Shown here: positions 1 through 64,000 of the stretch, in pieces | Position numbering within the stretch: the stretch's first letter is position 1 | How the letters are laid out: each line of letters opens with the position of its first letter | Source: Cryobacterium lactosi | Lineage (GTDB): Bacteria; Actinomycetota; Actinomycetes; Actinomycetales; Microbacteriaceae | Assembly (NCBI RefSeq): GCF_004403945.1 | Contig: NZ_SOHM01000022.1 | Span: forward strand, 1-64,000 | Direction: 5' to 3' | DNA: 64,000 bases | Position numbers and translations under genes: made by a program | Notes under the pieces: model-generated | The model's input: only the letters and a program-made list of their open reading frames with translations | Database searches by the model: none | What the model was told of the DNA's origin: nothing

Positions 1-2
1 CG

Positions 3-479
3 GCCGCCGCGGCCGCACCTGCGGCCGTGGCCGCCGCGCCCGCCGGGGCGAGCGTGCGCTGGCCGTTCCCCGGCGCGGTGCGCATCTCCGACGGTTACGG
101 ACCGCGCTCCGCACCCTGCGCCGGCTGCTCCACCTTCCACGACGGCCTCGACATGAACCCCGGTGAGGGCACCCCGATCGGCGCGATCGCCGACGGCGTC
201 GTGAGCTCGGTCACCTCGTTCGACGACGGCGGCCTGGGCGTGCACGTCATGATCGACCACGTCGTGGACGGCCAGAACGTCACCAGTACCTACGGCCACA
301 TGCGAGCCGGGTCCGCCGCTGTGAGCGTGGGCCAGTCGGTCGTGGCCGGCCAGGTCATCGGCAGCGTGGGCAGCACCGGCCAGAGCACCGGGCCGCACCT
401 GCACCTCGAGCTGCACCTCGACGGCGTCACAGCCATCGACCCCTATGGCTGGCTCACCGAGCACGCGGGGCCCATGTAG
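3..479 (+). CDS. M23 family peptidoglycan endopeptidase, C-terminal part (5' end outside window)
   Basis: This is the C-terminal catalytic domain of a LytM/M23-type zinc endopeptidase that cuts peptide cross-links in peptidoglycan outside the membrane. The reading frame is already open at the first bases of the window and encodes an Ala/Pro-rich linker, so the true start lies upstream; the GTG at 27 is probably internal. The zinc ligands are visible: His and Asp in HDGLDMN, and the HxH pair in GPHLHLEL. TYGHM and GSTGQSTGPHLH are the usual M23 core motifs. The gene ends with TAG at 477-479. The missing N-terminus may hold a signal peptide, coiled coil or LysM domain, which cannot be judged here. 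Confidence 0.9.
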   Translation, partial: AAAAAPAAVAAAPAGASVRWPFPGAVRISDGYGPRSAPCAGCSTFHDGLDMNPGEGTPIGAIADGVVSSVTSFDDGGLGVHVMIDHVVDGQNVTSTYGHMRAGSAAVSVGQSVVAGQVIGSVGSTGQSTGPHLHLELHLDGVTAIDPYGWLTEHAGPM

Positions 480-514
480 CCCAACCCAGCCGGCGGCACT
501 CCGCCGCGGACGGG

Positions 515-874
515 TCAGCGGGTGGGCGGCACCTGGAAGTACAGGTGGGCGTGCAGGCGGCATCCGTCGTTGAACGGTGACCCGCAGGCGGGGCAGGCTG
601 ACACTGACCGGTATGCCTCGATCGTGAGGGTCTGCCCGCAGGCGCCGCAGAGGATGGCCCGTTCGGACCACTCCGCCGGCGCCCACTGCGCGGCCGGATG
701 CGATTCGGCATCCGCGTGGCACTGGAAGCACGGGTAGAACCTGTCGCAGCAGCGGAACTTGATCGCGACGATGTCGGCGGGCCCCGCGTAGTGCTCGCAC
801 CGGGTGTTGTCGTCGACGGTGGCACCGTAGACGCGGGGTCGGGCCGGCCGTTCGGCCGGGTCGTCGTGCAGCAT
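515..874 (-). CDS. CHY-type zinc finger protein
   Basis: A 119-residue cysteine/histidine-rich protein of the CHY zinc-finger family. The ligands run in order through the sequence: CEHY, the CC pair, CFQCH, CGACG, CPACG and a C-terminal CRLHAH. This matches the three-zinc arrangement of the CHY domain, and almost the whole protein is that domain. Prokaryotic single-domain members have no established function; a metal-dependent structural or ubiquitin-like role should not be assumed. The ATG at 874 is chosen because AGGAGG lies six bases upstream; a longer reading to 967 would run into the upstream hairpin repeat. It is transcribed in the same direction as the DsbA-like gene upstream, from which that hairpin separates it. 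Confidence 0.85.
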   Translation of the reverse strand: MLHDDPAERPARPRVYGATVDDNTRCEHYAGPADIVAIKFRCCDRFYPCFQCHADAESHPAAQWAPAEWSERAILCGACGQTLTIEAYRSVSACPACGSPFNDGCRLHAHLYFQVPPTR

Positions 875-913
875 GCTGCCTCCTGAAGGGTTTCGCCGCC
901 GCATCCACAGACA

Positions 914-977
914 ACTGTGGCCGATGCGGACTTCTGCGCCCGGTACGCGGGGCGCAATTGTCCGCACCGGCCACAGT
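914..977. repeat. Two-tier intergenic hairpin repeat, copy 1
   Basis: Three nested complementary segments: ACTGTGGCC (914-922) with GGCCACAGT (969-977), GCGGAC (926-931) with GTCCGC (960-965), and TGCGCCC (935-941) with GGGCGCA (950-956). The 22 bases at 923-944 occur identically at 21380-21401. It lies between the stop of the DsbA-like gene and the start of the CHY gene, so it could end or insulate the dsbA transcript. There is no T-run. Confidence 0.8.
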
Positions 978-993
978 AGCGAAGAGGGGTGGT

Positions 994-1899
994 CTACTCG
1001 CCCGTGTCGGTACCGCTGGTGTCGGTCGTCGCGGTGGCCTGCTCCATGACGAACGCCTCGAAGGCCGCGGCGTCACCGAGGTCTCCGGTGTACTGCACGC
1101 CCTGCACGAGCACGGTCGGGGTGCCGGTGAGCGCGCCGATGTCGGTGTTGGGCAGCGGGTTGTCCAGGGCCCGGTCGGTGGCGTCGCCCACCCAGCCGCT
1201 GAACTCCTGGTCGGTGATGCAAGTGGCCACGGCCTCGTCGGTCACGCCGGCCTCCTCGACCAGGCTGACCAGCTCGGCGTTGCTGAGGCCGGTCGTGCCC
1301 TCGGTGGGCTGGTTGGCGAACAGGGCGGCATTCACGTCGAGGAAACTGTCCGGCTGGTAGTTGGCCACGCAGGCGGCGGTGTTGGCGGATCGGGTGGAGT
1401 ACTTGCTGCCGCTCGAGGACTGGTCGAGGATCGAGATCGGGTGGGTCTCGAGCGTGATGTTGCCCGCGGTGAGCCAACTGGCGAGCTGGGCGCCGTTCGT
1501 GGTCTCGAACTGGCCGCAGTACGGGCACAGGTAGTCGACGTAGACGGCGATGTTCACGGTGTCGGTCAGCGCGCTCACGTCGGTGGGCACCGGCTCGGCG
1601 TCGGCCGCGGTGGCCGCGGTCGGCACGGCACTGATGGTGGTGCCGTCTCCCTGCATCAGGATGCCGTCGCTGGCCATGTTCAGCGGACCGGGCGACGGCG
1701 GCTTGATGCTGCCGACGATCAGGACAGCGACGATAGCGGCCACGGCCACCAGGGCCAGGCCGATGCCGCCGCGCAGGAACCAGCGGTTGCGCGTGTCGCG
1801 CTTCTTCTGCTCTTCCCGCTGGATGCGGGCCGTTTCGCGGGCCACCTCACGGCGGTCCTTCTTCGGGGGGAGCGACTGGCCGGGGGTTTTAGCGTTCAT
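994..1899 (-). CDS. Membrane-anchored DsbA-like thioredoxin-fold protein
   Basis: A 301-residue protein with a cytosolic basic, highly charged N-terminus (about 1-40), one membrane helix (about 41-64) and an extracytoplasmic thioredoxin-fold domain. The active-site CPYC (Cys125 and Cys128) follows the beta strand NIAVYVDYL, and the cis-proline loop GTPTVLVQG sits near the C-terminus. This is the actinobacterial DsbA/MdbA-like arrangement, in which exported proteins are oxidised or isomerised at disulfides. Two extra cysteines (in TAACVAN and ATCITDQ) may form a structural disulfide. The gene stands alone; no VKOR or CcdA partner is in the window. The tail is Thr/Asp-rich. Confidence 0.9.
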   Translation of the reverse strand: MNAKTPGQSLPPKKDRREVARETARIQREEQKKRDTRNRWFLRGGIGLALVAVAAIVAVLIVGSIKPPSPGPLNMASDGILMQGDGTTISAVPTAATAADAEPVPTDVSALTDTVNIAVYVDYLCPYCGQFETTNGAQLASWLTAGNITLETHPISILDQSSSGSKYSTRSANTAACVANYQPDSFLDVNAALFANQPTEGTTGLSNAELVSLVEEAGVTDEAVATCITDQEFSGWVGDATDRALDNPLPNTDIGALTGTPTVLVQGVQYTGDLGDAAAFEAFVMEQATATTDTSGTDTGE

Positions 1900-2059
1900 G
1901 GACTATCTGTGCCGTTTCGTCGGGACTGCTGATGCCTTGACGCTATCGACCGAGCCTATGAGGTCGATAGCCGGATGCTGTGAGCAAGCTGGGAAGGCCA
2001 CCGTGGCCGGGCGCCCACGTCGAGCCTAGGACTAGATCGGGTGGGCCGGGAACGAGCGC

Positions 2060-3382
2060 CTAGAACCAGGTGCTCAGGTGTGGGGCGTAGGCGGAGTGCA
2101 GCGCCGTGTCCAGCCGGATGGCGGCATCCGGGGACGCCTCGGTGAGACGTCCCGCACGGGCGAGGTCGACGGCGCTGGTGCCGCCGAGATACAGCGACGC
2201 GAGGTCCGCCGCCAAGAGGGCCACCTCGACGGCGTCGGCGGGGGCTGCGCCGGTGAGCGGATGCGCCCGCCCCGATCCGTCGGCGGCCACTGTGAGCAGG
2301 AACCGGCCCGCCGCGAAGCCGAGGTCGTCCGTGACGTCGAGCAGGTACTCGCCCGCTGCCGCGTAACTGCGGGCGCCGAGCGCCGCCGGCACGTCGAGGA
2401 TGCGCAGCCAGAGGTGGTCGCGTTCGCTGGTCTTGCGCACGGCGCGGTGGTCGGAGACCTGCCAGGCCACCGGCTCGGAGACACTGCGCAGCGGGGCCTC
2501 GATCTCGCTGACCATGTCCATTTCGATCACGAACCGCCACAGCGCGGCATAGGCGTCATCGGTGGCGGCGACCAGGTCCACGAGCTTGAGCCGGCCGGGC
2601 TGGCTCACGTTCTGCAACGCGATCTCGTAGAGGGCGAATCCGGCGATGGCGCCATCGGCATCGTCGTAGCGCACCGTGCGGATGCCGCGCTTGTGGGCGT
2701 CGGGTTCGTTCGGCAGCAGGCCCAGCGTGCGCTTCCACCAGATCTCGCGGCGGTCGACCTCGCCGGGGGAGCGGTCCCGGGTGCGTTCGAAGACGGCGGG
2801 ACCGTCGGCGAGCAACGATTCAGGGCTGACGAACTGCACCCGGCCGGCTGGGGCGGGCCCGGTCCAGTGGGCGCGCTGCGTGTCGACGAGGTAGGAGGAC
2901 TGCCGGGCCGACGGGCCGAAGCCGTAGCGGCCGTAGATGGTTGCCTCGGAGACCGTGAGCATCGCGATCGGCAGGCCGAGCTGCACCGCGGTGCGGAGCT
3001 CGCCGGTGAGCATGGCCCTGGCGATGCCCTGGCGGCGGTGGGTGGGGGAGACGGTGACCGAGCTGATCGCCCAGCTGGCCAGAGCGGCGCCGCCGGGAAC
3101 GGTCAGGCCCATCTCCCAGGAGCGCACCGTGGCGACCGGGGTGTCCGGGTCGGCCTGCGAGGAATCCCAGACGCCGGTGACCCTGTCGGTGGCGATGTCC
3201 TCGACCTGTACCTCGAGGGTGCCCTCGGTGGGGGTGACCTCGTGGAAGCCGCGGGCATCCGCCAGCAGCCAGCGCTTGAGGCCTGCCTCGTCGGCGGCGT
3301 CGAGCACGGCCAGTCTCAGGCCGCGTTCGGCGAGGGTCGCGGTGGATTCGGGGTCGACGGGCCAGGAGGCATAGGCGTTCAC
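2060..3382 (-). CDS. Eis-like GNAT N-acetyltransferase
   Basis: A 440-residue protein with the three-part layout of mycobacterial Eis: an N-terminal GNAT domain, a second degenerate GNAT-like domain and a C-terminal SCP2-like domain. The acetyl-CoA pyrophosphate loop is VSPTHRRQGIARAML (about residues 111-125). The ATIYGRYGFG segment (about 147-156) holds the tyrosine expected to act as general acid, and the chain ends exactly in ...STWF, matching the family feature of a C-terminal phenylalanine carboxylate used in catalysis. Family members acetylate amines such as aminoglycosides, polyamines or protein lysines; the substrate here is unknown. It is monocistronic and unrelated to the sugar genes that follow. 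Confidence 0.87.
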   Translation of the reverse strand: MNAYASWPVDPESTATLAERGLRLAVLDAADEAGLKRWLLADARGFHEVTPTEGTLEVQVEDIATDRVTGVWDSSQADPDTPVATVRSWEMGLTVPGGAALASWAISSVTVSPTHRRQGIARAMLTGELRTAVQLGLPIAMLTVSEATIYGRYGFGPSARQSSYLVDTQRAHWTGPAPAGRVQFVSPESLLADGPAVFERTRDRSPGEVDRREIWWKRTLGLLPNEPDAHKRGIRTVRYDDADGAIAGFALYEIALQNVSQPGRLKLVDLVAATDDAYAALWRFVIEMDMVSEIEAPLRSVSEPVAWQVSDHRAVRKTSERDHLWLRILDVPAALGARSYAAAGEYLLDVTDDLGFAAGRFLLTVAADGSGRAHPLTGAAPADAVEVALLAADLASLYLGGTSAVDLARAGRLTEASPDAAIRLDTALHSAYAPHLSTWF

Positions 3383-3441
3383 TCACCCAGCCTACTCACG
3401 CGGGCTCTCGCGGCCACCCCGGGAAATGCTTGCGAGGCGGG

Positions 3442-4317
3442 CTAGAGGTGCGGGGCCACCGTGGCGGTGAAGGATGCCACGGTGCGCGCCACGACGTCTG
3501 CCGCCGGGGTGTCCCAGATCGCCTGGTTGAAGATCTCGACCTCCACGTCGCCGGTGTAGCCGGCTGCCTGCACCAGGGCGGAGACGGCGGCGAAGTCGAT
3601 GACCCCGTCGCCCGGGTAGTGCCGGGCGAGCAGCACGTCAGTCGGCAGCGGGGTGGCCCAGTCGCAGACCTGATAGCTGGCGATGTAACCGCCGGCGCCG
3701 GCCCGGGCGACCTGGGCGGCCAGGGCCGGGTCCCACCAGACGTGGAAGGTGTCCACCACCACGCCGACGACATCCGCCCCGAACTGCTCGGCGATGTCGA
3801 GAGCCTGGCCGAGGGTGGAGATCACGGCGCGATCGGAGGCGTACATCGGGTGCAGCGGCTCGATCGCGAGGGTGACGCCGGCGGCGCGGGCCTCGCCGGC
3901 CAGCTCGCCGATGGCGTCGCGCACCCGGTCGCGGGCGCCGATGAGGTCACGGGATCCCGCGGGCAGACCGCCGGCCACGAGCACCAGGGTGGGGGCGCCG
4001 AGCGCGGCGGTCTCGTTGATGGCACGGCGGTTGTCGTCGATCGCTGCCCGGCGGGCGGGGCCCTCCGGAACGGTGATGAAGCCGCCACGGCAGAGGCTCG
4101 ACACCCGCAGCCCGGAGTCGGCGACCAGACGCACCGCGGTCTCCAGGCCCACCTCGGCGACGGGTTCGCGCCACAGGCCGATGCTGGACACGCCGGCGTC
4201 GGCCGTGAGGCGGAGGGCCGTGGCCAGGTCGGCGTACTTGATGGTGGCCTGGTTGAGCGAGAGACGCGGATGCGGCGCCGTCGTCACGGCCGCGGCGGCC
4301 GGAAGGGTGTCGGTCAT
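3442..4317 (-). CDS. Sugar phosphate isomerase/epimerase family TIM barrel
   Basis: A 291-residue protein of the xylose-isomerase-like TIM barrel family (AP endonuclease family 2 fold). Metal-ligand candidates are the Glu in LAIEPLHPM, the Asp in VVVDTFHVWWDP and the Glu in VEVEIFN, the usual E-D-E pattern. Members act as keto-sugar isomerases, epimerases, or in elimination of 3-keto-glycosides. It is the last gene of a three-gene operon: its ATG overlaps the stop of the DUF993 gene (4314-4317), so translation is coupled. The substrate cannot be read from sequence. The linked oxidoreductase and aldolase-like protein suggest a small pathway that oxidises, rearranges and cleaves an uncommon sugar. 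Confidence 0.82.
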   Translation of the reverse strand: MTDTLPAAAAVTTAPHPRLSLNQATIKYADLATALRLTADAGVSSIGLWREPVAEVGLETAVRLVADSGLRVSSLCRGGFITVPEGPARRAAIDDNRRAINETAALGAPTLVLVAGGLPAGSRDLIGARDRVRDAIGELAGEARAAGVTLAIEPLHPMYASDRAVISTLGQALDIAEQFGADVVGVVVDTFHVWWDPALAAQVARAGAGGYIASYQVCDWATPLPTDVLLARHYPGDGVIDFAAVSALVQAAGYTGDVEVEIFNQAIWDTPAADVVARTVASFTATVAPHL

Positions 4318-5507
4318 GCGGTCAGTCCGTTCAGGGTGAGGAGGCTGTTCCAGCGGGCGGAGGCGAGCTCGGGCCGTTCGAGGGCGCCGGAGTCGTTGGC
4401 CAGGCGAACGATCTCGGACAGGTGCGGCAGGCTGCGGGCGGCGTGCAGTCCGCCGACCATGCTGAAGGCGGCCTGGTGGCCGTTCAGCCAGGACAGGAAG
4501 GCGACGCCGGTCTTGTAGTAGAAGGTGGGGGCGGCGAACACCTGCCGGGACAGGGCCTCGGTGGGGCCGAGGATCAGGTGGTAGCCGGGCAGGTCGCCGG
4601 CGTCGAGGGCCTGGATGGCCGCGGAGGCGTGGGGGGCGACGGCCGCGAAGGCGCCCAGCAGCGCGTCGGAGTGTCGGGCGGCCACGGCCGGGGACGCATC
4701 CGTGCCGCCGGGCTCATCGCCCGCGATCAGGCCGACGTAGTTGAAGTCGTCGCCGGTGAACATCGTGACCGATGCGGGCAGCCGGGAGCGCAGCGCGATC
4801 TCGGCGCCGGCGTCGAGAAGGCTCATCTTGATGCCGCTGACGGAGTCGAGGCTCTCCTCGATGATCGCCAGCACGGTGTCGGAGGCGATGGTGCTGTCGG
4901 TGGAGCCGAAGTAGGCGGCCAGGACGGGGTCGAACGCGGCGCCGAGCCAGTGCAACACCACGGGCGTCGTGGCGGCGGCGAGCACCGCACCGTAGACCCG
5001 GCGGTAGTCTTCGGCGGACTCCGCGGCGCGGGCCAGGTGGCGGCTGGCCATCAGGACCACCCCGGCGCCGGCATCCTCGGTGAAGTGCAGCTGCTCGAGG
5101 TAGGCGTCGATGACCGCGTCGAGGGAGATCTGCTCGTCGTGAATGTGGTCGGTGTTGACGCCCACGACCAGCGCGCCGCCCACCGAGCGGGCCTCGGCGG
5201 CGCTGCGGGTGATGAGTTCGCGGGTGGCCGCGGCGCCCAGGCCCATGTTGCGCTGGGCGGTGTCCATGGCGTCGGCGACGCCGAGGCCCCACGACCAGAC
5301 GTGGTGCCGGAACGCCAGGGTGGCGTCCCAGTCGATGTCGGCCGGAGCACCGGGCACGTTCTCGGCGAAGGGCCGGGGGATCACGTGCGCGGCCGCGTAG
5401 GCGACCCGGGAGGTGAGCGGGCCGGTGGGCCGGGTGAAGGCCGGCGCCGGATTCAGCCCGACGCGGCGGGTGCGGCCCGCCGGATCGAGCAGGGTGAGGT
5501 CGGTCAT
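4314..5507 (-). CDS. DUF993 / dihydrodipicolinate synthase-like protein
   Basis: A 397-residue protein resembling the DUF993 family, a relative of the DapA/NAL class I aldolases. The Lys in VSGIKMSLLD is the best candidate for the Schiff-base lysine, and VVLHWLGAAFDP and MFTGDDFNYVGL fit barrel strand ends. The start is the ATG at 5507, which overlaps the upstream TGA as ATGA. Upstream in-frame sequence to 5732 is Arg/Pro-rich and belongs to the shadow of the oxidoreductase gene. DUF993 proteins recur beside Gfo/Idh oxidoreductases and sugar-isomerase-like barrels, so a retro-aldol or dehydratase step on a keto-sugar acid is plausible but unproven. Confidence 0.82.
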   Translation of the reverse strand: MTDLTLLDPAGRTRRVGLNPAPAFTRPTGPLTSRVAYAAAHVIPRPFAENVPGAPADIDWDATLAFRHHVWSWGLGVADAMDTAQRNMGLGAAATRELITRSAAEARSVGGALVVGVNTDHIHDEQISLDAVIDAYLEQLHFTEDAGAGVVLMASRHLARAAESAEDYRRVYGAVLAAATTPVVLHWLGAAFDPVLAAYFGSTDSTIASDTVLAIIEESLDSVSGIKMSLLDAGAEIALRSRLPASVTMFTGDDFNYVGLIAGDEPGGTDASPAVAARHSDALLGAFAAVAPHASAAIQALDAGDLPGYHLILGPTEALSRQVFAAPTFYYKTGVAFLSWLNGHQAAFSMVGGLHAARSLPHLSEIVRLANDSGALERPELASARWNSLLTLNGLTA

Positions 5508-6733
5508 GACGTGACGGATGCCGGTTCGGCCGGCGCTGCCGAATCCGCTGAGCCGGCGGCGGGGGCACTGGTGGGCGCGGCGATGGGCAGGCTCACGACC
5601 GGCAGGTCGATGCGGCGGCCGGTGGCAGAGCTGAGGAGGCCCTGCTCGGCCAGCTGCACGCCGCGGGCGCCGGCGAGCAGGTCGAACTCGTTGGGGCCGT
5701 CCTCGACCACGTGGCGGATGAAGTCCTCCCACTGGGTCTTGAAGCCGTTCTCGAACACGTCGTTGACGGGTACCTCGAGCCAGTCCTTGGTGTAGTCGTG
5801 TTCCTCGGCCAGGTCGGGGTTCCAGACCGGTTTGGGGGTGGCGTTGCGGGGCTGGATCTTGCAGCTGAACAGGCCGACCACGGCGCTGCCGTGGGTGCCG
5901 TCCACCTGGAACTCGACGAGCTCATCACGGTTGACCCGCACGGTCCAGCTGGAGTTGAGCTGCGCGACGATGCCGCCCTCGAGCTGGAAGACCGCGTAGG
6001 CGGCGTCCTCGGCCGTGGCGGGGTAGGCCTCGCCGTCCTCGCCGATCCGCACCGGGATGTGCGTGGCGGCCTGGGCGTAGACCGATTCGACCCGGCCGAA
6101 CAGGTTCTCCAGCACGTAGTTCCAGTGCGGGAACATGTCCACGATGATGCCGCCGCCGTCCTCGGCGCGGTAGTTCCAGCTGGGCCGTTGGGCCGGCTGC
6201 CAGTCGCCCTCGAACACCCAGTAACCGAACTCGCCGCGCACCGAGAGGATCCGGCCGAAGAAGCCGGAGTCGATCAGCCGCTTGAGCTTCTGCAGCCCGG
6301 GCAGGTAGAGCTTGTCGTGCACCACACCGTTCTTGACGCCGGCGGCCGTAGCCAGGCGGGCCAGTTCGAGGGCCTCCTCGAAGGTCTCGGCGGTGGGCTT
6401 CTCGGTGTAGATGGCCTTGCCGGCCGCGATGGCCTTGGTGAGGGCGCCGACGCGGGCCTTGGTGACGAGGAAATCCGCGTAGACCTGCCAGCGGTCATCC
6501 ATTAGCGCCGCGTCGAGGTCTGTCGTGTAGTGCTCGATGCCGTGCTTCTCGGCGAGCTCCTTGAGCTTGGCCGCGTTGCGGCCCACGAGCATCGGTTCGA
6601 CCTGCACCCGGCTGCCGTCGCTGAGCAGCACGCCGCCCTGCTCGCGGATGGCGAGGATCGAGCGTACGAGGTGCTGCCGGTAGCCCATGCGCCCGGAGGC
6701 GCCGTTCACGATGATGCCGAGAGTGTGTGACAC
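5504..6733 (-). CDS. Gfo/Idh/MocA family oxidoreductase
   Basis: A 409-residue NAD(P)-dependent dehydrogenase. The Rossmann start is GIIVNGASGRMGYRQ, the family EKP motif is AIYTEKPTAETF, and VDMFPHWNYVLE lies in the substrate domain where the catalytic Asp/His region is expected. GTG at 6733 is chosen because AAGGA sits seven bases upstream and the Rossmann strand follows at once. It is the first gene of the overlapping operon to 3442. A LacI-type operator lies about 36 bases upstream of the start (6769-6782). The substrate is unknown; it most likely oxidises a sugar or inositol-like polyol. Confidence 0.88.
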   Translation of the reverse strand: MSHTLGIIVNGASGRMGYRQHLVRSILAIREQGGVLLSDGSRVQVEPMLVGRNAAKLKELAEKHGIEHYTTDLDAALMDDRWQVYADFLVTKARVGALTKAIAAGKAIYTEKPTAETFEEALELARLATAAGVKNGVVHDKLYLPGLQKLKRLIDSGFFGRILSVRGEFGYWVFEGDWQPAQRPSWNYRAEDGGGIIVDMFPHWNYVLENLFGRVESVYAQAATHIPVRIGEDGEAYPATAEDAAYAVFQLEGGIVAQLNSSWTVRVNRDELVEFQVDGTHGSAVVGLFSCKIQPRNATPKPVWNPDLAEEHDYTKDWLEVPVNDVFENGFKTQWEDFIRHVVEDGPNEFDLLAGARGVQLAEQGLLSSATGRRIDLPVVSLPIAAPTSAPAAGSADSAAPAEPASVTS

Positions 6734-6768
6734 GAGGTTGTCCTTCTTCGTTGAGGGTGCTCCGTGGT

Positions 6769-6782
6769 GGAAAGCGTTTACC
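6769..6782. promoter_or_regulatory. LacI-type operator, GG...CC class, upstream of the Gfo/Idh operon
   Basis: GGAAAGCGTTTACC fits the LacI/GalR operator core GnAAnCGnTTnC, with outer GG and CC. The same GG...CC form recurs at 6879-6892, 34317-34330 and 34394-34407. Confidence 0.65.
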
Positions 6783-6878
6783 CAGAGTGTAGGACAGGAG
6801 TTCCGCCCGGCGCAATGGGTGGCGGTGGAATTTGCCGGGCCTGCCGCTTGACACGGGACGCCCGGGGCGATCAAGCTG

Positions 6879-6892
6879 GGGAAACGTTTTCC
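6879..6892. promoter_or_regulatory. LacI-type operator, GG...CC class, upstream of glycerate kinase
   Basis: GGGAAACGTTTTCC matches the LacI operator core and lies 59 bases before the glycerate kinase start. A TTGACA hexamer at 6848-6853 could be the -35 of that gene's promoter, with the operator just past a weak -10. This and the 6769 site flank the divergent intergenic region. Confidence 0.65.
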
Positions 6893-6951
6893 TCTGAGCG
6901 GGCGCCTTGCTGTGCCCGGGGGTGCGAACTGGACGGGACGAGGGTGGCCGG

Positions 6952-8058
6952 ATGACGAGCGTCGAACGCGTGCTGATCGCCCCGGACTCCTTCAAGGGCA
7001 CGGCCGAGGCCACCCAGGTGGCCCGGGCGCTGGCCGCGGGCTGGGCCGCGGTGCGTCCGGACGACGACCTGGTGCTGATGCCGATGGCCGACGGCGGCGA
7101 GGGCACCCTCGACGCGTTCGAGCTGGCCGTGGCCGGCGCCAGGCGGATGCCCGTGACGGTGACGGGCCCCGATGACCAGCCGGTGGCGACCCACTGGCTG
7201 CTGTTGCCCGACGGCACCGGGGTGGTGGAACTGGCCAGCACCAGTGGCATCACCCTGCTCGATCCGCTCCGGCCGATGGAGGCGCACAGCTCGGGCTTCG
7301 GTGAGGCGATTGCGGCAGCCCTGGCGCACGGGGTGTCACGGCTGTACCTGGCGCTCGGCGGTAGTTCCTCCACCGACGGCGGGGCGGGGGCCCTGGCCGC
7401 GCTGGGTGCGGTGTTCCAGGACGTGGCCGGACGGCCGGTTGCCGCCGGCGGTGCCGGCCTGGCCGCGCTCGCGACTGTCGACCTCAGTGCTCTGCCGGCG
7501 CTGCCGGTGGGGGGTGCGCTGATCCTGAGCGATGTCACCAATCCGCTACTCGGGGCGCACGGCGCGGCGGCGGTGTTCGGCCCGCAGAAGGGTGCAGAGC
7601 CGGCGCAGGTCGCCGGGCTGGAGGCCGGCCTGGCCCGGCTGGCCGGTCTGCTCGCCGTCGACCCGGCGACCCCGGGCGCGGGGGCGGCCGGGGGCACCGC
7701 GTTCGGGTTGCTGGCCTGGGGTGCCAGGCTCGCGGCGGGATCGGCTGCCGTGGGCCGGGCGCTGGGCGTGCCTGCTGCCGTGCGGGGCGCATCCGTGGTG
7801 ATCACCGGGGAGGGCCGGTTCGACGCGCAATCCGCGGCGGGCAAGGTGCCGTCGTACCTGGCCGGCCTGGCCGCGGATGCCGGGGCGCGCGCCCTGCTCG
7901 TTGCCGGCGCGATCGATGCCGGTGCGCTGGCGGCGGTGCCGGGGCAGTTCGCCGACGCGGTGTCCCTCACCGACCTGGCCGGGGGCTCCGCTGCTGCCAT
8001 GGCCGACACGCTCGAGTGGCTGGAGGCCGCGGGGTCCCGTCTGGCCGCCTCGCTCTGA
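6952..8058 (+). CDS. Glycerate kinase (GarK/GlxK family)
   Basis: A 368-residue glycerate kinase that phosphorylates D-glycerate (to 2-phosphoglycerate in the GarK branch), feeding lower glycolysis. Family signatures are all present: APDSFKGT at the N-terminus, ADGGEGTLDA, LALGGSSSTDGGAGAL, DVTNPLLG followed by FGPQKGA, and ITGEGRFDAQSAAGK near the C-terminus. The ATG at 6952 is preferred over an upstream in-frame codon at 6907 because the conserved fold begins right after it. It is divergent from the Gfo/Idh operon and shares its operator class. Glycerate is the usual end product of galactarate/glucarate breakdown, which fits the sugar-acid genes further along. Confidence 0.93.
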   Translation: MTSVERVLIAPDSFKGTAEATQVARALAAGWAAVRPDDDLVLMPMADGGEGTLDAFELAVAGARRMPVTVTGPDDQPVATHWLLLPDGTGVVELASTSGITLLDPLRPMEAHSSGFGEAIAAALAHGVSRLYLALGGSSSTDGGAGALAALGAVFQDVAGRPVAAGGAGLAALATVDLSALPALPVGGALILSDVTNPLLGAHGAAAVFGPQKGAEPAQVAGLEAGLARLAGLLAVDPATPGAGAAGGTAFGLLAWGARLAAGSAAVGRALGVPAAVRGASVVITGEGRFDAQSAAGKVPSYLAGLAADAGARALLVAGAIDAGALAAVPGQFADAVSLTDLAGGSAAAMADTLEWLEAAGSRLAASL

Positions 8059-8151
8059 GCCGTACGGCGCTGCGGCCGCGCTCGTGGCACGCGTGAGTGC
8101 CGCCTGCCCCGCCGCCCGCCGCCGATTAGCCGGGCCGTGACCGCGAGGCGG

Positions 8152-8165
8152 CTGCAACGTTGTAA
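8152..8165. promoter_or_regulatory. LacI-type operator, CAACGTTGTAA class, upstream of the LacI gene
   Basis: The 11-mer CAACGTTGTAA at 8155-8165 is identical to 9454-9464 in the ABC operon promoter. It sits 124 bases before the LacI gene and suggests autoregulation. Confidence 0.65.
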
Positions 8166-8288
8166 TTCAGGCGGTAAGTTCGGACGTGAACAGTAGAGCG
8201 CACCGGAACCGGTGCGGCGGCGGCCGAGGGCCGCGCCCGCGACGGGCGGCCCGGCTGTTCGCGACACGGACCGAACCAGGGGAGCGAA

Positions 8289-9323
8289 ATGGCAGCAACA
8301 CTGCGCGATGTGGCGGCGCTCGCCGGGGTGTCGATCAAGACCGTCTCCAACGTCGTCCACGACTTCGAGCACATCCGACCCGCGACCAGGGAGCGGGTGC
8401 GCGCAGCCATCGACGAACTCGGCTACAAGCCCAACATCTCGGCGCGCAGCCTGCGCTCCGGCCGCACCGGTGTGATCGGCCTGGCCCTGCCCGAGCTCAG
8501 CCTGAGCTACTTCGCCGAGTTGGCGGATGCGATCATCCAGGCCGCCGAACGCCGTGGCACCTCCGTGATCATCGAGCAGACCGGCGGCGATCGTGACCGC
8601 GAGATCCAGCTGCTGGCCAGCCCGCACCGGCAGTTCACCGACGGTCTGATCTTCAGCCCGCTGGGCATGGGCAACGACGACGCGAGCTACCTGAACGTGG
8701 ACTACCCGCTGGTGCTGCTCGGCGAGCGCATCTTCGCCGGGCCCACCGACCACGTCACCATGCACAACGTTGCCGCCGCCCATGCGGCGACCCGGCATCT
8801 GCTGGCCACCGGCCGCCGCCGGATCGCCGTGATCGGGGCGCACCAGGACGAGGTGATCGGCTCCGCCGGACTGCGGTTGCGCGGCTACCGGGAGGCGCTC
8901 GCCGAGGCCGGGATCGAGTTCGACCCGGCGCTGATCGCGCACACCACGCTGTGGCATCGTGCGAACGGCGCCACGGCCATGCGGGAGCTGCTGGCCACCG
9001 GTGTGCAGTTCGACGCCGTGTTCGCCCTGAACGACACCCTGGCCCTTGGCGCCATGCGGGTGCTGCAGGAGTCCGGGCGGCGCATCCCGCTGGATGTCGC
9101 GGTGGTGGGATTCGACGACCTCGACGAATCCAGTTACTGCCTGCCTGCCCTCACCACGATCGATCCGGGCAGGGACGAGATCGCCGATACCGCGGTGCGC
9201 ATCCTGCTCGAGCGCATCTCCGGCGAGGCCGCCGACGTGGCGCCGCGGGAAATCGAGGCGGGATTTCGGCTGGTCCAGCGGGAATCCACCGATCTCGTCC
9301 CGGCCGACAGCCCTGTCGTCTGA
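8289..9323 (+). CDS. LacI family regulator of the arabino-oligosaccharide operon
   Basis: A 344-residue LacI/GalR repressor. The N-terminal helix-turn-helix is LRDVAALAGVSIKTVSNVV followed by the hinge helix ISARSLRSGRTG; the remainder is a periplasmic-binding-protein-like effector domain ending in the usual VVGFDDLDES and PALTTIDPG strands. It lies immediately upstream of, and co-directional with, the ABC/GH51 operon. The same operator word (CAACGTTGTAA) occurs upstream of this gene and twice, in opposed orientation, at the operon promoter. The likely inducer is arabinose or an arabino-oligosaccharide, inferred from the GH51 gene. Confidence 0.92.
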   Translation: MAATLRDVAALAGVSIKTVSNVVHDFEHIRPATRERVRAAIDELGYKPNISARSLRSGRTGVIGLALPELSLSYFAELADAIIQAAERRGTSVIIEQTGGDRDREIQLLASPHRQFTDGLIFSPLGMGNDDASYLNVDYPLVLLGERIFAGPTDHVTMHNVAAAHAATRHLLATGRRRIAVIGAHQDEVIGSAGLRLRGYREALAEAGIEFDPALIAHTTLWHRANGATAMRELLATGVQFDAVFALNDTLALGAMRVLQESGRRIPLDVAVVGFDDLDESSYCLPALTTIDPGRDEIADTAVRILLERISGEAADVAPREIEAGFRLVQRESTDLVPADSPVV

Positions 9324-9403
9324 CTGCGGGATTGCCGGCCCGACCGGTGCGCCGAGCCGGGTGCGACGGGGCGGATCGTTACCGAAGACTTCGGAATTCG
9401 CAC

Positions 9404-9467
9404 TTGACAGACACGCGCACGGCTCGGCATGATGCATTTACAACGTTTACTTCCAACGTTGTAAATG
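9404..9467 (+). promoter_or_regulatory. Promoter and double operator of the arabino-oligosaccharide ABC operon
   Basis: A TTGACA -35 (9404-9409) and CATGAT -10 (9428-9433, 18-base spacer) are followed directly by a perfect 13-base inverted repeat, CATTTACAACGTT (9435-9447) and AACGTTGTAAATG (9455-9467), with a seven-base spacer. Each arm contains its own AACGTT core, so this is two abutting LacI sites. The position just downstream of -10 is ideal for repression. The 385-base gap 9324-9708 holds this element and the short leader ORF below. Confidence 0.75.
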
Positions 9468-9560
9468 TCGGAATCGGCTCTTCCCGGATGCTCTCGCCTC
9501 GAGCGAATTCCCCCGGATCCAGGGCCCGACAACGATGACGATTCGAATCAAGGAGGATTC

Positions 9561-9668
9561 GTGAGGGCCCGTCCGAAACTGGACACCGGCCGCGTCGCGA
9601 TCCTTCTCGCACCGCACCACCCACAGCACTCGCATCCACCCGGTCGCGTCCGCCCGGGGGTGCATTGA
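9561..9668 (+). CDS. Possible 35-residue leader ORF
   Basis: A GTG preceded by a textbook AAGGAGG (9550-9556, four-base spacing) opens a 35-codon ORF (MRARPKLDTGRVAILL...) ending 40 bases before the binding-protein gene. The peptide is His/Pro/Arg-rich and resembles nothing I recognise. The ribosome binding site is stronger than that of the gene it precedes. It could be a translated leader, or a fortuitous ORF behind a ribosome standby site. Confidence 0.35.
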   Translation: MRARPKLDTGRVAILLAPHHPQHSHPPGRVRPGVH

Positions 9669-9708
9669 TGACAACGGTGTCCCCACACCTGCGAGAGGAA
9701 ACATTTCA

Positions 9709-11055
9709 ATGAAGACCAAATTCCTGGCCTCGGTCGGCGTCATCGCCGTAGCCGCCGCCGCGCTCACCGGATGCGCGGCCTCGGCCGAGACATCCAACAG
9801 CACCGAAGCATCCTGCACCAACAAGATCGTCAACGCCAACGCGCCCCAGGTGAGCGTGTGGGCCTGGTACCCCGCGTTCGAAGAGGTCGTCGACCTGTTC
9901 AACAACAGCCACGACGACGTGCAGGTCTGCTGGACCAACGCCGGCCAGGGCAACGACGAGTACACCAAGTTCTCCACCTCGATCGAATCGAAGTCCGGCG
10001 CCCCCGACGTCATCCAGCTCGAATCCGAGGTGCTCTCCAGCTTCAGCATCCGGAACGCCCTCGTCGACCTCACCGAGTTCGGCGCGAACGACGTGAAGGA
10101 CAAGTACACCGAGGGCTCCTGGAAGGACGCCTCCAGCGGCGACGCCGTCTACGCCATCCCGGTCGACGGTGGCCCGATGGGCATGCTCTACCGAAAGGAC
10201 CTCTTCGAGGCGGCCGGGATCGCCGTTCCCACCACCTGGGCAGAATTCGAAACCGCCGCCGCGGCACTGAAGACGTCCGGCTCCGACGGCGTGCTGGTCA
10301 ACTTCCCGACCAACGGCCGTGCCTTCAACCAGGCGCTGTTCGCCCAGGCCGGCTCGGTGCCGTTCGTCTACGACTCGACCAGCCCCACCGACATCGGTAT
10401 CGACGTGAACGACCAGGGCGCCAAGGACGTGCTGGACTACTGGAACTCTCTCGTGCAGGACGGCCTCGTCACCACCGACGACGCCTTCACCGCCGACTAC
10501 AACACCAGCCTCGTGGACGGTACCTACGCCGTGTACCTCGCCGCGGCTTGGGGCCCCGGCTACCTGCAGGGCCTCTCGGATGCCGATGAGAACGCCGTCT
10601 GGGCCGTCGCACCGCTGCCCCAGTGGGACGCCGCCAACCCCGTGCAGGTGAACTGGGGCGGCTCGACCTTCGCCGTGACCAGCCAGGCCACCGACAAGGC
10701 GCTCGCCGCACAGGTCGCCATCGAGATCTTCGGCACCGATGAGGCCTGGAAGGTCGGCGTCGAGAAGGGCGCGCTCTTCCCGAGCTACACGCCGATGCTG
10801 GACTCGGACTACTTCGTCAACCTGGAGTACCCGTTCTTCGGCGGCCAGCAGATCAACAAAGAGGTGTTCCTCAACGCGGCGGCCGGCTACACCGGTGCCA
10901 CGTTCAGCCCGTTCCAGAACTACGCCTACGACCAGCTGACCGAGGAGCTCTACTCCATGGTGCAGGGCGAACAGGACGGCAGCCAGGCGCTTGACGACCT
11001 GCAGGCCAGCCTGGAAACATACGCCACCGAGCAGGGCTTCACCGTCGCCAAGTAG
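9709..11055 (+). CDS. Sugar ABC transporter substrate-binding lipoprotein (CUT1), arabino-oligosaccharide system
   Basis: A 448-residue extracytoplasmic binding protein. Residues 1-22 form a lipoprotein signal with lipobox LTGC; the mature part is a family 1 solute-binding protein (VSVWAWYPAFEEVVDLFN at the N-terminus, VYAIPVDGGPMGMLYRKDLF in the hinge region). It should deliver arabino-oligosaccharides to the two permeases downstream; the ligand is inferred from the GH51 gene at the end of the operon. A strong hairpin (11112-11141) separates it from the first permease, expected to keep its message more abundant. AGAGGAAA provides the ribosome binding site. Confidence 0.92.
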   Translation: MKTKFLASVGVIAVAAAALTGCAASAETSNSTEASCTNKIVNANAPQVSVWAWYPAFEEVVDLFNNSHDDVQVCWTNAGQGNDEYTKFSTSIESKSGAPDVIQLESEVLSSFSIRNALVDLTEFGANDVKDKYTEGSWKDASSGDAVYAIPVDGGPMGMLYRKDLFEAAGIAVPTTWAEFETAAAALKTSGSDGVLVNFPTNGRAFNQALFAQAGSVPFVYDSTSPTDIGIDVNDQGAKDVLDYWNSLVQDGLVTTDDAFTADYNTSLVDGTYAVYLAAAWGPGYLQGLSDADENAVWAVAPLPQWDAANPVQVNWGGSTFAVTSQATDKALAAQVAIEIFGTDEAWKVGVEKGALFPSYTPMLDSDYFVNLEYPFFGGQQINKEVFLNAAAGYTGATFSPFQNYAYDQLTEELYSMVQGEQDGSQALDDLQASLETYATEQGFTVAK

Positions 11056-11111
11056 GTCGCGGCCCCGCACCATCGTTGGATAGCGCGGTCGCCGCAGTGC
11101 GGCATCCGCCA

Positions 11112-11141
11112 GCGCCGCCGGCCATCACCGGCCGGCGGCGC
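11112..11141 (+). terminator. Perfect hairpin after the binding-protein gene (attenuator/stabiliser)
   Basis: GCGCCGCCGGCC (11112-11123) pairs perfectly with GGCCGGCGGCGC (11130-11141) around a six-base loop. There is no T-run, so it more likely protects the upstream message or gives partial termination within the operon. Confidence 0.75.
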
Positions 11142-11209
11142 CCCATCACTCAGCTCGTTCCGCGCCAGCGCAGAGCCAGCCACGTAAGAACCGTACGAAG
11201 GACACAGTT

Positions 11210-12172
11210 ATGGCACTCACCGAAGCGGCGCCGAAGCCGGCGCCGAATCCGGCGGTGGCCCGGCCCGCCCGCCGGCCGCGCACGCAGATCGACCGGATGG
11301 ACCGCAAGCGTCAGCGCTGGGGCTGGCTGTTCGTGGCCCCGTTCGCCATCGTCTTCGTCACCTTCCTGGTCGCTCCCCTCGGCTACGCCTTCTGGATGAG
11401 CATGCAGACCAGCACGCTGGCCACCGGCACGTCGTTCACCTGGTTCGCAAACTACGGCAAGGCCTTCACCGACCCGATCTTCCTCGAGGGGCTCGGCCGG
11501 GTCGCGTCGTTCGCGCTGATCATGATCCCGGCGCAGATGCTCGTCGCGCTGGTCGCCGCCCTGGTGCTCGACAACCTCTCCACCGCCCTGTCCAAGTTCT
11601 CCCGGCTGATGATCTTCGTGCCGTACGCGATCCCGGTCGTTATCGGCGCTCTGATGTGGGGCTTCCTCTACAGCCCCAGGTTCGGCCCGGCCACCGACAT
11701 ATTCGGCCTCGTCGGCCTCACCGCCCCCGACTTCCTCTCGCAGGGCACCATCTTCGCCAGCCTGGTCAACATCGTCACCTGGCAGTGGGCCGGCTACTAC
11801 ATGATCATCATCTACGCGGCCCTCCGCGGCATCGACCCCGCCATCTACGAGGCCGCCCGCCTGGACGGCGCCAACGGGCGACAGATCGCCCTGCGGGTCA
11901 AGGTGCCGATGATCTCCTCGTCGATGGTGATGGTGCTGATCTTCGCCCTCATCGGCACCCTGCAGTTCTTCACCGAACCGCAGGTGCTCCGAGCTGTGGC
12001 GCAGGGCGCCATCCCCGTCTCGTACACCCCGAACATGTATGCCTACTCGCTGGCCTTCTCGTACAGCCAGTTCAACTACGCCTCGGCCATATCGTTCGCG
12101 CTGGGCATCGTGGTCTTCGCCGGGTCGTACCTGTTCCTCTTCCTCACCCGCAAGCAGAGCGGACTCAAGTAA
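11210..12172 (+). CDS. Sugar ABC transporter permease (MalF-type)
   Basis: A 320-residue integral membrane permease with six predicted helices after a basic cytosolic N-terminus (about 1-38). The cytoplasmic EAA loop that docks the ATPase is PAIYEAARLDGANGRQIALR. MalF-type features include the start WLFVAPFAIVFVTFLVAPLG. Its TAA overlaps the ATG of the next permease (TAATG). No ATPase gene is in the operon, so a shared MsiK-type ATPase encoded elsewhere is expected. AAGGA upstream of the ATG serves as ribosome binding site. Confidence 0.92.
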   Translation: MALTEAAPKPAPNPAVARPARRPRTQIDRMDRKRQRWGWLFVAPFAIVFVTFLVAPLGYAFWMSMQTSTLATGTSFTWFANYGKAFTDPIFLEGLGRVASFALIMIPAQMLVALVAALVLDNLSTALSKFSRLMIFVPYAIPVVIGALMWGFLYSPRFGPATDIFGLVGLTAPDFLSQGTIFASLVNIVTWQWAGYYMIIIYAALRGIDPAIYEAARLDGANGRQIALRVKVPMISSSMVMVLIFALIGTLQFFTEPQVLRAVAQGAIPVSYTPNMYAYSLAFSYSQFNYASAISFALGIVVFAGSYLFLFLTRKQSGLK

Positions 12173-13122
12173 TGGCCATTCTCACTCCCGGTGCCACGGC
12201 CCCGGCCGACGTCACCGACACCGACACCGGTTCCCGCAGCCGTGGCTCCGCTCGCCGCGGCAATGCCGGCCGCGATGGCGGCCGCAAGATCGGCTCACAC
12301 GTACTGCTGATCATCCTGGTGATCTACTTCATCACCCCGCTCTGGTGGCTCACCGTCGCCGCGACCAAGGACACCGCCGGTCTGTTCACCGGCAGCGGCG
12401 GCCCGCTCTGGTTCGACAGCGAATTCAACCTGTTCAACAACATCGCCGGGCTCTTCGAACACCAGGGCGGCATCTACTGGCGGTGGTTGGGCAACTCCTT
12501 CTTCTACGCCCTGTCCGGCGGCGTCGGCGCGACCATCCTGGCCGTGCTCGCCGGCTACGGCTTCGCCAAGTACCGTTTCCGCGGCCGCAACGCCTTCTTC
12601 TCGGTGCTGCTGGGTGCGGTCATGGTGCCGATGACGGCCCTGGTGATCCCCACGTTCGTGCTGCTGAGCAACATGGGCCTGGTCAACACCATCTGGGCGG
12701 TCATCCTGCCGTCGCTGCTGAGCCCGTTCGGCGTCTATCTGATGCGGGTCTACACGCAGGATGCCGTGCCGGACGAACTGCTCGACGCCGCCAGGGTCGA
12801 CGGAGCCGGCGAACTGCGCACCTTCTTCCAGGTATCGCTGCCGCTGCTTCGCCCGGCCATCGTCACCGTGCTGCTGTTGTCGGTGGTGGGCACCTGGAAC
12901 AACTTCTTCCTGCCGCTGGCCGTGCTGAGCGACCCGAACCTGCTGCCCGTCACGGTGGGCCTGAACAACTGGCAAGCCCTCTCCAACGCCGGCGCCGGCG
13001 GTGAGCAGGTCTGGAATCTCATCGTCACCGGGGCCTTCGTCTCAGTGCTCCCGCTGATCATCGCGTTCCTCTCCCTGCAGAAGTACTGGCAGGGCGGCCT
13101 GTCGCTCGGCGCCCTGAAGTAA
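12172..13122 (+). CDS. Sugar ABC transporter permease (MalG-type)
   Basis: A 316-residue permease paired with the preceding gene. After a 40-residue charged N-terminus come six helices; the EAA loop is DELLDAARVDGAGELRTFFQ, and the MalG-type tail ends in LQKYWQGGLSLGALK. The start at 12172 shares one base with the upstream stop, indicating translational coupling. It completes the inner-membrane part of the arabino-oligosaccharide importer and is followed 56 bases later by the arabinofuranosidase gene. Confidence 0.92.
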   Translation: MAILTPGATAPADVTDTDTGSRSRGSARRGNAGRDGGRKIGSHVLLIILVIYFITPLWWLTVAATKDTAGLFTGSGGPLWFDSEFNLFNNIAGLFEHQGGIYWRWLGNSFFYALSGGVGATILAVLAGYGFAKYRFRGRNAFFSVLLGAVMVPMTALVIPTFVLLSNMGLVNTIWAVILPSLLSPFGVYLMRVYTQDAVPDELLDAARVDGAGELRTFFQVSLPLLRPAIVTVLLLSVVGTWNNFFLPLAVLSDPNLLPVTVGLNNWQALSNAGAGGEQVWNLIVTGAFVSVLPLIIAFLSLQKYWQGGLSLGALK

Positions 13123-13178
13123 CTGTTCTGCAGCTGTCCCCAGCTGTCTCCATCTGCTCGATAGAAAGAAAGACACCC

Positions 13179-14684
13179 ATGACCACCGCACGCATCTCGA
13201 TCGACCGCACGAACGTGGTCGCCCCCCTCAACCGGCGCATCTTCGGCTCCTTCGTGGAGCACCTCGGCCGCTGCGTCTACGACGGCATCTACGAACCCGG
13301 CCACCCCACCGCCAACGAGGACGGCTTCCGCCTCGACGTGGTCGAGCTGGTCAAGGAACTGGGCACCACCACCATCCGGTACCCCGGCGGCAACTTCGTC
13401 TCCGGCTACAAGTGGGAGGACGGCGTCGGCCCCCGCCAGTCCCGCCCGGTGCGCCGCGACCTGGCCTGGCACTCCCTGGAGACCAACCAGGTGGGCCTGG
13501 AGGAGTTCGGCCGGTGGTGCGAGCTCACCGGGTCCGAGCTGATGATGGCCGTCAACCTCGGTACCCGGGGCATCGCCGAGGCCCTCGACCTGCTCGAATA
13601 CGCCAACGGAGAGGCCGGCACGGCCCTAGCCGACCAGCGCATCGCCAACGGAAGGACCGAGCCATACGACATCCGGATGTGGTGCCTGGGCAATGAGATG
13701 GACGGCCCCTGGCAGATCGGCCACATGACCTCGGCCGACTACGGCAAGATCGCCGCCCGAACCGCCTCCGCGATGAAAACCGCCGACAAGAACCTCGAGC
13801 TCGTGGTCTGCGGCTCCTCCGGATCGGCGATGCCCACCTTCGGCGAGTGGGAGCGGGTGGTGCTCGAGGAGAGCTACGACCACGTCGACTACATCTCCTG
13901 CCACGCCTACTACCAGGAGCGGAAGGGCGACCTCGGTTCGTATCTCGCCTCGTCCATGGAGATGAAGTACTTCATCGACACCGTCGTCGCCACGGCCGAC
14001 CACGTCAAGCACCGGCTGCGCAGCCAGAAGACGATCCAGCTCTCCTTCGACGAGTGGAACATCTGGTACCTGGACGAGCACCAGGCCTCCGAAGAGGTCA
14101 ACGACGAGTGGCGCATCGCGCCCCGCCAGCTCGAAGACGTCTACTCCGTGGCGGATGCCGTGGTGCTGGGCAACCTGCTGATCACCCTGCTGCAGAACCA
14201 CGACAGGGTCACCTCCGCGTCACTGGCGCAGCTGGTGAACGTGATCGCGCCGATCATGACCGAACCGGGCGGCGCATCCTGGCGCCAGACCACGTTCTTC
14301 CCGTTCTCGGTGACGTCCAGGCTGGCCCGCGGCGAGGTGCTGCGGCCGCGGATCGATGTGGGCAGCTACGACACCGCGGTCTACGGCGCGGCTCCGCTGG
14401 TCGACTCGGTCGTCACCGCGGATGCCGAGACCGGTACCTCGGCCGTGTTCCTGGTCAACCGCAGTCAGACCGAGTCGATCGAGGTGACGATCGACGTCGC
14501 CGGCCTCGGCGCCACTTCCATCACGGAGGCCGTGACCCTGCACGACGCCGACCCGTACGCCAAGAACACCTTCGCCGAGCAGACCCGGGTGGGCCTGTCG
14601 CCGCTGGCCGGTGCGATACTGGCCGACGGCACGCTCACCGTGACGCTGCCGCCGGTCTCCTGGTCGGCGCTGGCGCTGGCCTAG
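13179..14684 (+). CDS. abfA: GH51 alpha-L-arabinofuranosidase
   Basis: A 501-residue intracellular exo-arabinofuranosidase, without signal peptide. The acid/base is Glu173 in WCLGNEMDGPWQ and the nucleophile Glu292 in LSFDEWNIWY. RIFGSFVEHLGRCVYDGIYEPGHP at the start and IRYPGGNFVSGYKWEDGVGP are split into the usual GH51 barrel motifs, and a beta-sandwich domain follows at about 385-501. It removes terminal arabinofuranosyl groups from imported arabinan or arabinoxylan oligosaccharides. Last gene of the LacI-ABC operon, the arrangement seen in araNPQ-abfA loci. Length and start match the family. Confidence 0.95.
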   Translation: MTTARISIDRTNVVAPLNRRIFGSFVEHLGRCVYDGIYEPGHPTANEDGFRLDVVELVKELGTTTIRYPGGNFVSGYKWEDGVGPRQSRPVRRDLAWHSLETNQVGLEEFGRWCELTGSELMMAVNLGTRGIAEALDLLEYANGEAGTALADQRIANGRTEPYDIRMWCLGNEMDGPWQIGHMTSADYGKIAARTASAMKTADKNLELVVCGSSGSAMPTFGEWERVVLEESYDHVDYISCHAYYQERKGDLGSYLASSMEMKYFIDTVVATADHVKHRLRSQKTIQLSFDEWNIWYLDEHQASEEVNDEWRIAPRQLEDVYSVADAVVLGNLLITLLQNHDRVTSASLAQLVNVIAPIMTEPGGASWRQTTFFPFSVTSRLARGEVLRPRIDVGSYDTAVYGAAPLVDSVVTADAETGTSAVFLVNRSQTESIEVTIDVAGLGATSITEAVTLHDADPYAKNTFAEQTRVGLSPLAGAILADGTLTVTLPPVSWSALALA

Positions 14685-14717
14685 CCGTCGCGGCCGCTGG
14701 GGGCGGCACAGGTTGGC

Positions 14718-14788
14718 GCTCGCGGCGCAGGATATGTACACACATAACCTGCGCCGCAAGCTCATAACCTGCGCCGCGAGCTTTTTCC
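14718..14788. terminator. Terminator-like hairpin with duplicated arm between abfA and xylB
   Basis: GCTCGCGGCGCAGG (14718-14731) is complementary to CCTGCGCCGCAAGC (14748-14761, one mismatch) and perfectly to CCTGCGCCGCGAGC (14768-14781), which is followed by CTTTTT. The word CATAACCTGCGCCGC is directly repeated at 14743 and 14763. It can terminate the abfA transcript, using either of two alternative right arms. Confidence 0.65.
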
Positions 14789-14816
14789 TGTGCCGCGACA
14801 GCTGACCTGAGCCGCG

Positions 14817-14870
14817 AGCCGCGGTGCGGTCAGCCGCGCTGCGCTCAGCCGCGGTGCGGTCAGCCGCGGT
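14817..14870. repeat. 15-base tandem repeat running into the xylB 3' end
   Basis: AGCCGCGGTGCGGTC at 14817-14831, a variant with two changes at 14832-14846, an exact copy at 14847-14861 and a partial fourth copy. The xylB stop codon and last codons (AHRG) lie in the last units, so the tail of the enzyme is coded by repeat sequence. Confidence 0.75.
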
Positions 14871-16275
14871 GGGCGGCGTACTGGGCGCGGATGACGGGGC
14901 GGTGGTCCGGGGTGGGGGTCGCCTGGATCGCCACGGACCAGGCCGGGCGGGTTCCCGTGAGCGACCACGCCGCCTGGGCGGCACCGCCGTCGGCGACGTA
15001 CTCGCCGGGGGTGGGCACGGCCACCGGGGCGTCGAACACCTGCGCTGCGATGAACTGCACGGCGGGGTTCTGCGCCGCACCGCCGATCATCAGGATGCGC
15101 TCCACGGTGACACCCTGCGCCCGCACGGCATCCAACCCGTCGGCGAGCCCGCAGAGCAGGCCTTCGATCGCGGCCCTGGCCAGGTTCGGCCGGGTGGTCG
15201 AGGCCAGGGTCATGCCGAACAGGCTGGCCGTGGCGTCGGGCAGGTTGGGCGTGCGCTCGCCCTCGAAGTAGGGCTGCAGAACCAAGCCGCCCGCGCCCGG
15301 TTCGGCCTCAAGCGCCAGGCGGCCGAGCTCGGTGTGGTCCACGCCGAGCAGGCCCGCGATGGAGTCGAGGATCCGGGCGGCGTTAAGGGTGGCGATCAAC
15401 GGCAGGTGCAGGCCGCTGGCGTCGGCGAACCCGGCGACGGTGCCTGAGGCATCCTCGCTCGGCACCGCGGTGACGGCGAAGACCGTGCCGCTGGTGCCGA
15501 TCGACACGATCACGTCGCCGGCCGCTGCCCCCAGGCCCAGGGCGGCGCCCGCGTTGTCGCCGGCGCCCACTCCCACGACGAGGCCGGCGGGCACACCGGG
15601 CAGGGCCACCGTGCTGCCGGCGGTGTCGCCGGGGCCGAGGACCCGGGGTAGCACGGCGTCGTGGCCGAGCCCCCGCACGAGCAGTTCGCGGTCGTAGCCG
15701 TCGGCGGCGGCCGAGAAGTAGCCGGTGCCGCTGGCGTCCGAGCGGTCGGTGGTCAGCTCGGTGAGCACCGGGCCGAGTTCGCTCTCGCCGGTCGGGCCGT
15801 AGCCGCGCAGGCGCCAGCTGAGCCAGTCGTGCGGGAGTGCGACAGCGGCGACCCTCGCGGCATTGGCCGGTTCGGCATCCCGCAGCCAGCGCAGCTTGGT
15901 GACGGTGAACGAGGCCACCGGCACGACGCCCGTGCGGCGGGCGTACTCGGCGGCGCCGACCTCGTCGATCAGGTCCGCGGCGGCCTGCGCGCTGCGGGTG
16001 TCGTTCCAGAGCAGGGCCGGGCGGATGACCCGGCCGTCCTCATCGAGCACGACCATGCCGTGCTGCTGAGCGGCCACCGACACGGCGGCGACGTCGTCGA
16101 GTCCGCCGGCCGCCTGGATCGCGGCGAGCAGGGCATCCCACCAGGCGGCGGGGTCGACCTCGGTGCCCACCGGATGCGTGGCCTTGCCGGAGCGCACGAG
16201 CGCTCCGGTCGCGGCATCCCGCACAACTACCTTGCAACTCTGTGTCGACGAGTCGACTCCGGCAACCAATGTCAT
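14860..16275 (-). CDS. xylB: Xylulokinase
   Basis: A 471-residue FGGY-family kinase that phosphorylates D-xylulose to D-xylulose 5-phosphate for the pentose phosphate pathway. N-terminal phosphate loop [16 protein letters not shown], the xylulokinase signature [12 protein letters not shown] with LLWNDTRS, the catalytic Asp in [13 protein letters not shown], and the ATP-binding segment [12 protein letters not shown] are all present. ATG at 16275 is chosen: GGAG lies six bases upstream, whereas the longer form would use TTG at 16287. The gene is far from xylA (40319) but carries the same upstream motif. Its leader contains a long structured inverted repeat. Confidence 0.93.
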
Positions 16276-16303
16276 GACCTGCTCCAAGCTCGAAAACCGC
16301 GGT

Positions 16304-16408
16304 GGGTGGGCACAACTCCTGCAATTTGGTCAGAGCCGGATGCCGACCCCGGGATTCCGGGGCTGCTGCCACCCAAAACTGAAAACTGCAGGAGTTATGC
16401 CACCACCC
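16304..16408. repeat. Long two-tier inverted repeat in the xylB leader
   Basis: GGGTGGGCACAACTCCTGCA at 16304-16323 (with three further bases) is matched by the complement of 16384-16408 with one gap and two mismatches. Nested inside is a perfect hairpin CCCCGG-gatt-CCGGGG (16347-16362). It would be transcribed as the 5' leader of xylB. Together with the next two elements it fills the 405-base gap 16276-16680. Confidence 0.75.
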
Positions 16409-16459
16409 AGGGCGGGGCGGCATCCTCGCCGTCGTGTGTCCGGGGTGGTTCACACATAA

Positions 16460-16482
16460 AATGTTCTGGGTCTAAACATATT
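16460..16482 (-). promoter_or_regulatory. Candidate ROK (XylR) operator upstream of xylB
   Basis: ATGTT-N9-AACATATT (16461-16482). The pattern TGTT-N9-AACATATT is repeated exactly upstream of xylA at 41543-41563. ATGTT and AACAT form an inverted repeat. Confidence 0.55.
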
Positions 16483-16551
16483 CGGTTCGGGGCGCTTGAT
16501 CAAACGGTGGGATGCCGCCAGGCCGGCCGAAGCGCCGGTCGTGGCCCTCCC

Positions 16552-16642
16552 GCGAGAGGGCAGTTGCGGCGGGTGATGGGTGCGCGAGAGGGCAGTTGCG
16601 GGCAGTGGGGACGCCCTCTCACTGCCCTGAACTGTCTTCTCG
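16552..16642. repeat. Direct repeat plus two-tier hairpin
   Basis: The 18-mer GCGAGAGGGCAGTTGCGG occurs at 16552-16569 and 16584-16601. The second copy also forms outer arm 16585-16597 with 16630-16642 (11 of 13 paired) and inner arm GGGCAGTG (16600-16607) with CACTGCCC (16620-16627). It lies just past the stop of the LacI gene and may act as its terminator. Confidence 0.7.
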
Positions 16643-16680
16643 ACGGGGCGGCGGACGGACGGGCGGCGGCGGTCGGACGG

Positions 16681-17721
16681 CTAGAGCTGGGGGCTGCTCG
16701 CGCGCAGGACGACGCGGGTCTCCACCCGGATGACCTCGTCGGAGGAGAGCGCGGCATCCGAGAGCGCCAGTTCGACGGCCTGCTGGCCCAGGTCGGCCAG
16801 CGGGATGTGCACAGTGGTCAGCGCCGGGGTGACGTCCCGGGCGGTGTCGATGTCGTCGAAGCCGGCCACGGCGATGTCCCGCGGCACGACGATACCCGCC
16901 TCGCGGAATGCGGACATGGCGCCGATCGCCATCACGTCGCTCACGGCGAAGACCAGGTCGATCTGGCCGATGCCGTCGGCGAGCAGCTCGGTGGCCGCCG
17001 CGAAGCCTCCGTCGCGGGTGAACTCGCCCCGCACGATGTGGTCGGGGTGGATGGCGATACCGTGCTCGGCCAGGCCGTCGGCGAAGCCGGCCAACCTGTC
17101 CCGGGAGGTGACGAGGGTGCGGGCTCCGCCGATCGCAGCGAACCGCCGGTAACCCTGGCCGACCAGGCTGTTGGCCAAGGCCCTGGCGCCCAGGTAGTTG
17201 TCCACCACCACGGTGCTGAACGGCAGGCCCTCCTGGCTGATCAGTACGACCCGGCCGCCGGTGGCGGCGAACGCCTTGAGCTCGGCGACCAGTGCGGCCT
17301 GGGACTCGGAGCCGTCGGAGCGGCTGCCGGTGAGGATCATCACCCGGGGCCGCTGGCCGCGGAGCGCGCGCACGAGCTCGAGTTCGCGCTCGGTGCTGCG
17401 CTCGGTGACGGCCATCGTCACGATCAGGCCCTGGGTCTCGGCGGCCCGGATCACTCCGGCGGCGATGGAGGAGAAGTACGGGTCGGCGATGTCGCTGACC
17501 AGAAGGGCGACAGTGGACGTGGACCCCTTCGCCACCGCCTGGGCGGAAAAGTTCGGGCTGTAGTTCAGCCGGGCGGCGGCGGCGAGCACCCGCTGCCGGT
17601 ACTCGTCGTTGACCTTGCGCGTGCTGCCGTTCAGCGAGCGGGAGGCCGTGGCGAGGGACACGCCGGCCTCGCGCGCGACGTCGTGCAGGGTGGCCGGCGA
17701 CGCGGTGGGAGAAGCTGCCAC
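16681..17721 (-). CDS. LacI family regulator
   Basis: A 346-residue LacI/GalR-type repressor with helix-turn-helix LHDVAREAGVSLATASRSL at about 11-29, hinge sequence FSAQAVAKGSTS and an effector domain ending in VAGFDDIDTARDVTPALTTV. It is divergent from the ABC operon beginning at 18031 and probably controls it. No operator of the three clear classes in this window stands in the divergent region; GCAAATTGATTGC at 17862-17874 is a weak candidate. The DNA-contact residues of the recognition helix differ from those of the two other LacI proteins, consistent with a separate site. Confidence 0.9.
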   Translation of the reverse strand: MAASPTASPATLHDVAREAGVSLATASRSLNGSTRKVNDEYRQRVLAAAARLNYSPNFSAQAVAKGSTSTVALLVSDIADPYFSSIAAGVIRAAETQGLIVTMAVTERSTERELELVRALRGQRPRVMILTGSRSDGSESQAALVAELKAFAATGGRVVLISQEGLPFSTVVVDNYLGARALANSLVGQGYRRFAAIGGARTLVTSRDRLAGFADGLAEHGIAIHPDHIVRGEFTRDGGFAAATELLADGIGQIDLVFAVSDVMAIGAMSAFREAGIVVPRDIAVAGFDDIDTARDVTPALTTVHIPLADLGQQAVELALSDAALSSDEVIRVETRVVLRASSPQL

Positions 17722-18030
17722 GGCACGTGTCCTCTCGGGTCAGGATGCCGGGGGAGCGGCAACAGGGAAAGCCTATTCCGAATCGGGCGCCCTGTGGGCG
17801 GTTTGCCGTGTCCTTTCTAGGAATCTCAGCCCGCTTGCGGCCCGATTTCCGGCCATATTTCGCAAATTGATTGCACCTCACCAGCCCAGGTGATAGACAA
17901 GTCGCAGTGCGGAATGCGTTTTCCCACATATTGACATCAATGACGATTGCCAAGGAGGTGCGCCTGTGCGTTGCACAGAAGCCCAAGCCGCCAGCGGATA
18001 CCCGCAGCGAGTTCTGCCGGGAGACGCGGG
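17722..18030. other. Divergent regulatory region between LacI and ABC operon 2
   Basis: A 309-base gap. It holds a weak palindrome GCAAATTGATTGC (17862-17874), a second palindrome ATTGAcaTCAAT (17930-17941), and a strong AAGGAGG (17952-17958) that serves the short leader ORF described next. I could not fix a confident -10/-35 pair. Confidence 0.5.
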
Positions 18031-18034
18031 GTGA
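17966..18034 (+). CDS. Possible 22-residue leader peptide coupled to the permease gene
   Basis: AAGGAGG (17952-17958) lies seven bases before GTG 17966, which opens 22 codons (MRCTEAQAASGYPQRVLPGD plus AG) and stops at 18032-18034. That stop overlaps the permease GTG at 18031 as GTGA. The permease frame has no start codon at proper distance from this ribosome binding site, so the site appears dedicated to the leader. Translation of the permease would then be coupled to it. Confidence 0.45.
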   Translation: MRCTEAQAASGYPQRVLPGDAG

Positions 18035-18963
18035 GCGCGCTCGGCGAGCTCCGCTCGATCGGCACCAAGAAGGTCAAGGGCGGCTCAAAAGCCAAAACCG
18101 AGAACAAAGCGGCGTACCTCTTCCTGTTGCCCTGGTTCCTCGGGCTCGGGGTCATCACGGTCGGCCCGATGCTCGCCTCCCTCTATCTCTCCTTCACCAA
18201 ATACACCCTGCTGTCGCCGCCGGAGTTCATCGGCATCGACAACTTCATCCGGATGATCGGCGACGAGCGGCTGCACAACTCGCTCGGCGTCACGTTCATG
18301 TACGTCTTCGTCTCGGTGCCCGTTCAACTCGGCCTGGCGCTCGCCCTCGCGGTGGTGCTGAACCGGGGCCTGTCCGGCCTCTCCTTCTACCGGTCGGTGT
18401 TCTACCTGCCGTCCCTGCTCGGCTCCAGCGTCGCCATCGCGGTGCTCTGGAAGCAGGTCTTCGGCGGCCAGGGCCTGGTGAACGTACTGCTGGGCTTCTT
18501 CGGCATCGAGGGTCGCGGCTGGATCTCCGACCCGTCCACGGCGCTGTCCACCTTGATCATCCTGAATGTCTGGACCTTCGGCGCCCCGATGGTGATCTTC
18601 CTGGCGGGTCTGCGGCAAATCCCGCAGATGTACCTGGAAGCGGCCGAGGTCGACGGAGCGACCAAGTGGCAACGGTTCTTCCGCGTGGTGCTGCCGTTGC
18701 TCACCCCGATCATCTTCTTCAACCTGGTGCTGCAGATCATCCACGCGTTCCAGTCGTTCACGCAGGCCTTCATCATCTCCGGCGGAACCGGCGGCCCCGC
18801 CGACTCCACCCTCTTCTACACGCTGTACCTCTATAACCGGGGGTTCGCGAATTTCGACATGGGCTACGCAGCTGCGATGGCCTGGTTCCTCTTGGTGATC
18901 ATCGGTATCTTCACCGCGATCAACTTCTGGGCCTCAAAGTATTGGGTGTTCTACGATGACTGA
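18031..18963 (+). CDS. Sugar ABC transporter permease (MalF-type), system 2
   Basis: A 310-residue permease with six helices, the first from about residue 25 (AYLFLLPWFLGLGVITVGPM). The EAA loop is QMYLEAAEVDGATKWQRFF. GTG at 18031 is chosen over in-frame codons to 17947, because upstream residues (Cys/Arg/His-rich) do not look like permease and GGGAG lies six bases upstream. The coding end overlaps the next permease by eight bases. Unusually for CUT1 operons, the permeases come before the binding-protein genes. The sugar is unknown. Confidence 0.9.
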   Translation: MSALGELRSIGTKKVKGGSKAKTENKAAYLFLLPWFLGLGVITVGPMLASLYLSFTKYTLLSPPEFIGIDNFIRMIGDERLHNSLGVTFMYVFVSVPVQLGLALALAVVLNRGLSGLSFYRSVFYLPSLLGSSVAIAVLWKQVFGGQGLVNVLLGFFGIEGRGWISDPSTALSTLIILNVWTFGAPMVIFLAGLRQIPQMYLEAAEVDGATKWQRFFRVVLPLLTPIIFFNLVLQIIHAFQSFTQAFIISGGTGGPADSTLFYTLYLYNRGFANFDMGYAAAMAWFLLVIIGIFTAINFWASKYWVFYDD

Positions 18964-19891
18964 CACGCAGACGCGCACCAGCGCGGCAACCGAAGCGATC
19001 CTCGTCTCCCGCCGCGCGGTGGACCCGAACTGGCGCAAACTCGCCGCCAGACGGGCCCGCGGCCGCAGCCGGCCCAAGGCGCTGCTCAAGCACGCACTCC
19101 TGATCGTCACCGGTCTGCTGATGCTCTACCCGGTGCTCTGGCTGGTGGTCAGCTCGCTGCGCCCCACCGACGAGATCTTCCGCAACCCGGGCCTGGTGAT
19201 CAGCAACCTCGAGTTCAGCAACTACACGGATGGCTGGACCACCCTGTCCAGCCCGTTCAGCGTGTTCCTGCTCAACTCGGTGCTCGTGGTGCTGGGCTGC
19301 ATCGTCGGCAACCTGGTGTCGTGTTCGATGGCCGCCTACGCCTTCGCCAGGCTCAACTTCTCCGGCAAGAAGTGGTGGTTCGTGATCATGCTGACCACGA
19401 TCATGCTTCCGATCCACGTGATCATCGTGCCGCAGTACATCCTGTTCTCCCAGCTGGGCTGGGTGAATACCTTCATCCCGCTGATCCTGCCCAAGATCCT
19501 CGCGACCGACGCGTTCTTCGTGTTCCTGATGGTGCAGTTCATCCGCGGCATCCCCCGGGAGCTCGATGAGGCCGCCCGTCTCGACGGCTGCGGGCACCCG
19601 CGCATCTTCGCCCAGGTCATCCTGCCCCTGATGGTGCCGGCCCTGGCGACCACCGCGATCTTCACCTTTATCTGGACCTGGAACGACTTCTTCAGCCAGC
19701 TGCTCTACCTGACCAAGCCCGAGATGTACACGGTGCCGCTGGCGCTGCGGGCGTTCATGGACGCGACCTCGTCGACGTCGTGGGGGCCGTTGTTCGCCAT
19801 GAGTGTGGTCTCCCTGGTCCCGATCTTCCTGGTCTTCCTGTTCGGCCAGCGCTTCCTGATCGCCGGCATCTCCACCACCGGCGGCAAATAG
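18956..19891 (+). CDS. Sugar ABC transporter permease (MalG-type), system 2
   Basis: A 311-residue permease with a 45-residue basic N-terminus, six helices and EAA loop RELDEAARLDGCGHPRIFAQ. The tail ...FGQRFLIAGISTTGGK is the normal MalG-type C-terminus. It overlaps the preceding gene by eight bases (ATGACTGA), so the two are translated as a coupled pair. A 124-base spacer without strong structure separates it from the first binding-protein gene. No cognate ATPase is nearby. Confidence 0.92.
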   Translation: MTDTQTRTSAATEAILVSRRAVDPNWRKLAARRARGRSRPKALLKHALLIVTGLLMLYPVLWLVVSSLRPTDEIFRNPGLVISNLEFSNYTDGWTTLSSPFSVFLLNSVLVVLGCIVGNLVSCSMAAYAFARLNFSGKKWWFVIMLTTIMLPIHVIIVPQYILFSQLGWVNTFIPLILPKILATDAFFVFLMVQFIRGIPRELDEAARLDGCGHPRIFAQVILPLMVPALATTAIFTFIWTWNDFFSQLLYLTKPEMYTVPLALRAFMDATSSTSWGPLFAMSVVSLVPIFLVFLFGQRFLIAGISTTGGK

Positions 19892-20015
19892 ATCTTCCAA
19901 ACGCAGCACCGCACCGCTGCTTGACCGCAACGCGGCTTCACCTCATCAGCACCAGCACACGCACCGCACCAATCACGCCAGTGGAGCGACTCCACAGCTA
20001 TTGAGAGGATTCACA

Positions 20016-21353
20016 ATGAAGAGAATCACGACACGAGGCGCTCGACGCTCCCGACGCGCCGCCGGGTTCATCGCCATCGCGGCCTCCGCCGCTCTGGTGC
20101 TGTCCAGTTGTGCGGGCGGCACGGCAGCCCCCGCCGGCGATGCCCCAGAGCTCTCGGACGAACCGGTCACCCTGCGGTTCACCTGGTGGGGCAACGATGC
20201 CCGCACGGCGAACACCGAGGCCGTCATCGCCGCCTTCGAGGCCGAGAACCCGAATATCACCATCGAGCCGCAGTTCACCGACTGGGCCGGCTACTGGGAC
20301 AAGCTCGCCACCGAGACGGCAGCGAACGACACCCCTGACATCATCCAGATGGACGAGAAATACATCAGCACCTACGGCGGTCGCGGCGCCCTGCTCGACC
20401 TGAACGACGCCGGTGTCGACCTAGCCGACTTCCCGGAGTCCGCCCTGGATTCCGGCACTCTGGACGACGCGCTCTACGGCATCCCCGTCGGCCTGACCAG
20501 CTATTCAATCCTGGCCAACCCCACCCTGCTCGCCGCGGCCGGTGTCGAACTGCCCGACGACGAGACCTGGACCTGGGACGACTTCCAGAAGGCCGGCGCG
20601 GCCGTCAGCGCGGCTGGCGGCGGCTCCGTCTACGGCGCGCAGTCCTGGGGTTTCGAGGACGGCGGCCTGAACAACTGGGCGCGCCAGCATGGCGATGCCC
20701 TCTACAACGACAAGGGCGAGGTCGTCATCAAGCCGGAGACCCTCACCAGCTGGTGGGAGTACCTGCTCGCCATCACCGAGGAAGGCGTCACCCCGCCGGT
20801 CACGGCCACGATCGAGAAGCAGGCCGGTGGCCTGGCCGAGTCCTTTACCGCTACCAACACCGCCGCGTTCGGCACCTGGTGGAACAGCCAGCTGACGGCG
20901 CTGACCGAGGCCAGCGGTTCCCCGCTTCAGCTGCTCCGCATCCCCACCATCGATGACGCAGAGGAGGGTTCGGCGTTCTACAAGTCCTCCATGTACTGGT
21001 CGGTCTCCGCCCGTACCGAGCACCCCGCCGAGGCCGCGTTGTTCCTCGACTTCATGCTCAACACCGAGGAAGCCGCCGACCTGCTCCTGACCGAGCGGGG
21101 AGTGCCCGCCAACGAGAAGATCCGTGCGTACCTCACGCCGAAACTCTCGGAGACCGACCAGGAAGTCGTCGCGTTCCTCGACGAGCTGGCCGATGTGGTG
21201 GGCGAAGCCCCGCCGATCACCCCTCCGGGCGGCAGCGCCATCGAAGCCCTGGTGAAGCAGTACACCGAGCAGGTGCTGTTCGGTCAGGCCACACCTTCCG
21301 AGGCCGCGGCCGGGTTCATCAAGGACCTCACCGCCTCCATCGACGCCGCCTAG
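20016..21353 (+). CDS. Sugar ABC transporter substrate-binding lipoprotein, system 2, copy A
   Basis: A 445-residue binding protein with a basic N-terminus (MKRITTRGARRSRR), hydrophobic segment and lipobox LSSC. The mature protein begins with VTLRFTWWGNDARTANT and contains PDIIQMDEKYISTYGGRGAL. ATG 20016 is favoured over 20001 because GAGAGGAT is correctly spaced. By eye it is roughly three quarters identical to the next gene, clearly a tandem duplicate. A two-tier hairpin repeat separates the two. Role: extracytoplasmic capture of a sugar or glycoside for the permeases at 18031 and 18956. Confidence 0.92.
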   Translation: MKRITTRGARRSRRAAGFIAIAASAALVLSSCAGGTAAPAGDAPELSDEPVTLRFTWWGNDARTANTEAVIAAFEAENPNITIEPQFTDWAGYWDKLATETAANDTPDIIQMDEKYISTYGGRGALLDLNDAGVDLADFPESALDSGTLDDALYGIPVGLTSYSILANPTLLAAAGVELPDDETWTWDDFQKAGAAVSAAGGGSVYGAQSWGFEDGGLNNWARQHGDALYNDKGEVVIKPETLTSWWEYLLAITEEGVTPPVTATIEKQAGGLAESFTATNTAAFGTWWNSQLTALTEASGSPLQLLRIPTIDDAEEGSAFYKSSMYWSVSARTEHPAEAALFLDFMLNTEEAADLLLTERGVPANEKIRAYLTPKLSETDQEVVAFLDELADVVGEAPPITPPGGSAIEALVKQYTEQVLFGQATPSEAAAGFIKDLTASIDAA

Positions 21354-21369
21354 CCCGGCACAACTCCCC

Positions 21370-21435
21370 AACTGTTGCCGATGCGGACTTCTGCGCCCGG
21401 TGCGCCGGGCGCACCAGTCCGCACGGGCAACAGTT
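21370..21435. repeat. Two-tier intergenic hairpin repeat, copy 2
   Basis: AACTGTTGCC (21370-21379) pairs with GGCAACAGTT (21426-21435), GCGGAC (21383-21388) with GTCCGC (21417-21422), and TGCGCCCGG (21392-21400) with CCGGGCGCA (21405-21413) around a TGCG loop. Its core is identical to 923-944. The outer arm differs from copy 1 by G-C to T-A at one paired position, a compensatory change. Confidence 0.85.
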
Positions 21436-21507
21436 TCCCCACCTGAAGTACCGCGGCGCCGGCAGCAGAAAACCGCCGGCGCCGCACCATCGAAAGGATC
21501 CACCCCC

Positions 21508-22863
21508 ATGACGTCCATCCGACCCACCGGCAAGCGACCCACCGGAATGCGACCCACCGGCAGAGCCGCCGGTTTCGTCGCCATCGTCGCGACCGCAGCC
21601 CTCGCCCTGTCCGCCTGCTCCGGCGGCGGCGGCGCGGCCGCCCCGGCTGCCGAGCTCTCCGACGAACCGGTCACCCTGCGCTTCACCTGGTGGGGCAACG
21701 ACGTGCGCACCGCCAACACCCAGGCGGTCATCGACGCCTTCGAGGCGGAGAATCCCAACATCACCATCGAGCCGCAGTTCGCGGACTGGAACGGGTACTG
21801 GGACAAACTGGCCACCGAAACAGCGGCCAACGACTCGCCGGACATCATCCAGATGGACGAGAAGTACCTCAGCACCTACAGCGGCCGCGGCGCCCTGCTC
21901 GACCTCACCACCACAGGCGACAATCTCGACCTGTCCGGGTTCTCGAAGGCCTCGCTCGACCTCGGCACCTCCGAGGACGCCCTCTACGGGATTCCGGTGG
22001 GCCTGACGACCTACGCCGTGATGGTGAACCCCACCATTCTCGAAACGGCCGGGATCGAGATTCCCGACGACAAGGCCTGGACCTGGGACGAACTCGAAGA
22101 GGCCGGTGCTGCCGTGACCGCGGCCGGCGGCGGCAACGTTTTCGGCGTGCAGTCCTGGGGCTTCGAGGAGGGCGGCCTGAACAACTGGGCCCGCCAGCAC
22201 GACGACGCGCTCTACAACGACGCCGGTGAGGTGGTCATCAAGGCCGAGACCCTGACCAGCTGGTGGGAGTACATGCTGAGCCTGACGGAGGCCGGCGTGA
22301 GCCCGTCGGCATCGGCAACGACCGAGCGCCAGGCCGCCGGGCTCGCCGAGTCGTTCCTGGCCACCAACACGGCCGGCTTCGCCACCGGCTGGGCCAGCCA
22401 GCTCACGGCCCTGCAGGAGGCCAGCGGAGCGCCGCTGGAGCTGCTGCGCATCCCCATCACGGATGACGCCAGCACCGGAAGCGCGTACTACAAGCCGTCG
22501 ATGTACTGGTCGGTCTCCGCCCGCACCGAGCACCCGGCCGAGGCTGCGGTGTTCCTGGACTACCTGGTCAACTCCGAGGAAGCCGCCGACCTGCTCGGCA
22601 CCGACCGCGGCGTGCCGGCCAACGACGACATCCGCGCCTACCTCACGCCCAACCTGCCCGAATCGGGCAAGCAGGTCGTGGAATTCCTCGACGGCCTCAC
22701 CGAGGACGTCGGAGACGCCCCGGCGCTCACCCCGGCCGGCGGCAGCGCCATCGAGGCGATCGTGAAGCAGTACACCGAACAGGTGCTGTTCAAGCAGGCC
22801 ACACCGGAGCAGGCCGCCGAGGGGTTCATCAAGGACCTCAAGGCCGCCATCGCGGCCGGCTGA
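21508..22863 (+). CDS. Sugar ABC transporter substrate-binding lipoprotein, system 2, copy B
   Basis: A 451-residue tandem paralogue of the preceding binding protein, with lipobox LSAC. Conserved blocks such as LSDEPVTLRFTWWGND, PNITIEPQF, GYWDKLATETAAND and WSVSARTEHPAEAA are shared; differences concentrate around the presumed ligand region (for example ASATTERQAAGLAESF against VTATIEKQAGGLAESF). The signal peptide begins with three near-perfect RPTG units coded by a 15-base tandem repeat. Two binding proteins using one permease pair would widen the ligand range. AAAGGA precedes the ATG. Confidence 0.92.
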   Translation: MTSIRPTGKRPTGMRPTGRAAGFVAIVATAALALSACSGGGGAAAPAAELSDEPVTLRFTWWGNDVRTANTQAVIDAFEAENPNITIEPQFADWNGYWDKLATETAANDSPDIIQMDEKYLSTYSGRGALLDLTTTGDNLDLSGFSKASLDLGTSEDALYGIPVGLTTYAVMVNPTILETAGIEIPDDKAWTWDELEEAGAAVTAAGGGNVFGVQSWGFEEGGLNNWARQHDDALYNDAGEVVIKAETLTSWWEYMLSLTEAGVSPSASATTERQAAGLAESFLATNTAGFATGWASQLTALQEASGAPLELLRIPITDDASTGSAYYKPSMYWSVSARTEHPAEAAVFLDYLVNSEEAADLLGTDRGVPANDDIRAYLTPNLPESGKQVVEFLDGLTEDVGDAPALTPAGGSAIEAIVKQYTEQVLFKQATPEQAAEGFIKDLKAAIAAG

Positions 22864-22873
22864 TCCACCGGAA

Positions 22874-22893
22874 GGCCCGCCTCCCGGCGGGCC
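22874..22893 (+). terminator. Perfect hairpin after binding-protein gene B
   Basis: GGCCCGCC (22874-22881) pairs with GGCGGGCC (22886-22893) around TCCC, eleven bases after the stop. No T-run follows, so partial termination or message protection before the downstream oxidoreductase gene is likely. Confidence 0.7.
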
Positions 22894-22956
22894 CTCCGCG
22901 CTCGGCCTCACCGCTGATCCGTACCGACCACGTCTGTTGACCACAGGAGCCCCCGA

Positions 22957-24318
22957 ATGACTGACAGCACCCCCCGCGAACGCTACGGAATTATCGGACT
23001 CGGCAACCGGGCGAAGATGTACGTCGACGCCCTGGTGGGGCCGCACGCCGGCACGGCCGAGCTGGTGGCCTGGGCGGACTCGAACGCAGTGCGGATCGAC
23101 TACTACGAACGGGAGCTCGCCGCCGCGGGGCATCCGGTGCCGGCCCGATACCCGGCCGACACCCTCGAGGAGATGATCCGGGCCGAACGGATCGACCGGA
23201 TCATCGTGACCACCCCCGACTACACCCACGCCGACCTCGTGGCCAGGGCCCTCACCGCCGGCGCCGACGTGGTGGTCGAGAAACCGCTGACCATCGACGC
23301 AGCCGGTGTGCAGCAGATCAGAGCGGCGATCGAGGCCAGTGGCAAGAATGTGCTGACCACGTTCAACTACCGCTACAGCCCGCGCAACAGTGCCCTGAAA
23401 CGGGTGATCGCCTCCGGCCAGATCGGCGCGGTCACGAGCGTGCACTTCGAGTGGGCGCTGGACACCGTGCACGGCGCCGACTATTTCCGCCGCTGGCACC
23501 GCAACAAGGAGAACTCCGGCGGGCTGCTCATCCACAAGGCCAGCCACCATTTCGACCTGGTCAACTGGTGGATCGCCGCCGCACCCGTGCGGGTGTTCGC
23601 CAGTGGGGCGCTGCGTTTCTACGGTGCCGACAACGCCGCAGACCGCGGCCTCACCGACCGGCCGGAGCGCGGCACCGGCCATGGGCGCACGGACCCGTTC
23701 GCGCTGGACCTGGGCCTGGATGCGCGGTTGAAAGCGCTGTACCTGGACGCCGAACACCTCGACGGCTACCTGCGTGACCGCGACGTCTTCGACCCGGGCA
23801 TCACCATCGAAGACAACCTGGCCGTGCTGGTGGACTATGACTCCGGCGCCACCATGAGCTACTCCCTGAACGCCCACAGCCCCTGGGAGGGCTACCGGGT
23901 GGTGGTGAACGGCACCCAGGGCCGCGCCGAACTCGACGTGGTCGAGCGCGGCGCCACCCTGGTCGGCGAGGACGGCAGCGTCATTCTCGACCCGAGCGCC
24001 CAGCCCGACGGCAACACCAACGATGGGGTGCGTCCGTCCGGCGACCGGCTGATCGTTCAGCGGCATTGGCAGCGAGCCGTGGAGGTGCCGATCGAGAACG
24101 GCAGCGGCGGGCACGGCGGCGGCGACGACCAGATGCTGGCCGACATCTTCGCCCGCACCACCGAGGACGAGCTCGACCGGCCGGCCGACTTCCAGGGCGG
24201 GGTGCGCGCGGTGTCGGTGGGCATTGCCGGCAACCGGTCACTGGCGACGGATGCGCCGGTGCGCATCCGCGACCTCAACCTGGGCATGCCGGTGACCAAG
24301 GCCACCGCCGGAGCCTGA
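22957..24318 (+). CDS. Gfo/Idh/MocA family oxidoreductase
   Basis: A 453-residue NAD(P)-dependent dehydrogenase with nucleotide-binding start YGIIGLGNRAKMYVDAL, the EKP motif in VVVEKPLTIDAAG, and the catalytic segment GGLLIHKASHHFDLVNWW containing the Lys and His pair expected in sugar-oxidising members. It is longer than typical members (about 350 residues) because of an insertion near 230-270 (LTDRPERGTGHGRTDPFALD region). It ends ABC operon 2 and probably oxidises the imported sugar or glycoside, for example at C3. It converges with the GntR gene, leaving 16 bases between stops. Confidence 0.88.
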   Translation: MTDSTPRERYGIIGLGNRAKMYVDALVGPHAGTAELVAWADSNAVRIDYYERELAAAGHPVPARYPADTLEEMIRAERIDRIIVTTPDYTHADLVARALTAGADVVVEKPLTIDAAGVQQIRAAIEASGKNVLTTFNYRYSPRNSALKRVIASGQIGAVTSVHFEWALDTVHGADYFRRWHRNKENSGGLLIHKASHHFDLVNWWIAAAPVRVFASGALRFYGADNAADRGLTDRPERGTGHGRTDPFALDLGLDARLKALYLDAEHLDGYLRDRDVFDPGITIEDNLAVLVDYDSGATMSYSLNAHSPWEGYRVVVNGTQGRAELDVVERGATLVGEDGSVILDPSAQPDGNTNDGVRPSGDRLIVQRHWQRAVEVPIENGSGGHGGGDDQMLADIFARTTEDELDRPADFQGGVRAVSVGIAGNRSLATDAPVRIRDLNLGMPVTKATAGA

Positions 24319-24334
24319 CCGACTGGAGGGCTGC

Positions 24335-25051
24335 TCAGGGGCGAAGGCGCGCCCGGGAGTTTGCCAGGTGGGTACGGGTGGCCGCGGCGGCACCCAGAGC
24401 GTCGCGGCGGCGGATGGCCGCGACGATGTCACTGTGCTCCTGCGCCACCCGGGCGAAGTGCACCGCCTGGGCGGTCTCGTCGGCAGCGGCCAGGCGGGTG
24501 TGCGGCATGGCGATCATGGTGGGCCCGAGCGAGCGCAGCAGGTCGACGAAGTAGCGGTTGTTCGCCGCTTCCGCGATGCGCAGGTGCAGGGTGTAGTCCG
24601 CCTCGATGGCGATGCTGGGTTTGCCGGCCCCGGCCGAGAAATGCCCCAGCGCCTCGTCGAGCCGGCGCAGCTGGGTCGGAGTGCGGCGCTGGGCGGCCAG
24701 TGCGGCCGCCTCCACCTCGATGCCCAGCCGGAAATCGATCAGGGCCACCACGTCATCCGTCGTGCGCAGCTCACCGGGATCGGCGACGAACGGTGACTGC
24801 GCGGGCCGGGTCAACACGAACGAACCCTTGCCGCGGTAGGTCTCGACCAGGCCGGCGACCTGCAGGCGAGAGACGGCCTCGCGGATGACCGTGCGGCTGA
24901 CGCCGTACCGCTCCATCAGGGCGCTCTCGGCCGGCAGCTTGTCGCCGGGGCGCACCGTGCCGGCCACGATCAGGGCCGTGAGCCGGTCGGCGACACCGTG
25001 GCTCAGGCTCGCCGAACCGTCCCGGTCGATCGGGTCTTCGAGGGAGGTCAC
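24335..25051 (-). CDS. GntR family regulator (FadR/FCD type)
   Basis: A 238-residue regulator: winged helix-turn-helix at about 20-80 (GDKLPAESALMERYGVSRTVIREAVSRL is its core, given here as LPAESALMERYGVSRTV) followed by an FCD effector domain with the helical metal-site region EADYTLHLRIAEAANN and C-terminal THLANSR. FadR-subfamily proteins of this kind commonly sense sugar acids. It is 36 bases downstream of, and co-transcribed with, the talarate/galactarate dehydratase gene. Two TTGT-N3-ACAA-type palindromes upstream of that gene are its likely operators. Inducer inferred: galactarate, talarate or a product. Confidence 0.9.
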   Translation of the reverse strand: MTSLEDPIDRDGSASLSHGVADRLTALIVAGTVRPGDKLPAESALMERYGVSRTVIREAVSRLQVAGLVETYRGKGSFVLTRPAQSPFVADPGELRTTDDVVALIDFRLGIEVEAAALAAQRRTPTQLRRLDEALGHFSAGAGKPSIAIEADYTLHLRIAEAANNRYFVDLLRSLGPTMIAMPHTRLAAADETAQAVHFARVAQEHSDIVAAIRRRDALGAAAATRTHLANSRARLRP

Positions 25052-25087
25052 GGGTGTCCTTTGGTTGGCGGGTGTGGAGCTGAACGC

Positions 25088-26263
25088 TCAGCTGAATTCA
25101 ATGCTCTCAGAGACCCAGGCCAACGCCTGCTCGCTCAAGGTGAAGCCGAGGCCGGGCCTGGCGGGCACCAGCATCCGCCCGCCCTCGGTTTCGAGCCGTT
25201 CGTTGAAGAGCGGGTTCAGCCATTCGAAGTGCTCCACCCAGGGTTCCCGCGGGTAGGCGGCCGCCAGGTGCACGTGGATCTCCATGGCGAAGTGCGGCGC
25301 GAGCTGCAGGCCGGCCTGGTCGGCCAGATGGGCCAGGCGGAGGAACGGGGTGATGCCGCCGATGCGCGGAGCGTCGGGCTGGATGATGTCGACCGAACGG
25401 TGCTCGATCAGGCTGACGTGTTCGGCAACGCTGGAGAGCATCTCGCCGGTGGCGATGGACGTGTCCAGTGCCGCGGCCAGCTGGGCGTGGCCCTCGGCGT
25501 CGTAGGCGTCCAGCGGCTCTTCGATCCAGACCAGGCCGTACTGCTCGAGGATCCGGCCCATCCGCATGGCCGTCGGCCGGTCCCACTGCTGGTTCGCGTC
25601 CACCATCAGCGGCACATCCGGTCCGAGGTGCTCGCGCACGGCGGCGACGCGGGCAAGGTCCACCCGGGAATCGGGGTGGCCGACCTTGATCTTGATGCCG
25701 CCGATGCCATCGGCCAGCGACAGCGTCGCGCGCTCCTTGACCTCCTCGATCGGCGCCTGCAGGAAGCCGCCCGAGGTGTTGTAGGTGCGCACCGAGTCGC
25801 GGTAGGCGCCGAGCAGCTTGGCCAGCGGCAACTCGGCGCGCTTGGCCTTGAGGTCGTAGAGGGCGATGTCGATCGCGGCGATGGCCTGAGTGGCGACGCC
25901 GCTGCGGCCCACCGAGGCTCCGGCCCAGAGCAGCTTCTGGTAGATCCGGCCGATGTCGCTGGGATCCTCGCCGATCAGGTTGCCCGCGATCTCCTTGGCG
26001 TGCGCGTACTGCGCCGGCCCGCCGGCCCGTTTGGAGTAGCTGAAGCCGATGCCGTGGTGCCCGTCGTCGGTGCGGACCTCGGCGAACAGGAACACGATCT
26101 CGGTCATCGGCTTCTGCCGGCCGGTGAGCACCTTGGCGTCGCTGATCGGGGTGGCCAGCGGCAGCGTCAGCGTCGACAACGTCACCTGGCGGATGCGATC
26201 GGAGGTGGCCGCACCCCCGGACAGGGCCGCGAGGGGGTCGGGGGAACTGGTGCCGAGCGACAT
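25088..26263 (-). CDS. L-talarate/galactarate dehydratase (enolase superfamily)
   Basis: A 391-residue mandelate-racemase-subgroup enzyme that dehydrates galactarate or L-talarate to 5-keto-4-deoxyglucarate. Catalytic KxK is in GGIKIKVG; metal ligands lie in MVDANQQWD, WIEEPLDAYD and ATGEML; the His of the His-Asp dyad is in LAPHFAMEIHVH. Long blocks such as PISDAKVLTGRQKP, FSYSKRAGG, LLWAGASVGRSG and HFEWLNPLFNE agree with the characterised Salmonella TalrD/GalrD as I remember it, so the specific call is stronger than a superfamily call. GAAGGA precedes the ATG. First gene of a two-gene operon with its GntR regulator. Confidence 0.88.
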   Translation of the reverse strand: MSLGTSSPDPLAALSGGAATSDRIRQVTLSTLTLPLATPISDAKVLTGRQKPMTEIVFLFAEVRTDDGHHGIGFSYSKRAGGPAQYAHAKEIAGNLIGEDPSDIGRIYQKLLWAGASVGRSGVATQAIAAIDIALYDLKAKRAELPLAKLLGAYRDSVRTYNTSGGFLQAPIEEVKERATLSLADGIGGIKIKVGHPDSRVDLARVAAVREHLGPDVPLMVDANQQWDRPTAMRMGRILEQYGLVWIEEPLDAYDAEGHAQLAAALDTSIATGEMLSSVAEHVSLIEHRSVDIIQPDAPRIGGITPFLRLAHLADQAGLQLAPHFAMEIHVHLAAAYPREPWVEHFEWLNPLFNERLETEGGRMLVPARPGLGFTLSEQALAWVSESIEFS

Positions 26264-26298
26264 GGGAACATCCTTCGTTGGAGGGCCGGTGCCTCCAG

Positions 26299-26333
26299 CT
26301 TATCGCATAAGTGTGAAACTTGTCGTACAAGTT
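26299..26333 (-). promoter_or_regulatory. Double GntR/FadR-type operator
   Basis: AACTTGTcgtACAAGTT (26317-26333) is a perfect palindrome matching the FadR-subfamily pattern TnGTnnnACnA. CTTATcgcATAAG (26299-26311) is a second palindrome with its centre 20 bases away, about two helical turns. They sit 36-70 bases upstream of the dehydratase start. Confidence 0.65.
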
Positions 26334-26434
26334 GGCCAGCATCGTTTGGGATGACGCCCGGCTGCACCGAGGCGCCAGCGGCAGACCCGCGTGTGCCCCA
26401 ATGTCGTTTAATTTATGAGCTAGTTGAGGTGAAA

Positions 26435-26452
26435 TACCCCCCATCTGGGGTA
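26435..26452 (+). other. Short palindrome upstream of the ice-binding gene
   Basis: TACCCC-ccatct-GGGGTA, a perfect six-base inverted repeat 77 bases before the start. It may be an operator or a leader hairpin; nothing decides between them. Confidence 0.4.
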
Positions 26453-26528
26453 GCGTGAGGTACCGGGGGTCGCGGGGGCGTTGTACACGTTCCAATCTGT
26501 GCCTCTCGCTCTCAGGCAGGGGCCTCGC

Positions 26529-27806
26529 ATGGTCAGTACCGCTACTCGCCGTTCAACGATCATGGCGCTTGCCGCCCTCGGGCTCGCCAGCACCCTCACG
26601 CTCGGAACGCTGTCGGCGGCGTCGGCCGCGACGGTGCTCGACGGCCCGGTCAACCTCGGCACCGCGGCCACCTACGGCGTCCTCGGCGCCAGCACCGTCA
26701 CGAACACCGGTCCCACCATCGTCAACGGCGATCTCGGGTTGTACCCCGGCACGTCGATCACCGGGTTCGGCGGCGCACCGAGCGGAGTCGTCAACGGAAC
26801 CGTGCACGCCACCGACGCCGCCGCGACCCAGGCGCAGAGCGACACCACCACCGCCTACAACGTCGCCGCATCGCTGACGCCCACCACCACCGGGATCAGC
26901 GAGCTCAGCGGCCTCTCCCTGACCCCCGGCGTGTACACCGGCGGGGCGCTCGCGCTCTCCGACAACGGCGCCCTCACCCTCGCCGGCAGCGCCAATTCGG
27001 TCTGGGTCTTCCAGGCCGCATCCACCCTCACCATCGGGTCGGCCACCCGGATCACCATCACCGGCGGTGCCAGCGCGTGCAACGTGTTCTGGCAGGTCGG
27101 CAGCTCAGCGACCATCGGCACCGCGGCCCAGTTCCAGGGCACCGTCCTGGCGGATCAGTCGATCACCGCAACCACGAGCGCCACCATCGTCGGCCGGCTC
27201 CTAGCCAGCAACGCCGCGGTGACCCTGGACACCAACACGATCACCGCCCCCACGGGCTGCACGCCGCCGGCCGAGCCGGTCGTGACCGTCGCCCCGACCA
27301 TCACCTCAACGGCGCCCGCCAACCCCACGGCCGGCACCCCGTACTCCCACACCGTCACCGCCACGGGCACCCCGTCGCCGGGCTACGCGGTCAGCTCCGG
27401 CACCCTGCCCGCCGGGCTCACCCTGGACGCCACCTCCGGCACGATCTCCGGCACCCCCCTCACCCCCGGCTCCAGCACCTTCGGTGTCACGGCCAGCAAC
27501 GGCACCGTGCCGGATGCGACGGTCAGCTACACCGTGACCACGGCGCCGGCCGTTGTGGTGACTCCGAGCCAGACGCCGACAGCCACGCCGACCCCCAGCA
27601 CGCCGGCGCCGACCACGCCGGCCGTCCGGCAACCGGGCGGCGGCGGCGGCACCGGCGCCGGATCCGGCCCCGGAACCATGCTGGCCGAGACCGGGACCGA
27701 CGCCACCCCGATCATCGTGTTCGGCTCCCTGGTGCTCCTCGCCGGCGCCGCGCTGGTCACCGTTGTGGGCATCCGCCGCCGCCGCCAGCGCCCCGGAAAC
27801 GAGTAA
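26529..27806 (+). CDS. DUF3494 ice-binding protein, cell-wall anchored
   Basis: A 425-residue exported protein. Residues 1 to about 34 are a signal peptide ending near AASAA. A DUF3494 ice-binding domain spans about 35-242 (LGTAATYGVLGASTVTNTG, GDLGLYPGTSITGF, VWVFQAASTLTIG, TTSATIVGRLLA). A putative-Ig (He_PIG-like) domain follows at about 250-340 (GTLPAGLTLDATSGTISGTP), then a Thr/Pro linker, the sorting signal LAETG at 385-389, a membrane helix and RRRRQR. LAxTG fits class E sortases of high-GC actinobacteria. DUF3494 proteins bind ice planes; tethered to the wall it could hold cells on ice or inhibit recrystallisation. ATG 26529 is chosen because the signal peptide starts there. Confidence 0.88.
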   Translation: MVSTATRRSTIMALAALGLASTLTLGTLSAASAATVLDGPVNLGTAATYGVLGASTVTNTGPTIVNGDLGLYPGTSITGFGGAPSGVVNGTVHATDAAATQAQSDTTTAYNVAASLTPTTTGISELSGLSLTPGVYTGGALALSDNGALTLAGSANSVWVFQAASTLTIGSATRITITGGASACNVFWQVGSSATIGTAAQFQGTVLADQSITATTSATIVGRLLASNAAVTLDTNTITAPTGCTPPAEPVVTVAPTITSTAPANPTAGTPYSHTVTATGTPSPGYAVSSGTLPAGLTLDATSGTISGTPLTPGSSTFGVTASNGTVPDATVSYTVTTAPAVVVTPSQTPTATPTPSTPAPTTPAVRQPGGGGGTGAGSGPGTMLAETGTDATPIIVFGSLVLLAGAALVTVVGIRRRRQRPGNE

Positions 27807-27821
27807 CCGACCCGGTCGTGA

Positions 27822-27852
27822 TGTGGGCCCCCGCCGACGCGGGCGGCCCACA
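27822..27852 (+). terminator. Strong hairpin after the ice-binding gene
   Basis: TGTGGGCC plus CCCGC pairs with GCGGG plus GGCCCACA around a CGAC loop with a one-base bulge, 16 bases after the stop. No T-run follows. Confidence 0.6.
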
Positions 27853-27990
27853 CGCCGGCGCCCGACCGACTCCGGCCGACACAATGCCGCTTCGGTATGC
27901 AACGGATCGCCCCCCGGTGTGCTTCTATGAGTACCCTGCGGATGTTCACCGTTTATAGCGGATGCTCGCGGACCCACTCGAAAGGTCCTC

Positions 27991-28497
27991 ATGAGCCCCG
28001 CGCAACCCTCGGTCGAAGCAGACGGCATCTCGCCCCCGGGTGTCCTGCCCGTGAACAACGGTGTCGTCGACGCGTTCTACTTGCTGCAGAACGCCGAGGC
28101 GCTCTACCAGTCCAGGTTGCGGGACCGTCTGCAGCTGGGCGCCAACGAACTCGGCGCGATGCTGGTGATCTCGCGGCTGGCCACCCTCGGTCTGGACGCC
28201 AGGGCCCTCGATATCTCCCGCAGCCTGGGCGTGACCAGCGGCGCGACATCCGTGATTCTCGGCCACCTGATCGCGCGCGGCTACCTCACCCGCACGGCCA
28301 ACCCCCGTGACGGCCGCGGAAAGCTGCTGCACCTCACCGAGGAGGCGACCACCACGGTCAGGCATTCCCTCGACGACAGCCAGTCCGACCTCAGCCTGCT
28401 GGTGTCGGGGCTGTCCACTCGGGAATCCAAGCGTGTCGTCGTGCTGCTCACCGCCGTGACCTCCTCCCTCGACCGCAGCGGGCACCCCGAGGTTTAG
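27991..28497 (+). CDS. MarR family transcriptional regulator
   Basis: A 168-residue protein with a MarR-type winged helix: recognition region ALDISRSLGVTSGATSVILG and wing RTANPRDGRGKLLHLTEEA, flanked by helices for dimerisation. The N-terminal 25 residues are disordered-looking. AAAGG precedes the ATG at 27991. It stands alone between the ice-binding gene and the aldo/keto reductase; neither neighbour is an obvious target, and I found no clear palindromic operator in the 184 bases upstream. Confidence 0.85.
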   Translation: MSPAQPSVEADGISPPGVLPVNNGVVDAFYLLQNAEALYQSRLRDRLQLGANELGAMLVISRLATLGLDARALDISRSLGVTSGATSVILGHLIARGYLTRTANPRDGRGKLLHLTEEATTTVRHSLDDSQSDLSLLVSGLSTRESKRVVVLLTAVTSSLDRSGHPEV

Positions 28498-28529
28498 CGC
28501 CAGGGCCATCCGGCACTTCTTGGGCGTTG

Positions 28530-28621
28530 TGCGGGCTAGGCGCCGTTAGGCGCGTGGCGCGCCACCGGCGTAGCGGCGCCTACCCCGCCCGCCGGGCTAT
28601 GCGGGCTAGGCGCCGCTACGC
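28530..28621. repeat. GC-rich intergenic repeat cluster
   Basis: TGCGGGCTAGGCGCCG is directly repeated at 28530-28545 and 28600-28615. The arms 28568-28588 and 28601-28621 are inverted repeats matching at 20 of 21 positions with a 12-base loop. The segment 28554-28580 closely resembles 40092-40118 (about 24 of 27), so both loci carry the same family. Confidence 0.7.
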
Positions 28622-28722
28622 GGGGCACGTGCCAGCTGTGCCAGCCGGACCGGGCTGACACCATCGGGTGGCGGTGCGTACCCCCGCTAGCCGGATGCCG
28701 GGGGAGGCAATAGCCTCGTCCC

Positions 28723-29661
28723 ATGGTCTCCCTTGATCCCCGGCCCGTCGGCGCGCTGGCCCTTCCCCTGTCCCCGCTCACCCTCGGCACCTCGGGCTGG
28801 TCACCCCGGAGCGCCGCCGAGAACGAAGCCACCGACGCCCTTGCCGCATCCTGGGCGGCCGGCCGACTCGCCACGAATGTCATCGACACCTCCAACATCT
28901 ACGGCGATTCGCACTCCGAGGAGGTCATCGGCCGGGCACTGGCCGGCACCGTCGGCCCCGGACTGGTCGTGCAGACCAAGCTCGACCGGGACCTGGAGCG
29001 CAACGACTTCTCCGCGGCGCAGATGGAGCGCTCGTTGCGGCAGTCGCTCGACCGGCTCGGCCTGGATTCGGTGGACGTGTTGTTCCTGCACGATCCGGAG
29101 AACGTCGGCTTCGACAGCGTGATGGAGCAGGGCGGCGCCGTGGACGCCCTCGTGGCCATGCGGGACCGCGGCGTGACCCGCGCGATCGGCATTTCCGGCG
29201 GCCCGGTGGCGATGATGCGGCGCTTCGTGGAGACCGGCATCTTCGACGCCGTGATCAACCACAACCGGTTCACTCTCGCTGACCGTTCGGCGACGAGCCT
29301 CTACCAGGCGGCGCGGGACCGGAACATGATCGTGCAGAACGCCGCCCCGTTCGGCGCGGGGATCCTCACCGGCGACCCCCGGTTCGCGGGCAGCTACGCG
29401 TACGGCCCGATCCGGCCGGCGACCCAGGCCGCCGTCGACGCGGCCACCCGCATCGCGGCCGAGGCCGGCATCCCGCTGGCCGCGCTGGCCCTGCAATTCA
29501 GCCTGCGGCATCCGCTCGTCGACACCACCGTGGTGGGCGTGCGCACCCGCGAGCGCTTCGACGAGGCGGTCGCGCACGCCACCCTCGAGGTGCCGGATGC
29601 GGTGTGGGCCGAACTCGAGAGCATCCAGCCGCCGGCCGGAACCGGCATCGACGCCGGCTGA
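28723..29661 (+). CDS. Aldo/keto reductase, aldose 1-dehydrogenase type
   Basis: A 312-residue NAD(P)-dependent (alpha/beta)8 barrel. The catalytic tetrad is visible: Asp and Tyr in VIDTSNIYGDSHSEE, Lys in VVQTKLDRD and His in VLFLHDPENV. The sequence looks like the branch of D-threo-aldose/L-fucose 1-dehydrogenases and pyridoxal dehydrogenases, which oxidise the anomeric carbon to a lactone. In a window holding an alpha-L-fucosidase, L-fucose is an attractive substrate, but that is inference. The gene is monocistronic and converges with the sugar-acid operon. Confidence 0.85.
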   Translation: MVSLDPRPVGALALPLSPLTLGTSGWSPRSAAENEATDALAASWAAGRLATNVIDTSNIYGDSHSEEVIGRALAGTVGPGLVVQTKLDRDLERNDFSAAQMERSLRQSLDRLGLDSVDVLFLHDPENVGFDSVMEQGGAVDALVAMRDRGVTRAIGISGGPVAMMRRFVETGIFDAVINHNRFTLADRSATSLYQAARDRNMIVQNAAPFGAGILTGDPRFAGSYAYGPIRPATQAAVDAATRIAAEAGIPLAALALQFSLRHPLVDTTVVGVRTRERFDEAVAHATLEVPDAVWAELESIQPPAGTGIDAG

Positions 29662-29723
29662 AACACCGCTGGGGCCACCCAGCCGGGCAACACCGCGTGC
29701 CCGAGCCCGAGCCCGAGGCGTCG

Positions 29724-31202
29724 CTACAGCTCCAGCACGCCGTCCACCCGGCGGGGGATGCCCAGCGGGTTGGCGTCGTGCAGCGCCGCGGGCAGGCTCG
29801 ACTCCGGGGCGTCCTGGAACGCGAGCGGGCGCAGGAACCGGCGCACGGCCGTGGCACCGACCGAGGTGTGCGGGGTGGTCGTGGCCGGCCAGGGGCCGCC
29901 GTGCTGCTGCGCCCAGTTGACGGCCACACCGGTGGGCCAGCCGGCGAAGAGCACCCGCCCCGCCCGGTGCGCCAGGCGCTCCACGATCAGCTCGGTGTCG
30001 TCGCCGGGCACGGCGTGCAGGGTGGCGGTGAGGCTGCCGGGCAGCAGCCGCAGCGCCTCGTCGAGTTCGGCGGCACCGGCGTAGCGCACCAGCAGGGTGG
30101 TGGGTCCGAAGACCTCCTCGAGCAGGGTGCGCGGGTCGGCGATCACGGCCGCGGCGGTGGTGGCGATCACCGCGGGGCGGGCGCCCGCCGGGGCATCCGT
30201 GCCGGTGCCGGTGTCGGGGGAGAGCAGCACCTCGACGCCGGTGTGCTCGCCCAGGGTGCTGATGCCGGCCCTGAACGCGTCCGTGATGCGGTCGGTGAGC
30301 ATCGACTGCGGTGCGCGGTCGCCCACCGCCGTGACCAGGGCGGCCTCGAAGCCGGCCCCGGCGGGGACGAAGACCACGCCCGGCTTGGTGCAGAACTGGC
30401 CGGCGCCGAGGGTGAACGAGCCGGCCAGGCCGGTGGCGAGGTCGCCGCCGCGCGCGGCAGCCGCGGCCGCCGTGATCACGACGGGGTTGATGCTGCCCAG
30501 CTCGCCGTAGAACGGGATCGGCTCGGGGCGGGCGGAGGCCAGGTCGAAGAGCGCGCGGCCGCCGGCGACCGAGCCGGTGAAGCTCACGGCGGTGATGCGG
30601 GGATCCTGCACCAGGGCGATGCCCGCCTGGCGCCCCTCGATCAGCGCGAAGCTGCCGTCGGGCGCGCCCGCCTCGCGCAGCGCCGCTGTGACGAGCTCGG
30701 CGGTGCGGTGCGACAGCCGGATGTGGCCGGAGTGCGCCTTGACGATCACCGGGCAACCCACCGCGAGGGCCGAGGCGGTGTCGCCGCCGGCGACGGAGAA
30801 GGCAAACGGGAAGTTCGACGCGCTGAACACCGCGACCGGGCCCAGCGGCACCAGCAGGCGGCGGAGGTCGGGCGCCGGCGGGGTGCTGGCGGGGTTGGCG
30901 TGGTCGATGGTGGCCTCGAGGTAGCCGCCGTCGCGCAGCACCCGGGCGAACAGGCGCAGCTGGCCGGTGGTGCGGCCGACCTCGCCGGTGAGCCGGGGCA
31001 CACCCAGATGGGTCTCGGTGTCGGCGATCGCCACCAGCTCGTCGCGGTGCGCATCGAGGCTGTCGGCGATGGCTTCGAGCCAGCCGGCCCGGGTCTCGGC
31101 GCTGCTGCGGGCCAGGATGCGCGCGGCCCGCGCGGCCGCCGTGGTGAGGGCGGTCAGGTCGGGCACGGTCGTGGTGGTGGGTGCTGTCGTCGTGGTGCTC
31201 AT
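29724..31202 (-). CDS. 2-oxoglutarate semialdehyde (2,5-dioxovalerate) dehydrogenase family protein
   Basis: A 492-residue aldehyde dehydrogenase. The catalytic Cys271 is in GAGQFCTKPGVV and Glu234 in FYGELGSINPVV; the latter form, with GELGSINP, is typical of the branch acting on 2,5-dioxopentanoate. NAD(P)-site features include VAVFSASNFPFAFSVAGGDT and FTGSVAGGRALFDLA. It would carry out the last step of the operon, making 2-oxoglutarate. ATG 31202 overlaps the upstream TGA as ATGA; the N-terminus has a Thr-rich stretch. Longer in-frame sequence to 32261 is a shadow of the preceding enolase-family gene. Confidence 0.87.
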   Translation of the reverse strand: MSTTTTAPTTTTVPDLTALTTAAARAARILARSSAETRAGWLEAIADSLDAHRDELVAIADTETHLGVPRLTGEVGRTTGQLRLFARVLRDGGYLEATIDHANPASTPPAPDLRRLLVPLGPVAVFSASNFPFAFSVAGGDTASALAVGCPVIVKAHSGHIRLSHRTAELVTAALREAGAPDGSFALIEGRQAGIALVQDPRITAVSFTGSVAGGRALFDLASARPEPIPFYGELGSINPVVITAAAAAARGGDLATGLAGSFTLGAGQFCTKPGVVFVPAGAGFEAALVTAVGDRAPQSMLTDRITDAFRAGISTLGEHTGVEVLLSPDTGTGTDAPAGARPAVIATTAAAVIADPRTLLEEVFGPTTLLVRYAGAAELDEALRLLPGSLTATLHAVPGDDTELIVERLAHRAGRVLFAGWPTGVAVNWAQQHGGPWPATTTPHTSVGATAVRRFLRPLAFQDAPESSLPAALHDANPLGIPRRVDGVLEL

Positions 31203-32347
31203 GCGTTCTCCAGTCGGATGGACGGTCGGGAAAGGTCTGTGGTGGACGGCAAGGACTGCACGAAATCGAGGCCGAGTCCGGGGGTGTCCCGCATCCGCAG
31301 CACGGCGCCGGCCTGCTCGAGCGGGCCGCTGCCGGTGATGAGGCCCAGGCTGGCGAAGTCCGCGTCCTCGACGTCCTCGACCGCGGTCTCGGCGGCGAGG
31401 GTGAGGGCGAGCTGTCCGCTCAGTTCCATCAGCAGGTGCGGGGCCAGCCTGGCATCGGAGGCCTCGATGAGTTCGGCGATCTCGAGGAACGGGGTGATGC
31501 CGCCCACCCGCACCACGTTGGGTTGCAGGATGTCCGCCGCACCGGCATCCAGCAGGTCGCGGAACCGGTGGATGGTGTGCACGTTCTCGCCTAGCGCGAT
31601 CGGCACGTCGACAGCGGCACGCAGGGCCCGGTAGCCCGCGGTGTCGTCGGAGCGCAGCGGCTCCTCGATCCAGTGCGGGTCGAACCCGGTCAGCGCCCGG
31701 ATGCGGGTGATCGCGGTGGGCAGGTCCCAGCGCTGGTTGGCGTCGAGCATCAGCAGCCGGTCCGGGCCGATGACCGCACGAACGGCGGCGACCCGGTCGG
31801 CGTCTTCCCGCGCGTCGGGCTTGCCCACCTTGATCTTGACGGCCGTGTAGCCGGTGGCCACCCACCGTTCGGCCTGGGCGACGAGCTCGTCGATCGGATA
31901 GTGCAGGTTGACGCCGCTGCCGTAGGCGGCCACGCTGTCGCGGCGCCGGCCGAGCAGGCGGGAAAGCGACAGGCCGGCGCGCTGGCCGGCCAGGTCCCAG
32001 AGCGCGGTGTCGAGGCCGGCCAGGGCGATGGTCGTGATGCCGCCGCCGCCCGCCTCGTGCAGGTGCGCCCAGAGCAGCGGCCACAGGGTGCGGGCATCCG
32101 CCGGGCGACCGAGCGCGAACGAGCGGATGTCGTCGTCGAGCAGCGCGCGCACGGTGCTCGCGCCGATCGTGGGCGTCCAGGAGAAGCCGGTGCCGGTGGC
32201 GCCGTCGGAGTCCTCGACGTCGACGACGATGACGTGCAGTTGCGGCGCCGACGGCACCCACGGGCGCGGCATCGGGGCGGTGAGCAGGCGGGTGCTCAGT
32301 CGCACGATCACCGGGCCGGTAGCGGGGTCGGTGGCCGGGTCGGTCAC
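31199..32347 (-). CDS. Enolase superfamily sugar-acid dehydratase
   Basis: A 382-residue mandelate-racemase-subgroup member. KxK is in TAVKIKVGKPD, the Asp/Glu metal ligands are in LLMLDANQRWD, WIEEPLRSDD and ALGENVHT, and LAPHLLMELSG carries the His of the dyad. It is distant from the talarate/galactarate dehydratase at 25088. In operon context (oxidoreductase, 5-keto-4-deoxyglucarate-dehydratase-like enzyme, semialdehyde dehydrogenase) it should dehydrate an aldaric or aldonic acid; the exact acid cannot be read. GTG start 32347 overlaps the upstream TGA. Confidence 0.85.
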   Translation of the reverse strand: MTDPATDPATGPVIVRLSTRLLTAPMPRPWVPSAPQLHVIVVDVEDSDGATGTGFSWTPTIGASTVRALLDDDIRSFALGRPADARTLWPLLWAHLHEAGGGGITTIALAGLDTALWDLAGQRAGLSLSRLLGRRRDSVAAYGSGVNLHYPIDELVAQAERWVATGYTAVKIKVGKPDAREDADRVAAVRAVIGPDRLLMLDANQRWDLPTAITRIRALTGFDPHWIEEPLRSDDTAGYRALRAAVDVPIALGENVHTIHRFRDLLDAGAADILQPNVVRVGGITPFLEIAELIEASDARLAPHLLMELSGQLALTLAAETAVEDVEDADFASLGLITGSGPLEQAGAVLRMRDTPGLGLDFVQSLPSTTDLSRPSIRLENA

Positions 32348-33303
32348 CGGGCGAGCTCCGCGCTCACGTTCGAGGCGGGTTCCGAGCCGAGCTCGGCGAC
32401 GAGCCGGTGGCCGGCCGCCAGGATGTCGGCGAGCCGCCCGGTCTGCTCGGGGCTGGGATCGACGAGCGGTGCACGCACCGAACCGACCGGCAGACCGCCG
32501 AGCCGCAGCCCGGCCTTGATCAGCGACACGCCGAAGCCGGGCGTCTCGTCGCGCAGCCGCACCAGCGGCTGGTAGAACTCGCGCAGGTAGCGCAGCCGCA
32601 CCGCCTCGTCTCCGGCGATGTAGGCGTCGTAGTAGCCGCGCGCCACGGCCGGGGCCATCGCGAACGCGGCGGAGGAGTAGAGCGGGATGCCCAGGCCCCG
32701 GTAGGCGCCCTGGCTGAGTTCGGCGGTGAGCAGGCCGTTGAAGAAGAGGAAGTCGTCACGCTCGGCCGTGACGGCGAGCACGATCTCCTGGGCCAGGCCG
32801 ATGTCGCCGGTGCCGTCCTTGAACCCGATCACCTTCGGGTTCTGCGCCAGGGTGCGCATGGCCGCCGCGGTGAACTGGGCGTTGCCGCGGTGGTAGACGA
32901 TCACCGGCAGCGGACTCGCCGCAGCGACCTGCTCCACGTAGTCGACCAGGCCGGCGACCGGGCCGCCGACCAGATAGGGCGGCAGCACCAGGAGGCCGTC
33001 CGCGCCGGCATCAGCCGCGGCTCGGGCCTGGGCGCGGGCGTTGCCGAGGCTGCCGCCGGTGCCGGCGATCACGGGCACGGCGCCGGAGACGACGGTCACG
33101 GTCTCGCGCACCACCGCGGTGGACTCGTCGGCGCTGAGCGCGTGCAGTTCGCCGGTGCCGCAGGCCGGGAAGATGCCACCGGCACCCTGCTCGAGGCCGG
33201 TGGCGACGTGCCGGCGCAGCAGGCCCAGGTCGACCTCGTCGCCGGGGGTGAACGGCGTGACCGGGAAGAACAGGATGCCGGTGAAGGCGGGGGCGGTGGT
33301 CAT
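32344..33303 (-). CDS. kdgD: 5-dehydro-4-deoxyglucarate dehydratase-like protein (DapA family)
   Basis: A 319-residue class I aldolase-fold enzyme. The Schiff-base lysine is in KVIGFKDGTGD, the catalytic tyrosine in LPVIVYHRGNA, and the substrate loop in FPACGTGELHALS, all as in KdgD, which converts 5-keto-4-deoxyglucarate to 2,5-dioxovalerate with loss of CO2 and water. The downstream semialdehyde dehydrogenase is the expected partner. ATG 33303 and TGA overlap (ATGA) with the upstream gene. A related 2-keto-3-deoxy-pentonate dehydratase activity is the main alternative. Confidence 0.86.
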   Translation of the reverse strand: MTTAPAFTGILFFPVTPFTPGDEVDLGLLRRHVATGLEQGAGGIFPACGTGELHALSADESTAVVRETVTVVSGAVPVIAGTGGSLGNARAQARAAADAGADGLLVLPPYLVGGPVAGLVDYVEQVAAASPLPVIVYHRGNAQFTAAAMRTLAQNPKVIGFKDGTGDIGLAQEIVLAVTAERDDFLFFNGLLTAELSQGAYRGLGIPLYSSAAFAMAPAVARGYYDAYIAGDEAVRLRYLREFYQPLVRLRDETPGFGVSLIKAGLRLGGLPVGSVRAPLVDPSPEQTGRLADILAAGHRLVAELGSEPASNVSAELAR

Positions 33304-34301
33304 GATGCTCTCACTTCGGTCGAAACGGATGCGGCGGATGCTGCTGTGGAGGAGTGGGGTGCGCCGACGTCCGGCGCGGCAGTTGGCGCGGCGGTGCCGG
33401 GCGAGTGCAGCAGGGCGGCCTGGCTCGGGGAGAGTTCGGTGCGCCAGGACCGGGTGGGCCGCCAGCCGAGCACCCGTTCGGCGTGTGCCGAACTGAACGC
33501 GGGCAGCGTGCCGGTGAGCCCGCAGGCATCACAGCCGGGCAGGTAGTCGGGCAGCAGCTCCGCGACCGGGCGGGTGGCCAGCGCGTCGGCGGCGCCGACG
33601 AAGAAGACCTCGCCGTTGTCGGCCAGGTGCGCGTTCTCGAGCCAGCAGGCCACGAAGGCGGCCGCGTCCCTGGCATCCAGGTAGTTGAACAGTGAGACCG
33701 CGGCCAGCGCCGGATCGTTCAGCCGTTCGACGACGGTGTGGCCCTGCTGGGTGATCGCTCCGTCCCATTCCTCGGGCGAGATCACAAAACACGGCCGGAA
33801 GCTGCCGAACACTGTGCTCTCGCCGCGCTGCCTGGCGAACATGGCGGCGGTGTTCTCGATACCGAGTTTGGACAGGGCGTAGGCATTCCAGGGCCGCACC
33901 GGATGCGCCTCGTCCAGCGGCAGGTAGCGCGGCTCCCAGGTGGTGGGGGAGCCGTAGCCGATCACGGTGGGGCTGGATGCCGCGAGCACCCGGCCGGCGC
34001 CGGCCGCGCTCGCCGCATCGAGCACGTTGAACGTGAGCGCGGAGTTCGTGGCCAGGATCGTGGCCTCCGGGGCGCTGAACGGTACCGCGATCGCGGCCAG
34101 GTGCACGACCGCATCCGGCCGTTCGGCGGCCATCAGCGCTGTCGTGGCCGAGTGGTCGAGCAGGTCGATGGTCAGCTGCCGGGCGGGGAGCCCGTCAACC
34201 TCGATCCGGTCGATACTGAGCACCTCGTGGCCGAGCTCGCCCAACCCCCGTACGACACTTTGGCCGAGGCGGCCTGAGCCGCCGGTCACGATAATTCTCA
34301 T
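33300..34301 (-). CDS. NAD-dependent epimerase/dehydratase family protein, possible uronate dehydrogenase
   Basis: A 333-residue extended short-chain dehydrogenase. The nucleotide motif is VTGGSGRLGQSV, and the catalytic YxxxK is in NAYALSKLGIE with the Ser in LAASSPTVIGYG. First gene of the four-gene operon. In that place a uronate dehydrogenase making aldaric acid would complete the route, but this protein is longer than characterised uronate dehydrogenases (about 270 residues), so another aldose dehydrogenase or epimerase role remains possible. ATG 34301 is used because GGAGGG is five bases away; an in-frame GTG lies two codons upstream. The Ala/Ser-rich tail is probably disordered. Confidence 0.78.
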   Translation of the reverse strand: MRIIVTGGSGRLGQSVVRGLGELGHEVLSIDRIEVDGLPARQLTIDLLDHSATTALMAAERPDAVVHLAAIAVPFSAPEATILATNSALTFNVLDAASAAGAGRVLAASSPTVIGYGSPTTWEPRYLPLDEAHPVRPWNAYALSKLGIENTAAMFARQRGESTVFGSFRPCFVISPEEWDGAITQQGHTVVERLNDPALAAVSLFNYLDARDAAAFVACWLENAHLADNGEVFFVGAADALATRPVAELLPDYLPGCDACGLTGTLPAFSSAHAERVLGWRPTRSWRTELSPSQAALLHSPGTAAPTAAPDVGAPHSSTAASAASVSTEVRAS

Positions 34302-34316
34302 GCTCACCCTCCATTG

Positions 34317-34330
34317 GGAAAACGTTTGCC
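34317..34330. promoter_or_regulatory. LacI-type operator, GG...CC class, udh-side
   Basis: GGAAAACGTTTGCC matches the GnAAnCGnTTnC core with outer GG and CC, 16 bases before the start of the sugar-acid operon. Confidence 0.65.
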
Positions 34331-34393
34331 TGCAGTTAGCCTAGGTTGGCCCGGCCTGAATTACCAGTGCTCGAACACATTGCGGCTAGCACG

Positions 34394-34407
34394 GGGAACC
34401 GTTTTCC
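34394..34407. promoter_or_regulatory. LacI-type operator, GG...CC class, DUF6807-side
   Basis: GGGAACCGTTTTCC, extended by further G and C on the flanks, lies 42 bases before the DUF6807 gene. Together with the preceding site it brackets this divergent promoter region, just as at 6769/6879. Confidence 0.65.
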
Positions 34408-34448
34408 CCTAGCCTTGGGGTGCCGACAACGACGACGACGGGACTCTC

Positions 34449-35384
34449 ATGACCTCTCACTCCGATGGGACCAGGACGCTCGCCGCCGCCGTGCCCGCCG
34501 CGTCCAGCGCCGATTCTGACGGCCTCGCGATCGGTGGCATCCGGCTGGCCGACTACAGTCTGGGCGCCGACCTACCCGTGGATCACTCGCCCCGGCCGTA
34601 CCTGCATCCGCTCCGCTCGCTCGCCGGCGTGGGGCTCACCGAGGTGGCCCCCGCCGACCACCCGCACCACTACGGCGTGTCGATGGCGGTGGCGGATGTC
34701 GACGGCACGTCGCACTGGGGAGGCCGCACTTTCGTGGCGGGCACCGGGTCGACCATGCTCGCCAACCACGGCAGCCAGGAGTCCCTCGGGCGCACCAGCA
34801 GGACGCTGCCGACCGGGCAGTCCATCGAGGAGTCGCTGCTCTGGCGCGACAGCAACGGCGAGGCGCAACTGAGCGAAACCCGCACGATCCGGGCCAGCCC
34901 GCTGCCAGACGGCACCGGGTGGGTGCTCGGCTGGACCAGTGTGCTGACCGCATCATACGGCGCCGTGCGGATCGCCTCGCCGGCCGTCAACGGCCGACCC
35001 GGCGCGGGGTACGGCGGCATCTTTTGGCGGCTGCCGAACCGGCCGGACACCGCGGTGCTCAGCGCCGGCGGCCCCGGTGAGGCCGTCGCACATGGCTCGG
35101 CCTCCCCCTGGCTGGCGCTGAACCAGCTCGACGGTGCCCGGCGGGTGGGGCTGCTGCTCACCCAGCCGGCGAGCCTGGCACGGCCGTGGTTCGTGCGGGC
35201 CACCGAGTACACCGGCGCCGGACCGATGCTCGCCGCGGAATCGGCCGTGACCGTCGAGCCCGGCGACAGCCTCAGCACGAGCCTGGTGGGGGTGGTGCTG
35301 GACCGGTGGGTCGCCGACGCGGCCGATGCCGAGGGCATCCTGCGGGCCGCGGACCTGGCAACGGACTTGGCGGGTCAGGCATGA
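34449..35384 (+). CDS. DUF6807 (PmoA family) protein
   Basis: A 311-residue cytosolic beta-rich protein of the DUF6807 family, often labelled PmoA-like. The family core RPYLHPLRSLAGVGLTEVAP followed by DHPHHYGVSMAV and SHWGG is clear. The family has no settled biochemical role, but it recurs in sugar-catabolic loci beside Gfo/Idh oxidoreductases, as here, and the His cluster suggests metal or sugar binding. The stop overlaps the next start as ATGA. It is divergent from the sugar-acid operon and shares its operators, so a role in the same pathway is likely. Confidence 0.8.
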   Translation: MTSHSDGTRTLAAAVPAASSADSDGLAIGGIRLADYSLGADLPVDHSPRPYLHPLRSLAGVGLTEVAPADHPHHYGVSMAVADVDGTSHWGGRTFVAGTGSTMLANHGSQESLGRTSRTLPTGQSIEESLLWRDSNGEAQLSETRTIRASPLPDGTGWVLGWTSVLTASYGAVRIASPAVNGRPGAGYGGIFWRLPNRPDTAVLSAGGPGEAVAHGSASPWLALNQLDGARRVGLLLTQPASLARPWFVRATEYTGAGPMLAAESAVTVEPGDSLSTSLVGVVLDRWVADAADAEGILRAADLATDLAGQA

Positions 35385-36676
35385 GCGGCGCAGGCATGAG
35401 GGGCGCAGGCGGGTCCGGGGCGGGCGCGAGCGGCCCAGGCCCGTCCGGCGCAGCTGTGACCGGAGCGGCCGCGGGCCTCACCCGGCTGGCGATCGTCGGA
35501 ATCCACGGCCACGGCTCCAGCCACGTGCGGCACGCGCAGGAGCTCGTGCGCCGCGGCGACGCTCTGCTCGTGGCCGTCGCCGATCCCCGGCCGGCCGGCG
35601 ACGGCGAGCTCGGCGCCGAGGTGCGTCACTTCGCCTCCCTGCCCGAACTCCTCGACGCCGTCACCGTGGACGTCGTCGTGCTGTGCACGCCCATCCACAC
35701 CCACTTCGCCCTGACCAAACTGGCGATGGAGGCCGGCGTCGACGTTCTCCTGGAGAAGCCGCCGGTGACCTCGGTCGCCGACTTCGCGGCCCTCGCCGCC
35801 GTGATCGAGGCCACCGGCCGGCGCTGCCAGGTGGGCTTTCAGAGTCTCGGCTCCGAAACCATCGGCGTCGTGCGCGACCGGATCGCCGCCGGTGCCATCG
35901 GCACCGTGACCGGGGTGTCCGCCAGCGGAGCGTGGCTGCGCACCCGCAGCTATTGGACCCGCGCCGCGTGGGCGGGCAAGCGGGTGCTGAACGGCATCGA
36001 GGTTGTGGACGGCGTGGTCACCAACCCGCTCGCGCACGCCGTGGCCACGGCCCTGTGCCTGGCCGGCGCCCAGCGGGCCGACCAGATCGCCAGCATCGAC
36101 CTGGACCAGTACCGGGCCAACGACATCGCCTGCGACGACACCTCGGTGGTGCGGGTGCGCACGGTGGCCGGCCTGCCTATCACCCTGGGCCTCACCGTCT
36201 GCGCGCCCCAGCGGAGCGAACCCTTCATCACCGTGCAGGGCAGCAGCGGGCGGATCGTGGTGTTCTACACGCTCGACCTCGTGCAGGTGTTCCAGGACGG
36301 CTCGCCCGACCCGGTCACCACCAGCCACGGCCGTCGGCCGCTGCTGGACGACCTGCTGATGCTGCGAAGCGGGGCATCCGCCGGGCTGCTCGCCGACTTC
36401 GCCGACACCGAGGGGTTCACACTGGTGCTCGACGCGGTGCGCCGGGCATCCGACCCCGTGCCGATCCCCGCTGCCTACGTCGACTGGGTCGGCGACGGCC
36501 CGGATGCCCACCCCGTTGTACAGGACGTCGGCACCTGGATCGCCCGGGCCGGCGCCGAGCACAAGACCTTCGCGGAGCTCGGGGCGCCCTGGGCGCGGAC
36601 CACGCCTGTGCCGGCCGGCACTCCCGGCACCGCCGCCGTGGTCGTCCCCGACGCACCCCACCCGGTGTCCGCGTGA
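35381..36676 (+). CDS. Gfo/Idh/MocA family oxidoreductase
   Basis: A 431-residue dehydrogenase. Nucleotide-binding start LAIVGIHGHGSSHVRHAQEL, the EKP motif in VLLEKPPVTSVAD, and NPLAHAVATALCLAGA where catalytic His is expected. The first 33 residues are a low-complexity Gly/Ala/Ser/Pro leader (MSGAGMRGAGGSGAGASG); translation might start further in, but the ATGA overlap with DUF6807 supports 35381. Third Gfo/Idh enzyme of the window. Probable oxidation of a sugar or sugar derivative; the DUF6807 partner may act on its product. Confidence 0.86.
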   Translation: MSGAGMRGAGGSGAGASGPGPSGAAVTGAAAGLTRLAIVGIHGHGSSHVRHAQELVRRGDALLVAVADPRPAGDGELGAEVRHFASLPELLDAVTVDVVVLCTPIHTHFALTKLAMEAGVDVLLEKPPVTSVADFAALAAVIEATGRRCQVGFQSLGSETIGVVRDRIAAGAIGTVTGVSASGAWLRTRSYWTRAAWAGKRVLNGIEVVDGVVTNPLAHAVATALCLAGAQRADQIASIDLDQYRANDIACDDTSVVRVRTVAGLPITLGLTVCAPQRSEPFITVQGSSGRIVVFYTLDLVQVFQDGSPDPVTTSHGRRPLLDDLLMLRSGASAGLLADFADTEGFTLVLDAVRRASDPVPIPAAYVDWVGDGPDAHPVVQDVGTWIARAGAEHKTFAELGAPWARTTPVPAGTPGTAAVVVPDAPHPVSA

Positions 36677-36737
36677 CCACCACCTACCGCTGTCGGGGGT
36701 CCCGATGGTGCGGGGGCGGATGCGTGGGCGGCCACAC

Positions 36738-37793
36738 ATGAGCGGGGCCGACCTCGCCATCAAGCGGGAGCGGGTACTCGGCATCCTGGCGACGCGGTCG
36801 GCCGACCGCCTGGCGCTCACCAGCCACGCCGCCGTGTCCTGGTACCTCGACGGCGCCCGCACCCACGTCAGCCTGGCCGGCGACCCGGTGCTGGCGGTGC
36901 TGGTCGGTGCCGACGGCGACACCGTGATCACGACGGGCTCCGAGCGGGCCCGGCTGGAGGCCGAGGAGCTCCCCGCCGGTATCCGCGTGCACGAGGTCGA
37001 CTGGCAGACGCCGCTGCCCTCGGCCTGGGCCGATGCCGCCGGTGTCCTCACCGAGGCCGACGTCGCCGCCGAGCTGCGGGCAGCCCGCGCCCGGTTGCTG
37101 CCCGCCGAACTCGGCCGCTACCGAGCCCTCGGCCGCGAGACGGCTGCCGTGCTCACCGAGGTGCTCGCCGCCGCGGATCCCGCCCGGAGCGAACGAGCGG
37201 TCACCGCGGCGGTCGGCGCGCGCCTGCTCGAGCGGGGAATCGACCCGGTGGTGCTCCTGGCCGCCGGCCGAGCCCGGCTCGCCCACCGGCATCCGCTGCC
37301 CACCGGTGCGGCGCTGGGCGACCGGGCCATGGTCGTGGTCTGCGCCCGCCGGCACGGCCTGATCGTCAACCTCACCCGCTGGGTGCGCTTCAGCCGGACC
37401 GACGGCGCCGAGACGGATGCGACCGCTCGTATTCTCGAGGTCGAGGCCGCGTTTTTCGCGGCCACCCGGCCGGGCGCCGAGGTGTCGGCGGTGCTGGCCC
37501 GCGGCAGCGCGGCCTACGGCGCACACGGCTTCGACCCCGAAGAATGGCGCCGGCACCACCAGGGTGGTCCGGCCGGCTACAACGGCCGCGACCCGCGGGC
37601 CGTTGCCGGCCTGCCCGACCGGGTGCAGGCCGGCCAGGCATTCGCCTGGAACCCGAGCGCGCCCGGCGCGAAGGTGGAGGACACCGTTCTGGTCGGTGCC
37701 GGCGACGATCCCCTCGAGGTGCTCACCGTCGACCCGAGCTGGCCGACGACGCTTGTGCACGGCGTGCCGCGTCCCGCCGAACTGCAGCGCTAA
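36738..37793 (+). CDS. M24 (aminopeptidase P/creatinase) fold protein with degenerate metal site
   Basis: A 351-residue protein with the N-terminal creatinase-like and C-terminal pita-bread domain layout of M24 proteins. The metal ligands are largely missing: where active enzymes have a strand with aspartates this one has LIVNLTRWVRFSR (about 210), and where the penultimate Glu is expected it reads AFAWNPSAPG; only the final Glu, in AKVEDTVLV, is kept. It is therefore probably not a peptidase and may bind or act on a small molecule. The start is ATG 36738; 36705 in the same frame is an alternative. It follows a Gfo/Idh gene in the DUF6807 cluster. Confidence 0.78.
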   Translation: MSGADLAIKRERVLGILATRSADRLALTSHAAVSWYLDGARTHVSLAGDPVLAVLVGADGDTVITTGSERARLEAEELPAGIRVHEVDWQTPLPSAWADAAGVLTEADVAAELRAARARLLPAELGRYRALGRETAAVLTEVLAAADPARSERAVTAAVGARLLERGIDPVVLLAAGRARLAHRHPLPTGAALGDRAMVVVCARRHGLIVNLTRWVRFSRTDGAETDATARILEVEAAFFAATRPGAEVSAVLARGSAAYGAHGFDPEEWRRHHQGGPAGYNGRDPRAVAGLPDRVQAGQAFAWNPSAPGAKVEDTVLVGAGDDPLEVLTVDPSWPTTLVHGVPRPAELQR

Positions 37794-37845
37794 CCTCGGC
37801 CCAGACGGCTGGTTTCGACCGCTCCACTCTCAGAAAGGCACAACA

Positions 37846-39939
37846 ATGATCCACTTCGGCGGCGACTACAACCCCGAGCAGTGGCCGGAGGAGACCTGGC
37901 CGGACGACATCGCCCGGATGCGCGAGGCGGGCGTCACGATGGTGAGCCTGGGCGTGTTCGCGTGGGCGCGCATCCAGCCCGCCGAAGACGTCTTCGACTT
38001 CGACTGGCTCGACCGGGTGATCGACCTGCTGCACGCGGGCGGCATCGCGGTGGACCTGGCCACGGCCACCGCCTCGCCACCGCCCTGGGCGTCGCTGGCC
38101 TACCCCGAGCTGCTCGCCCAGGACGAGACCGGGGCGGTGTACTGGCCGGGCAGCCGCCAGCACTACGCGCCGTCGTCGCCGCAGTACCGCCGCCTCGCCG
38201 CCGCGCTGGTGACCCGGCTCGCCGCACGCTACGCCGCGCATCCGGCGGTCGTGCTCTGGCACGTCAACAACGAATACGGCTGCCACCTGCACCAGGATTA
38301 CTCGGATGCCGCCCGTGACGCGTTCCGCCGCTGGCTCGCCGACCGGTACGGCACGATCGGGGCGCTCAACGACGCCTGGGGAACCATGTTCTGGGCGCAG
38401 GCGTACGGCACGTTCGCCGAGGTCTTCCCGCCGCGGAAGGCCCCGTACAGCCACAACCCGGCCCAGCTGCTGGACTTCCGCCGGTTCTCCTCCGACATGC
38501 TGCTCGAGTGCTACCGCGCCGAGAAGGCGATCATCCGCGCGGCCGGGGCGACCCAGCCGGTGACGACCAACTTCATGGGCGCGTTCAAGCCGGCGGACTA
38601 CTGGGCGTGGGCGGCCGAGGTGGACGTCATCTCGGACGACTGCTACCCCGACCCGAACGACCCGGAGAGTTTCCGGGCGGCGGCGTTCCAGCGCGACCTG
38701 ATGCGCTCGCTCAAGCCCGACGTGCCGTGGCTGTTGATGGAGCAGTCCAGTAACGCGCTGAACTGGCGCCGCTCAAACGCGCCCAAGGCACCCGGTCAGA
38801 TGGCCGCGCTGAGCATGCAGGCCGTGGCGCGCGGCGCCGACGCGGTGCTGTTCTTCCAGTGGCGTCAGTCCCGGGCCGGCGCCGAGAAGTTCCACTCCGC
38901 GATGCTGCCGCACGCCGGCACCGGCACCCGCACCTGGCGCGAGATCGTGGGCCTCGGCGCCGAGCTGGCCGCACTGCCGGCCCTGCCCGCGGGCGCCCGC
39001 GACGCCCGGGTGGCGATCGTCTTCGACTGGGAGAACTGGTGGGCGCTCGAGAACCCCGACCACCCCGTGGTGCTGGACTACCTCGAGCTCGTGCAGCGCT
39101 GGTATGCCGCGCTGCACCGGCAGCACGTGCAGGTGGACCTGGTGCCGGCATCCGGTGACCTGGCCGGTTACGCGCTGGTGATCGCCCCGCAGCTCTACCT
39201 GCTGCGGGCGGATGCGGCGGCGAACCTGACCGCGTTCGTGCGGGCGGGCGGGCACCTGCTGGTCACCGCGTTCAGCGACGTTGTCGACGAGTGCGACCGG
39301 TTCCGCGACGGGGGCTTTCTCACCCAACTGAGCGCGCTGCTCGGTGTGCGGGTCGAAGAGTTCGGCGCGCTGATGCCGCCCGGCTCGGCCGAGCCCGGCC
39401 AGCAGCAGGCTCCGTTCGAGGCGCCCGGCGGGGGAGGGCCGCTGACCGGCACCTTGCTCGCCGAGGAGCTCTGGGTGGGCGGGAACAGCCTCGGCGGTGC
39501 GCCGGGCGGTCGGGGCAGTGAGTCCGACACTGCCTCCGACGTCGGGTCTTCCACGGCATCCGACACCAGCGGCCACGGTGTCACCGGCGGTGCCGCCACA
39601 GTCCTGAGCTCCTACACGGCCGGCCGCACCCTCGGCCTGCCCGCGTTCACGGTGAATGCCGTCGAGGCCGGGCTGGCCTACTACCTGGCCACCATCCCGG
39701 ATGCGGCCGGCACCGCCGCCATCGTGCGCTACCTGCTCGCCGGCGCGGGTGTCGACCCGGTCCTGGCCGGCCTGCCCGACACCGTGGAGGCCATCCGCCG
39801 CGGCGACGTGCTGACCGTCATCAACCACGGACCCGACGCCGTCGAGGTGGCCCTGCCCGGCACCGCCGTCGCCGACGGGCATCCGGTCGGCACGGTGTCG
39901 CTCGCCCCCTTCGCCTACAGCCTGGTGCGCACCGCCTGA
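37846..39939 (+). CDS. GH42 beta-galactosidase, copy 1
   Basis: A 697-residue cytosolic GH42 enzyme that removes terminal beta-galactosyl (or alpha-L-arabinopyranosyl) groups. Start motif FGGDYNPEQWPEETW, acid/base Glu143 in WHVNNEYGCH, nucleophile Glu299 in LLMEQSSNALNWR, and FFQWRQSRAGAEKFHSAMLPH. Domains: TIM barrel to about 390, trimerisation domain, C-terminal beta domain. Residues about 527-582 are a Gly/Ser/Asp/Thr-rich insertion with no counterpart in copy 2 at 55798. AAAGG precedes the ATG. It follows the M24-fold gene and precedes a repeat-rich gap. Confidence 0.93.
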   Translation: MIHFGGDYNPEQWPEETWPDDIARMREAGVTMVSLGVFAWARIQPAEDVFDFDWLDRVIDLLHAGGIAVDLATATASPPPWASLAYPELLAQDETGAVYWPGSRQHYAPSSPQYRRLAAALVTRLAARYAAHPAVVLWHVNNEYGCHLHQDYSDAARDAFRRWLADRYGTIGALNDAWGTMFWAQAYGTFAEVFPPRKAPYSHNPAQLLDFRRFSSDMLLECYRAEKAIIRAAGATQPVTTNFMGAFKPADYWAWAAEVDVISDDCYPDPNDPESFRAAAFQRDLMRSLKPDVPWLLMEQSSNALNWRRSNAPKAPGQMAALSMQAVARGADAVLFFQWRQSRAGAEKFHSAMLPHAGTGTRTWREIVGLGAELAALPALPAGARDARVAIVFDWENWWALENPDHPVVLDYLELVQRWYAALHRQHVQVDLVPASGDLAGYALVIAPQLYLLRADAAANLTAFVRAGGHLLVTAFSDVVDECDRFRDGGFLTQLSALLGVRVEEFGALMPPGSAEPGQQQAPFEAPGGGGPLTGTLLAEELWVGGNSLGGAPGGRGSESDTASDVGSSTASDTSGHGVTGGAATVLSSYTAGRTLGLPAFTVNAVEAGLAYYLATIPDAAGTAAIVRYLLAGAGVDPVLAGLPDTVEAIRRGDVLTVINHGPDAVEVALPGTAVADGHPVGTVSLAPFAYSLVRTA

Positions 39940-40252
39940 CCGGCGCTGGGGGCTCCGCTCCCGCTGGCGCCTGGCCCCGGTCGCGGGTATGCCCGCGCTT
40001 TGCGGCGCGTACCCCGCGCAGCGGCGTGTGCCCCGCGCAACGGCGCGTACCCCGCGTAGCCCCGGCGGGCGGGTCAGGCGCCGCTATGCCTGTGGCGCGC
40101 CACCCGCGTGGCGGCGCGGCACCCGCGTACCTCCGCGAGCCTCCTTGCGCGGCCGTCTCCACTCTGGTCCGGATGGCGCGTACCCCGCGCAGCGGCGTGT
40201 GCCCCGCGCACCCCCGCGCACCTCCGAGTGCGCCCAGCAGGGGCACGCAAAA
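39940..40252. repeat. Repeat-filled gap between GH42 and xylA
   Basis: A 36-base word is perfectly repeated at 40004-40039 and 40175-40210 (it begins GGCGCGTACCCCGCGCAGCG), and its first 15 bases appear again at 40042-40056. The part 40073-40118 resembles 28554-28621. No ORF here looks like a real gene. Confidence 0.8.
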
Positions 40253-40280
40253 GCCCCGGCCAGGAGGACCTGGCCGGGGC
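40253..40280 (-). terminator. Intrinsic terminator of xylA
   Basis: A perfect 12-base stem, GCCCCGGCCAGG (40253-40264) with CCTGGCCGGGGC (40269-40280), four-base loop. On the minus strand it is followed by TTTT, 38 bases past the xylA stop. Confidence 0.9.
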
Positions 40281-40318
40281 GGATGGAGCGAGAGGTGCGG
40301 GTCGAAGGCTGTCGCGGG

Positions 40319-41509
40319 TTAGCGGGCGCCGAGCAGGTGCTCGAGGGCCAGCTGCTGCAGACGCACGAAGCCGAAGCCCTTGCCGCCGAAGTACTCCTCG
40401 GGGGCGAAGTCCTCGTAGGCGCTGGTGTCGGCGAGGAAGTCGTCGTAGCTCTCGCCGGCGGCGAGGGTCGGCACCGACAGTTCCGGAACGCGCGAGGCAG
40501 CGAGCTGCTCCTGCACCTCGGGGTCGGCGCGGAAGGCCGCGGCGCGCTCCTTGAGCAGCAGGTAGGTGCGCATGTTCGCGGCCGCGGAGTCCCAGACGCC
40601 CGTGATGTCCTCGGTGCGGCTCGGCTTGTAGTCGAAGTGGCGCGGGCCGTCGTAGGACGGGCCGCCGTTCGGGCCGCCGTTCTCGAGCAGGTCCACCAGC
40701 GAGAACGCGTTCTGCAGGTCGCCGTGGCCGAAGACCAGGTCCTGGTCGTACTTGATGCCGCGCTGACCGTTGAGGTCGATGTGGAACAGCTTGCCCTGGT
40801 AGAGCGCCTGGGCGATGCCGGCCGTGAAGTTCAGCCCGGCCATCTGCTCGTGGCCGACCTCGGGGTTCACGCCGACGAGTTCGGGGCGCTCGAGGGTGGT
40901 GATGAACGCCATGGCGTGGCCGACCGTGGGCAGCAGGATGTCACCGCGGGGTTCGTTGGGCTTGGGCTCGATGGCGAAGCGGATGTCGTAACCCTTGTCG
41001 GTGACGTAGTCACCGAGCAGGTTGACGGCCTCGCGGTAGCGGTCGAGGGCCGAACGGATGTCCTTGGCCGCGTCGTACTCTGCGCCCTCGCGGCCGCCCC
41101 ACATCACGAAGGTCTTGGCGCCGAGCTCGGCGGCGAGGTCGAGGTTGCGCAGAACCTTGCGCAGGGCGAACCGGCGCACGGCACGGTCGTTCGAGGTGAA
41201 GCCGCCGTCCTTGAAGACGGGAGCGCTGAAGAGGTTGGTGGTGATCATCGGAACGATCACGCCGGTGTCGGCGAGGACCTGCTTGAGACGGTCGATCTCT
41301 TTCTGGCGGGCGGCATCCGTGGAGCCGAAGGCGAAGAGGTCGTCGTCGTGGAAGGTCAGGCCGTAGGCACCGAGCTCGGCCAGGCGGGTGACGGCTTCGA
41401 CGGTGTCGAGCTGGGGGCGGGTCGGTCCGCCGAACGGGTCAGCCCCGTTGTAGCCGATGGTCCACAGGCCGAACGAGAACTTGTCGGCGGGGGTGGGGGT
41501 GAGGGACAT
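40319..41509 (-). CDS. xylA: Xylose isomerase
   Basis: A 396-residue group I (actinobacterial type) xylose isomerase converting D-xylose to D-xylulose. Catalytic His in [13 protein letters not shown], metal ligands in [27 protein letters not shown] and [19 protein letters not shown], and the [14 protein letters not shown] strand are all present. Length is normal. It is divergent from the ChvE-type transporter, with a ROK-type operator candidate 32 bases upstream of its start, and it ends in a textbook terminator. Its partner xylB lies 24 kb away with the same upstream motif. Confidence 0.96.
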
Positions 41510-41540
41510 GTTCGGTGCTCCGATTCAGCTTCATTGGCGA

Positions 41541-41563
41541 TTTGTTGCAATTACCAACATATT
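41541..41563. promoter_or_regulatory. Candidate ROK (XylR) operator between xylA and the ChvE operon
   Basis: TTTGTT-gcaattacc-AACATATT. The same TGTT-N9-AACATATT pattern is upstream of xylB. A further AACATATT half occurs at 41624-41631, 68 bases on. Confidence 0.6.
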
Positions 41564-41987
41564 ACACGTGCCGGGCCGGTTCGTACAGTTCGTCGTCTAC
41601 GTCAGTAAAAAATGCCCGGCCACAACATATTCCACCGATCGAGCCTTCTGTCGACCCGAGCGACAAAAGCCTCATCGAATCATTTCGACGATTCTCCCCA
41701 CAAATACCACGCGAACGCTGGTTTCCCGCCGTTCCAACCCCCCAAACGCGGGCATTTCGGATTTCGCCCTTGTGAAAACGCTGGACCCTGAGATAAGTTC
41801 TGTCCGTCAACAAAAGGCCGCTTTTGGCGGTGGGTCCATCACAGCGATGTCCCGTTACAAGGAGGTAACCCTGACACGCGCTTTCCCAAGGTCGGGGGAG
41901 CGGGCGACAGGATTTCCTCCTCTGGCAGTCCACCCGGTCATCGGGGACTGCGGTGACTGGCAGCTCTCAGAGAGGAAAGCTCCAACA
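41564..41987 (+). other. Long divergent leader of the ChvE-type operon
   Basis: A relatively AT-rich stretch without a convincing gene. It contains an AACATATT half-site (41624-41631), a possible promoter TTGTGA (41770-41775) and GATAAG (41792-41797), a palindrome CAAAAGgccgCTTTTG (41811-41826), and AAGGAGG at 41859-41865 with a complementary CCTCCT at 41916-41921. The ORF from ATG 41848 is in frame with the binding protein but would mask its signal peptide. Confidence 0.5.
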
Positions 41988-43115
41988 ATGTCCACACCTA
42001 AGAAAATTCTCGCCCTCGCGGCGGCCGGCGTCTTCGCGCTGACGCTCGCATCCTGCGCCAGCAGCGGATCCACGTCGGGCAGCTCCGACGGGGCCGCGGC
42101 CTCCGGTGCCGACTGCAACGTCGGTATCTCCATGCCCACCCGGTCACTCGAACGCTGGATCAACGACGGCGACCAGCTCAAGAAGCTGCTCGAAGACGCC
42201 GGCTGCACGGTCGACCTGCAGTACGCAGACAACAAGACCGACCAGCAGATCAGCCAGATCCAGAACCAGGTCGCCGGCGGATCGAAGATCCTCGTCGTGG
42301 CCGCCGTCGACGGCAAGGTGCTCGCACCGGTGCTCGCCGAGGCCAAGAAGCAGGATGCCACCGTCATCGCCTACGACCGCCTGATCAACGGCACCCCGGA
42401 TGTCGACTACTACGCCACCTTCGACAACTACAAGGTGGGCCAGCTGCAGGGCGAGTTCATCGAGACCGAACTCGACCTGGCCAACGCGACCGGGCCGATC
42501 TCGATCGAACCGTTCGCCGGCAGCCCCGACGACAACAACGCCAAGTTCTTCTTCTCCGGCGCCTGGGATGTTCTGCTGCCCTACGTCGAGAGCGGCGTCC
42601 TCGTCGTTCCGAGTGGCCAGTCGCCCGCCTCGAACGACGACTGGGCCTCGATCGGCATCCAGGGCTGGGCCAGCGACAAGGCACAGTCCGAGATGGACAA
42701 CCGCCTGTCGTCGTTCTACACCGGCGGCGACAAGGTCGACGTGGTGCTCTCCCCGAACGACAGCCTGGCCATCGGCATCGAGGCCTCGCTGAAGTCCGCC
42801 GGATACGCCCCGGGCGCCGACTACCCGGTCATCACCGGACAGGACGCCGACAAGGCCAACGTCAAGGCGATCCTCGACGGTGAGCAGTCCATGACCGTGT
42901 GGAAGGACACCCGCACGCTCGGCAAGCAGGTCTTCGACATGATCCAGGAGATCGTGGCCGGCGACGAGGTCACCGTCAACGACACCGAGACCTACGACAA
43001 CGGAGAGAAGGTCGTGCCGTCGTTCCTGCTCGACCCCGAGGTCGTCGTCAAGGACGATGTGCAGACCAAGCTCATCGACTCCGGCTTCATCAAGGCATCG
43101 GATGTCGGCCTCTAA
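41988..43115 (+). CDS. chvE: Multiple monosaccharide ABC transporter substrate-binding protein (ChvE type)
   Basis: A 375-residue lipoprotein (lipobox LASC after a 22-residue signal) of the family 2 periplasmic-binding fold. [38 protein letters not shown] and [20 protein letters not shown] closely follow Agrobacterium ChvE, which binds xylose, arabinose, galactose and glucose; it is therefore called ChvE-like rather than XylF. First gene of a binding protein-ATPase-permease-ROK operon. AGAGGAAA lies before ATG 41988, which is chosen because the signal peptide begins there. Confidence 0.92.
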
Positions 43116-43127
43116 CCAGCCGACCCT

Positions 43128-43189
43128 GGCCGGCCTGCTCGGGTGAGCGGGCCGGCCTCCTCGACGGGCACCCGGGCAACCGGGTGCCC
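43128..43189 (+). terminator. Two tandem hairpins between chvE and its ATPase gene
   Basis: Hairpin one pairs GGCCGGCC and GCTC (43128-43140) with GAGC and GGCCGGCC (43145-43157). Hairpin two is GGGCACCCGG (43166-43175) with CCGGGTGCCC (43180-43189). Neither has a T-run, so they probably reduce read-through or stabilise the binding-protein message. Confidence 0.75.
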
Positions 43190-43216
43190 GGCCCATCAGC
43201 AAAACAGGAGAGCGCA

Positions 43217-44749
43217 GTGGAGCATTCGATCATCCTCAGGATGAACAACATCGTGAAGGACTTCAATGGGGTGAAGGCCCTCGACGGTGTGTCCCTCGAG
43301 GTCACGAGGGGGCAGGTGCACGGCATCTGCGGGGAGAACGGCGCGGGAAAGTCCACGCTGATGAAGGTCCTCAGCGGGGTGTACCCGGTCGGCAGCTTCG
43401 ACGGGAGCATCGAGTTCGAGGACCACGAGGTGGCCTACAAGTCGATCAACGACAGCGAGCACGACGGCATCGTCATCATTCACCAGGAACTGGCGCTGAG
43501 CCCGTACCTGTCGATCGCCGAGAACATCTTCCTCGGCAACGAGAACGCCACCCGCGGGGTGATCGACTGGAACAAGACCAATCGCGAGGCCGCCCTGCTG
43601 CTGGCCCGGGTGGGCCTGGACGAGAACCCGGCCACCAAGATCCTCGAGCTCGGCGTGGGCAAGCAGCAACTCGTGGAGATCGCCAAGGCGCTCTCCAAGC
43701 GGGTCAAGCTGCTCATCCTGGACGAGCCCACCGCGGCGCTCAACGACGAAGATTCCGCCCACCTGCTGGGCCTGATCGATCACCTGCGCACGCAGGGCAT
43801 CACCTGCATCATCATTTCCCACAAGCTCAAGGAGATCAAACGCATCGCCGACACCGTCACGGTGATCCGCGACGGCAAGACCATCGAGACCATCGACATG
43901 AACGGTCCGGATGCGACGGAGGCCCACATCATCCGCGCCATGGTCGGCCGCGACCTGAACAACCTGTTCCCGCCGCGGGAACCCGCCATCGGTGCCGAGG
44001 TGCTGCGGGTGGAGAACTGGACCGTGCACCACCCGGTCGACGTGGCCCGCAAGGTCGTCGACGGCGCATCCTTCACCGTCAACGCCGGCGAGATCGTCGG
44101 TTTCGCCGGCCTCATGGGCGCCGGGCGCACCGAACTGGCGATGAGCCTGTTCGGCCACTCCTACGGCACCAATATCTCCGGCCAGGTCTACAAGGACGGC
44201 AAGGAGATCCAGATGCGCACGGTGGGGGAGGCCATCGAGCACGGCTTCGCCTACGCCACCGAGGACCGCAAGCGCTACGGCCTCAACCTCATCGGCGACA
44301 TCACCGTGAACGTGTCGGCCGCGGCCCTGGCCAAGCTCGCCAAGTACGGCGTGATCGACCGGCACCGCGAATACAAGGTCGCCGACTCGTACCGCCAGAA
44401 GATGAACATCAAGGCGCCGTCGGTCGGATCGATCACCGGCAAGCTCTCCGGCGGAAACCAGCAGAAGGTGGTGCTGTCGAAGTGGATCTTCTCCGGCCCC
44501 GACGTGCTGATCCTCGACGAGCCCACCCGCGGCATCGACGTGGGCGCCAAGTACGAGATCTACGGCATCATCAACGAACTCGCGGCGCAGGGCAAGGCGG
44601 TCATCGTGATCTCCTCCGAGCTGCCCGAACTGATCGGCATCTGCGATCGCATCTACGCGATCTCGGAAGGAAAACTCACCGGCGAGGTCGCCAAGGCCGA
44701 CGCCTCCCAGGAAACCCTCATGCACTACATGACCGCAGGAAAGGACTGA
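43217..44749 (+). CDS. gguA: Monosaccharide ABC transporter ATP-binding protein (GguA/MmsA type)
   Basis: A 510-residue CUT2 ATPase with two fused ABC domains. The first has Walker [10 protein letters not shown], signature region [15 protein letters not shown] and Walker [12 protein letters not shown]. The second has the degenerate Walker [12 protein letters not shown] but intact signature [14 protein letters not shown] and Walker [14 protein letters not shown], the usual CUT2 asymmetry. GTG 43217 is favoured by AGGAG upstream; ATG 43241 is an alternative. It powers uptake of the monosaccharides bound by the ChvE-like protein. Confidence 0.94.
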
Positions 44750-44754
44750 GCGCG

Positions 44755-45972
44755 ATGACCACCACCACGCCAGCGAGCAAAGCGCCCACCGAACCCCCCG
44801 TGAGGCGCCGCATCCCCAAGCTCTCGATCAACCTCCGCCAGTACGGCATCGTGGCCGCCCTGGCCGTGATCGTCATCCTGTTCCAGATCCTCACCGACGG
44901 GCGCCTACTGCTGCCCGGCAATGTGAACAACCTCATCCAGCAGAACGCCTACGTACTGATCCTCGCGATCGGCATGGTCATCGTGATCATCGCCGGCCAC
45001 ATCGACCTGTCGGTCGGCTCGGTCGTGGCCATGGTGGGCGCGGTCGCCGCGATCAGCATGAACAACTGGGGCCTGCCCTGGTGGGGCGCGGTCATCGTGT
45101 CGCTGCTGGTCGGTGCCGCCGTCGGCGCCTGGCAGGGCTACTGGGTGGCGTTCGTCGGCATCCCGGCGTTCATCGTCACCCTGGCCGGCATGCTCATCTT
45201 CCGCGGGCTCACCCTTGTGCTGCTCACCGGTGGCACCATCAGCGGGCTGCCGGCGGAATTCACCGCGATCGGTGCCGGCTGGCTGCCGTCGTACCTGGGT
45301 GAACTGGGCGGGCGCGACGTGCTCACCCTGGCGCTCGGCATCCTCACCGCCGTCGCCTTGATCGTGTTCCAGCTGCGCAACCGCGCCACCCTGGCCAGGC
45401 TCGACCTGCCGCGGGAACCCGCCGCGTCGATGTGGACCAAGAACGGCATCGCCGCCATCGCGATCATCTGGTTCGCCTGGCTGCTCAGTGACTACAGCGG
45501 CACCCCGATCATCCTGATCGTGCTCGCCGCGCTCATCCTGATCTACAACTTCGTGCTCAACCGCACGGTGTTCGGCCGCCACGTGTACGCCATGGGTGGC
45601 AACCTCTTCGCCGCCGTGATGAGCGGTGTGAAGACCAAGTGGGTCAACTTCTACATCTTCGTGAACATGGGTGTGCTCGCGGGCCTGGCCGGTGTGGTCT
45701 CCACGGCCAGGGCCGGCGGCGCCGTCGCCTCGGCGGGCCAGAACTACGAGCTCGACGCCATCGCTGCCGTCTTCATCGGCGGCGCCGCGGTGCAGGGCGG
45801 TGTGGGCACGGTCGTCGGCGCCGTGGTGGGTGGCCTCGTGATGGGCGTGCTCAACATGGGCCTGTCCATTCTCTCGGTGGATGCCGCCTGGCAGATGACC
45901 ATCAAGGGACTGGTGCTGCTGCTGGCCGTGGCGTTTGATATCTTCAACAAGCGGCGCGCTGGGGGACGATAG
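44755..45972 (+). CDS. gguB: Monosaccharide ABC transporter permease (GguB type)
   Basis: A 405-residue CUT2 permease with about ten membrane helices. NVNNLIQQNAYVLILAIGMV and IIAGHIDLSVGSVVAMVGA form the conserved N-terminal region; GGNLFAAVMSGVKTKWVNF and IAAVFIGGAAVQGGVGTVVG the C-terminal loops. Longer than RbsC-type permeases, as in the GguB branch, through a hydrophilic insertion at about 200-230. It starts five bases after the ATPase stop and is followed by the ROK gene. Confidence 0.93.
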   Translation: MTTTTPASKAPTEPPVRRRIPKLSINLRQYGIVAALAVIVILFQILTDGRLLLPGNVNNLIQQNAYVLILAIGMVIVIIAGHIDLSVGSVVAMVGAVAAISMNNWGLPWWGAVIVSLLVGAAVGAWQGYWVAFVGIPAFIVTLAGMLIFRGLTLVLLTGGTISGLPAEFTAIGAGWLPSYLGELGGRDVLTLALGILTAVALIVFQLRNRATLARLDLPREPAASMWTKNGIAAIAIIWFAWLLSDYSGTPIILIVLAALILIYNFVLNRTVFGRHVYAMGGNLFAAVMSGVKTKWVNFYIFVNMGVLAGLAGVVSTARAGGAVASAGQNYELDAIAAVFIGGAAVQGGVGTVVGAVVGGLVMGVLNMGLSILSVDAAWQMTIKGLVLLLAVAFDIFNKRRAGGR

Positions 45973-46029
45973 AACGACGCCACCCGACGACCTGTCGGGC
46001 ACCGCACCCGAGAGGACCGTGACCCACCC

Positions 46030-47247
46030 GTGAGCCAAGCGCCACCCACCCTGGGCGTTCGGGGCGGCACCAGCAATGACCAACTCCGGCGGTACAACCT
46101 GTCGATGGTCATGACGATGCTGCACCACGCCGGCGGCAGCTCCAGGGCCGAGCTCACCAAGCGCACCGGGCTGAACCGGTCCACGATCGCGGCCCTGGTG
46201 GCCGAGCTCGTGGACCTGGGCATGGCGTTCGAGGTGGAACCGGAGAGCGTGGTGGGCCGGGTGGGCCGGCCCAGCCCCCAGGTGGTGCCGAACCCGGGGC
46301 TGGCCGCGATCGCGGTGAACCCCGATGTGGACGCCGTCACGGTCGGGCTGGTGGGCTTGGGCGGCGAGGTGATCCGGCGCATCCGCTTCGACACCACCCG
46401 GGTGCCCACGGTGGCCGAGGCCATCAACGCGGTCAAGGCCATCGTCGACGGCATGCGCGGCGAGATCGACCAGAGTTACAGCATCGCCGGGGTGGGCGTG
46501 GCGGTGCCGGCACTGGTGAATTCCGAGGACGGCCGGGTGCTGATCGCCCCGCACCTGGGCTGGCGCGACGCCAACCTGGCCAGGGACCTCGCCCGGGTGC
46601 TGGACTACCCGGTCTTCGCCGGCAACGACGCCAGCCTCGGTGCGATCGCCGAGAGCAAGTTCGGAGCCGCCCGCGGCATCGACGACCTGGTCTACCTCAA
46701 CGGCAGTGCCAGCGGCATCGGCGGCGGCCTGATCATCGGCGGCACACCGCTCCGCGGCACCAGCGGCTACGCGGGGGAGCTCGGTCACACCCTGGTGAAC
46801 AGTGCGGGCGTGCGCTGCTACTGCGGCAGGATCGGCTGCCTGGAGACCGAGGTCAGCATGGCCAGGCTGCTGGCGGTGCTGAAGCTCCCGCGCGCCGACC
46901 AGGACGACCTCGACATCGCACTGGGGGTCTCCCGCGACCCGGCCGTGCTGGCCGAGGTGCGCCGGCAGATCGAGCTCCTGTCCGAGGCGATCTCCAACTT
47001 CGTGAACCTGTTCGACCCCGAGATGGTGGTGCTCGGCGGGTTCCTGGGCTCGCTGCTCTCGGTGGGCCGCGAGCAGCTCACCGCGGCGATGATCGTGCGC
47101 TCGATGAGCAGCATCGGCCATACCGTGGCCATCGAGCGGGCCAGCCTCGGCTCGCACCTGATGATGGTGGGCGCCGCCGAGCTGGCCTTCGCCGGCCTGC
47201 TCGACGACCCGGCCGGCTTCGTGCGCGGCCGCGCCGCCACCCGCTGA
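46030..47247 (+). CDS. ROK family transcriptional repressor (XylR-like)
   Basis: A 405-residue ROK protein: N-terminal winged helix (RAELTKRTGLNRSTIAALVAE) and sugar-kinase-like domain with the zinc motif CYCGRIGCLE after GYAGELGHTLV. It lacks a clear N-terminal kinase ATP loop, as expected for a repressor. Position at the end of the ChvE operon and opposite xylA argues for control by xylose. Its best operator candidates are TGTT-N9-AACATATT upstream of xylA and xylB. The start is GTG 46030; GAGAGGA lies about eleven bases upstream. Confidence 0.9.
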   Translation: MSQAPPTLGVRGGTSNDQLRRYNLSMVMTMLHHAGGSSRAELTKRTGLNRSTIAALVAELVDLGMAFEVEPESVVGRVGRPSPQVVPNPGLAAIAVNPDVDAVTVGLVGLGGEVIRRIRFDTTRVPTVAEAINAVKAIVDGMRGEIDQSYSIAGVGVAVPALVNSEDGRVLIAPHLGWRDANLARDLARVLDYPVFAGNDASLGAIAESKFGAARGIDDLVYLNGSASGIGGGLIIGGTPLRGTSGYAGELGHTLVNSAGVRCYCGRIGCLETEVSMARLLAVLKLPRADQDDLDIALGVSRDPAVLAEVRRQIELLSEAISNFVNLFDPEMVVLGGFLGSLLSVGREQLTAAMIVRSMSSIGHTVAIERASLGSHLMMVGAAELAFAGLLDDPAGFVRGRAATR

Positions 47248-47283
47248 CCCGCCGACCCGCCGACCCGCTGACCTGCCCCGTTC

Positions 47284-47321
47284 CGGACCAGTTGCCCCGG
47301 CGCAGCGGGGCAACTCGTCCG
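47284..47321. repeat. Intergenic hairpin after the ROK gene
   Basis: CGGAC (47284-47288) with GTCCG (47317-47321) outside, and AGTTGCCCCG (47290-47299) with CGGGGCAACT (47306-47315) inside. The CGGAC/GTCCG tier matches the middle tier of copies 1 and 2. Confidence 0.7.
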
Positions 47322-47345
47322 CAGGTGGGCAACTCGCTGATCTGG

Positions 47346-47370
47346 CATTTGTCGGCAATCACCACAAATG
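47346..47370. promoter_or_regulatory. Perfect inverted repeat upstream of the third LacI gene
   Basis: CATTTGT-N11-ACAAATG. It resembles the TTTGT/ACAAA form of XylR boxes known in Firmicutes, and may let the ROK protein act on the downstream regulator gene. Confidence 0.4.
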
Positions 47371-47416
47371 GCTTGCGTAACTGAGGATGTGTGTCGTAGG
47401 CTCCCTTTCGAGGCAG

Positions 47417-47430
47417 TCGAAACGTTTAGC
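47417..47430. promoter_or_regulatory. LacI-type operator, TCGAAACGTTT class, upstream of LacI
   Basis: TCGAAACGTTTAGC shares its first eleven bases with the centre of the palindrome at 48548-48569. It lies 68 bases before the LacI start and points to autoregulation. Confidence 0.6.
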
Positions 47431-47497
47431 ACAACGGCTGCCGCCCGGCCGCGAAACCGCTCCCGGTGCCGTAGTTCCGACAGACGATGGAGTCCTG

Positions 47498-48511
47498 ATG
47501 GCCAACATTCACGACGTGGCACGCGCCGCCGGAGTGTCCATCAGCACGGTGTCCTACGCCCTCAGCGGCAAGCGCTCGATCGCGGCATCCACCAAGCAGC
47601 GCATCGACGAGGCCGTTCTCGAACTCGACTACCGGGCCAATGCCGGGGCGCGGATGCTCAAGGGCGCGCGCACCCAGATCCTCGCGCTGAGCGCCCCGCT
47701 GCACGCCGGCACCCACGCCCCTGCGCACATGACCTTCGTACTCTCGGTGGTCACGGCCGCCCGCAAGTACGACTACGACGTGCTCCTGCTCACCCAGGAT
47801 GAGGCCACCAGTGGCCTGCGCCGGGTGGTGCGAAGCTCCCTCGTCGACGGGATCGTTCTCTTGGACGTGTCCACCGCCGACCCGCGCACCGACCTGGTAC
47901 GCGAACTCGGCCTGCCCGCCACGGTGATCGGCATTCCCAACGACACCGACGGGCTCACCTGCGTCGACCTCGACTTCGAACGCGCCGCCGTCATGGCGGT
48001 GCGCCGCCTTGTCGACCTCGGCCATCGCGAGATCGGCCTGATCGGCCAGGCGCCCGCGGTCTACGAACGCGGCTCGAACTTCCCGCCGCGGTTCCGCGAC
48101 GCGTTCCTGGCCGAGGCCGCCCGGCTGGGCGCCACCGTGGCCTTCACCCCGGCACCCGAGGAGTCCGCCGGCGTGCGCGCGGCCTTCGACGATCTGACCG
48201 GTGCCCTGCCGGGCATGACCGGTCTGGTCATGCACAGCAATGAGCCCGTGCAGTCCATGGTGCTCGAGCTGCTCAACCAGCGGGGAATCAACGTGCCGAC
48301 CGACCTGTCCGTCGTCTCGGCCTGCTCCAGCTTCTCCACCGACCATCTCACCCCGCCGCTCGACGTCATCCCCCTGCCTGCCGACCAGTCCTGCACTCGC
48401 GCAATCGAGCTCACCATGGCCCAGTTCGCCGGCGACGCCCTGCCGCACGTCGAGTTCATTGAACCGACGTATGTCGAACTCGGTTCGACGTCCACTCCCA
48501 CCCGCCCCTAG
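47498..48511 (+). CDS. LacI family regulator of the xyloglucan-type operon
   Basis: A 337-residue LacI/GalR repressor with helix-turn-helix IHDVARAAGVSISTVSYALSG and hinge NAGARMLKGARTQ. The effector domain is of the usual length but ends unusually, with VVSACSSFSTDHLTPPLDVI in place of the common VVGFDD strand. ATG 47498 has GGAG close upstream. The palindrome ATCGAAACGTTTCGAT occurs directly upstream of the ABC-GH operon (48548), in near-identical form upstream of GH3 (63659), and in half-form upstream of this gene, defining its regulon. Confidence 0.92.
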   Translation: MANIHDVARAAGVSISTVSYALSGKRSIAASTKQRIDEAVLELDYRANAGARMLKGARTQILALSAPLHAGTHAPAHMTFVLSVVTAARKYDYDVLLLTQDEATSGLRRVVRSSLVDGIVLLDVSTADPRTDLVRELGLPATVIGIPNDTDGLTCVDLDFERAAVMAVRRLVDLGHREIGLIGQAPAVYERGSNFPPRFRDAFLAEAARLGATVAFTPAPEESAGVRAAFDDLTGALPGMTGLVMHSNEPVQSMVLELLNQRGINVPTDLSVVSACSSFSTDHLTPPLDVIPLPADQSCTRAIELTMAQFAGDALPHVEFIEPTYVELGSTSTPTRP

Positions 48512-48547
48512 CACCCCCCCCGCCACGGAAAGGATTTCGGTATCTGC

Positions 48548-48569
48548 ACTATCGAAACGTTTCGATAGT
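48548..48569. promoter_or_regulatory. 22-base perfect palindromic LacI operator of the ABC-glycosidase operon
   Basis: All 22 positions are symmetric around CG at 48558-48559; the core is ATCGAAACGTTTCGAT. It lies 55 bases before the binding-protein gene. Confidence 0.85.
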
Positions 48570-48623
48570 TTCCCTCAGCACCACCACGCAGCATCATCCG
48601 CATCACTACAAGGAAGTAGAACA

Positions 48624-49919
48624 GTGAAGAAAACCAAGAGAAGCCTCGCCGGGATCGCCATGCTCGGCGTCAGCGCCCTCCTGCTCTCCGGCTGCTCCGC
48701 CGGAGCCGGCGAAGCCGACAGCAATACCCTCAAGCTCTGGCACTTCGAGAGCGACACCAGTGCCATGGGCATCGCGTGGGAGGAAGCCATCAAGGTCTTC
48801 GAAGAAGAGACCGGCGCGACCGTGGAATTCGAGGAGAAGAGCTTCGAACAGATCCGCTCCACGGCCAGCCAGGTGCTCAACTCCAACGAGGCCCCCGACA
48901 TCCTCGAGTACAACAAGGGCAACGCCACCGCCGGCCTCCTGGCCAGCCAGGGCCTGCTCAGCGACCTGGACGACGACTACGCGGAGTACGGCTGGGACGA
49001 CGCCCTCGCCCCGTCGCTGCAGACCACGGCGCGCTACGACGAAGACGGCATCATGGGCTCCGGCGCGTTCTACGGTGTGCCCAACTACGGCGAGTTCGTG
49101 GAGATGTACTACAACAAGGACATGTTCGCCGCCGCCGGCCTTGAGGTGCCGACCACCGTCGCCGAACTCGAGACCGTCATGAAGGCGTTCACCGACCAGG
49201 GCATCACCCCGCTGGCCGAATCGGCCGCCGAGTACCCGCTGGGCCAGCTCTGGTACCAGCTCGCACTCACCAAGGCCGACCGCAGCTTCGTCGACGACTA
49301 CCAGCTCTACACCGGCGACGTCGACTGGAGCGGCCCGGAGGTGACCTACGCGACCGAGACCATCAAGGACTGGACCGACGCCGGCTACATCTCCACCGAC
49401 GCCAGCGGCTTCAAGGCAGAGGATGCCGGCACCGCGTTCATCAACGGCACCTACCCGATCTTCTACTCGGGCTCCTGGTGGCACAACCGGTTCACCACCG
49501 AGGCCACCGGCTTCGAGTGGGGAACCTTCCTCTTCCCCGAGGCCGAGATGTCGCCAGGTTCCGCCGGCAACATGTGGGTCATCCCGGAGAAGGCCAAGAA
49601 CAAGGACCTCGCCGCCCAGTTCATCGACATCACCATGCGCCCGGAGATCCAGGCCCTGATCGGTAACAACGGAGGCATCCCCGTCGCCGCTGACACCTCC
49701 GACATCACGGATGCGAAGAGCCAGGAACTGATCGGCAACTTCAACACCCTGACCGAGCGCGACGGCATCGCCTTCTACCCGGACTGGCCCACCGCGACGT
49801 TCTACGACGAGCTGAACGCCGGCCTGCAGGAACTCATCAACGGCAGCAAGTCGCCCGCTGAGATCAACGAGCAGCTCGGCGGACAGTACACGTCCGGCGT
49901 AGACGACATCGTCGGCTAA
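48624..49919 (+). CDS. Sugar ABC transporter substrate-binding lipoprotein, xyloglucan-type system
   Basis: A 431-residue family 1 binding protein with basic start (MKKTKRSLAG by GTG), lipobox LSGC and mature sequence NTLKLWHFESDTSAMGIAWE. Hinge and ligand regions such as FYGVPNYGEFVEMYYNKDMF and YSGSWWHNRF are aromatic-rich, as in oligosaccharide-binding members. GTG 48624 has AAGGAAG seven bases upstream. It begins the operon that continues with two permeases and the GH31, GH1, GH42 and GH95 enzymes, so it most likely binds xyloglucan-derived oligosaccharides. A strong hairpin follows. Confidence 0.92.
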   Translation: MKKTKRSLAGIAMLGVSALLLSGCSAGAGEADSNTLKLWHFESDTSAMGIAWEEAIKVFEEETGATVEFEEKSFEQIRSTASQVLNSNEAPDILEYNKGNATAGLLASQGLLSDLDDDYAEYGWDDALAPSLQTTARYDEDGIMGSGAFYGVPNYGEFVEMYYNKDMFAAAGLEVPTTVAELETVMKAFTDQGITPLAESAAEYPLGQLWYQLALTKADRSFVDDYQLYTGDVDWSGPEVTYATETIKDWTDAGYISTDASGFKAEDAGTAFINGTYPIFYSGSWWHNRFTTEATGFEWGTFLFPEAEMSPGSAGNMWVIPEKAKNKDLAAQFIDITMRPEIQALIGNNGGIPVAADTSDITDAKSQELIGNFNTLTERDGIAFYPDWPTATFYDELNAGLQELINGSKSPAEINEQLGGQYTSGVDDIVG

Positions 49920-49954
49920 CTCCGCCGCCGCACCAACATCACCTCGCAGTACCC

Positions 49955-49981
49955 GGCCGGGGGCTGTCACGGCCCCCGGCC
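49955..49981 (+). terminator. Perfect hairpin after the binding-protein gene
   Basis: GGCCGGGGGC (49955-49964) pairs with GCCCCCGGCC (49972-49981) around a seven-base loop, 35 bases past the stop and 24 bases before the permease start. Confidence 0.75.
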
Positions 49982-50005
49982 ACCACTGAAAGAGAAGGAA
50001 ACAGC

Positions 50006-50983
50006 ATGACGACAGCATCCGTAGCCGATGCCCCCGTTGATGCTCCCGCGGCAGGCAACAGGCCCGTGCGGCAGAGCCTCATCCCGGGAAGCAATCCCAA
50101 GACATTCTGGATCTACCTGATCCCGGGCCTCGCGCTGCTCACACTGATCATCGTGGTTCCCCTGGTGTGGAACATCTACCTCACCTTCACCGACTACCGC
50201 GGCATCAAGCCGCCGGAGTGGGTGGGCCTGGAGAACTGGGTGAAGCTGGCAGGCGACACCACCTTCTGGACCTCGTTCAGCAACTCCATCGCGATGATCG
50301 TGGCCATGGTCGTCGTGCCCACCCTCCTCGGCCTGGTGCTCGCCGCCATGCTGTTCGACCTGATCGGCAAGAAGTTCGGCGGCAAGATCGCCAGCTTCCT
50401 GCGCGCCACCTACTACCTGCCGCAGATCCTGCCCGGCGTTGTCGCAGCGATCGTGATCGGCTGGATCCTGCGCCCGCAGAACGGCGCGCTCAACCAGGTG
50501 CTCGAGGGCATCGGACTGGGCGGCCTGGCGCAGAACTGGCTCGGCAATCCCGACACCGCGCTGCCCAGCATCATGGTCATCATGATCTGGGTGCAGCTCG
50601 GCTACCCCATCGTGATCTTCATGGCCGCCCTGCAGCGGGTCGACCCCGAACTCTACGAGGCCGCTGAGCTCGACGGCGCCAACTGGATCCAGCGCTTCCG
50701 GGCGATCACGGTGAGCATCATCCGCCCCGAGATCTTCGTGGTCACCCTCACCTGCACCATCGCCGCCCTCAAGGTGTTCGGCCCGATCTACACCCTCACC
50801 GGCGGCGGTCCGGGCACCTCCACCATCGTGCCCGCATACTACGCCTACAGCGAGTTCTTCCAGTCCCAGCAGGTGGGCTACGGCGCCACCATAGCCACCG
50901 CACTCACCATCGTCATCGCGGCCGTTTCGGTCGTCTTCCTGCTCGCCCAGACCCGACTCGAGCGCCAGGAAGAGGAACGCTAA
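50006..50983 (+). CDS. Sugar ABC transporter permease (MalF-type), xyloglucan-type system
   Basis: A 325-residue permease with six helices (first: FWIYLIPGLALLTLIIVVPLVW) and EAA loop PELYEAAELDGANWIQRFRA. The GGGPGTSTIVPAYYAYSEFF segment is typical of MalF-type partners. AGAGAAGG precedes the ATG. Its TAA shares one base with the ATG of the next gene. It forms the channel with the 50983 product for the oligosaccharides handled by the downstream glycosidases; the ATPase must be supplied from elsewhere. Confidence 0.92.
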   Translation: MTTASVADAPVDAPAAGNRPVRQSLIPGSNPKTFWIYLIPGLALLTLIIVVPLVWNIYLTFTDYRGIKPPEWVGLENWVKLAGDTTFWTSFSNSIAMIVAMVVVPTLLGLVLAAMLFDLIGKKFGGKIASFLRATYYLPQILPGVVAAIVIGWILRPQNGALNQVLEGIGLGGLAQNWLGNPDTALPSIMVIMIWVQLGYPIVIFMAALQRVDPELYEAAELDGANWIQRFRAITVSIIRPEIFVVTLTCTIAALKVFGPIYTLTGGGPGTSTIVPAYYAYSEFFQSQQVGYGATIATALTIVIAAVSVVFLLAQTRLERQEEER

Positions 50984-51891
50984 TGACCTCCACCATCCTC
51001 GACCCGGCCCCGGCAACCGTCACAGGCCCGCCGGCCCGGCAGAGCCGCAAACGCCGCAGCAGCACCACCCGCAAGACCCTCGGCGACTGGATGATCCTGC
51101 TTGTCGCGGTCCTGATCGGCTTGCTCATCGCGGTGCCGTTCTTCCTCATCCTGATCAACTCGTTCAAATCGCCCGCCGACTACAACCAGGCCGGCCCGCT
51201 CACCCTGCCCACCAGCCTGTACTTCGACGGCATGATCAACTTCTGGGAGCGGGTGAACTTCCCAGGCAAGCTCTGGAACAGCTTCTTCATCTCCAGCGTC
51301 GTCGCGATCCTGGCCGTGGTCATCTCCCTGCTGAACGCGTTCGCGCTCGGCATCGGCCGGGTGCGCGGTCGCACCTGGATCGTGCTGCTGATCCTGCTGG
51401 CCAACATGCTGCCGCAGGAGGTGCTGCTCTACCCGCTCTACTTCATGTTCAAGACCGTGGGGCTGTACGACAACCAGTGGGCCGTGATCATCATCTTCGT
51501 GGTCATCCAGAGCGCTTTCGGCACCTACCTGCTGGCCAGCGTGCTGGGCACGTTCCCCAAGGAGATCCTCGAGGCGGCGTCGCTGGACGGCGCCAGCCGC
51601 TGGACGATCCTGTACCGCGTGGTCTACCCGATCACCAAGCCCACCCTGAGCGTGCTGGTGATCTTCTTCTTCATCTGGACCTGGAACGAGTTCCTGATCC
51701 CGCTCACCTTCCTGGTCAGCAACGCGAGCCAGACCGTGCCGGTCTCGATCGCCGTGCTGCAGGGCGACCGGCTGATGGATGTCACCACGACCAGCGCCTC
51801 GGCGCTTCTGGGCCTGCTGCCCACCCTGATCTTCTTCCTCATTTTCCAACGCACCCTCACCAGGGGCATCACCGCAGGAGCAGTCAAGTAG
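50983..51891 (+). CDS. Sugar ABC transporter permease (MalG-type), xyloglucan-type system
   Basis: A 302-residue permease with a charged 30-residue N-terminus, six helices and EAA loop KEILEAASLDGASRWTILYR. The tail FQRTLTRGITAGAVK is the normal MalG-type end. It is coupled to the preceding permease by TAATG, and the alpha-xylosidase ATG follows only two bases after its stop, so transporter and glycosidases are one transcript. Confidence 0.92.
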   Translation: MTSTILDPAPATVTGPPARQSRKRRSSTTRKTLGDWMILLVAVLIGLLIAVPFFLILINSFKSPADYNQAGPLTLPTSLYFDGMINFWERVNFPGKLWNSFFISSVVAILAVVISLLNAFALGIGRVRGRTWIVLLILLANMLPQEVLLYPLYFMFKTVGLYDNQWAVIIIFVVIQSAFGTYLLASVLGTFPKEILEAASLDGASRWTILYRVVYPITKPTLSVLVIFFFIWTWNEFLIPLTFLVSNASQTVPVSIAVLQGDRLMDVTTTSASALLGLLPTLIFFLIFQRTLTRGITAGAVK

Positions 51892-51893
51892 AT

Positions 51894-54230
51894 ATGAAAT
51901 TCACCGATGGTTTCTGGCACACCCGCCCCGGCGTCACCGCGCTCTACGCGCAGGAGGCGTACGACGTCGAACAGCTCGGCAGTGCACTGCGGGTGACTGC
52001 GCCGACGAAGGTGATCGAACGCCGCGGCGACGTGCTCAACCGGGCGGTGCTCACCGTCACGCTCACCTCCCCGCTGGAGGGCATCATCAAGGTGCGTGTC
52101 GAACAGCACACCGGTACCGCGGCAGGCCCGGGCTTCGACCTGGTCGGCGCCGAACCGGATGCCGGCGCCATCGTGATCGACAACACCGGCGGTACCCTCA
52201 CGGCCGGCCCGCTCACCGCCCGCGTGGCGCTGGGCGCCCCGTTCTCTCTCGCGTTCGAGACGGATGGCCGCACCCTCACCGAGAGCGGCCACAAGTCGAT
52301 CGGGCACATGCAGCTCGCCCCCGGCGCTCCCGTCGCCGCCGAACCGGCCGGGGTGTCCGGCGTCACGACCACTGGGCTCGCCCCGGCCGCCTCCTACACG
52401 CACGCGCAGCTGTCCCTCGGTGTGGGCGAACTGGTCTACGGCCTCGGCGAGCGCTTCGGCCCGCTGATCAAGAACGGCCAGACGATCGACATCTGGAACG
52501 CCGACGGCGGCACCTCCAGTGAGCAGTCCTACAAGAACGTGCCGTTCTACCTCACCAACCGCGGCTACGGCGTGCTGGTCAACCACCCGGAGCACGTCTC
52601 GTTCGAGGTGGGCACCGAGGCCGTCGAGCGGGTGCAGTTCTCCGTGGCCGGACCGGTCATCGAGTACCTGGTGATCTACGGCCCCACCCCCAAGGACGTG
52701 CTCGAGCGCTACACCCGGCTCACCGGCCGACCGGCGCGGGTGCCGGCCTGGTCGTACGGCCTGTGGCTGTCGACCTCGTTCACCACCCAGTACGACGAGG
52801 CCACCGTCAACAGCTTCATCGACGGCATGGCCGAGCGTGATCTGCCGCTGTCGGTGTTCCACTTCGACTGCTTCTGGATGCGCGAATTCAACTGGACCGA
52901 CTTCGAGTGGGACCCGCGGGTGTTCCCGGACCCCGAGGGCATGCTCGCCCGCCTGCACGAGAAGAACCTGCACGTGAGCGCCTGGATCAACCCGTACATC
53001 GCCCAGCGGGCCGGCATCTTCGCCGAGGCCGCCGCGGCCGGTTACCTGGTCAAGAGGGCCAACGGCGACGTCTGGCAGTGGGACTTCTGGCAGGCCGGCA
53101 TGGGCCTGGTCGATTTCACCAACCCGGCCGCCGTCACCTGGTTCCAGAACAAGCTGCGCGGTCTCTTCGCCCAGGGCGTCGACGCCATCAAGACCGACTT
53201 CGGCGAACGCATCCCCACGGATGTGGTGTGGCACGACGGATCATCGGCCGACGTGATGCACAACCTCTACAGCCAGCTCTACAACAAGGCCGTCTTCGAG
53301 GTGCTGCAGGAACACCGCGGCGAGGGCGACGCGGTGCTGTTCGCCCGGTCCGCCACTGTCGGCGGCCAGATGCAACCCGTGCACTGGGGCGGAGACAACT
53401 CCTCCAGCTACGAGTCGATGGCCGAGACCCTGCGCGGCGGGCTCAGCCTGGCGTTTTCCGGCTTCGGCTACTGGAGCCACGACATCGGCGGCTTCGAGGG
53501 CATGCCGGACCCGGCCGTGTTCAAGCGCTGGCTGGCGTTCGGGCTGCTGTCCAGCCACTCCAGGCTGCACGGCTCCACCAGCTACCGGGTGCCGTGGCTG
53601 TTCGACGACGGCCGGGAAGAGCCCGGCCAGAGCGCCGTGGACGTCACCCGGGTCTTCACCAAGCTCAAGCTCGCGCTGATGCCCTATCTCTTCCAGGTGG
53701 GCCTGGAGGCGCACGCCAGCGGGGCCCCGTTCATGCGGCCGATGCAGCTCGAGTTCCCCGATGACCCCGCGGTGGACTACCTGGACCGGCAGTACCTGCT
53801 CGGCAGCGACCTGCTCGTGGCCCCGGTGTTCAGCGAGGCCGGCGACGTGCAGTACTACCTGCCGGCGGGAACCTGGACGAACTACCTGACCGACGAGGTC
53901 GTCACCGGCCCCGTCTGGCGCCGGGAGACCCACGCCTTCGACAGCATCCCGCTGTGGGTGCGCGGGGGAGCGGTGCTGGCCACAGGATCCCGCGACGACC
54001 GACCCGACTACGACTACACCGACGAGCCCCTCATCACCGTCTACCCCGGCGGCACCGGCGAGGTGCGTTCCGTCGACATCGCCAACCCCCTCGACGGCAG
54101 CCACATCACCGTCACCATCACCGTCTCCGGCGACGACACCGTCGTGACCAGCGATTCGGATGCGCCCTTCCGGGCCCGTCTCGCCGGTGCCGAACCCGTT
54201 GATTCCACCGACCGAAAGGCCACAGTCTGA
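51894..54230 (+). CDS. yicI: GH31 alpha-xylosidase (YicI-like)
   Basis: A 778-residue cytosolic GH31 enzyme. Nucleophile Asp435 lies in [11 protein letters not shown] and acid/base Asp501 in [31 protein letters not shown] and [16 protein letters not shown] match E. coli YicI, the reference alpha-xylosidase, almost word for word, and the length agrees (772 there). It would remove alpha-1,6-xylose from the non-reducing end of xyloglucan oligosaccharides (isoprimeverose units). Its ribosome binding site is weak (AGGAG about 13 bases away), so translation is probably coupled to the permease two bases upstream. The stop overlaps the GH1 start (TGATG). Confidence 0.96.
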
Positions 54231-55702
54231 TGACCACCGGCACCACCTCCATCGCTACGCCCGTCGTGACCGCGGGCACCGCCGACTACCGGGACGCCGG
54301 CCTGGTCTTCCCCGAATCGTTCGTCTTCGGCTCCGCAACGGCCAGTTACCAGATCGAGGGCGCCTTCGACGAGGACGGCCGCGGCCCCTCGATCTGGGAT
54401 ACCTTCAGCCACACCCCCGGCAAGATCTGGAACGGCGACACCGGCGACGTCGCCTCCGGTCACTACCACCGGCTCGAGCAGGACCTGGACCTGATGGTGA
54501 CCCTGGGCCTGCAGGCCTACAGGTTCTCGATCGCCTGGTCGCGCATCCAGCCCACCGGACGGGGCCCGGCCAACCGGGCGGGCCTGGACTTCTACGGTCG
54601 CGTGATCGACGGGCTCCTCGCTCGGGGCATCCGCCCCATCGTCACCCTCTACCACTGGGACCTGCCGCAGGCCCTCGAGGACGAGGGCGGCTGGACCAAC
54701 CGGGCCACCGCCTACGCGTTCGCGGACTACGCCGCCAATCTGGGGCGCGAGTTCGGCGACCGGGTGCACACCTGGACCACGCTGAACGAACCGTGGTGCT
54801 CCGCCTACCTGGGTTACGGTTCGGGCTCCCACGCGCCCGGCCGCACCGACGGCGCCGAGGCGCTCACAGCCGTGCACCACCTCAACCTGGCGCACGGCCT
54901 GGCGATCCTGGCGCTGAAGCCGCTGGTGACCAACGACCCCGACTTCTCGATCACCCTCAACCTTCACGTGCTGCGCGGCGACGGCGAGACCGGCCCGGAG
55001 GCCGTGCGGCAGATCGACGCCCTCGCCAACCGGGTGTTCCTGGGACCGCTGCTCACCGGCGCCTACCCGGCGGATGTCTTCGAAGACACCAAGGACGTCA
55101 CCGACTGGGCGTTCATCCTGCCCGGCGACACCGAGATCATCCACCAGCCGCTGGACGTACTCGGCGTCAACTACTACTCCACCACGCTGGTGCGGTTGTG
55201 GGACGGCACGGCGCCCAGGCAGAACGCCGACGGTCACAAAGACGTCGGAGCCTCACCCTGGCCCGGCGCCGACCGGGTGGAGTTCCTGCCCCAACCCGGC
55301 CCGTACACCGAGATGGGCTGGAACATCGAACCGGCCGGTCTCGAGGAGCTGCTCGTGGCCCTGCACGAGGAATACCCGGAGCAGCCGCTGATGGTCACCG
55401 AGAACGGTGCGGCGTTCGCCGACACCGTGGTGCAGACGGATGCCGGCCCCCGCGTGCACGACGTGGAGCGCACCGACTACCTGCGCCGGCACTTCACCGC
55501 CGCGCACCGGGCCATGGCCCGCGGGGTCGACCTCCGCGGCTACCAGGTGTGGTCGCTGATGGACAACTTCGAGTGGGGCTACGGCTACTCCAAGCGCTTC
55601 GGCATCATCCACGTGGACTACGCATCCCTGGAGCGAACTCTCAAGGACAGCGCCCACTGGTATGCCGCCCTGGTAGCCACCCGCACCCTCCCCCTCCCTT
55701 AA
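54230..55702 (+). CDS. GH1 beta-glucosidase
   Basis: A 490-residue cytosolic GH1 enzyme with acid/base Glu187 in TTLNEPWCS and nucleophile Glu391 in MVTENGAAF. Further family motifs: [52 protein letters not shown] and [18 protein letters not shown]. The last is typical of beta-glucosidases with broad beta-glucoside/galactoside activity. It should split glucosyl residues exposed after xylose removal by the adjoining GH31. Start coupled to GH31; a two-tier hairpin follows. Confidence 0.95.
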
Positions 55703-55715
55703 CCCACGCACCAGC

Positions 55716-55778
55716 CCGCGAACTGTGACTTAAGCACCTCAAATCCCGATTTTTCGGGGCTTAGCTCACGGTTCGCGG
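55716..55778. repeat. Two-tier hairpin between GH1 and GH42
   Basis: Outer arm CCGCGAACTGTGACTTAAGC (55716-55735) pairs with 55759-55778 at 17 of 20 positions. Inside is CCCGA-tttt-TCGGG (55745-55758). It sits within the operon and may tune expression of the downstream genes. Confidence 0.75.
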
Positions 55779-55797
55779 CAAGTAGGACGGATTTACC

Positions 55798-57825
55798 TTG
55801 AAAGCGCAAGCGCACGAGTTCGTATACGGCGGGGACTACAACCCCGAACAATGGGATGAGTCGGTGTGGGCGGAGGACGTGCGCCTGATGCGTGAGGCGC
55901 ACGTCAACCGGGTCACCGTCGGGGTGTTCTCCTGGTCGTCGCTCGAGCCCGAAGAAGGCCGGTACGACTTCGGCTGGCTCGACCGGGTGATGGACCTCAT
56001 GCACACCAACGGGATCGGGGTGGTGCTGGCCACCCCCACCGCGTCGCCGCCGCCGTGGTTCACCTTCGCCCACCCCGAGGCGCTCCCGGTCACCGCGAAT
56101 GGCGTGCGGCTTGTGCACGGCAGCCGGGACACCTACAACCCGGCCGCTCCGGCCTACCGCGCGGCCGCACGGCGGATCGCCGGCGCCCTCGCCGAACGGT
56201 ACGGCCGGCATCCGGCGCTCACCATGTGGCACGTGCACAACGAATACGGCACGGTGTCCTACGGTGCAGAGACGGACCGGGCGTTCAGACTGTGGCTGGC
56301 CGGGCGCTACGGCACCGTGGCCACGCTGAACCACACCTGGAACAGCGCCTTCTGGTCGCAGAGCTACTCCACCTTCGAGCACATCTTGGCGCCCCAGGCC
56401 ACGCAGTACCTGCCGAACCCGGCGCACGTGCTCGACTTCAAGCGGTTCTCCGCCGACACCCTGCGCGATGCGTTGCGCGACCAGGTCACGGTCATCCGCG
56501 AGCTCAGTCCCGGGGTGCCGGTCACGACCAACTTCATGCTGCCCAGCTGGAACCACTACGACCAATGGGACTTCGCCGCGGAGATCGACGAGGTGTCGAT
56601 CGACCACTATCCCAGCGCCCGTGACATCGAGGGAGAGACCCACGTGGCGTTCGGCGCCGACGTGGCCCGCTCGTTCAACCGGGGCCGACCCTGGGTGCTG
56701 ATGGAGCAGGCCACCAGCCTGATCTACGACTACTCCGCAGCCCGGCTGTTCGCCAAGGACCCCGGCAGGCTCGAGCGAAACACCCTGCAGTACCTGGCCA
56801 GGGGCTCCACCGGGAGCCTGTTCTTCCAGTGGCGCTCGCCCCGGGTCGGCGCGGAGTTCTTCCACTCGCCGATGGTGCCGCACGCGGGAGAGGACTCCAG
56901 AGTCTTCCGCGAGATCGTCGCCCTCGGCCATACTCTCAGCGCCCTCGCCGAGATCGCCGAACCGCCCGCGGCCGGCCACCGGGTCAACGATGCCCGGGTC
57001 GCCATCGTCTGGGACTCCACCGCCTGGTGGGCCGCCGAGACCCGCGCCATGCCCTCAGACGACCTGGCCTTCCTGCCCGCGATCCGGGCGGTGCACCGGG
57101 CGCTCTGGTGGCAGGGCATCACCTGCGATGTGGTGCGCCTGGACCAGGACCTCTCCGGCTACGACCTGGTGCTGGTGCCGAACAAGATCGCCGCCTCCGA
57201 CGCCGAAGCCGATGTCCTGCGCGCTTTCGTGGAGGCCGGCGGCCACGCGGCGGTCTGGTTCTTCGCCGGCAGCACCGACGAGAACCTCAACGTGCGCCCC
57301 GGCGGCTTCAGCGGCGCCTTCGCGCCGCTGGCGGGCATCCGCGTCGAAGAGCACCACCCGCTCGCCGCCGACGAGACCATCGAGCTCTCCGACGGGTCGC
57401 GGGCGGAGGCCTGGGCCGAGGACCTGCAGGCCAGGGGCGCCGAGGTGCTGGCCACCTTCACCCACGCCCCGCTGACCGGGGGAGCGGCGATCACCCGCAA
57501 CCGGCTCGGCGCCGGCACCGTGCACTACTTCGCCACCCGCCTCGACCACGACGCGTTGCGCGCACACCTGGCGCGCATCCTCGCCGAAGCCGGCGTGGGC
57601 CCTGAACACCCACAGGCCGGTGACGGGGTCGAAATCGTGCGCCGTCACGCCGGCACCCGCAGCTACCTCTTCGTCTTCAACCACGGAGAGCGCCCACGCA
57701 CGGTCGCCCTGAACGGCTATGACCTGCTCACCGGCGCGCACCTCACCGGCGACATCGAGCTGGCTCCGGCCGCCTCGTTCGTTCTCCGCGAGGATGCCCT
57801 GCCGGCCGTCCCGCTCCACCCCTGA
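55798..57825 (+). CDS. GH42 beta-galactosidase, copy 2
   Basis: A 675-residue cytosolic GH42 enzyme. Start motif FVYGGDYNPEQWDESVW, acid/base Glu149 in WHVHNEYGTV, nucleophile Glu303 in LMEQATSLIYDYS, and FFQWRSPRVGAEFFHSPMVPH. TTG at 55798 is the only start in frame ahead of the conserved first strand, with AGGA upstream, so initiation may be weak. Unlike copy 1 it has no Gly/Ser-rich insertion. In this operon it would take off the beta-galactose of xyloglucan side chains after defucosylation, before the alpha-xylosidase can act. Confidence 0.94.
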   Translation: MKAQAHEFVYGGDYNPEQWDESVWAEDVRLMREAHVNRVTVGVFSWSSLEPEEGRYDFGWLDRVMDLMHTNGIGVVLATPTASPPPWFTFAHPEALPVTANGVRLVHGSRDTYNPAAPAYRAAARRIAGALAERYGRHPALTMWHVHNEYGTVSYGAETDRAFRLWLAGRYGTVATLNHTWNSAFWSQSYSTFEHILAPQATQYLPNPAHVLDFKRFSADTLRDALRDQVTVIRELSPGVPVTTNFMLPSWNHYDQWDFAAEIDEVSIDHYPSARDIEGETHVAFGADVARSFNRGRPWVLMEQATSLIYDYSAARLFAKDPGRLERNTLQYLARGSTGSLFFQWRSPRVGAEFFHSPMVPHAGEDSRVFREIVALGHTLSALAEIAEPPAAGHRVNDARVAIVWDSTAWWAAETRAMPSDDLAFLPAIRAVHRALWWQGITCDVVRLDQDLSGYDLVLVPNKIAASDAEADVLRAFVEAGGHAAVWFFAGSTDENLNVRPGGFSGAFAPLAGIRVEEHHPLAADETIELSDGSRAEAWAEDLQARGAEVLATFTHAPLTGGAAITRNRLGAGTVHYFATRLDHDALRAHLARILAEAGVGPEHPQAGDGVEIVRRHAGTRSYLFVFNHGERPRTVALNGYDLLTGAHLTGDIELAPAASFVLREDALPAVPLHP

Positions 57826-57898
57826 CCCGGCCGACGCGGTTCTCAAGCCGAACCGCACGGCACTGCCGTACCCCGTGGCCAACCCAGAAAGGATGCCG

Positions 57899-58030
57899 AT
57901 GACGGCCTTCGCGCGGTCGGCGATGCCGATGGAGCTGCTCGAGGCCGCCAGGCTCAACGGGGCCAGCGAGTGGCGCGCGGTCTTCTCGATCGCCCTCAAA
58001 CTGCTCAGCCCCGGCGGGGTGCGGTTCTGA
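57899..58030 (+). pseudogene. Remnant of a MalG-type ABC permease (EAA loop only)
   Basis: A 43-codon ORF whose product contains MPMELLEAARLNGASEWRA, followed by VFSIALKLLSPGGV. This is the EAA loop of a sugar ABC permease and the start of the following helix; the rest of the gene is gone. It still has a usable AAAGGA before ATG 57899. It ends three bases before the GH95 ATG, so it may now serve as a short coupling ORF for that gene. A deletion probably removed a second transporter between GH42 and GH95. Confidence 0.7.
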
Positions 58031-58032
58031 GC

Positions 58033-60381
58033 ATGAGCAGACTGCACTACCGCACGGCAAGCGACGGCTGGCTCGACGCGTTGCCGCTCGGCAATGGGCG
58101 CATCGGTGCCATGGTCGAAGCCACGGACCTGTGCACCCTGGTGCACCTGAACGACGAGACCGCCTGGTCGGGGTCGGTCGCAAGTGAACACCACGGCGGC
58201 CGGGTGGATGCCGCCACCGCCGCATCCGCCCTGGCCGCCGCCCGCGACCTGATCGAGAATGACCGACCGGTCGAGGCGGAACGGGAACTCGCCGCTCTCA
58301 CCGCCGAATACAGTCAGGCCTACCTGCCGTTCGGCCGGCTGCAGATCACCCTGCCGGCCGGCCACGCGGTCTCCGAGCGGTGGCTGGACCTGGCCACCGC
58401 CACCCACCACATCCGCGGCACGGGCATCGATCAGACCAGTTTCGTCAGTGCCGCCGACGGGGTGCTCGTGCACAGGCTCACGGCCACGGGCCCCGCCGGC
58501 GTCGATGTGACGGTCGCCGTGAGCACGCCGCTGCACGAACTGGCCAGGACCATCGACGACACCGGCCTGACCGTGCGGTTGCGGCTGCCGGCGGATGTCG
58601 CCCCCGGCCACCGCCCCGACCGTGCCGCACTCGTGTGGGACTCCGACGGCATCACCCCGGTGCAGGGCGCGCTGACGGTGTCGATCCGGCACGACGGGCG
58701 GCTCGAACCGGGCGGTGATGGGGCCCTGAGGGTGGTCGGCGCGAGCGAGGTCGTGGTCCTGGTGGCCACGGACACCACCTTCGTGGGCCTGGGGTGTGCG
58801 CCGGCGGGCACCGCCGACAACGCGGCGGAGCGCTCCCGAAACCGGATCGACGGCCTCGCGCCGCTGTCGGTGGCCGAGCTGGCCGCCAGGCACCGGCGTG
58901 ACCACGGTGCCCTCTACGACCGGGTCTCGCTGCAGCTGACCGGGCCGTCCGACCGGGCCGGCCTGCCCACCGCTGAGCGTCTCAGCGAGGCCGCCGCCGC
59001 CCGGATTCCCGCCGCGGAAGCCGACCCCGGACTGGTGGCGCTGCTCTTCGACTACGGCCGGTACCTGCTCATCGCCTCCTCCAGACCCGCCGGCCTCCCG
59101 GCCACGCTGCAGGGCCTCTGGAACGCGTCAATGCGGCCGCCGTGGAGCAGCAACTACACCCTGAACATCAACACCGAGATGAACTATTGGGCGGCCCAGG
59201 TTGTGCAACTCGACGACACGGCCCTGCCCCTGCTCGACCTCGTGGAGGCCCTGGCCGCCCGCGGTGCGGAAACGGCGGAGCGGCTCTACGGCTGCCGGGG
59301 CTGGGTGGCCCACCACAACTCGGATGCCTGGGCGTTCAGCTCACCCGTGACCGGCGACGCCTCCTGGGCCCAATGGCCGATGGCCGGACCGTGGCTGGTG
59401 CGTCAACTCGACGAGCCCCGCCGCTTCGGCACGGCCGACGCCGGCTACCTGGCCCGGCTGTGGCCGGTCGCGGCCGGATGCGCGCGCTTCTGCCTCGATT
59501 TTGCCATCGCCCTGCCCGACGGTCGCCTGGGCACCCGGCCGTCGACGTCGCCGGAGAACCGCTACCGCCGCGGCCAGGCCGGCGTCGCCGTCGGAACCGC
59601 CTCCGGCATGGACCGGACACTGCTGCGCGAGCTCTTCACCCTGCTGCCGGCGCTGGCCGCCGACTCCGGGCACGCCGACGATCCGGTCCTGGCCGAGGTT
59701 GCCGCCGCCCTGGACCGCATCGACGGGGTGCGTATCGACGCCGACGGCCGGGTGGCCGAGTGGGGCCTCGACGAGGTGGAGGACGACCCTGGGCACCGGC
59801 ACCTCTCCCACCTCGTCGGCCTGTACCCGGGTGACGGCCTGCCCGCAGCCCAACACGCCGCGGTCGGCGCCACCCTCGACCGGCGCGGCGACGACTCGAC
59901 CGGCTGGTCCCTGGTCTGGAAGCTCTGCCTGCGCGCCAGGCTCGGCCAGGCCGGCAGGGTGGGCGACCTGCTCGGCTACGTGCTGAGGCCGGCCGGCACC
60001 GAATCCGGCGCGCACGCCGGCGGCCTCTATCCCAACTTCTTCGCGGCGCATCCGCCGTTTCAGATCGACGGGAACCTGGGTTTCGTCGCGGCGATTGCCG
60101 AATGCCTCGTGCAGTCCCACACCGACGTCATCGACCTGCTGCCGGCGCTGCCGCCGGGGCTGGAGAACGGCCGGGTGACCGGCCTGGCGGTGCGCGGCGG
60201 TCTGCTCGTCGACCTCGACTGGGCAGACGGCGAGGTCGTGACGGCCGTGTTCACCGCGCGGCCGGGCACCCGGGCCGGCAGTCGCCTGGTGCGTGTGGCC
60301 CGGCCGGGCGGGGCCGCGACCATCGTCGAGATCCGCGTGCGGCCGGGCCGGCCCACCCGCGTGGACCGGCCCGGCCGCTGA
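58033..60381 (+). CDS. GH95 alpha-L-fucosidase
   Basis: A 782-residue cytosolic GH95 enzyme. N-terminal domain with LPLGNGRIGAMV and LNDETAWSG; helical barrel with LPATLQGLWN, PPWSSNYTLNINTEMNYW, WVAHHNSDAWAF, TSPENRYRRG and FQIDGNLG. By comparison with bifidobacterial AfcA, Glu508 (TSPEN), Asn378, Asn380 and Asp679 (QIDGN) fill the catalytic positions of this inverting family. It would release alpha-1,2-linked L-fucose from fucosylated xyloglucan side chains. GH95 also includes alpha-L-galactosidases, which remains an alternative. The start follows the permease remnant by two bases. Confidence 0.92.
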   Translation: MSRLHYRTASDGWLDALPLGNGRIGAMVEATDLCTLVHLNDETAWSGSVASEHHGGRVDAATAASALAAARDLIENDRPVEAERELAALTAEYSQAYLPFGRLQITLPAGHAVSERWLDLATATHHIRGTGIDQTSFVSAADGVLVHRLTATGPAGVDVTVAVSTPLHELARTIDDTGLTVRLRLPADVAPGHRPDRAALVWDSDGITPVQGALTVSIRHDGRLEPGGDGALRVVGASEVVVLVATDTTFVGLGCAPAGTADNAAERSRNRIDGLAPLSVAELAARHRRDHGALYDRVSLQLTGPSDRAGLPTAERLSEAAAARIPAAEADPGLVALLFDYGRYLLIASSRPAGLPATLQGLWNASMRPPWSSNYTLNINTEMNYWAAQVVQLDDTALPLLDLVEALAARGAETAERLYGCRGWVAHHNSDAWAFSSPVTGDASWAQWPMAGPWLVRQLDEPRRFGTADAGYLARLWPVAAGCARFCLDFAIALPDGRLGTRPSTSPENRYRRGQAGVAVGTASGMDRTLLRELFTLLPALAADSGHADDPVLAEVAAALDRIDGVRIDADGRVAEWGLDEVEDDPGHRHLSHLVGLYPGDGLPAAQHAAVGATLDRRGDDSTGWSLVWKLCLRARLGQAGRVGDLLGYVLRPAGTESGAHAGGLYPNFFAAHPPFQIDGNLGFVAAIAECLVQSHTDVIDLLPALPPGLENGRVTGLAVRGGLLVDLDWADGEVVTAVFTARPGTRAGSRLVRVARPGGAATIVEIRVRPGRPTRVDRPGR

Positions 60382-60392
60382 CCATCCCCATC

Positions 60393-60455
60393 CCGCGAGA
60401 GCGGCGAAGTGGCTGCTTCATTGGTGCCGAAGCAGCCACATGGCCGCTTTCGCGG
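60393..60455. repeat. Two-tier hairpin after GH95
   Basis: Outer arm CCGCGAGAGCGGC (60393-60405) with 60443-60455 (12 of 13), inner arm TGGCTGCTTC (60410-60419) with GAAGCAGCCA (60429-60438), nine-base loop. It lies between the convergent GH95 and tatA genes and could terminate both. Confidence 0.8.
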
Positions 60456-60476
60456 AAGGGTGGCGGTGGGGGGAAA

Positions 60477-60674
60477 TCAGGCCGGCGGTTTGGCCGTGCC
60501 CGCGGGATCCGCCGGATCGGCCGGGTGGTCGTCGGAGGGGGACAGCTCGGTCTTCAGGATCTTCATCGACTGCCCCAGGCTGCGCGCCAGGGTGGGCAGC
60601 TTGGGCGCGCCGAAGAGCAGGAGCACGACGAAGAGGATGATGAGGAAATGCCATCCGGTCAAGTTGCTGAGCAT
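60477..60674 (-). CDS. tatA: Twin-arginine translocase subunit TatA
   Basis: A 65-residue protein: short N-terminus, one membrane helix (WHFLIILFVVLLLFGAPKLP), hinge, amphipathic helix (LPTLARSLGQSMKILKTEL) and an acidic Pro/Asp-rich tail. This is the TatA/E pore-forming subunit for export of folded proteins. The FGAPKLP hinge is the standard FGxxKLP. AGGA lies six bases before the ATG. No tatB or tatC is adjacent. A Tat-type lipoprotein gene begins 3.2 kb away (63867). Confidence 0.92.
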   Translation of the reverse strand: MLSNLTGWHFLIILFVVLLLFGAPKLPTLARSLGQSMKILKTELSPSDDHPADPADPAGTAKPPA

Positions 60675-60740
60675 GATGTCCTGTCTTGTCGGTGGTGCCG
60701 ATGGAGCGGAAGATAACCGTGCGAATCGCAGAGCCGGTCG

Positions 60741-63638
60741 TTACGAGGAGGCCTGGACGGCGGTGGGGGAGTCCCCGCCGATGACGGCGAGCTGCACCCC
60801 GCGGGGCAGCGTCACGCGGAGGTCGGCCGTGCCGGGGCGGGACCCCGCGGCATCGAACCGGACCAGCACGGCGCTCCAGGCCGGCGACGTGACGTCGGCG
60901 CTGCCCAGTACAGACCAGAGACCGCCCCGGCGGCACTCAAGATCGATCCGGCCGGCGCCTCGGGTCTCGAGCCGGAGCGTGCCGGCCAGTGCCCCGAGAT
61001 CCACGTCGAGATAGACCAGCCGGGCGCACCGTGCGGTGGGCGCGACGGCCACCGCCGTGCCGACCAGCGGCGAGTAGACCACCAGTTCGCTGCCCACCGA
61101 GGCGCTGGCGCCGGTTTCGTCGAAACTGTCGGCGCCGAACCCCGCCACCGGATCGCGCGGGGCGACCGTGGCGCCGTCCACGTGCAGCACCAGCGTGTGT
61201 TCGATGGCCTCGGCCGACTGCCCGACGAGCACCTCGTAGTCCCCGGACTCCACGATCAGGCGCCCCGTGGTCACGTCCCAGACCGTCAGGGCGGCCGGAT
61301 CGAGGGTGATGGTCAATTCCGCGCTTTCGCCCGCGGCCACTCGCACCCGGCCGAACCCGGCCAGGCGACGGCGGGGGAACGGAAGCCGGTGCGCGGGTGC
61401 GCTCACGTAGAGCTGCACGGTCGCGACGGCCGCACGAGCCGGCCTGCCGGGGTCCGCGGCACCGGCCACGGTGACCGTGACGGTGACCGGATGCGCCGGC
61501 CCGGCTTCGCCCGTCCAGCTCAGCCGGGACTCGGCCAGGGTCGCGGCCGGCACCGTGGCACGCGCATAGCCGAGTCCGTGGCCGAAGGGGAAGTCGGGTT
61601 CGGCCGTGGAGTAGAGGTAGGTGCTGCGGCTGGTGATGATGTCGTAGTCGAGCACGCCGGCGAGGTCGGCTTCGCCGGCCCACCAGGTCTGGGCGAGCCG
61701 GCCGGTGGGTTCGACCGCGCCGGTGAGCACGTCGGCCAGGCCGTGGCCCAGTTGTTCTCCGGCATGTGAGGACCACACGATGGCGGGCGCCTTCTCGATG
61801 GCCGCTCCGAGGGCGAACGGATACGACGAGATGACCAGCAGGACCACGTTGTTGTTGGCGTCGGCGACGGTGCTGACCAGTTCGGCCTGGTGACCCGGCA
61901 GGGCGAGCACCGGCCGGTCTTCGGTCTCCCGTCCGCCCAGGTGGGGGTCGTTGCCCACCGTCACGATCACGGTGTCGGCCTCCGCTGCCACCGCCGCCGC
62001 GTGGGCGAGACCGGATCGCAGGACCCGCAGCCCGAACCTGTCGGCGGTGGCCTCGGTGGCCGGTACGGCCAGGATCGACCCGTTGCCGAGGTCCGCGTGC
62101 AGCCACAGGCCGGAGCCGCGGTGCTGCACCGACACACTGCCGTCGTCGTGACGCAGCAGACGCAAAGCCTCCTGCGCCACCCAGCCGCCCACCCGGGTGG
62201 CGGTGTCCTCGAGGTAGCCGTGCGGACCGCGGGTGACCAGGCGGTCGCTGGCGATGTTGCGCAGCGTGGCGTGGCCGTGGCCCCACTCGGTGAGCTCGAA
62301 GGTCTGTGCGTCGCCGACGGTGTCGCTCGCGGCGTGCACGCGCCCGCCGGTCGCGCCGCCGGAGGTGAGGTACCGGCCGGTGCGCGGATCGCGGAGCGCG
62401 ATGAGGTCGCTGCCGCTGGCGACGGTGACGCTGCCACCGGATGCGCCGAGCGCATCCGCCAGGCCGTCGCTGAGGCTCACCGGGGCGATCAGGCTGCCGC
62501 TGTACCAGTCGGTGAGCACCCGGTCGGCGAGCGGGCCGAGCACGGCTACCCGCGTGGCCGGCGCCAGCGGCAGGAGGGGAAGGCCCCGGGTGGGATCGTT
62601 CTTCAGGAGCACGGTGCCCGCGGCCACGGCCTGCCTGGCCAGGTCGATGTGGGCCGGTGAACCGATGACGTCGGCCGTGACGGAGGCGTACGGATGCGGC
62701 TCCGTGTCGAACTCACCGGTGCGCGCACGCGCCGTCAATAGGCGGAGCACCGCGGCATCCACCTGCCCGATGTTGATGAGACCGTCGGCGAGGGCGTGCC
62801 GCAGGGCGGAGATCGTGGGCTCGGCATTGGTGTCGTTGTCGGTGAAGCTGTCCACGCCGGCGGCGAGGGCCGCGGCGTGGGCGGCCACCGGCCCGTCGAA
62901 GAACTCCTCAGACCCGAACAGGTTGCTGGGCGCGGCCGCATCGCTCACGATGAGCAGCTCGGCGCTGTCGGCGACCCAGCTGCGCAGGTGCGTCGCCACG
63001 AGGTCGGACACATGGGCCGGGCGGCCGTTGACCAGGTTGTAGGAGAGCATGGCCGCGCCGGCCGCGCCCTCCTCGATGGCCGGGCGGTAGGCCGGCAGTT
63101 CATACTCGTGCAGCACCCGCTGGCGCAGCTGGGAGTTGGTCGTGGAGCGGTCGACCTCGTTGTTGTAGCCGAGGAAATGCTTGAGGGTGGGCACCGTGCG
63201 CCAGCGCACCGGGTCGGTGCCGCGCAAACCCCAGGAGTAGGCGCAGCCCATCCGGCCGGTGAGCAAGGAGTCCTCGGAATAACCCTCCTCGTTGCGTCCC
63301 CAGAGCGGATGCCGCAGCGGATTCACCACCGGCGCCCACACGTTCAGGCTCACCTCGGGGGAGTCGGCGTGCTTGCCGCGCACCTCGGTGCCCACGGCCT
63401 CGCCGACCCGGCGGATCAGATCGAGATCCCAGGAGGCGGCCAGTCCGACGGCCTGCGGGAACTGGGTGGCCTCGCCCAGCCAGGACAGTCCGTGCAGGGC
63501 CTCGGTGCCGGTGTGGAAGGCGGCGAGCCCTAGCCGTTCGATGGCCGGATTGGCCTGATGCAGCAGGCTGAGCTTCTCCTCGACCGTGAGCTGGTCGAGC
63601 AGGCGGAGTGCCGTTGCGGCGTCGGTGCCGTGCGTCAT
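60741..63638 (-). CDS. GH3 beta-glucosidase with an internal beta-trefoil-like insertion
   Basis: A 965-residue cytosolic GH3 enzyme. The barrel carries the nucleophile Asp233 in LLIVSDAAAP and LKHFLGYNNEVDRS; the (alpha/beta)6 domain follows (ATRVAVLGPLADRVL, VIVTVGNDPHLGGRETEDRP), then a fibronectin-III-like domain and a C-terminal jelly-roll-like region. Between about 405 and 540 sits an extra domain reading LRDPRTGRYLTSGG, ATLRNIASDRLVTRGPHG and SVQHRGSGLWLHADLGNG, with the spacing of a fascin/ricin-like beta-trefoil, a possible sugar-binding module. ATG 63638 is used. The LacI palindrome 21 bases upstream ties it to the xyloglucan-type regulon. Confidence 0.9.
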   Translation of the reverse strand: MTHGTDAATALRLLDQLTVEEKLSLLHQANPAIERLGLAAFHTGTEALHGLSWLGEATQFPQAVGLAASWDLDLIRRVGEAVGTEVRGKHADSPEVSLNVWAPVVNPLRHPLWGRNEEGYSEDSLLTGRMGCAYSWGLRGTDPVRWRTVPTLKHFLGYNNEVDRSTTNSQLRQRVLHEYELPAYRPAIEEGAAGAAMLSYNLVNGRPAHVSDLVATHLRSWVADSAELLIVSDAAAPSNLFGSEEFFDGPVAAHAAALAAGVDSFTDNDTNAEPTISALRHALADGLINIGQVDAAVLRLLTARARTGEFDTEPHPYASVTADVIGSPAHIDLARQAVAAGTVLLKNDPTRGLPLLPLAPATRVAVLGPLADRVLTDWYSGSLIAPVSLSDGLADALGASGGSVTVASGSDLIALRDPRTGRYLTSGGATGGRVHAASDTVGDAQTFELTEWGHGHATLRNIASDRLVTRGPHGYLEDTATRVGGWVAQEALRLLRHDDGSVSVQHRGSGLWLHADLGNGSILAVPATEATADRFGLRVLRSGLAHAAAVAAEADTVIVTVGNDPHLGGRETEDRPVLALPGHQAELVSTVADANNNVVLLVISSYPFALGAAIEKAPAIVWSSHAGEQLGHGLADVLTGAVEPTGRLAQTWWAGEADLAGVLDYDIITSRSTYLYSTAEPDFPFGHGLGYARATVPAATLAESRLSWTGEAGPAHPVTVTVTVAGAADPGRPARAAVATVQLYVSAPAHRLPFPRRRLAGFGRVRVAAGESAELTITLDPAALTVWDVTTGRLIVESGDYEVLVGQSAEAIEHTLVLHVDGATVAPRDPVAGFGADSFDETGASASVGSELVVYSPLVGTAVAVAPTARCARLVYLDVDLGALAGTLRLETRGAGRIDLECRRGGLWSVLGSADVTSPAWSAVLVRFDAAGSRPGTADLRVTLPRGVQLAVIGGDSPTAVQASS

Positions 63639-63658
63639 CAAAAACTTCCCGATTGAAG

Positions 63659-63682
63659 AACTATCGAAGCGTTTCGATAGTT
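63659..63682. promoter_or_regulatory. LacI operator of the GH3 gene
   Basis: A 24-base palindrome with a single mismatch, core ATCGAAGCGTTTCGAT, differing from the 48548 site by one base in the shared part. Confidence 0.82.
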
Positions 63683-63773
63683 GTCGTAAAAACTACGTCG
63701 ACGTGCCGAGTCTAGGTGACACTCTGCGATTTGTGGTTGCATCCGCGTAATTCGGCCCTGTACACTCCCGATT

Positions 63774-63789
63774 GTCGAAGCGCTTCCGC
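63774..63789. promoter_or_regulatory. LacI-type operator upstream of the Tat lipoprotein gene
   Basis: GTCGAAGCGCTTCCGC, with a perfect ten-base centre GAAGCGCTTC. Related to the neighbouring class but with GCGC in the centre; it may belong to another LacI protein encoded outside the window. Confidence 0.5.
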
Positions 63790-63866
63790 AGGGAGCCGGA
63801 CTCGGGGGCGCATCGTGCTGCTCACGGCCTCGGCAAGCAACGCAACTTACGAAGAAGTGAGGCAGC

Positions 63867-64000
63867 ATGAGCATCCAAACGGCCAGTTCTGATCTGAGAG
63901 CATTCGCCAAGAAGCCGCTGAACCGGAGGTCCTTCCTGGGCTTCGTGGGCGCCGGAGCGGCCGCGGCCGCCCTCGCCGGCTGCAGCACTGGAACGGCCAC
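63867..64000 (+). CDS. Tat-exported lipoprotein, probably ABC substrate-binding protein (5' part only)
   Basis: The first 44 codons of a gene that runs out of the window. The N-terminus has a twin-arginine signal, NRRSFLGFVGAG, a hydrophobic Ala-rich stretch and lipobox LAGC, so it is a Tat-dependent lipoprotein. In this setting, divergent from GH3 and behind a LacI-type operator, a sugar ABC binding protein is the likely identity, as actinobacterial family 1 binding proteins often use such signals; the mature part is not visible. GTGAGG precedes the ATG. Confidence 0.7.
   Translation, partial: MSIQTASSDLRAFAKKPLNRRSFLGFVGAGAAAAALAGCSTGTA

What the first reader, a model, noticed from the sequence alone, without database searches (positions are those of the whole stretch)
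48548..63682. A cytosolic fucosylated-xyloglucan oligosaccharide pathway in one regulon
One operon couples a CUT1 importer to GH31 alpha-xylosidase, GH1 beta-glucosidase, GH42 beta-galactosidase and GH95 alpha-fucosidase, and a separate GH3 gene carries the same operator. Seen: catalytic motifs and absence of signal peptides. Known: these families release, in turn, the Fuc, Gal, Xyl and Glc of XXFG-type oligosaccharides. Inference: import of intact fucosylated oligomers and stepwise cytosolic breakdown in an actinobacterium. No endo-xyloglucanase is in the window, so the cell may scavenge fragments made by others.
Basis: partly seen in the sequence, partly recalled or inferred. Interest (0 to 1): 0.8.

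Follow-up and report, generated by a model that had tools for sequence, protein, structure and literature searches.

The report
Importer and debrancher for xyloglucan fragments
A probable actinobacterium carries a tightly co-regulated gene set that most likely imports short fragments of the plant-wall polymer xyloglucan and takes them apart inside the cell; the principle is known from other Gram-positive bacteria, but here it is built from different parts and with a second importer next door.

Summary
Window 47498-63680 carries lacI, a CUT1 importer with no ATPase gene beside it, GH31 (YicI-type alpha-xylosidase, NCBIfam 1144 bits, cut-off 606), GH1, GH42, GH95 and a separate GH3; none of these five hydrolases shows a signal peptide. 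The operator is real: its 14-bp core TCGAARCGYTTCGA occurs exactly twice in the 4.66-Mb genome. Among 40 orthologous loci it lies upstream of the binding-protein gene (0-1 mismatch) in 26 of 26 that hold the LacI; the other 14 have no site better than 4 mismatches.

A cytosolic xyloglucan-oligosaccharide pathway is the best reading, but importer 1 is not shown to be a fucosylated-oligomer importer: GH31 accompanies it in 40 of 40 loci, GH42 in 1, GH95 in none. GH42, GH95, GH3 and a second importer with its own LacI (63867-68569, past the window end) fill a 13.9-kb block absent from a congener. Importer 2 accompanies the full enzyme set in Occultella and is the better candidate for large decorated oligomers. 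L-fucose isomerase was not found; endo-xyloglucanase families were tested only in part. The principle is in print for Firmicutes and predicted for Bifidobacterium: a new variant of a known kind. No activity was measured.

The parts
47498..48511 (+). LacI-family regulator (LacI1)
   Evidence: Pfam LacI + Peripla_BP_3; start ATG MANIHDVA; orthologs co-occur with the operator in 26 of 26 loci
47414..47433 (.). weaker operator-like site 65 bp upstream of lacI1, possible autoregulation (inference)
   Evidence: 2 mismatches to TCGAARCGYTTCGA
48549..48568 (.). operator 1, perfect 20-bp palindrome upstream of the importer-1 operon
48624..49919 (+). solute-binding protein of importer 1 (SBP1), lipoprotein-like N-terminus
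   Evidence: SBP_bac_8 104.8 bits; N-terminus; the 7 solved matches at E<=1e-10 are 407-456-residue SBPs
50006..50983 (+). CUT1 permease A
   Evidence: BPD_transp_1
50983..51891 (+). CUT1 permease B
   Evidence: BPD_transp_1
51894..54230 (+). GH31 alpha-xylosidase, YicI type
   Evidence: NCBIfam PRK10658 alpha-xylosidase 1143.8 bits, cut-off 606; 864.5 bits to YicI 8t7z with motifs [18 protein letters not shown] and HWGGD aligned
54230..55702 (+). GH1 beta-glucosidase
   Evidence: TIGR03356 567.4 bits, cut-off 478.5; 1gnx 617.8 bits
55798..57825 (+). GH42 beta-galactosidase-like
   Evidence: Glyco_hydro_42, 42M, 42C; matches to solved beta-galactosidases
57970..60381 (+). GH95, probable alpha-1,2-L-fucosidase (start 57970 or 58033)
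   Evidence: Glyco_hydro_95_cat 438 bits; NYTLNIN, SPEN, FQIDGN motifs
60741..63641 (-). GH3 hydrolase with an inserted stretch in its C-terminal domain
   Evidence: Pfam GH3 N, C and Fn3-like; activity not resolved: best NCBIfam 338 bits, cut-off 1250
63661..63680 (.). operator 2, in the divergent GH3/SBP2 promoter region
   Evidence: one mismatch to operator 1
63772..63791 (.). degenerate operator-like site close to SBP2
   Evidence: 2 mismatches to the core
63867..64000 (+). start of SBP2, binding protein of importer 2; continues to contig C27:65519, followed by permeases 65529-66524 and 66521-67453 and LacI2 67478-68569
41672..41691 (.). weak operator-like site between xylA and chvE; relation to the regulon unproven
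   Evidence: 2 mismatches, intergenic; no such site near xylA in 12 of 17 relatives
40319..41509 (-). xylose isomerase (neighbouring xylose module)
   Evidence: TIGR02631 661.4 bits, cut-off 447
41457..45972 (+). ChvE-GguA-GguB-type monosaccharide ABC importer (ORF bounds; ChvE itself starts at about 41988)
   Evidence: NCBIfam cut-offs met for all three

Best explanation
This is a LacI-controlled regulon for taking up and degrading xyloglucan oligosaccharides. Importer 1 (48624-51891) brings in alpha-xylosylated glucans, from isoprimeverose to short oligomers. Importer 2 (63867-67453, mostly beyond the window) brings in larger, galactosylated and fucosylated ones. Both would be energised by a shared MsiK-type ATPase encoded elsewhere. 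In the cytosol GH95 removes L-fucose, GH42 removes galactose, and GH31 with GH1 (and perhaps GH3) strip xylose and glucose in turn; xylose enters the xylose isomerase pathway next door. A sugar inducer releases LacI1/LacI2 from the operators. The conserved older part is LacI-importer 1-GH31; a 13.9-kb block carrying GH42, GH95, GH3, importer 2 and LacI2 was added behind GH1 in this lineage. Shown by sequence: gene families, absence of signal peptides, operator, linkage, synteny. Inferred: substrates, order of cleavage, division of labour between importers, inducer, and that the block was gained here rather than lost elsewhere.
For: Families and cut-offs; GH31 YicI-type; GH95 catalytic motifs (residues from passages); no signal peptides; two operator cores in the genome; operator with 0-1 mismatch in 26 of 26 loci with LacI, best site 4-6 mismatches in 14 of 14 without; GH31 with importer 1 in 40 of 40 loci, xylose isomerase in 17 of 40; AXE1-type esterase cluster in 11 of 40 loci (cluster c2, one member named) and in L117 and L121; GH31+GH42+GH95 together in L117, L118, L121, L103, L134, L128; congener without the block; importer-2 homologs and divergent GH3 in Occultella; operator-like sites in promoter regions of L103 and L134; one OB_MalK ATPase in the genome.
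Against: No activity or binding data. GH3 and GH42 reach no function-specific NCBIfam cut-off. L-fucose isomerase (PF02952) was not found. GH95 has a YicI-type GH31 nearby in only 5 of 20 family regions and 4 of 80 named loci, so GH95 alone does not mean xyloglucan. With SBP2 alone as query the best solved matches are ordinary small sugar SBPs and AlgQ1 only reaches E=0.0011. Structure models were too poor to use. Two sites in L128 are not beyond chance. A secreted E1-like GH5 endocellulase exists, so the cell may cut some fragments itself. Importer 2 was found beside the full set in only one other locus of the 140 compared.
Confidence: 0.7

Rival explanations
1. One reading: the 48624 importer itself takes up intact fucosylated oligomers (XXFG), and GH3 is a lone satellite of the regulon.
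For: GH95 and GH42 lie in the same gene run as importer 1; one ortholog locus (L149, 83% SBP identity) has a GH42 between PermB and GH31.
Against: 0 of 40 ortholog loci have GH95 within the fetched stretch; importer-2 homologs, and no importer 1, stand beside the full enzyme set in Occultella; operator 2 sits between GH3 and SBP2.
Confidence: 0.2
2. Importer 1 takes only isoprimeverose or similar small alpha-xylosides; GH42, GH95, GH3 and importer 2 serve a different fucosylated or galactosylated plant glycan under a shared regulator.
For: The importer-1 core mostly lacks GH42 and GH95 in relatives; GH95 occurs mostly without GH31; GH3 is nearest to beta-xylosidase/arabinosidase-type models and structures.
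Against: GH31, GH42 and GH95 occur together in six other loci, in L128 as one run GH31-GH42-GH95; the operator cores in this genome lie only before these genes.
Confidence: 0.18
3. GH95 is an alpha-L-galactosidase acting on L-galactose-bearing xyloglucan or xylan.
For: Thr at the position discussed in PMC4491172 (motif NYTLNIN); the L-galactosidase 4ufc matches with 363.7 bits, about as well as 7kmq with 358.9 bits.
Against: XacAfc95 has Thr there and is specific for L-fucose (PMC8245568, passages); L-Gal is uncommon in xyloglucan (recalled).
Confidence: 0.07

Closest known systems
Ruminiclostridium cellulolyticum xyloglucan-oligosaccharide uptake locus (Ccel_2451-2458; PMC4780118)
   Same: ABC importer (SBP plus two permeases), cytosolic GH31, GH42 and GH3, stepwise intracellular degradation; the Fig. 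12 legend mentions alpha-fucosidase genes in the clusters compared there
   Different: There a two-component system instead of LacI and cellulosomal endo-xyloglucanases; GH95 not part of the characterised set. Here LacI operators, GH1, GH95 in the gene run, a second importer, and no match in the endo-xyloglucanase families that could be tested
Bifidobacterium XG-1 islands of marmoset isolates, B. myosotis and B. hapali (PMC8406136, passages)
   Same: Actinobacteria; predicted islands with beta-glucosidase, alpha-xylosidase and alpha-fucosidase genes for xyloglucan
   Different: Gene families, importer and regulation of XG-1 were not seen here (Fig. S3 is a supplement); prediction only
Anaerocellum (Caldicellulosiruptor) bescii Athe_2052-2054 xyloglucan ABC transporter (PMC12710961, PDB 9PMY)
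   Same: CUT1 importer beside a GH31 alpha-xylosidase; a profile of four SBP2-type sequences ranks AlgQ1, AlgQ2 and related SBPs first, the group to which the paper assigns Athe_2052
   Different: SBP1 (431 residues) has no match to 9PMY at E<=1e-10; the SBP2-type profile does not list 9PMY at E<=0.001
Xanthomonas XyGUL (PMC8245568, passages)
   Same: GH31 and GH95 with a beta-galactosidase, next to xylose isomerase and xylulokinase genes
   Different: TonB-dependent transporters, GH74, GH35 and CE20; Gram-negative envelope
Occultella glacieicola cluster (L103, NZ_SMNA01000003.1)
   Same: GH1, GH31, GH42, GH95, LacI, importer-2 homologs and divergent GH3, with operator-like sites in the two divergent promoter regions
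   Different: No importer-1 match above the other importer in the 22-kb locus; not characterised as far as seen

Membership tests
Gram-positive xyloglucan-oligosaccharide uptake locus (Ravachol type) | ABC importer (SBP plus two permeases) next to the hydrolase genes | tested here: met
Gram-positive xyloglucan-oligosaccharide uptake locus (Ravachol type) | GH31 alpha-xylosidase without signal peptide | tested here: met
   NCBIfam cut-off exceeded; N-terminus
Gram-positive xyloglucan-oligosaccharide uptake locus (Ravachol type) | cytosolic beta-galactosidase (GH42) and beta-glucosidase (GH3 or GH1) | tested here: met
   family level only; activities not tested
Gram-positive xyloglucan-oligosaccharide uptake locus (Ravachol type) | binding protein binds XXXG-type oligosaccharides | not testable with these tools
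   needs a binding assay; models unusable
Gram-positive xyloglucan-oligosaccharide uptake locus (Ravachol type) | two-component regulator in the cluster (stated for the Fig. 12a clusters; not taken here as defining) | tested here: not met
   LacI1 and LacI2 instead
Gram-positive xyloglucan-oligosaccharide uptake locus (Ravachol type) | extracellular endo-xyloglucanase in the genome (part of the full pathway, not of the locus) | tested here: inconclusive
   no GH12, GH9 or PF15902 stand-in for GH74; GH44 search rang in no control; GH16 not tested; secreted E1-like GH5 present
YicI-type GH31 alpha-xylosidase | NCBIfam PRK10658 cut-off and catalytic Asp motifs | tested here: met
   1143.8 vs 606 bits; [11 protein letters not shown] and HWGGD aligned to 8t7z (their catalytic role is recalled)
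GH95 alpha-1,2-L-fucosidase | GH95 catalytic domain with the Asn pair, general acid Glu and conserved Asp | tested here: met
   residues from passages
GH95 alpha-1,2-L-fucosidase | L-fucose rather than L-galactose specificity | not testable with these tools
   the Thr397 position does not decide it (PMC8245568)
Gram-negative XyGUL | TonB-dependent transporter and GH74 in the locus | tested here: not met
   CUT1 importer in the locus; no PF15902 match in the genome
LacI regulon with operator TCGAARCGYTTCGA | operator co-occurs with the regulator ortholog | tested here: met
   26 of 26 with LacI (0-1 mismatch), 0 of 14 without (best 4-6 mismatches)

The most novel reading that the evidence does not exclude
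An alpha-xyloside uptake core common in this bacterial family (LacI, importer 1, GH31) was turned in one lineage into a two-importer, two-repressor regulon for fucosylated xyloglucan fragments, by insertion of a 13.9-kb block whose genes carry the matching operator; importer 1 takes small xylosides, importer 2 large decorated oligomers, and the cell lives largely on fragments cut by others, possibly giving L-fucose back to the community because no L-fucose isomerase was found.
Probability: 0.38. Interest if true: 0.55.

Novelty: new variant of a known kind. Interest (0 to 1): 0.4.

Why it matters
Import of fucosylated xyloglucan oligomers by a Gram-positive ABC transporter was left open for R. 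cellulolyticum (PMC4780118, Discussion). This locus offers a defined operator, two candidate binding proteins and a complete enzyme set in which the question can be tested. The operator plus the LacI-SBP-PermA-PermB-GH31 core could serve as a genomic marker for alpha-xyloside use in this family, and the block looks like a catabolic regulon growing by adding genes under an existing operator code.

Tried and rejected
Rejected: (a) importer 1 as a dedicated fucosylated-oligomer importer. (b) The genes at 31199-34307 as an L-fucose oxidation route: the best models are galactarate dehydratase (below cut-off) and 5-dehydro-4-deoxyglucarate dehydratase types. (c) The two GH29 loci as a source of fucose catabolism genes: of the neighbours scanned, only an aldo-keto reductase beside one of them was a candidate, and it was not identified further. 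(d) Assigning GH95 to L-fucose or L-galactose by the Thr/His position: published counter-example. (e) Assigning SBP2 to an SBP group by structure: model pLDDT 56.6, Foldseek mixes small and large SBPs. By sequence the results differ: SBP2 alone ranks small SBPs first; a profile of 4 sequences (A3, two of them only 21-22% identical to SBP2) ranks AlgQ1, AlgQ2 and other large SBPs first; the larger profile A2 ranks 9PMY first, but 21 of its 24 rows were reached only by iteration, so I do not lean on it. (f) SBP1 model pLDDT 39.8, unusable. I lowered interest from 0.45 to 0.4, confidence from 0.72 to 0.70 and the novel case from 0.40 to 0.38 for this and. The draft also placed the site at 41672 in coding sequence; it is intergenic.

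Not useful: promoter/terminator consensus scan (no promoter; 6 terminators against 5.4 expected); GH44 genome search (no control rang).

Taken only in part: 40 of the 55 other genomes with SBP1 identity of 55% or more in the list; 20 GH95 regions from 16 of the 37 other genomes with a match. The layout part stopped with an error after five loci; adjacency and presence counts come from tblastn, and the only count taken is its cluster table.
Full report
What is there. The window is G000:C27:1-64000 of a 4.66-Mb, 53-contig genome, GC 69.6%. Pfam and NCBIfam give, in order on the + strand: LacI regulator (47498-48511), SBP1 (48624-49919), two permeases (50006-50983, 50983-51891), GH31 (51894-54230), GH1 (54230-55702), GH42 (55798-57825), GH95 (57970-60381); and on the - strand GH3 (60741-63641). 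GH31 exceeds the NCBIfam alpha-xylosidase cut-off (1143.8 vs 606 bits) and aligns with YicI (8t7z) at 864.5 bits. GH1 exceeds the beta-glucosidase cut-off. GH95 keeps the Asn pair (NYTLNIN), the acid Glu (SPEN) and the Asp (QIDGN) (residues as given in PMC10154630, PMC4491172 and PMC8245568, passages). GH42 and GH3 reach no function-specific cut-off. None of the five hydrolases has a hydrophobic N-terminus.

The regulon. Operator 1 is a perfect 20-bp palindrome at 48549; operator 2 differs by one base at 63661. Within 3 mismatches these are the only sites in the genome, and the 14-bp core TCGAARCGYTTCGA also gives only these. To test whether the site belongs to the LacI, I fetched 40 loci around SBP1 orthologs from the same family (59-83% identity), out of 55 other genomes with at least 55% identity. 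A site with 0-1 mismatch to the core lies within about 320 bp upstream of the SBP gene in 26 of 26 loci that hold a LacI match above 150 bits; in the other 14 the best site has 4-6 mismatches (first seen with a stricter filter). In 5 of the 26 the lacI gene is downstream of the operon, so the match is not a by-product of lacI being adjacent. Sites with up to 2 mismatches number 6 in the window against 0.53 expected (40 first-order Markov simulations, maximum 3): the two operators, one upstream of lacI1 (47414), one upstream of SBP2 (63772), one between xylA and chvE (41672) and one inside GH1 (core at 55589). Near the xylA start, 5 of 17 relatives with xylA have such a site (L151, L152, L168, L175, L187) and 12 do not, so control of xylA is doubtful.

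What importer 1 is for. All 40 loci hold PermA, PermB and GH31 with SBP1; the extrapolated GH31 start is within 93 bp of PermB in 39 and after an inserted GH42 in one (L149). A xylose isomerase match is in 17 of 40, GH1 in 9, GH42 in 1, GH95 in 0, and no GH3 match above 200 bits. An AXE1-type esterase cluster (c2) is in 11 of 40 loci by the table, named from one member. The conserved cargo of importer 1 is therefore an alpha-xyloside, with xyloglucan fragments the obvious source; that it takes fucosylated oligomers is not supported by conservation. No ATPase gene is in the operon; the genome has one OB_MalK-type match, as expected for a shared MsiK (role recalled).

The block. The congener G239 (locus L162; 1 of 5 sampled congeners with SBP1) has xylA, ChvE, GguA, LacI, SBP1, PermA, PermB, GH31, GH1 and then, 35 bp on, a ROK gene whose counterpart in the window's genome lies at C27:69608. 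A ROK gene follows GH31 or GH1 directly (-100 to 400 bp) in 13 of 40 loci. In the window's genome 13.9 kb sits at that junction: GH42, GH95, a TatA-like ORF (60480-60674, PF02416 52.6 bits), GH3, and then, mostly beyond the window, SBP2 (63867-65519), two permeases, LacI2 (67478-68569; 58% identical to LacI1; similar recognition helix) and an epimerase-family ORF. SBP2 gives no match above 100 bits in the 40 loci. That the block was inserted rather than lost elsewhere is inferred from the shared order.

Importer 2. SBP2 and its permeases are 50, 68 and 64% identical to those of Occultella glacieicola locus L103, where the cluster reads GH1, GH31, GH42 (-), GH95, LacI (+), permeases and SBP2 (-), GH3 (+). 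Of 140 loci compared, SBP2 matched at E<=1e-12 only there and, weakly (27% over 235 residues), in L112. The three sites with up to 2 mismatches in L103 (0.22 expected, maximum 1 in 100 simulations) lie in its two divergent promoter regions, GH42/GH95 and SBP2/GH3. In L134 three sites (0.38 expected, maximum 2) lie at the GH42/GH95 junction and upstream of a permease match; in L128 two (0.35 expected, maximum 3, so not significant by number) lie between LacI and GH31 and upstream of a permease match. SBP2 alone as query finds ordinary sugar SBPs first and AlgQ1 at E=0.0011. A profile of four SBP2-type sequences ranks AlgQ1, two other large SBPs, AlgQ2 and FusA among its first 13; PMC12710961 (passages) places the xyloglucan-binding Athe_2052 in that group. 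SBP1 matches smaller sugar SBPs. So the large-oligomer role of importer 2 rests on linkage and on a weak profile signal. Structure models did not help. SBP2 has a twin-arginine motif (RRSFL; TAT_signal 18.8 bits, below the cut-off of 22.7).

Recurrence of the enzyme set. GH95 matches (E<=1e-60) are in 38 of 299 family genomes, own genome counted. Of 20 GH95 regions fetched from 16 of them, five hold a YicI-type GH31 (L117, L118, L121, L134, L128); of 80 named GH95 loci (the best 80 of a capped list) four do (L103 and three Paenibacillus: L044, L065, L050). A GH42 match is in all of the first five, and in L103, L044 and L065; L050 ends soon after GH95. In L128 the order is GH31-GH42-GH95. L117, L118 and L121 use yet another importer (permeases 24-28% identical to those of importers 1 and 2) and, in L117 and L121, an AXE1 esterase. 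GH31 and GH1 of L117 are 80-82% identical to the window's, GH95 48% and GH42 45%: the cluster is a mosaic.

What is missing. No GH12 or GH9 was found; PF15902, used as a stand-in for GH74 because it rings in Thermotoga maritima among the controls (that this is its GH74 is recalled), finds nothing; GH44 could not be judged; GH16 was not tested. There is a GH5 with a signal-like N-terminus closest to endocellulase E1 (404.6 bits); the second weak GH5 hit is best matched by 6-phospho-beta-glucosidase models of GH1, just below their cut-offs. L-fucose isomerase C-domain is absent (E. coli rings). Two GH29 genes exist elsewhere.

Comparison with the literature. PMC4780118 (passages, whole Discussion and Fig. 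12 legend) describes ABC import and cytosolic GH42/GH31/GH3 degradation in R. cellulolyticum and comparable clusters in more distant Gram-positives; the legend mentions alpha-fucosidase genes but, in the text held, does not name the organisms. It leaves import of fucosylated oligomers open. PMC12710961 (passages) describes the A. bescii transporter. PMC8406136 (passages) predicts xyloglucan islands with alpha-xylosidase and alpha-fucosidase genes in Bifidobacterium, and PMC6096940 (passages) reports modest growth of B. callitrichos on cranberry xyloglucans; so an actinobacterial precedent exists. PMC8576529 was seen as abstract and outline; PMC4867992, PMC7889515 and PMC10766802 as passages. 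Searches (listings only, open-licence library, of which 71, 102 and 103 returned no paper, and 65 and 70 listed 12 of 25 and 12 of 44) showed no experimental work on such a locus in this family; that does not prove absence.

Verdict. The pathway is the most likely one, but was assigned too simply: two importers, two LacI proteins and a block insertion are involved. It is a new variant of a known kind.

Noticed in passing
   Followed up: yes
60480-60674 (-): TatA-like ORF (PF02416) between GH95 and GH3; SBP2 nearby has a twin-arginine motif.
   Followed up: partly
62007-62459 (-): About 150-residue insertion in the GH3 C-terminal domain that faintly resembles a ricin-type beta-trefoil (E=0.0015, below the Pfam cut-off).
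   Followed up: partly
41672-41691: Weak operator-like site between xylA and chvE.
   Followed up: partly
31199-34307 (-): Enolase-superfamily dehydratase, KdgD-type and NAD-epimerase-family genes in a row; looks like uronate oxidation, inferred.
   Followed up: partly
37417-39939: A second GH42 gene in the window, without a copy of the operator nearby.
   Followed up: no
40319-47247: Xylose isomerase, ChvE-GguAB-type importer and ROK regulator upstream of lacI1; xylA, ChvE and GguA are in the same order in the congener.
   Followed up: yes
L138:2660-10766 (C48): GH42, SBP, ROK and GH29 genes together elsewhere in the genome.
   Followed up: no
L137:1566-11021 (C46): Sucrose phosphorylase, LacI-type genes and an aldo-keto reductase beside a GH29 gene.
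   Followed up: no
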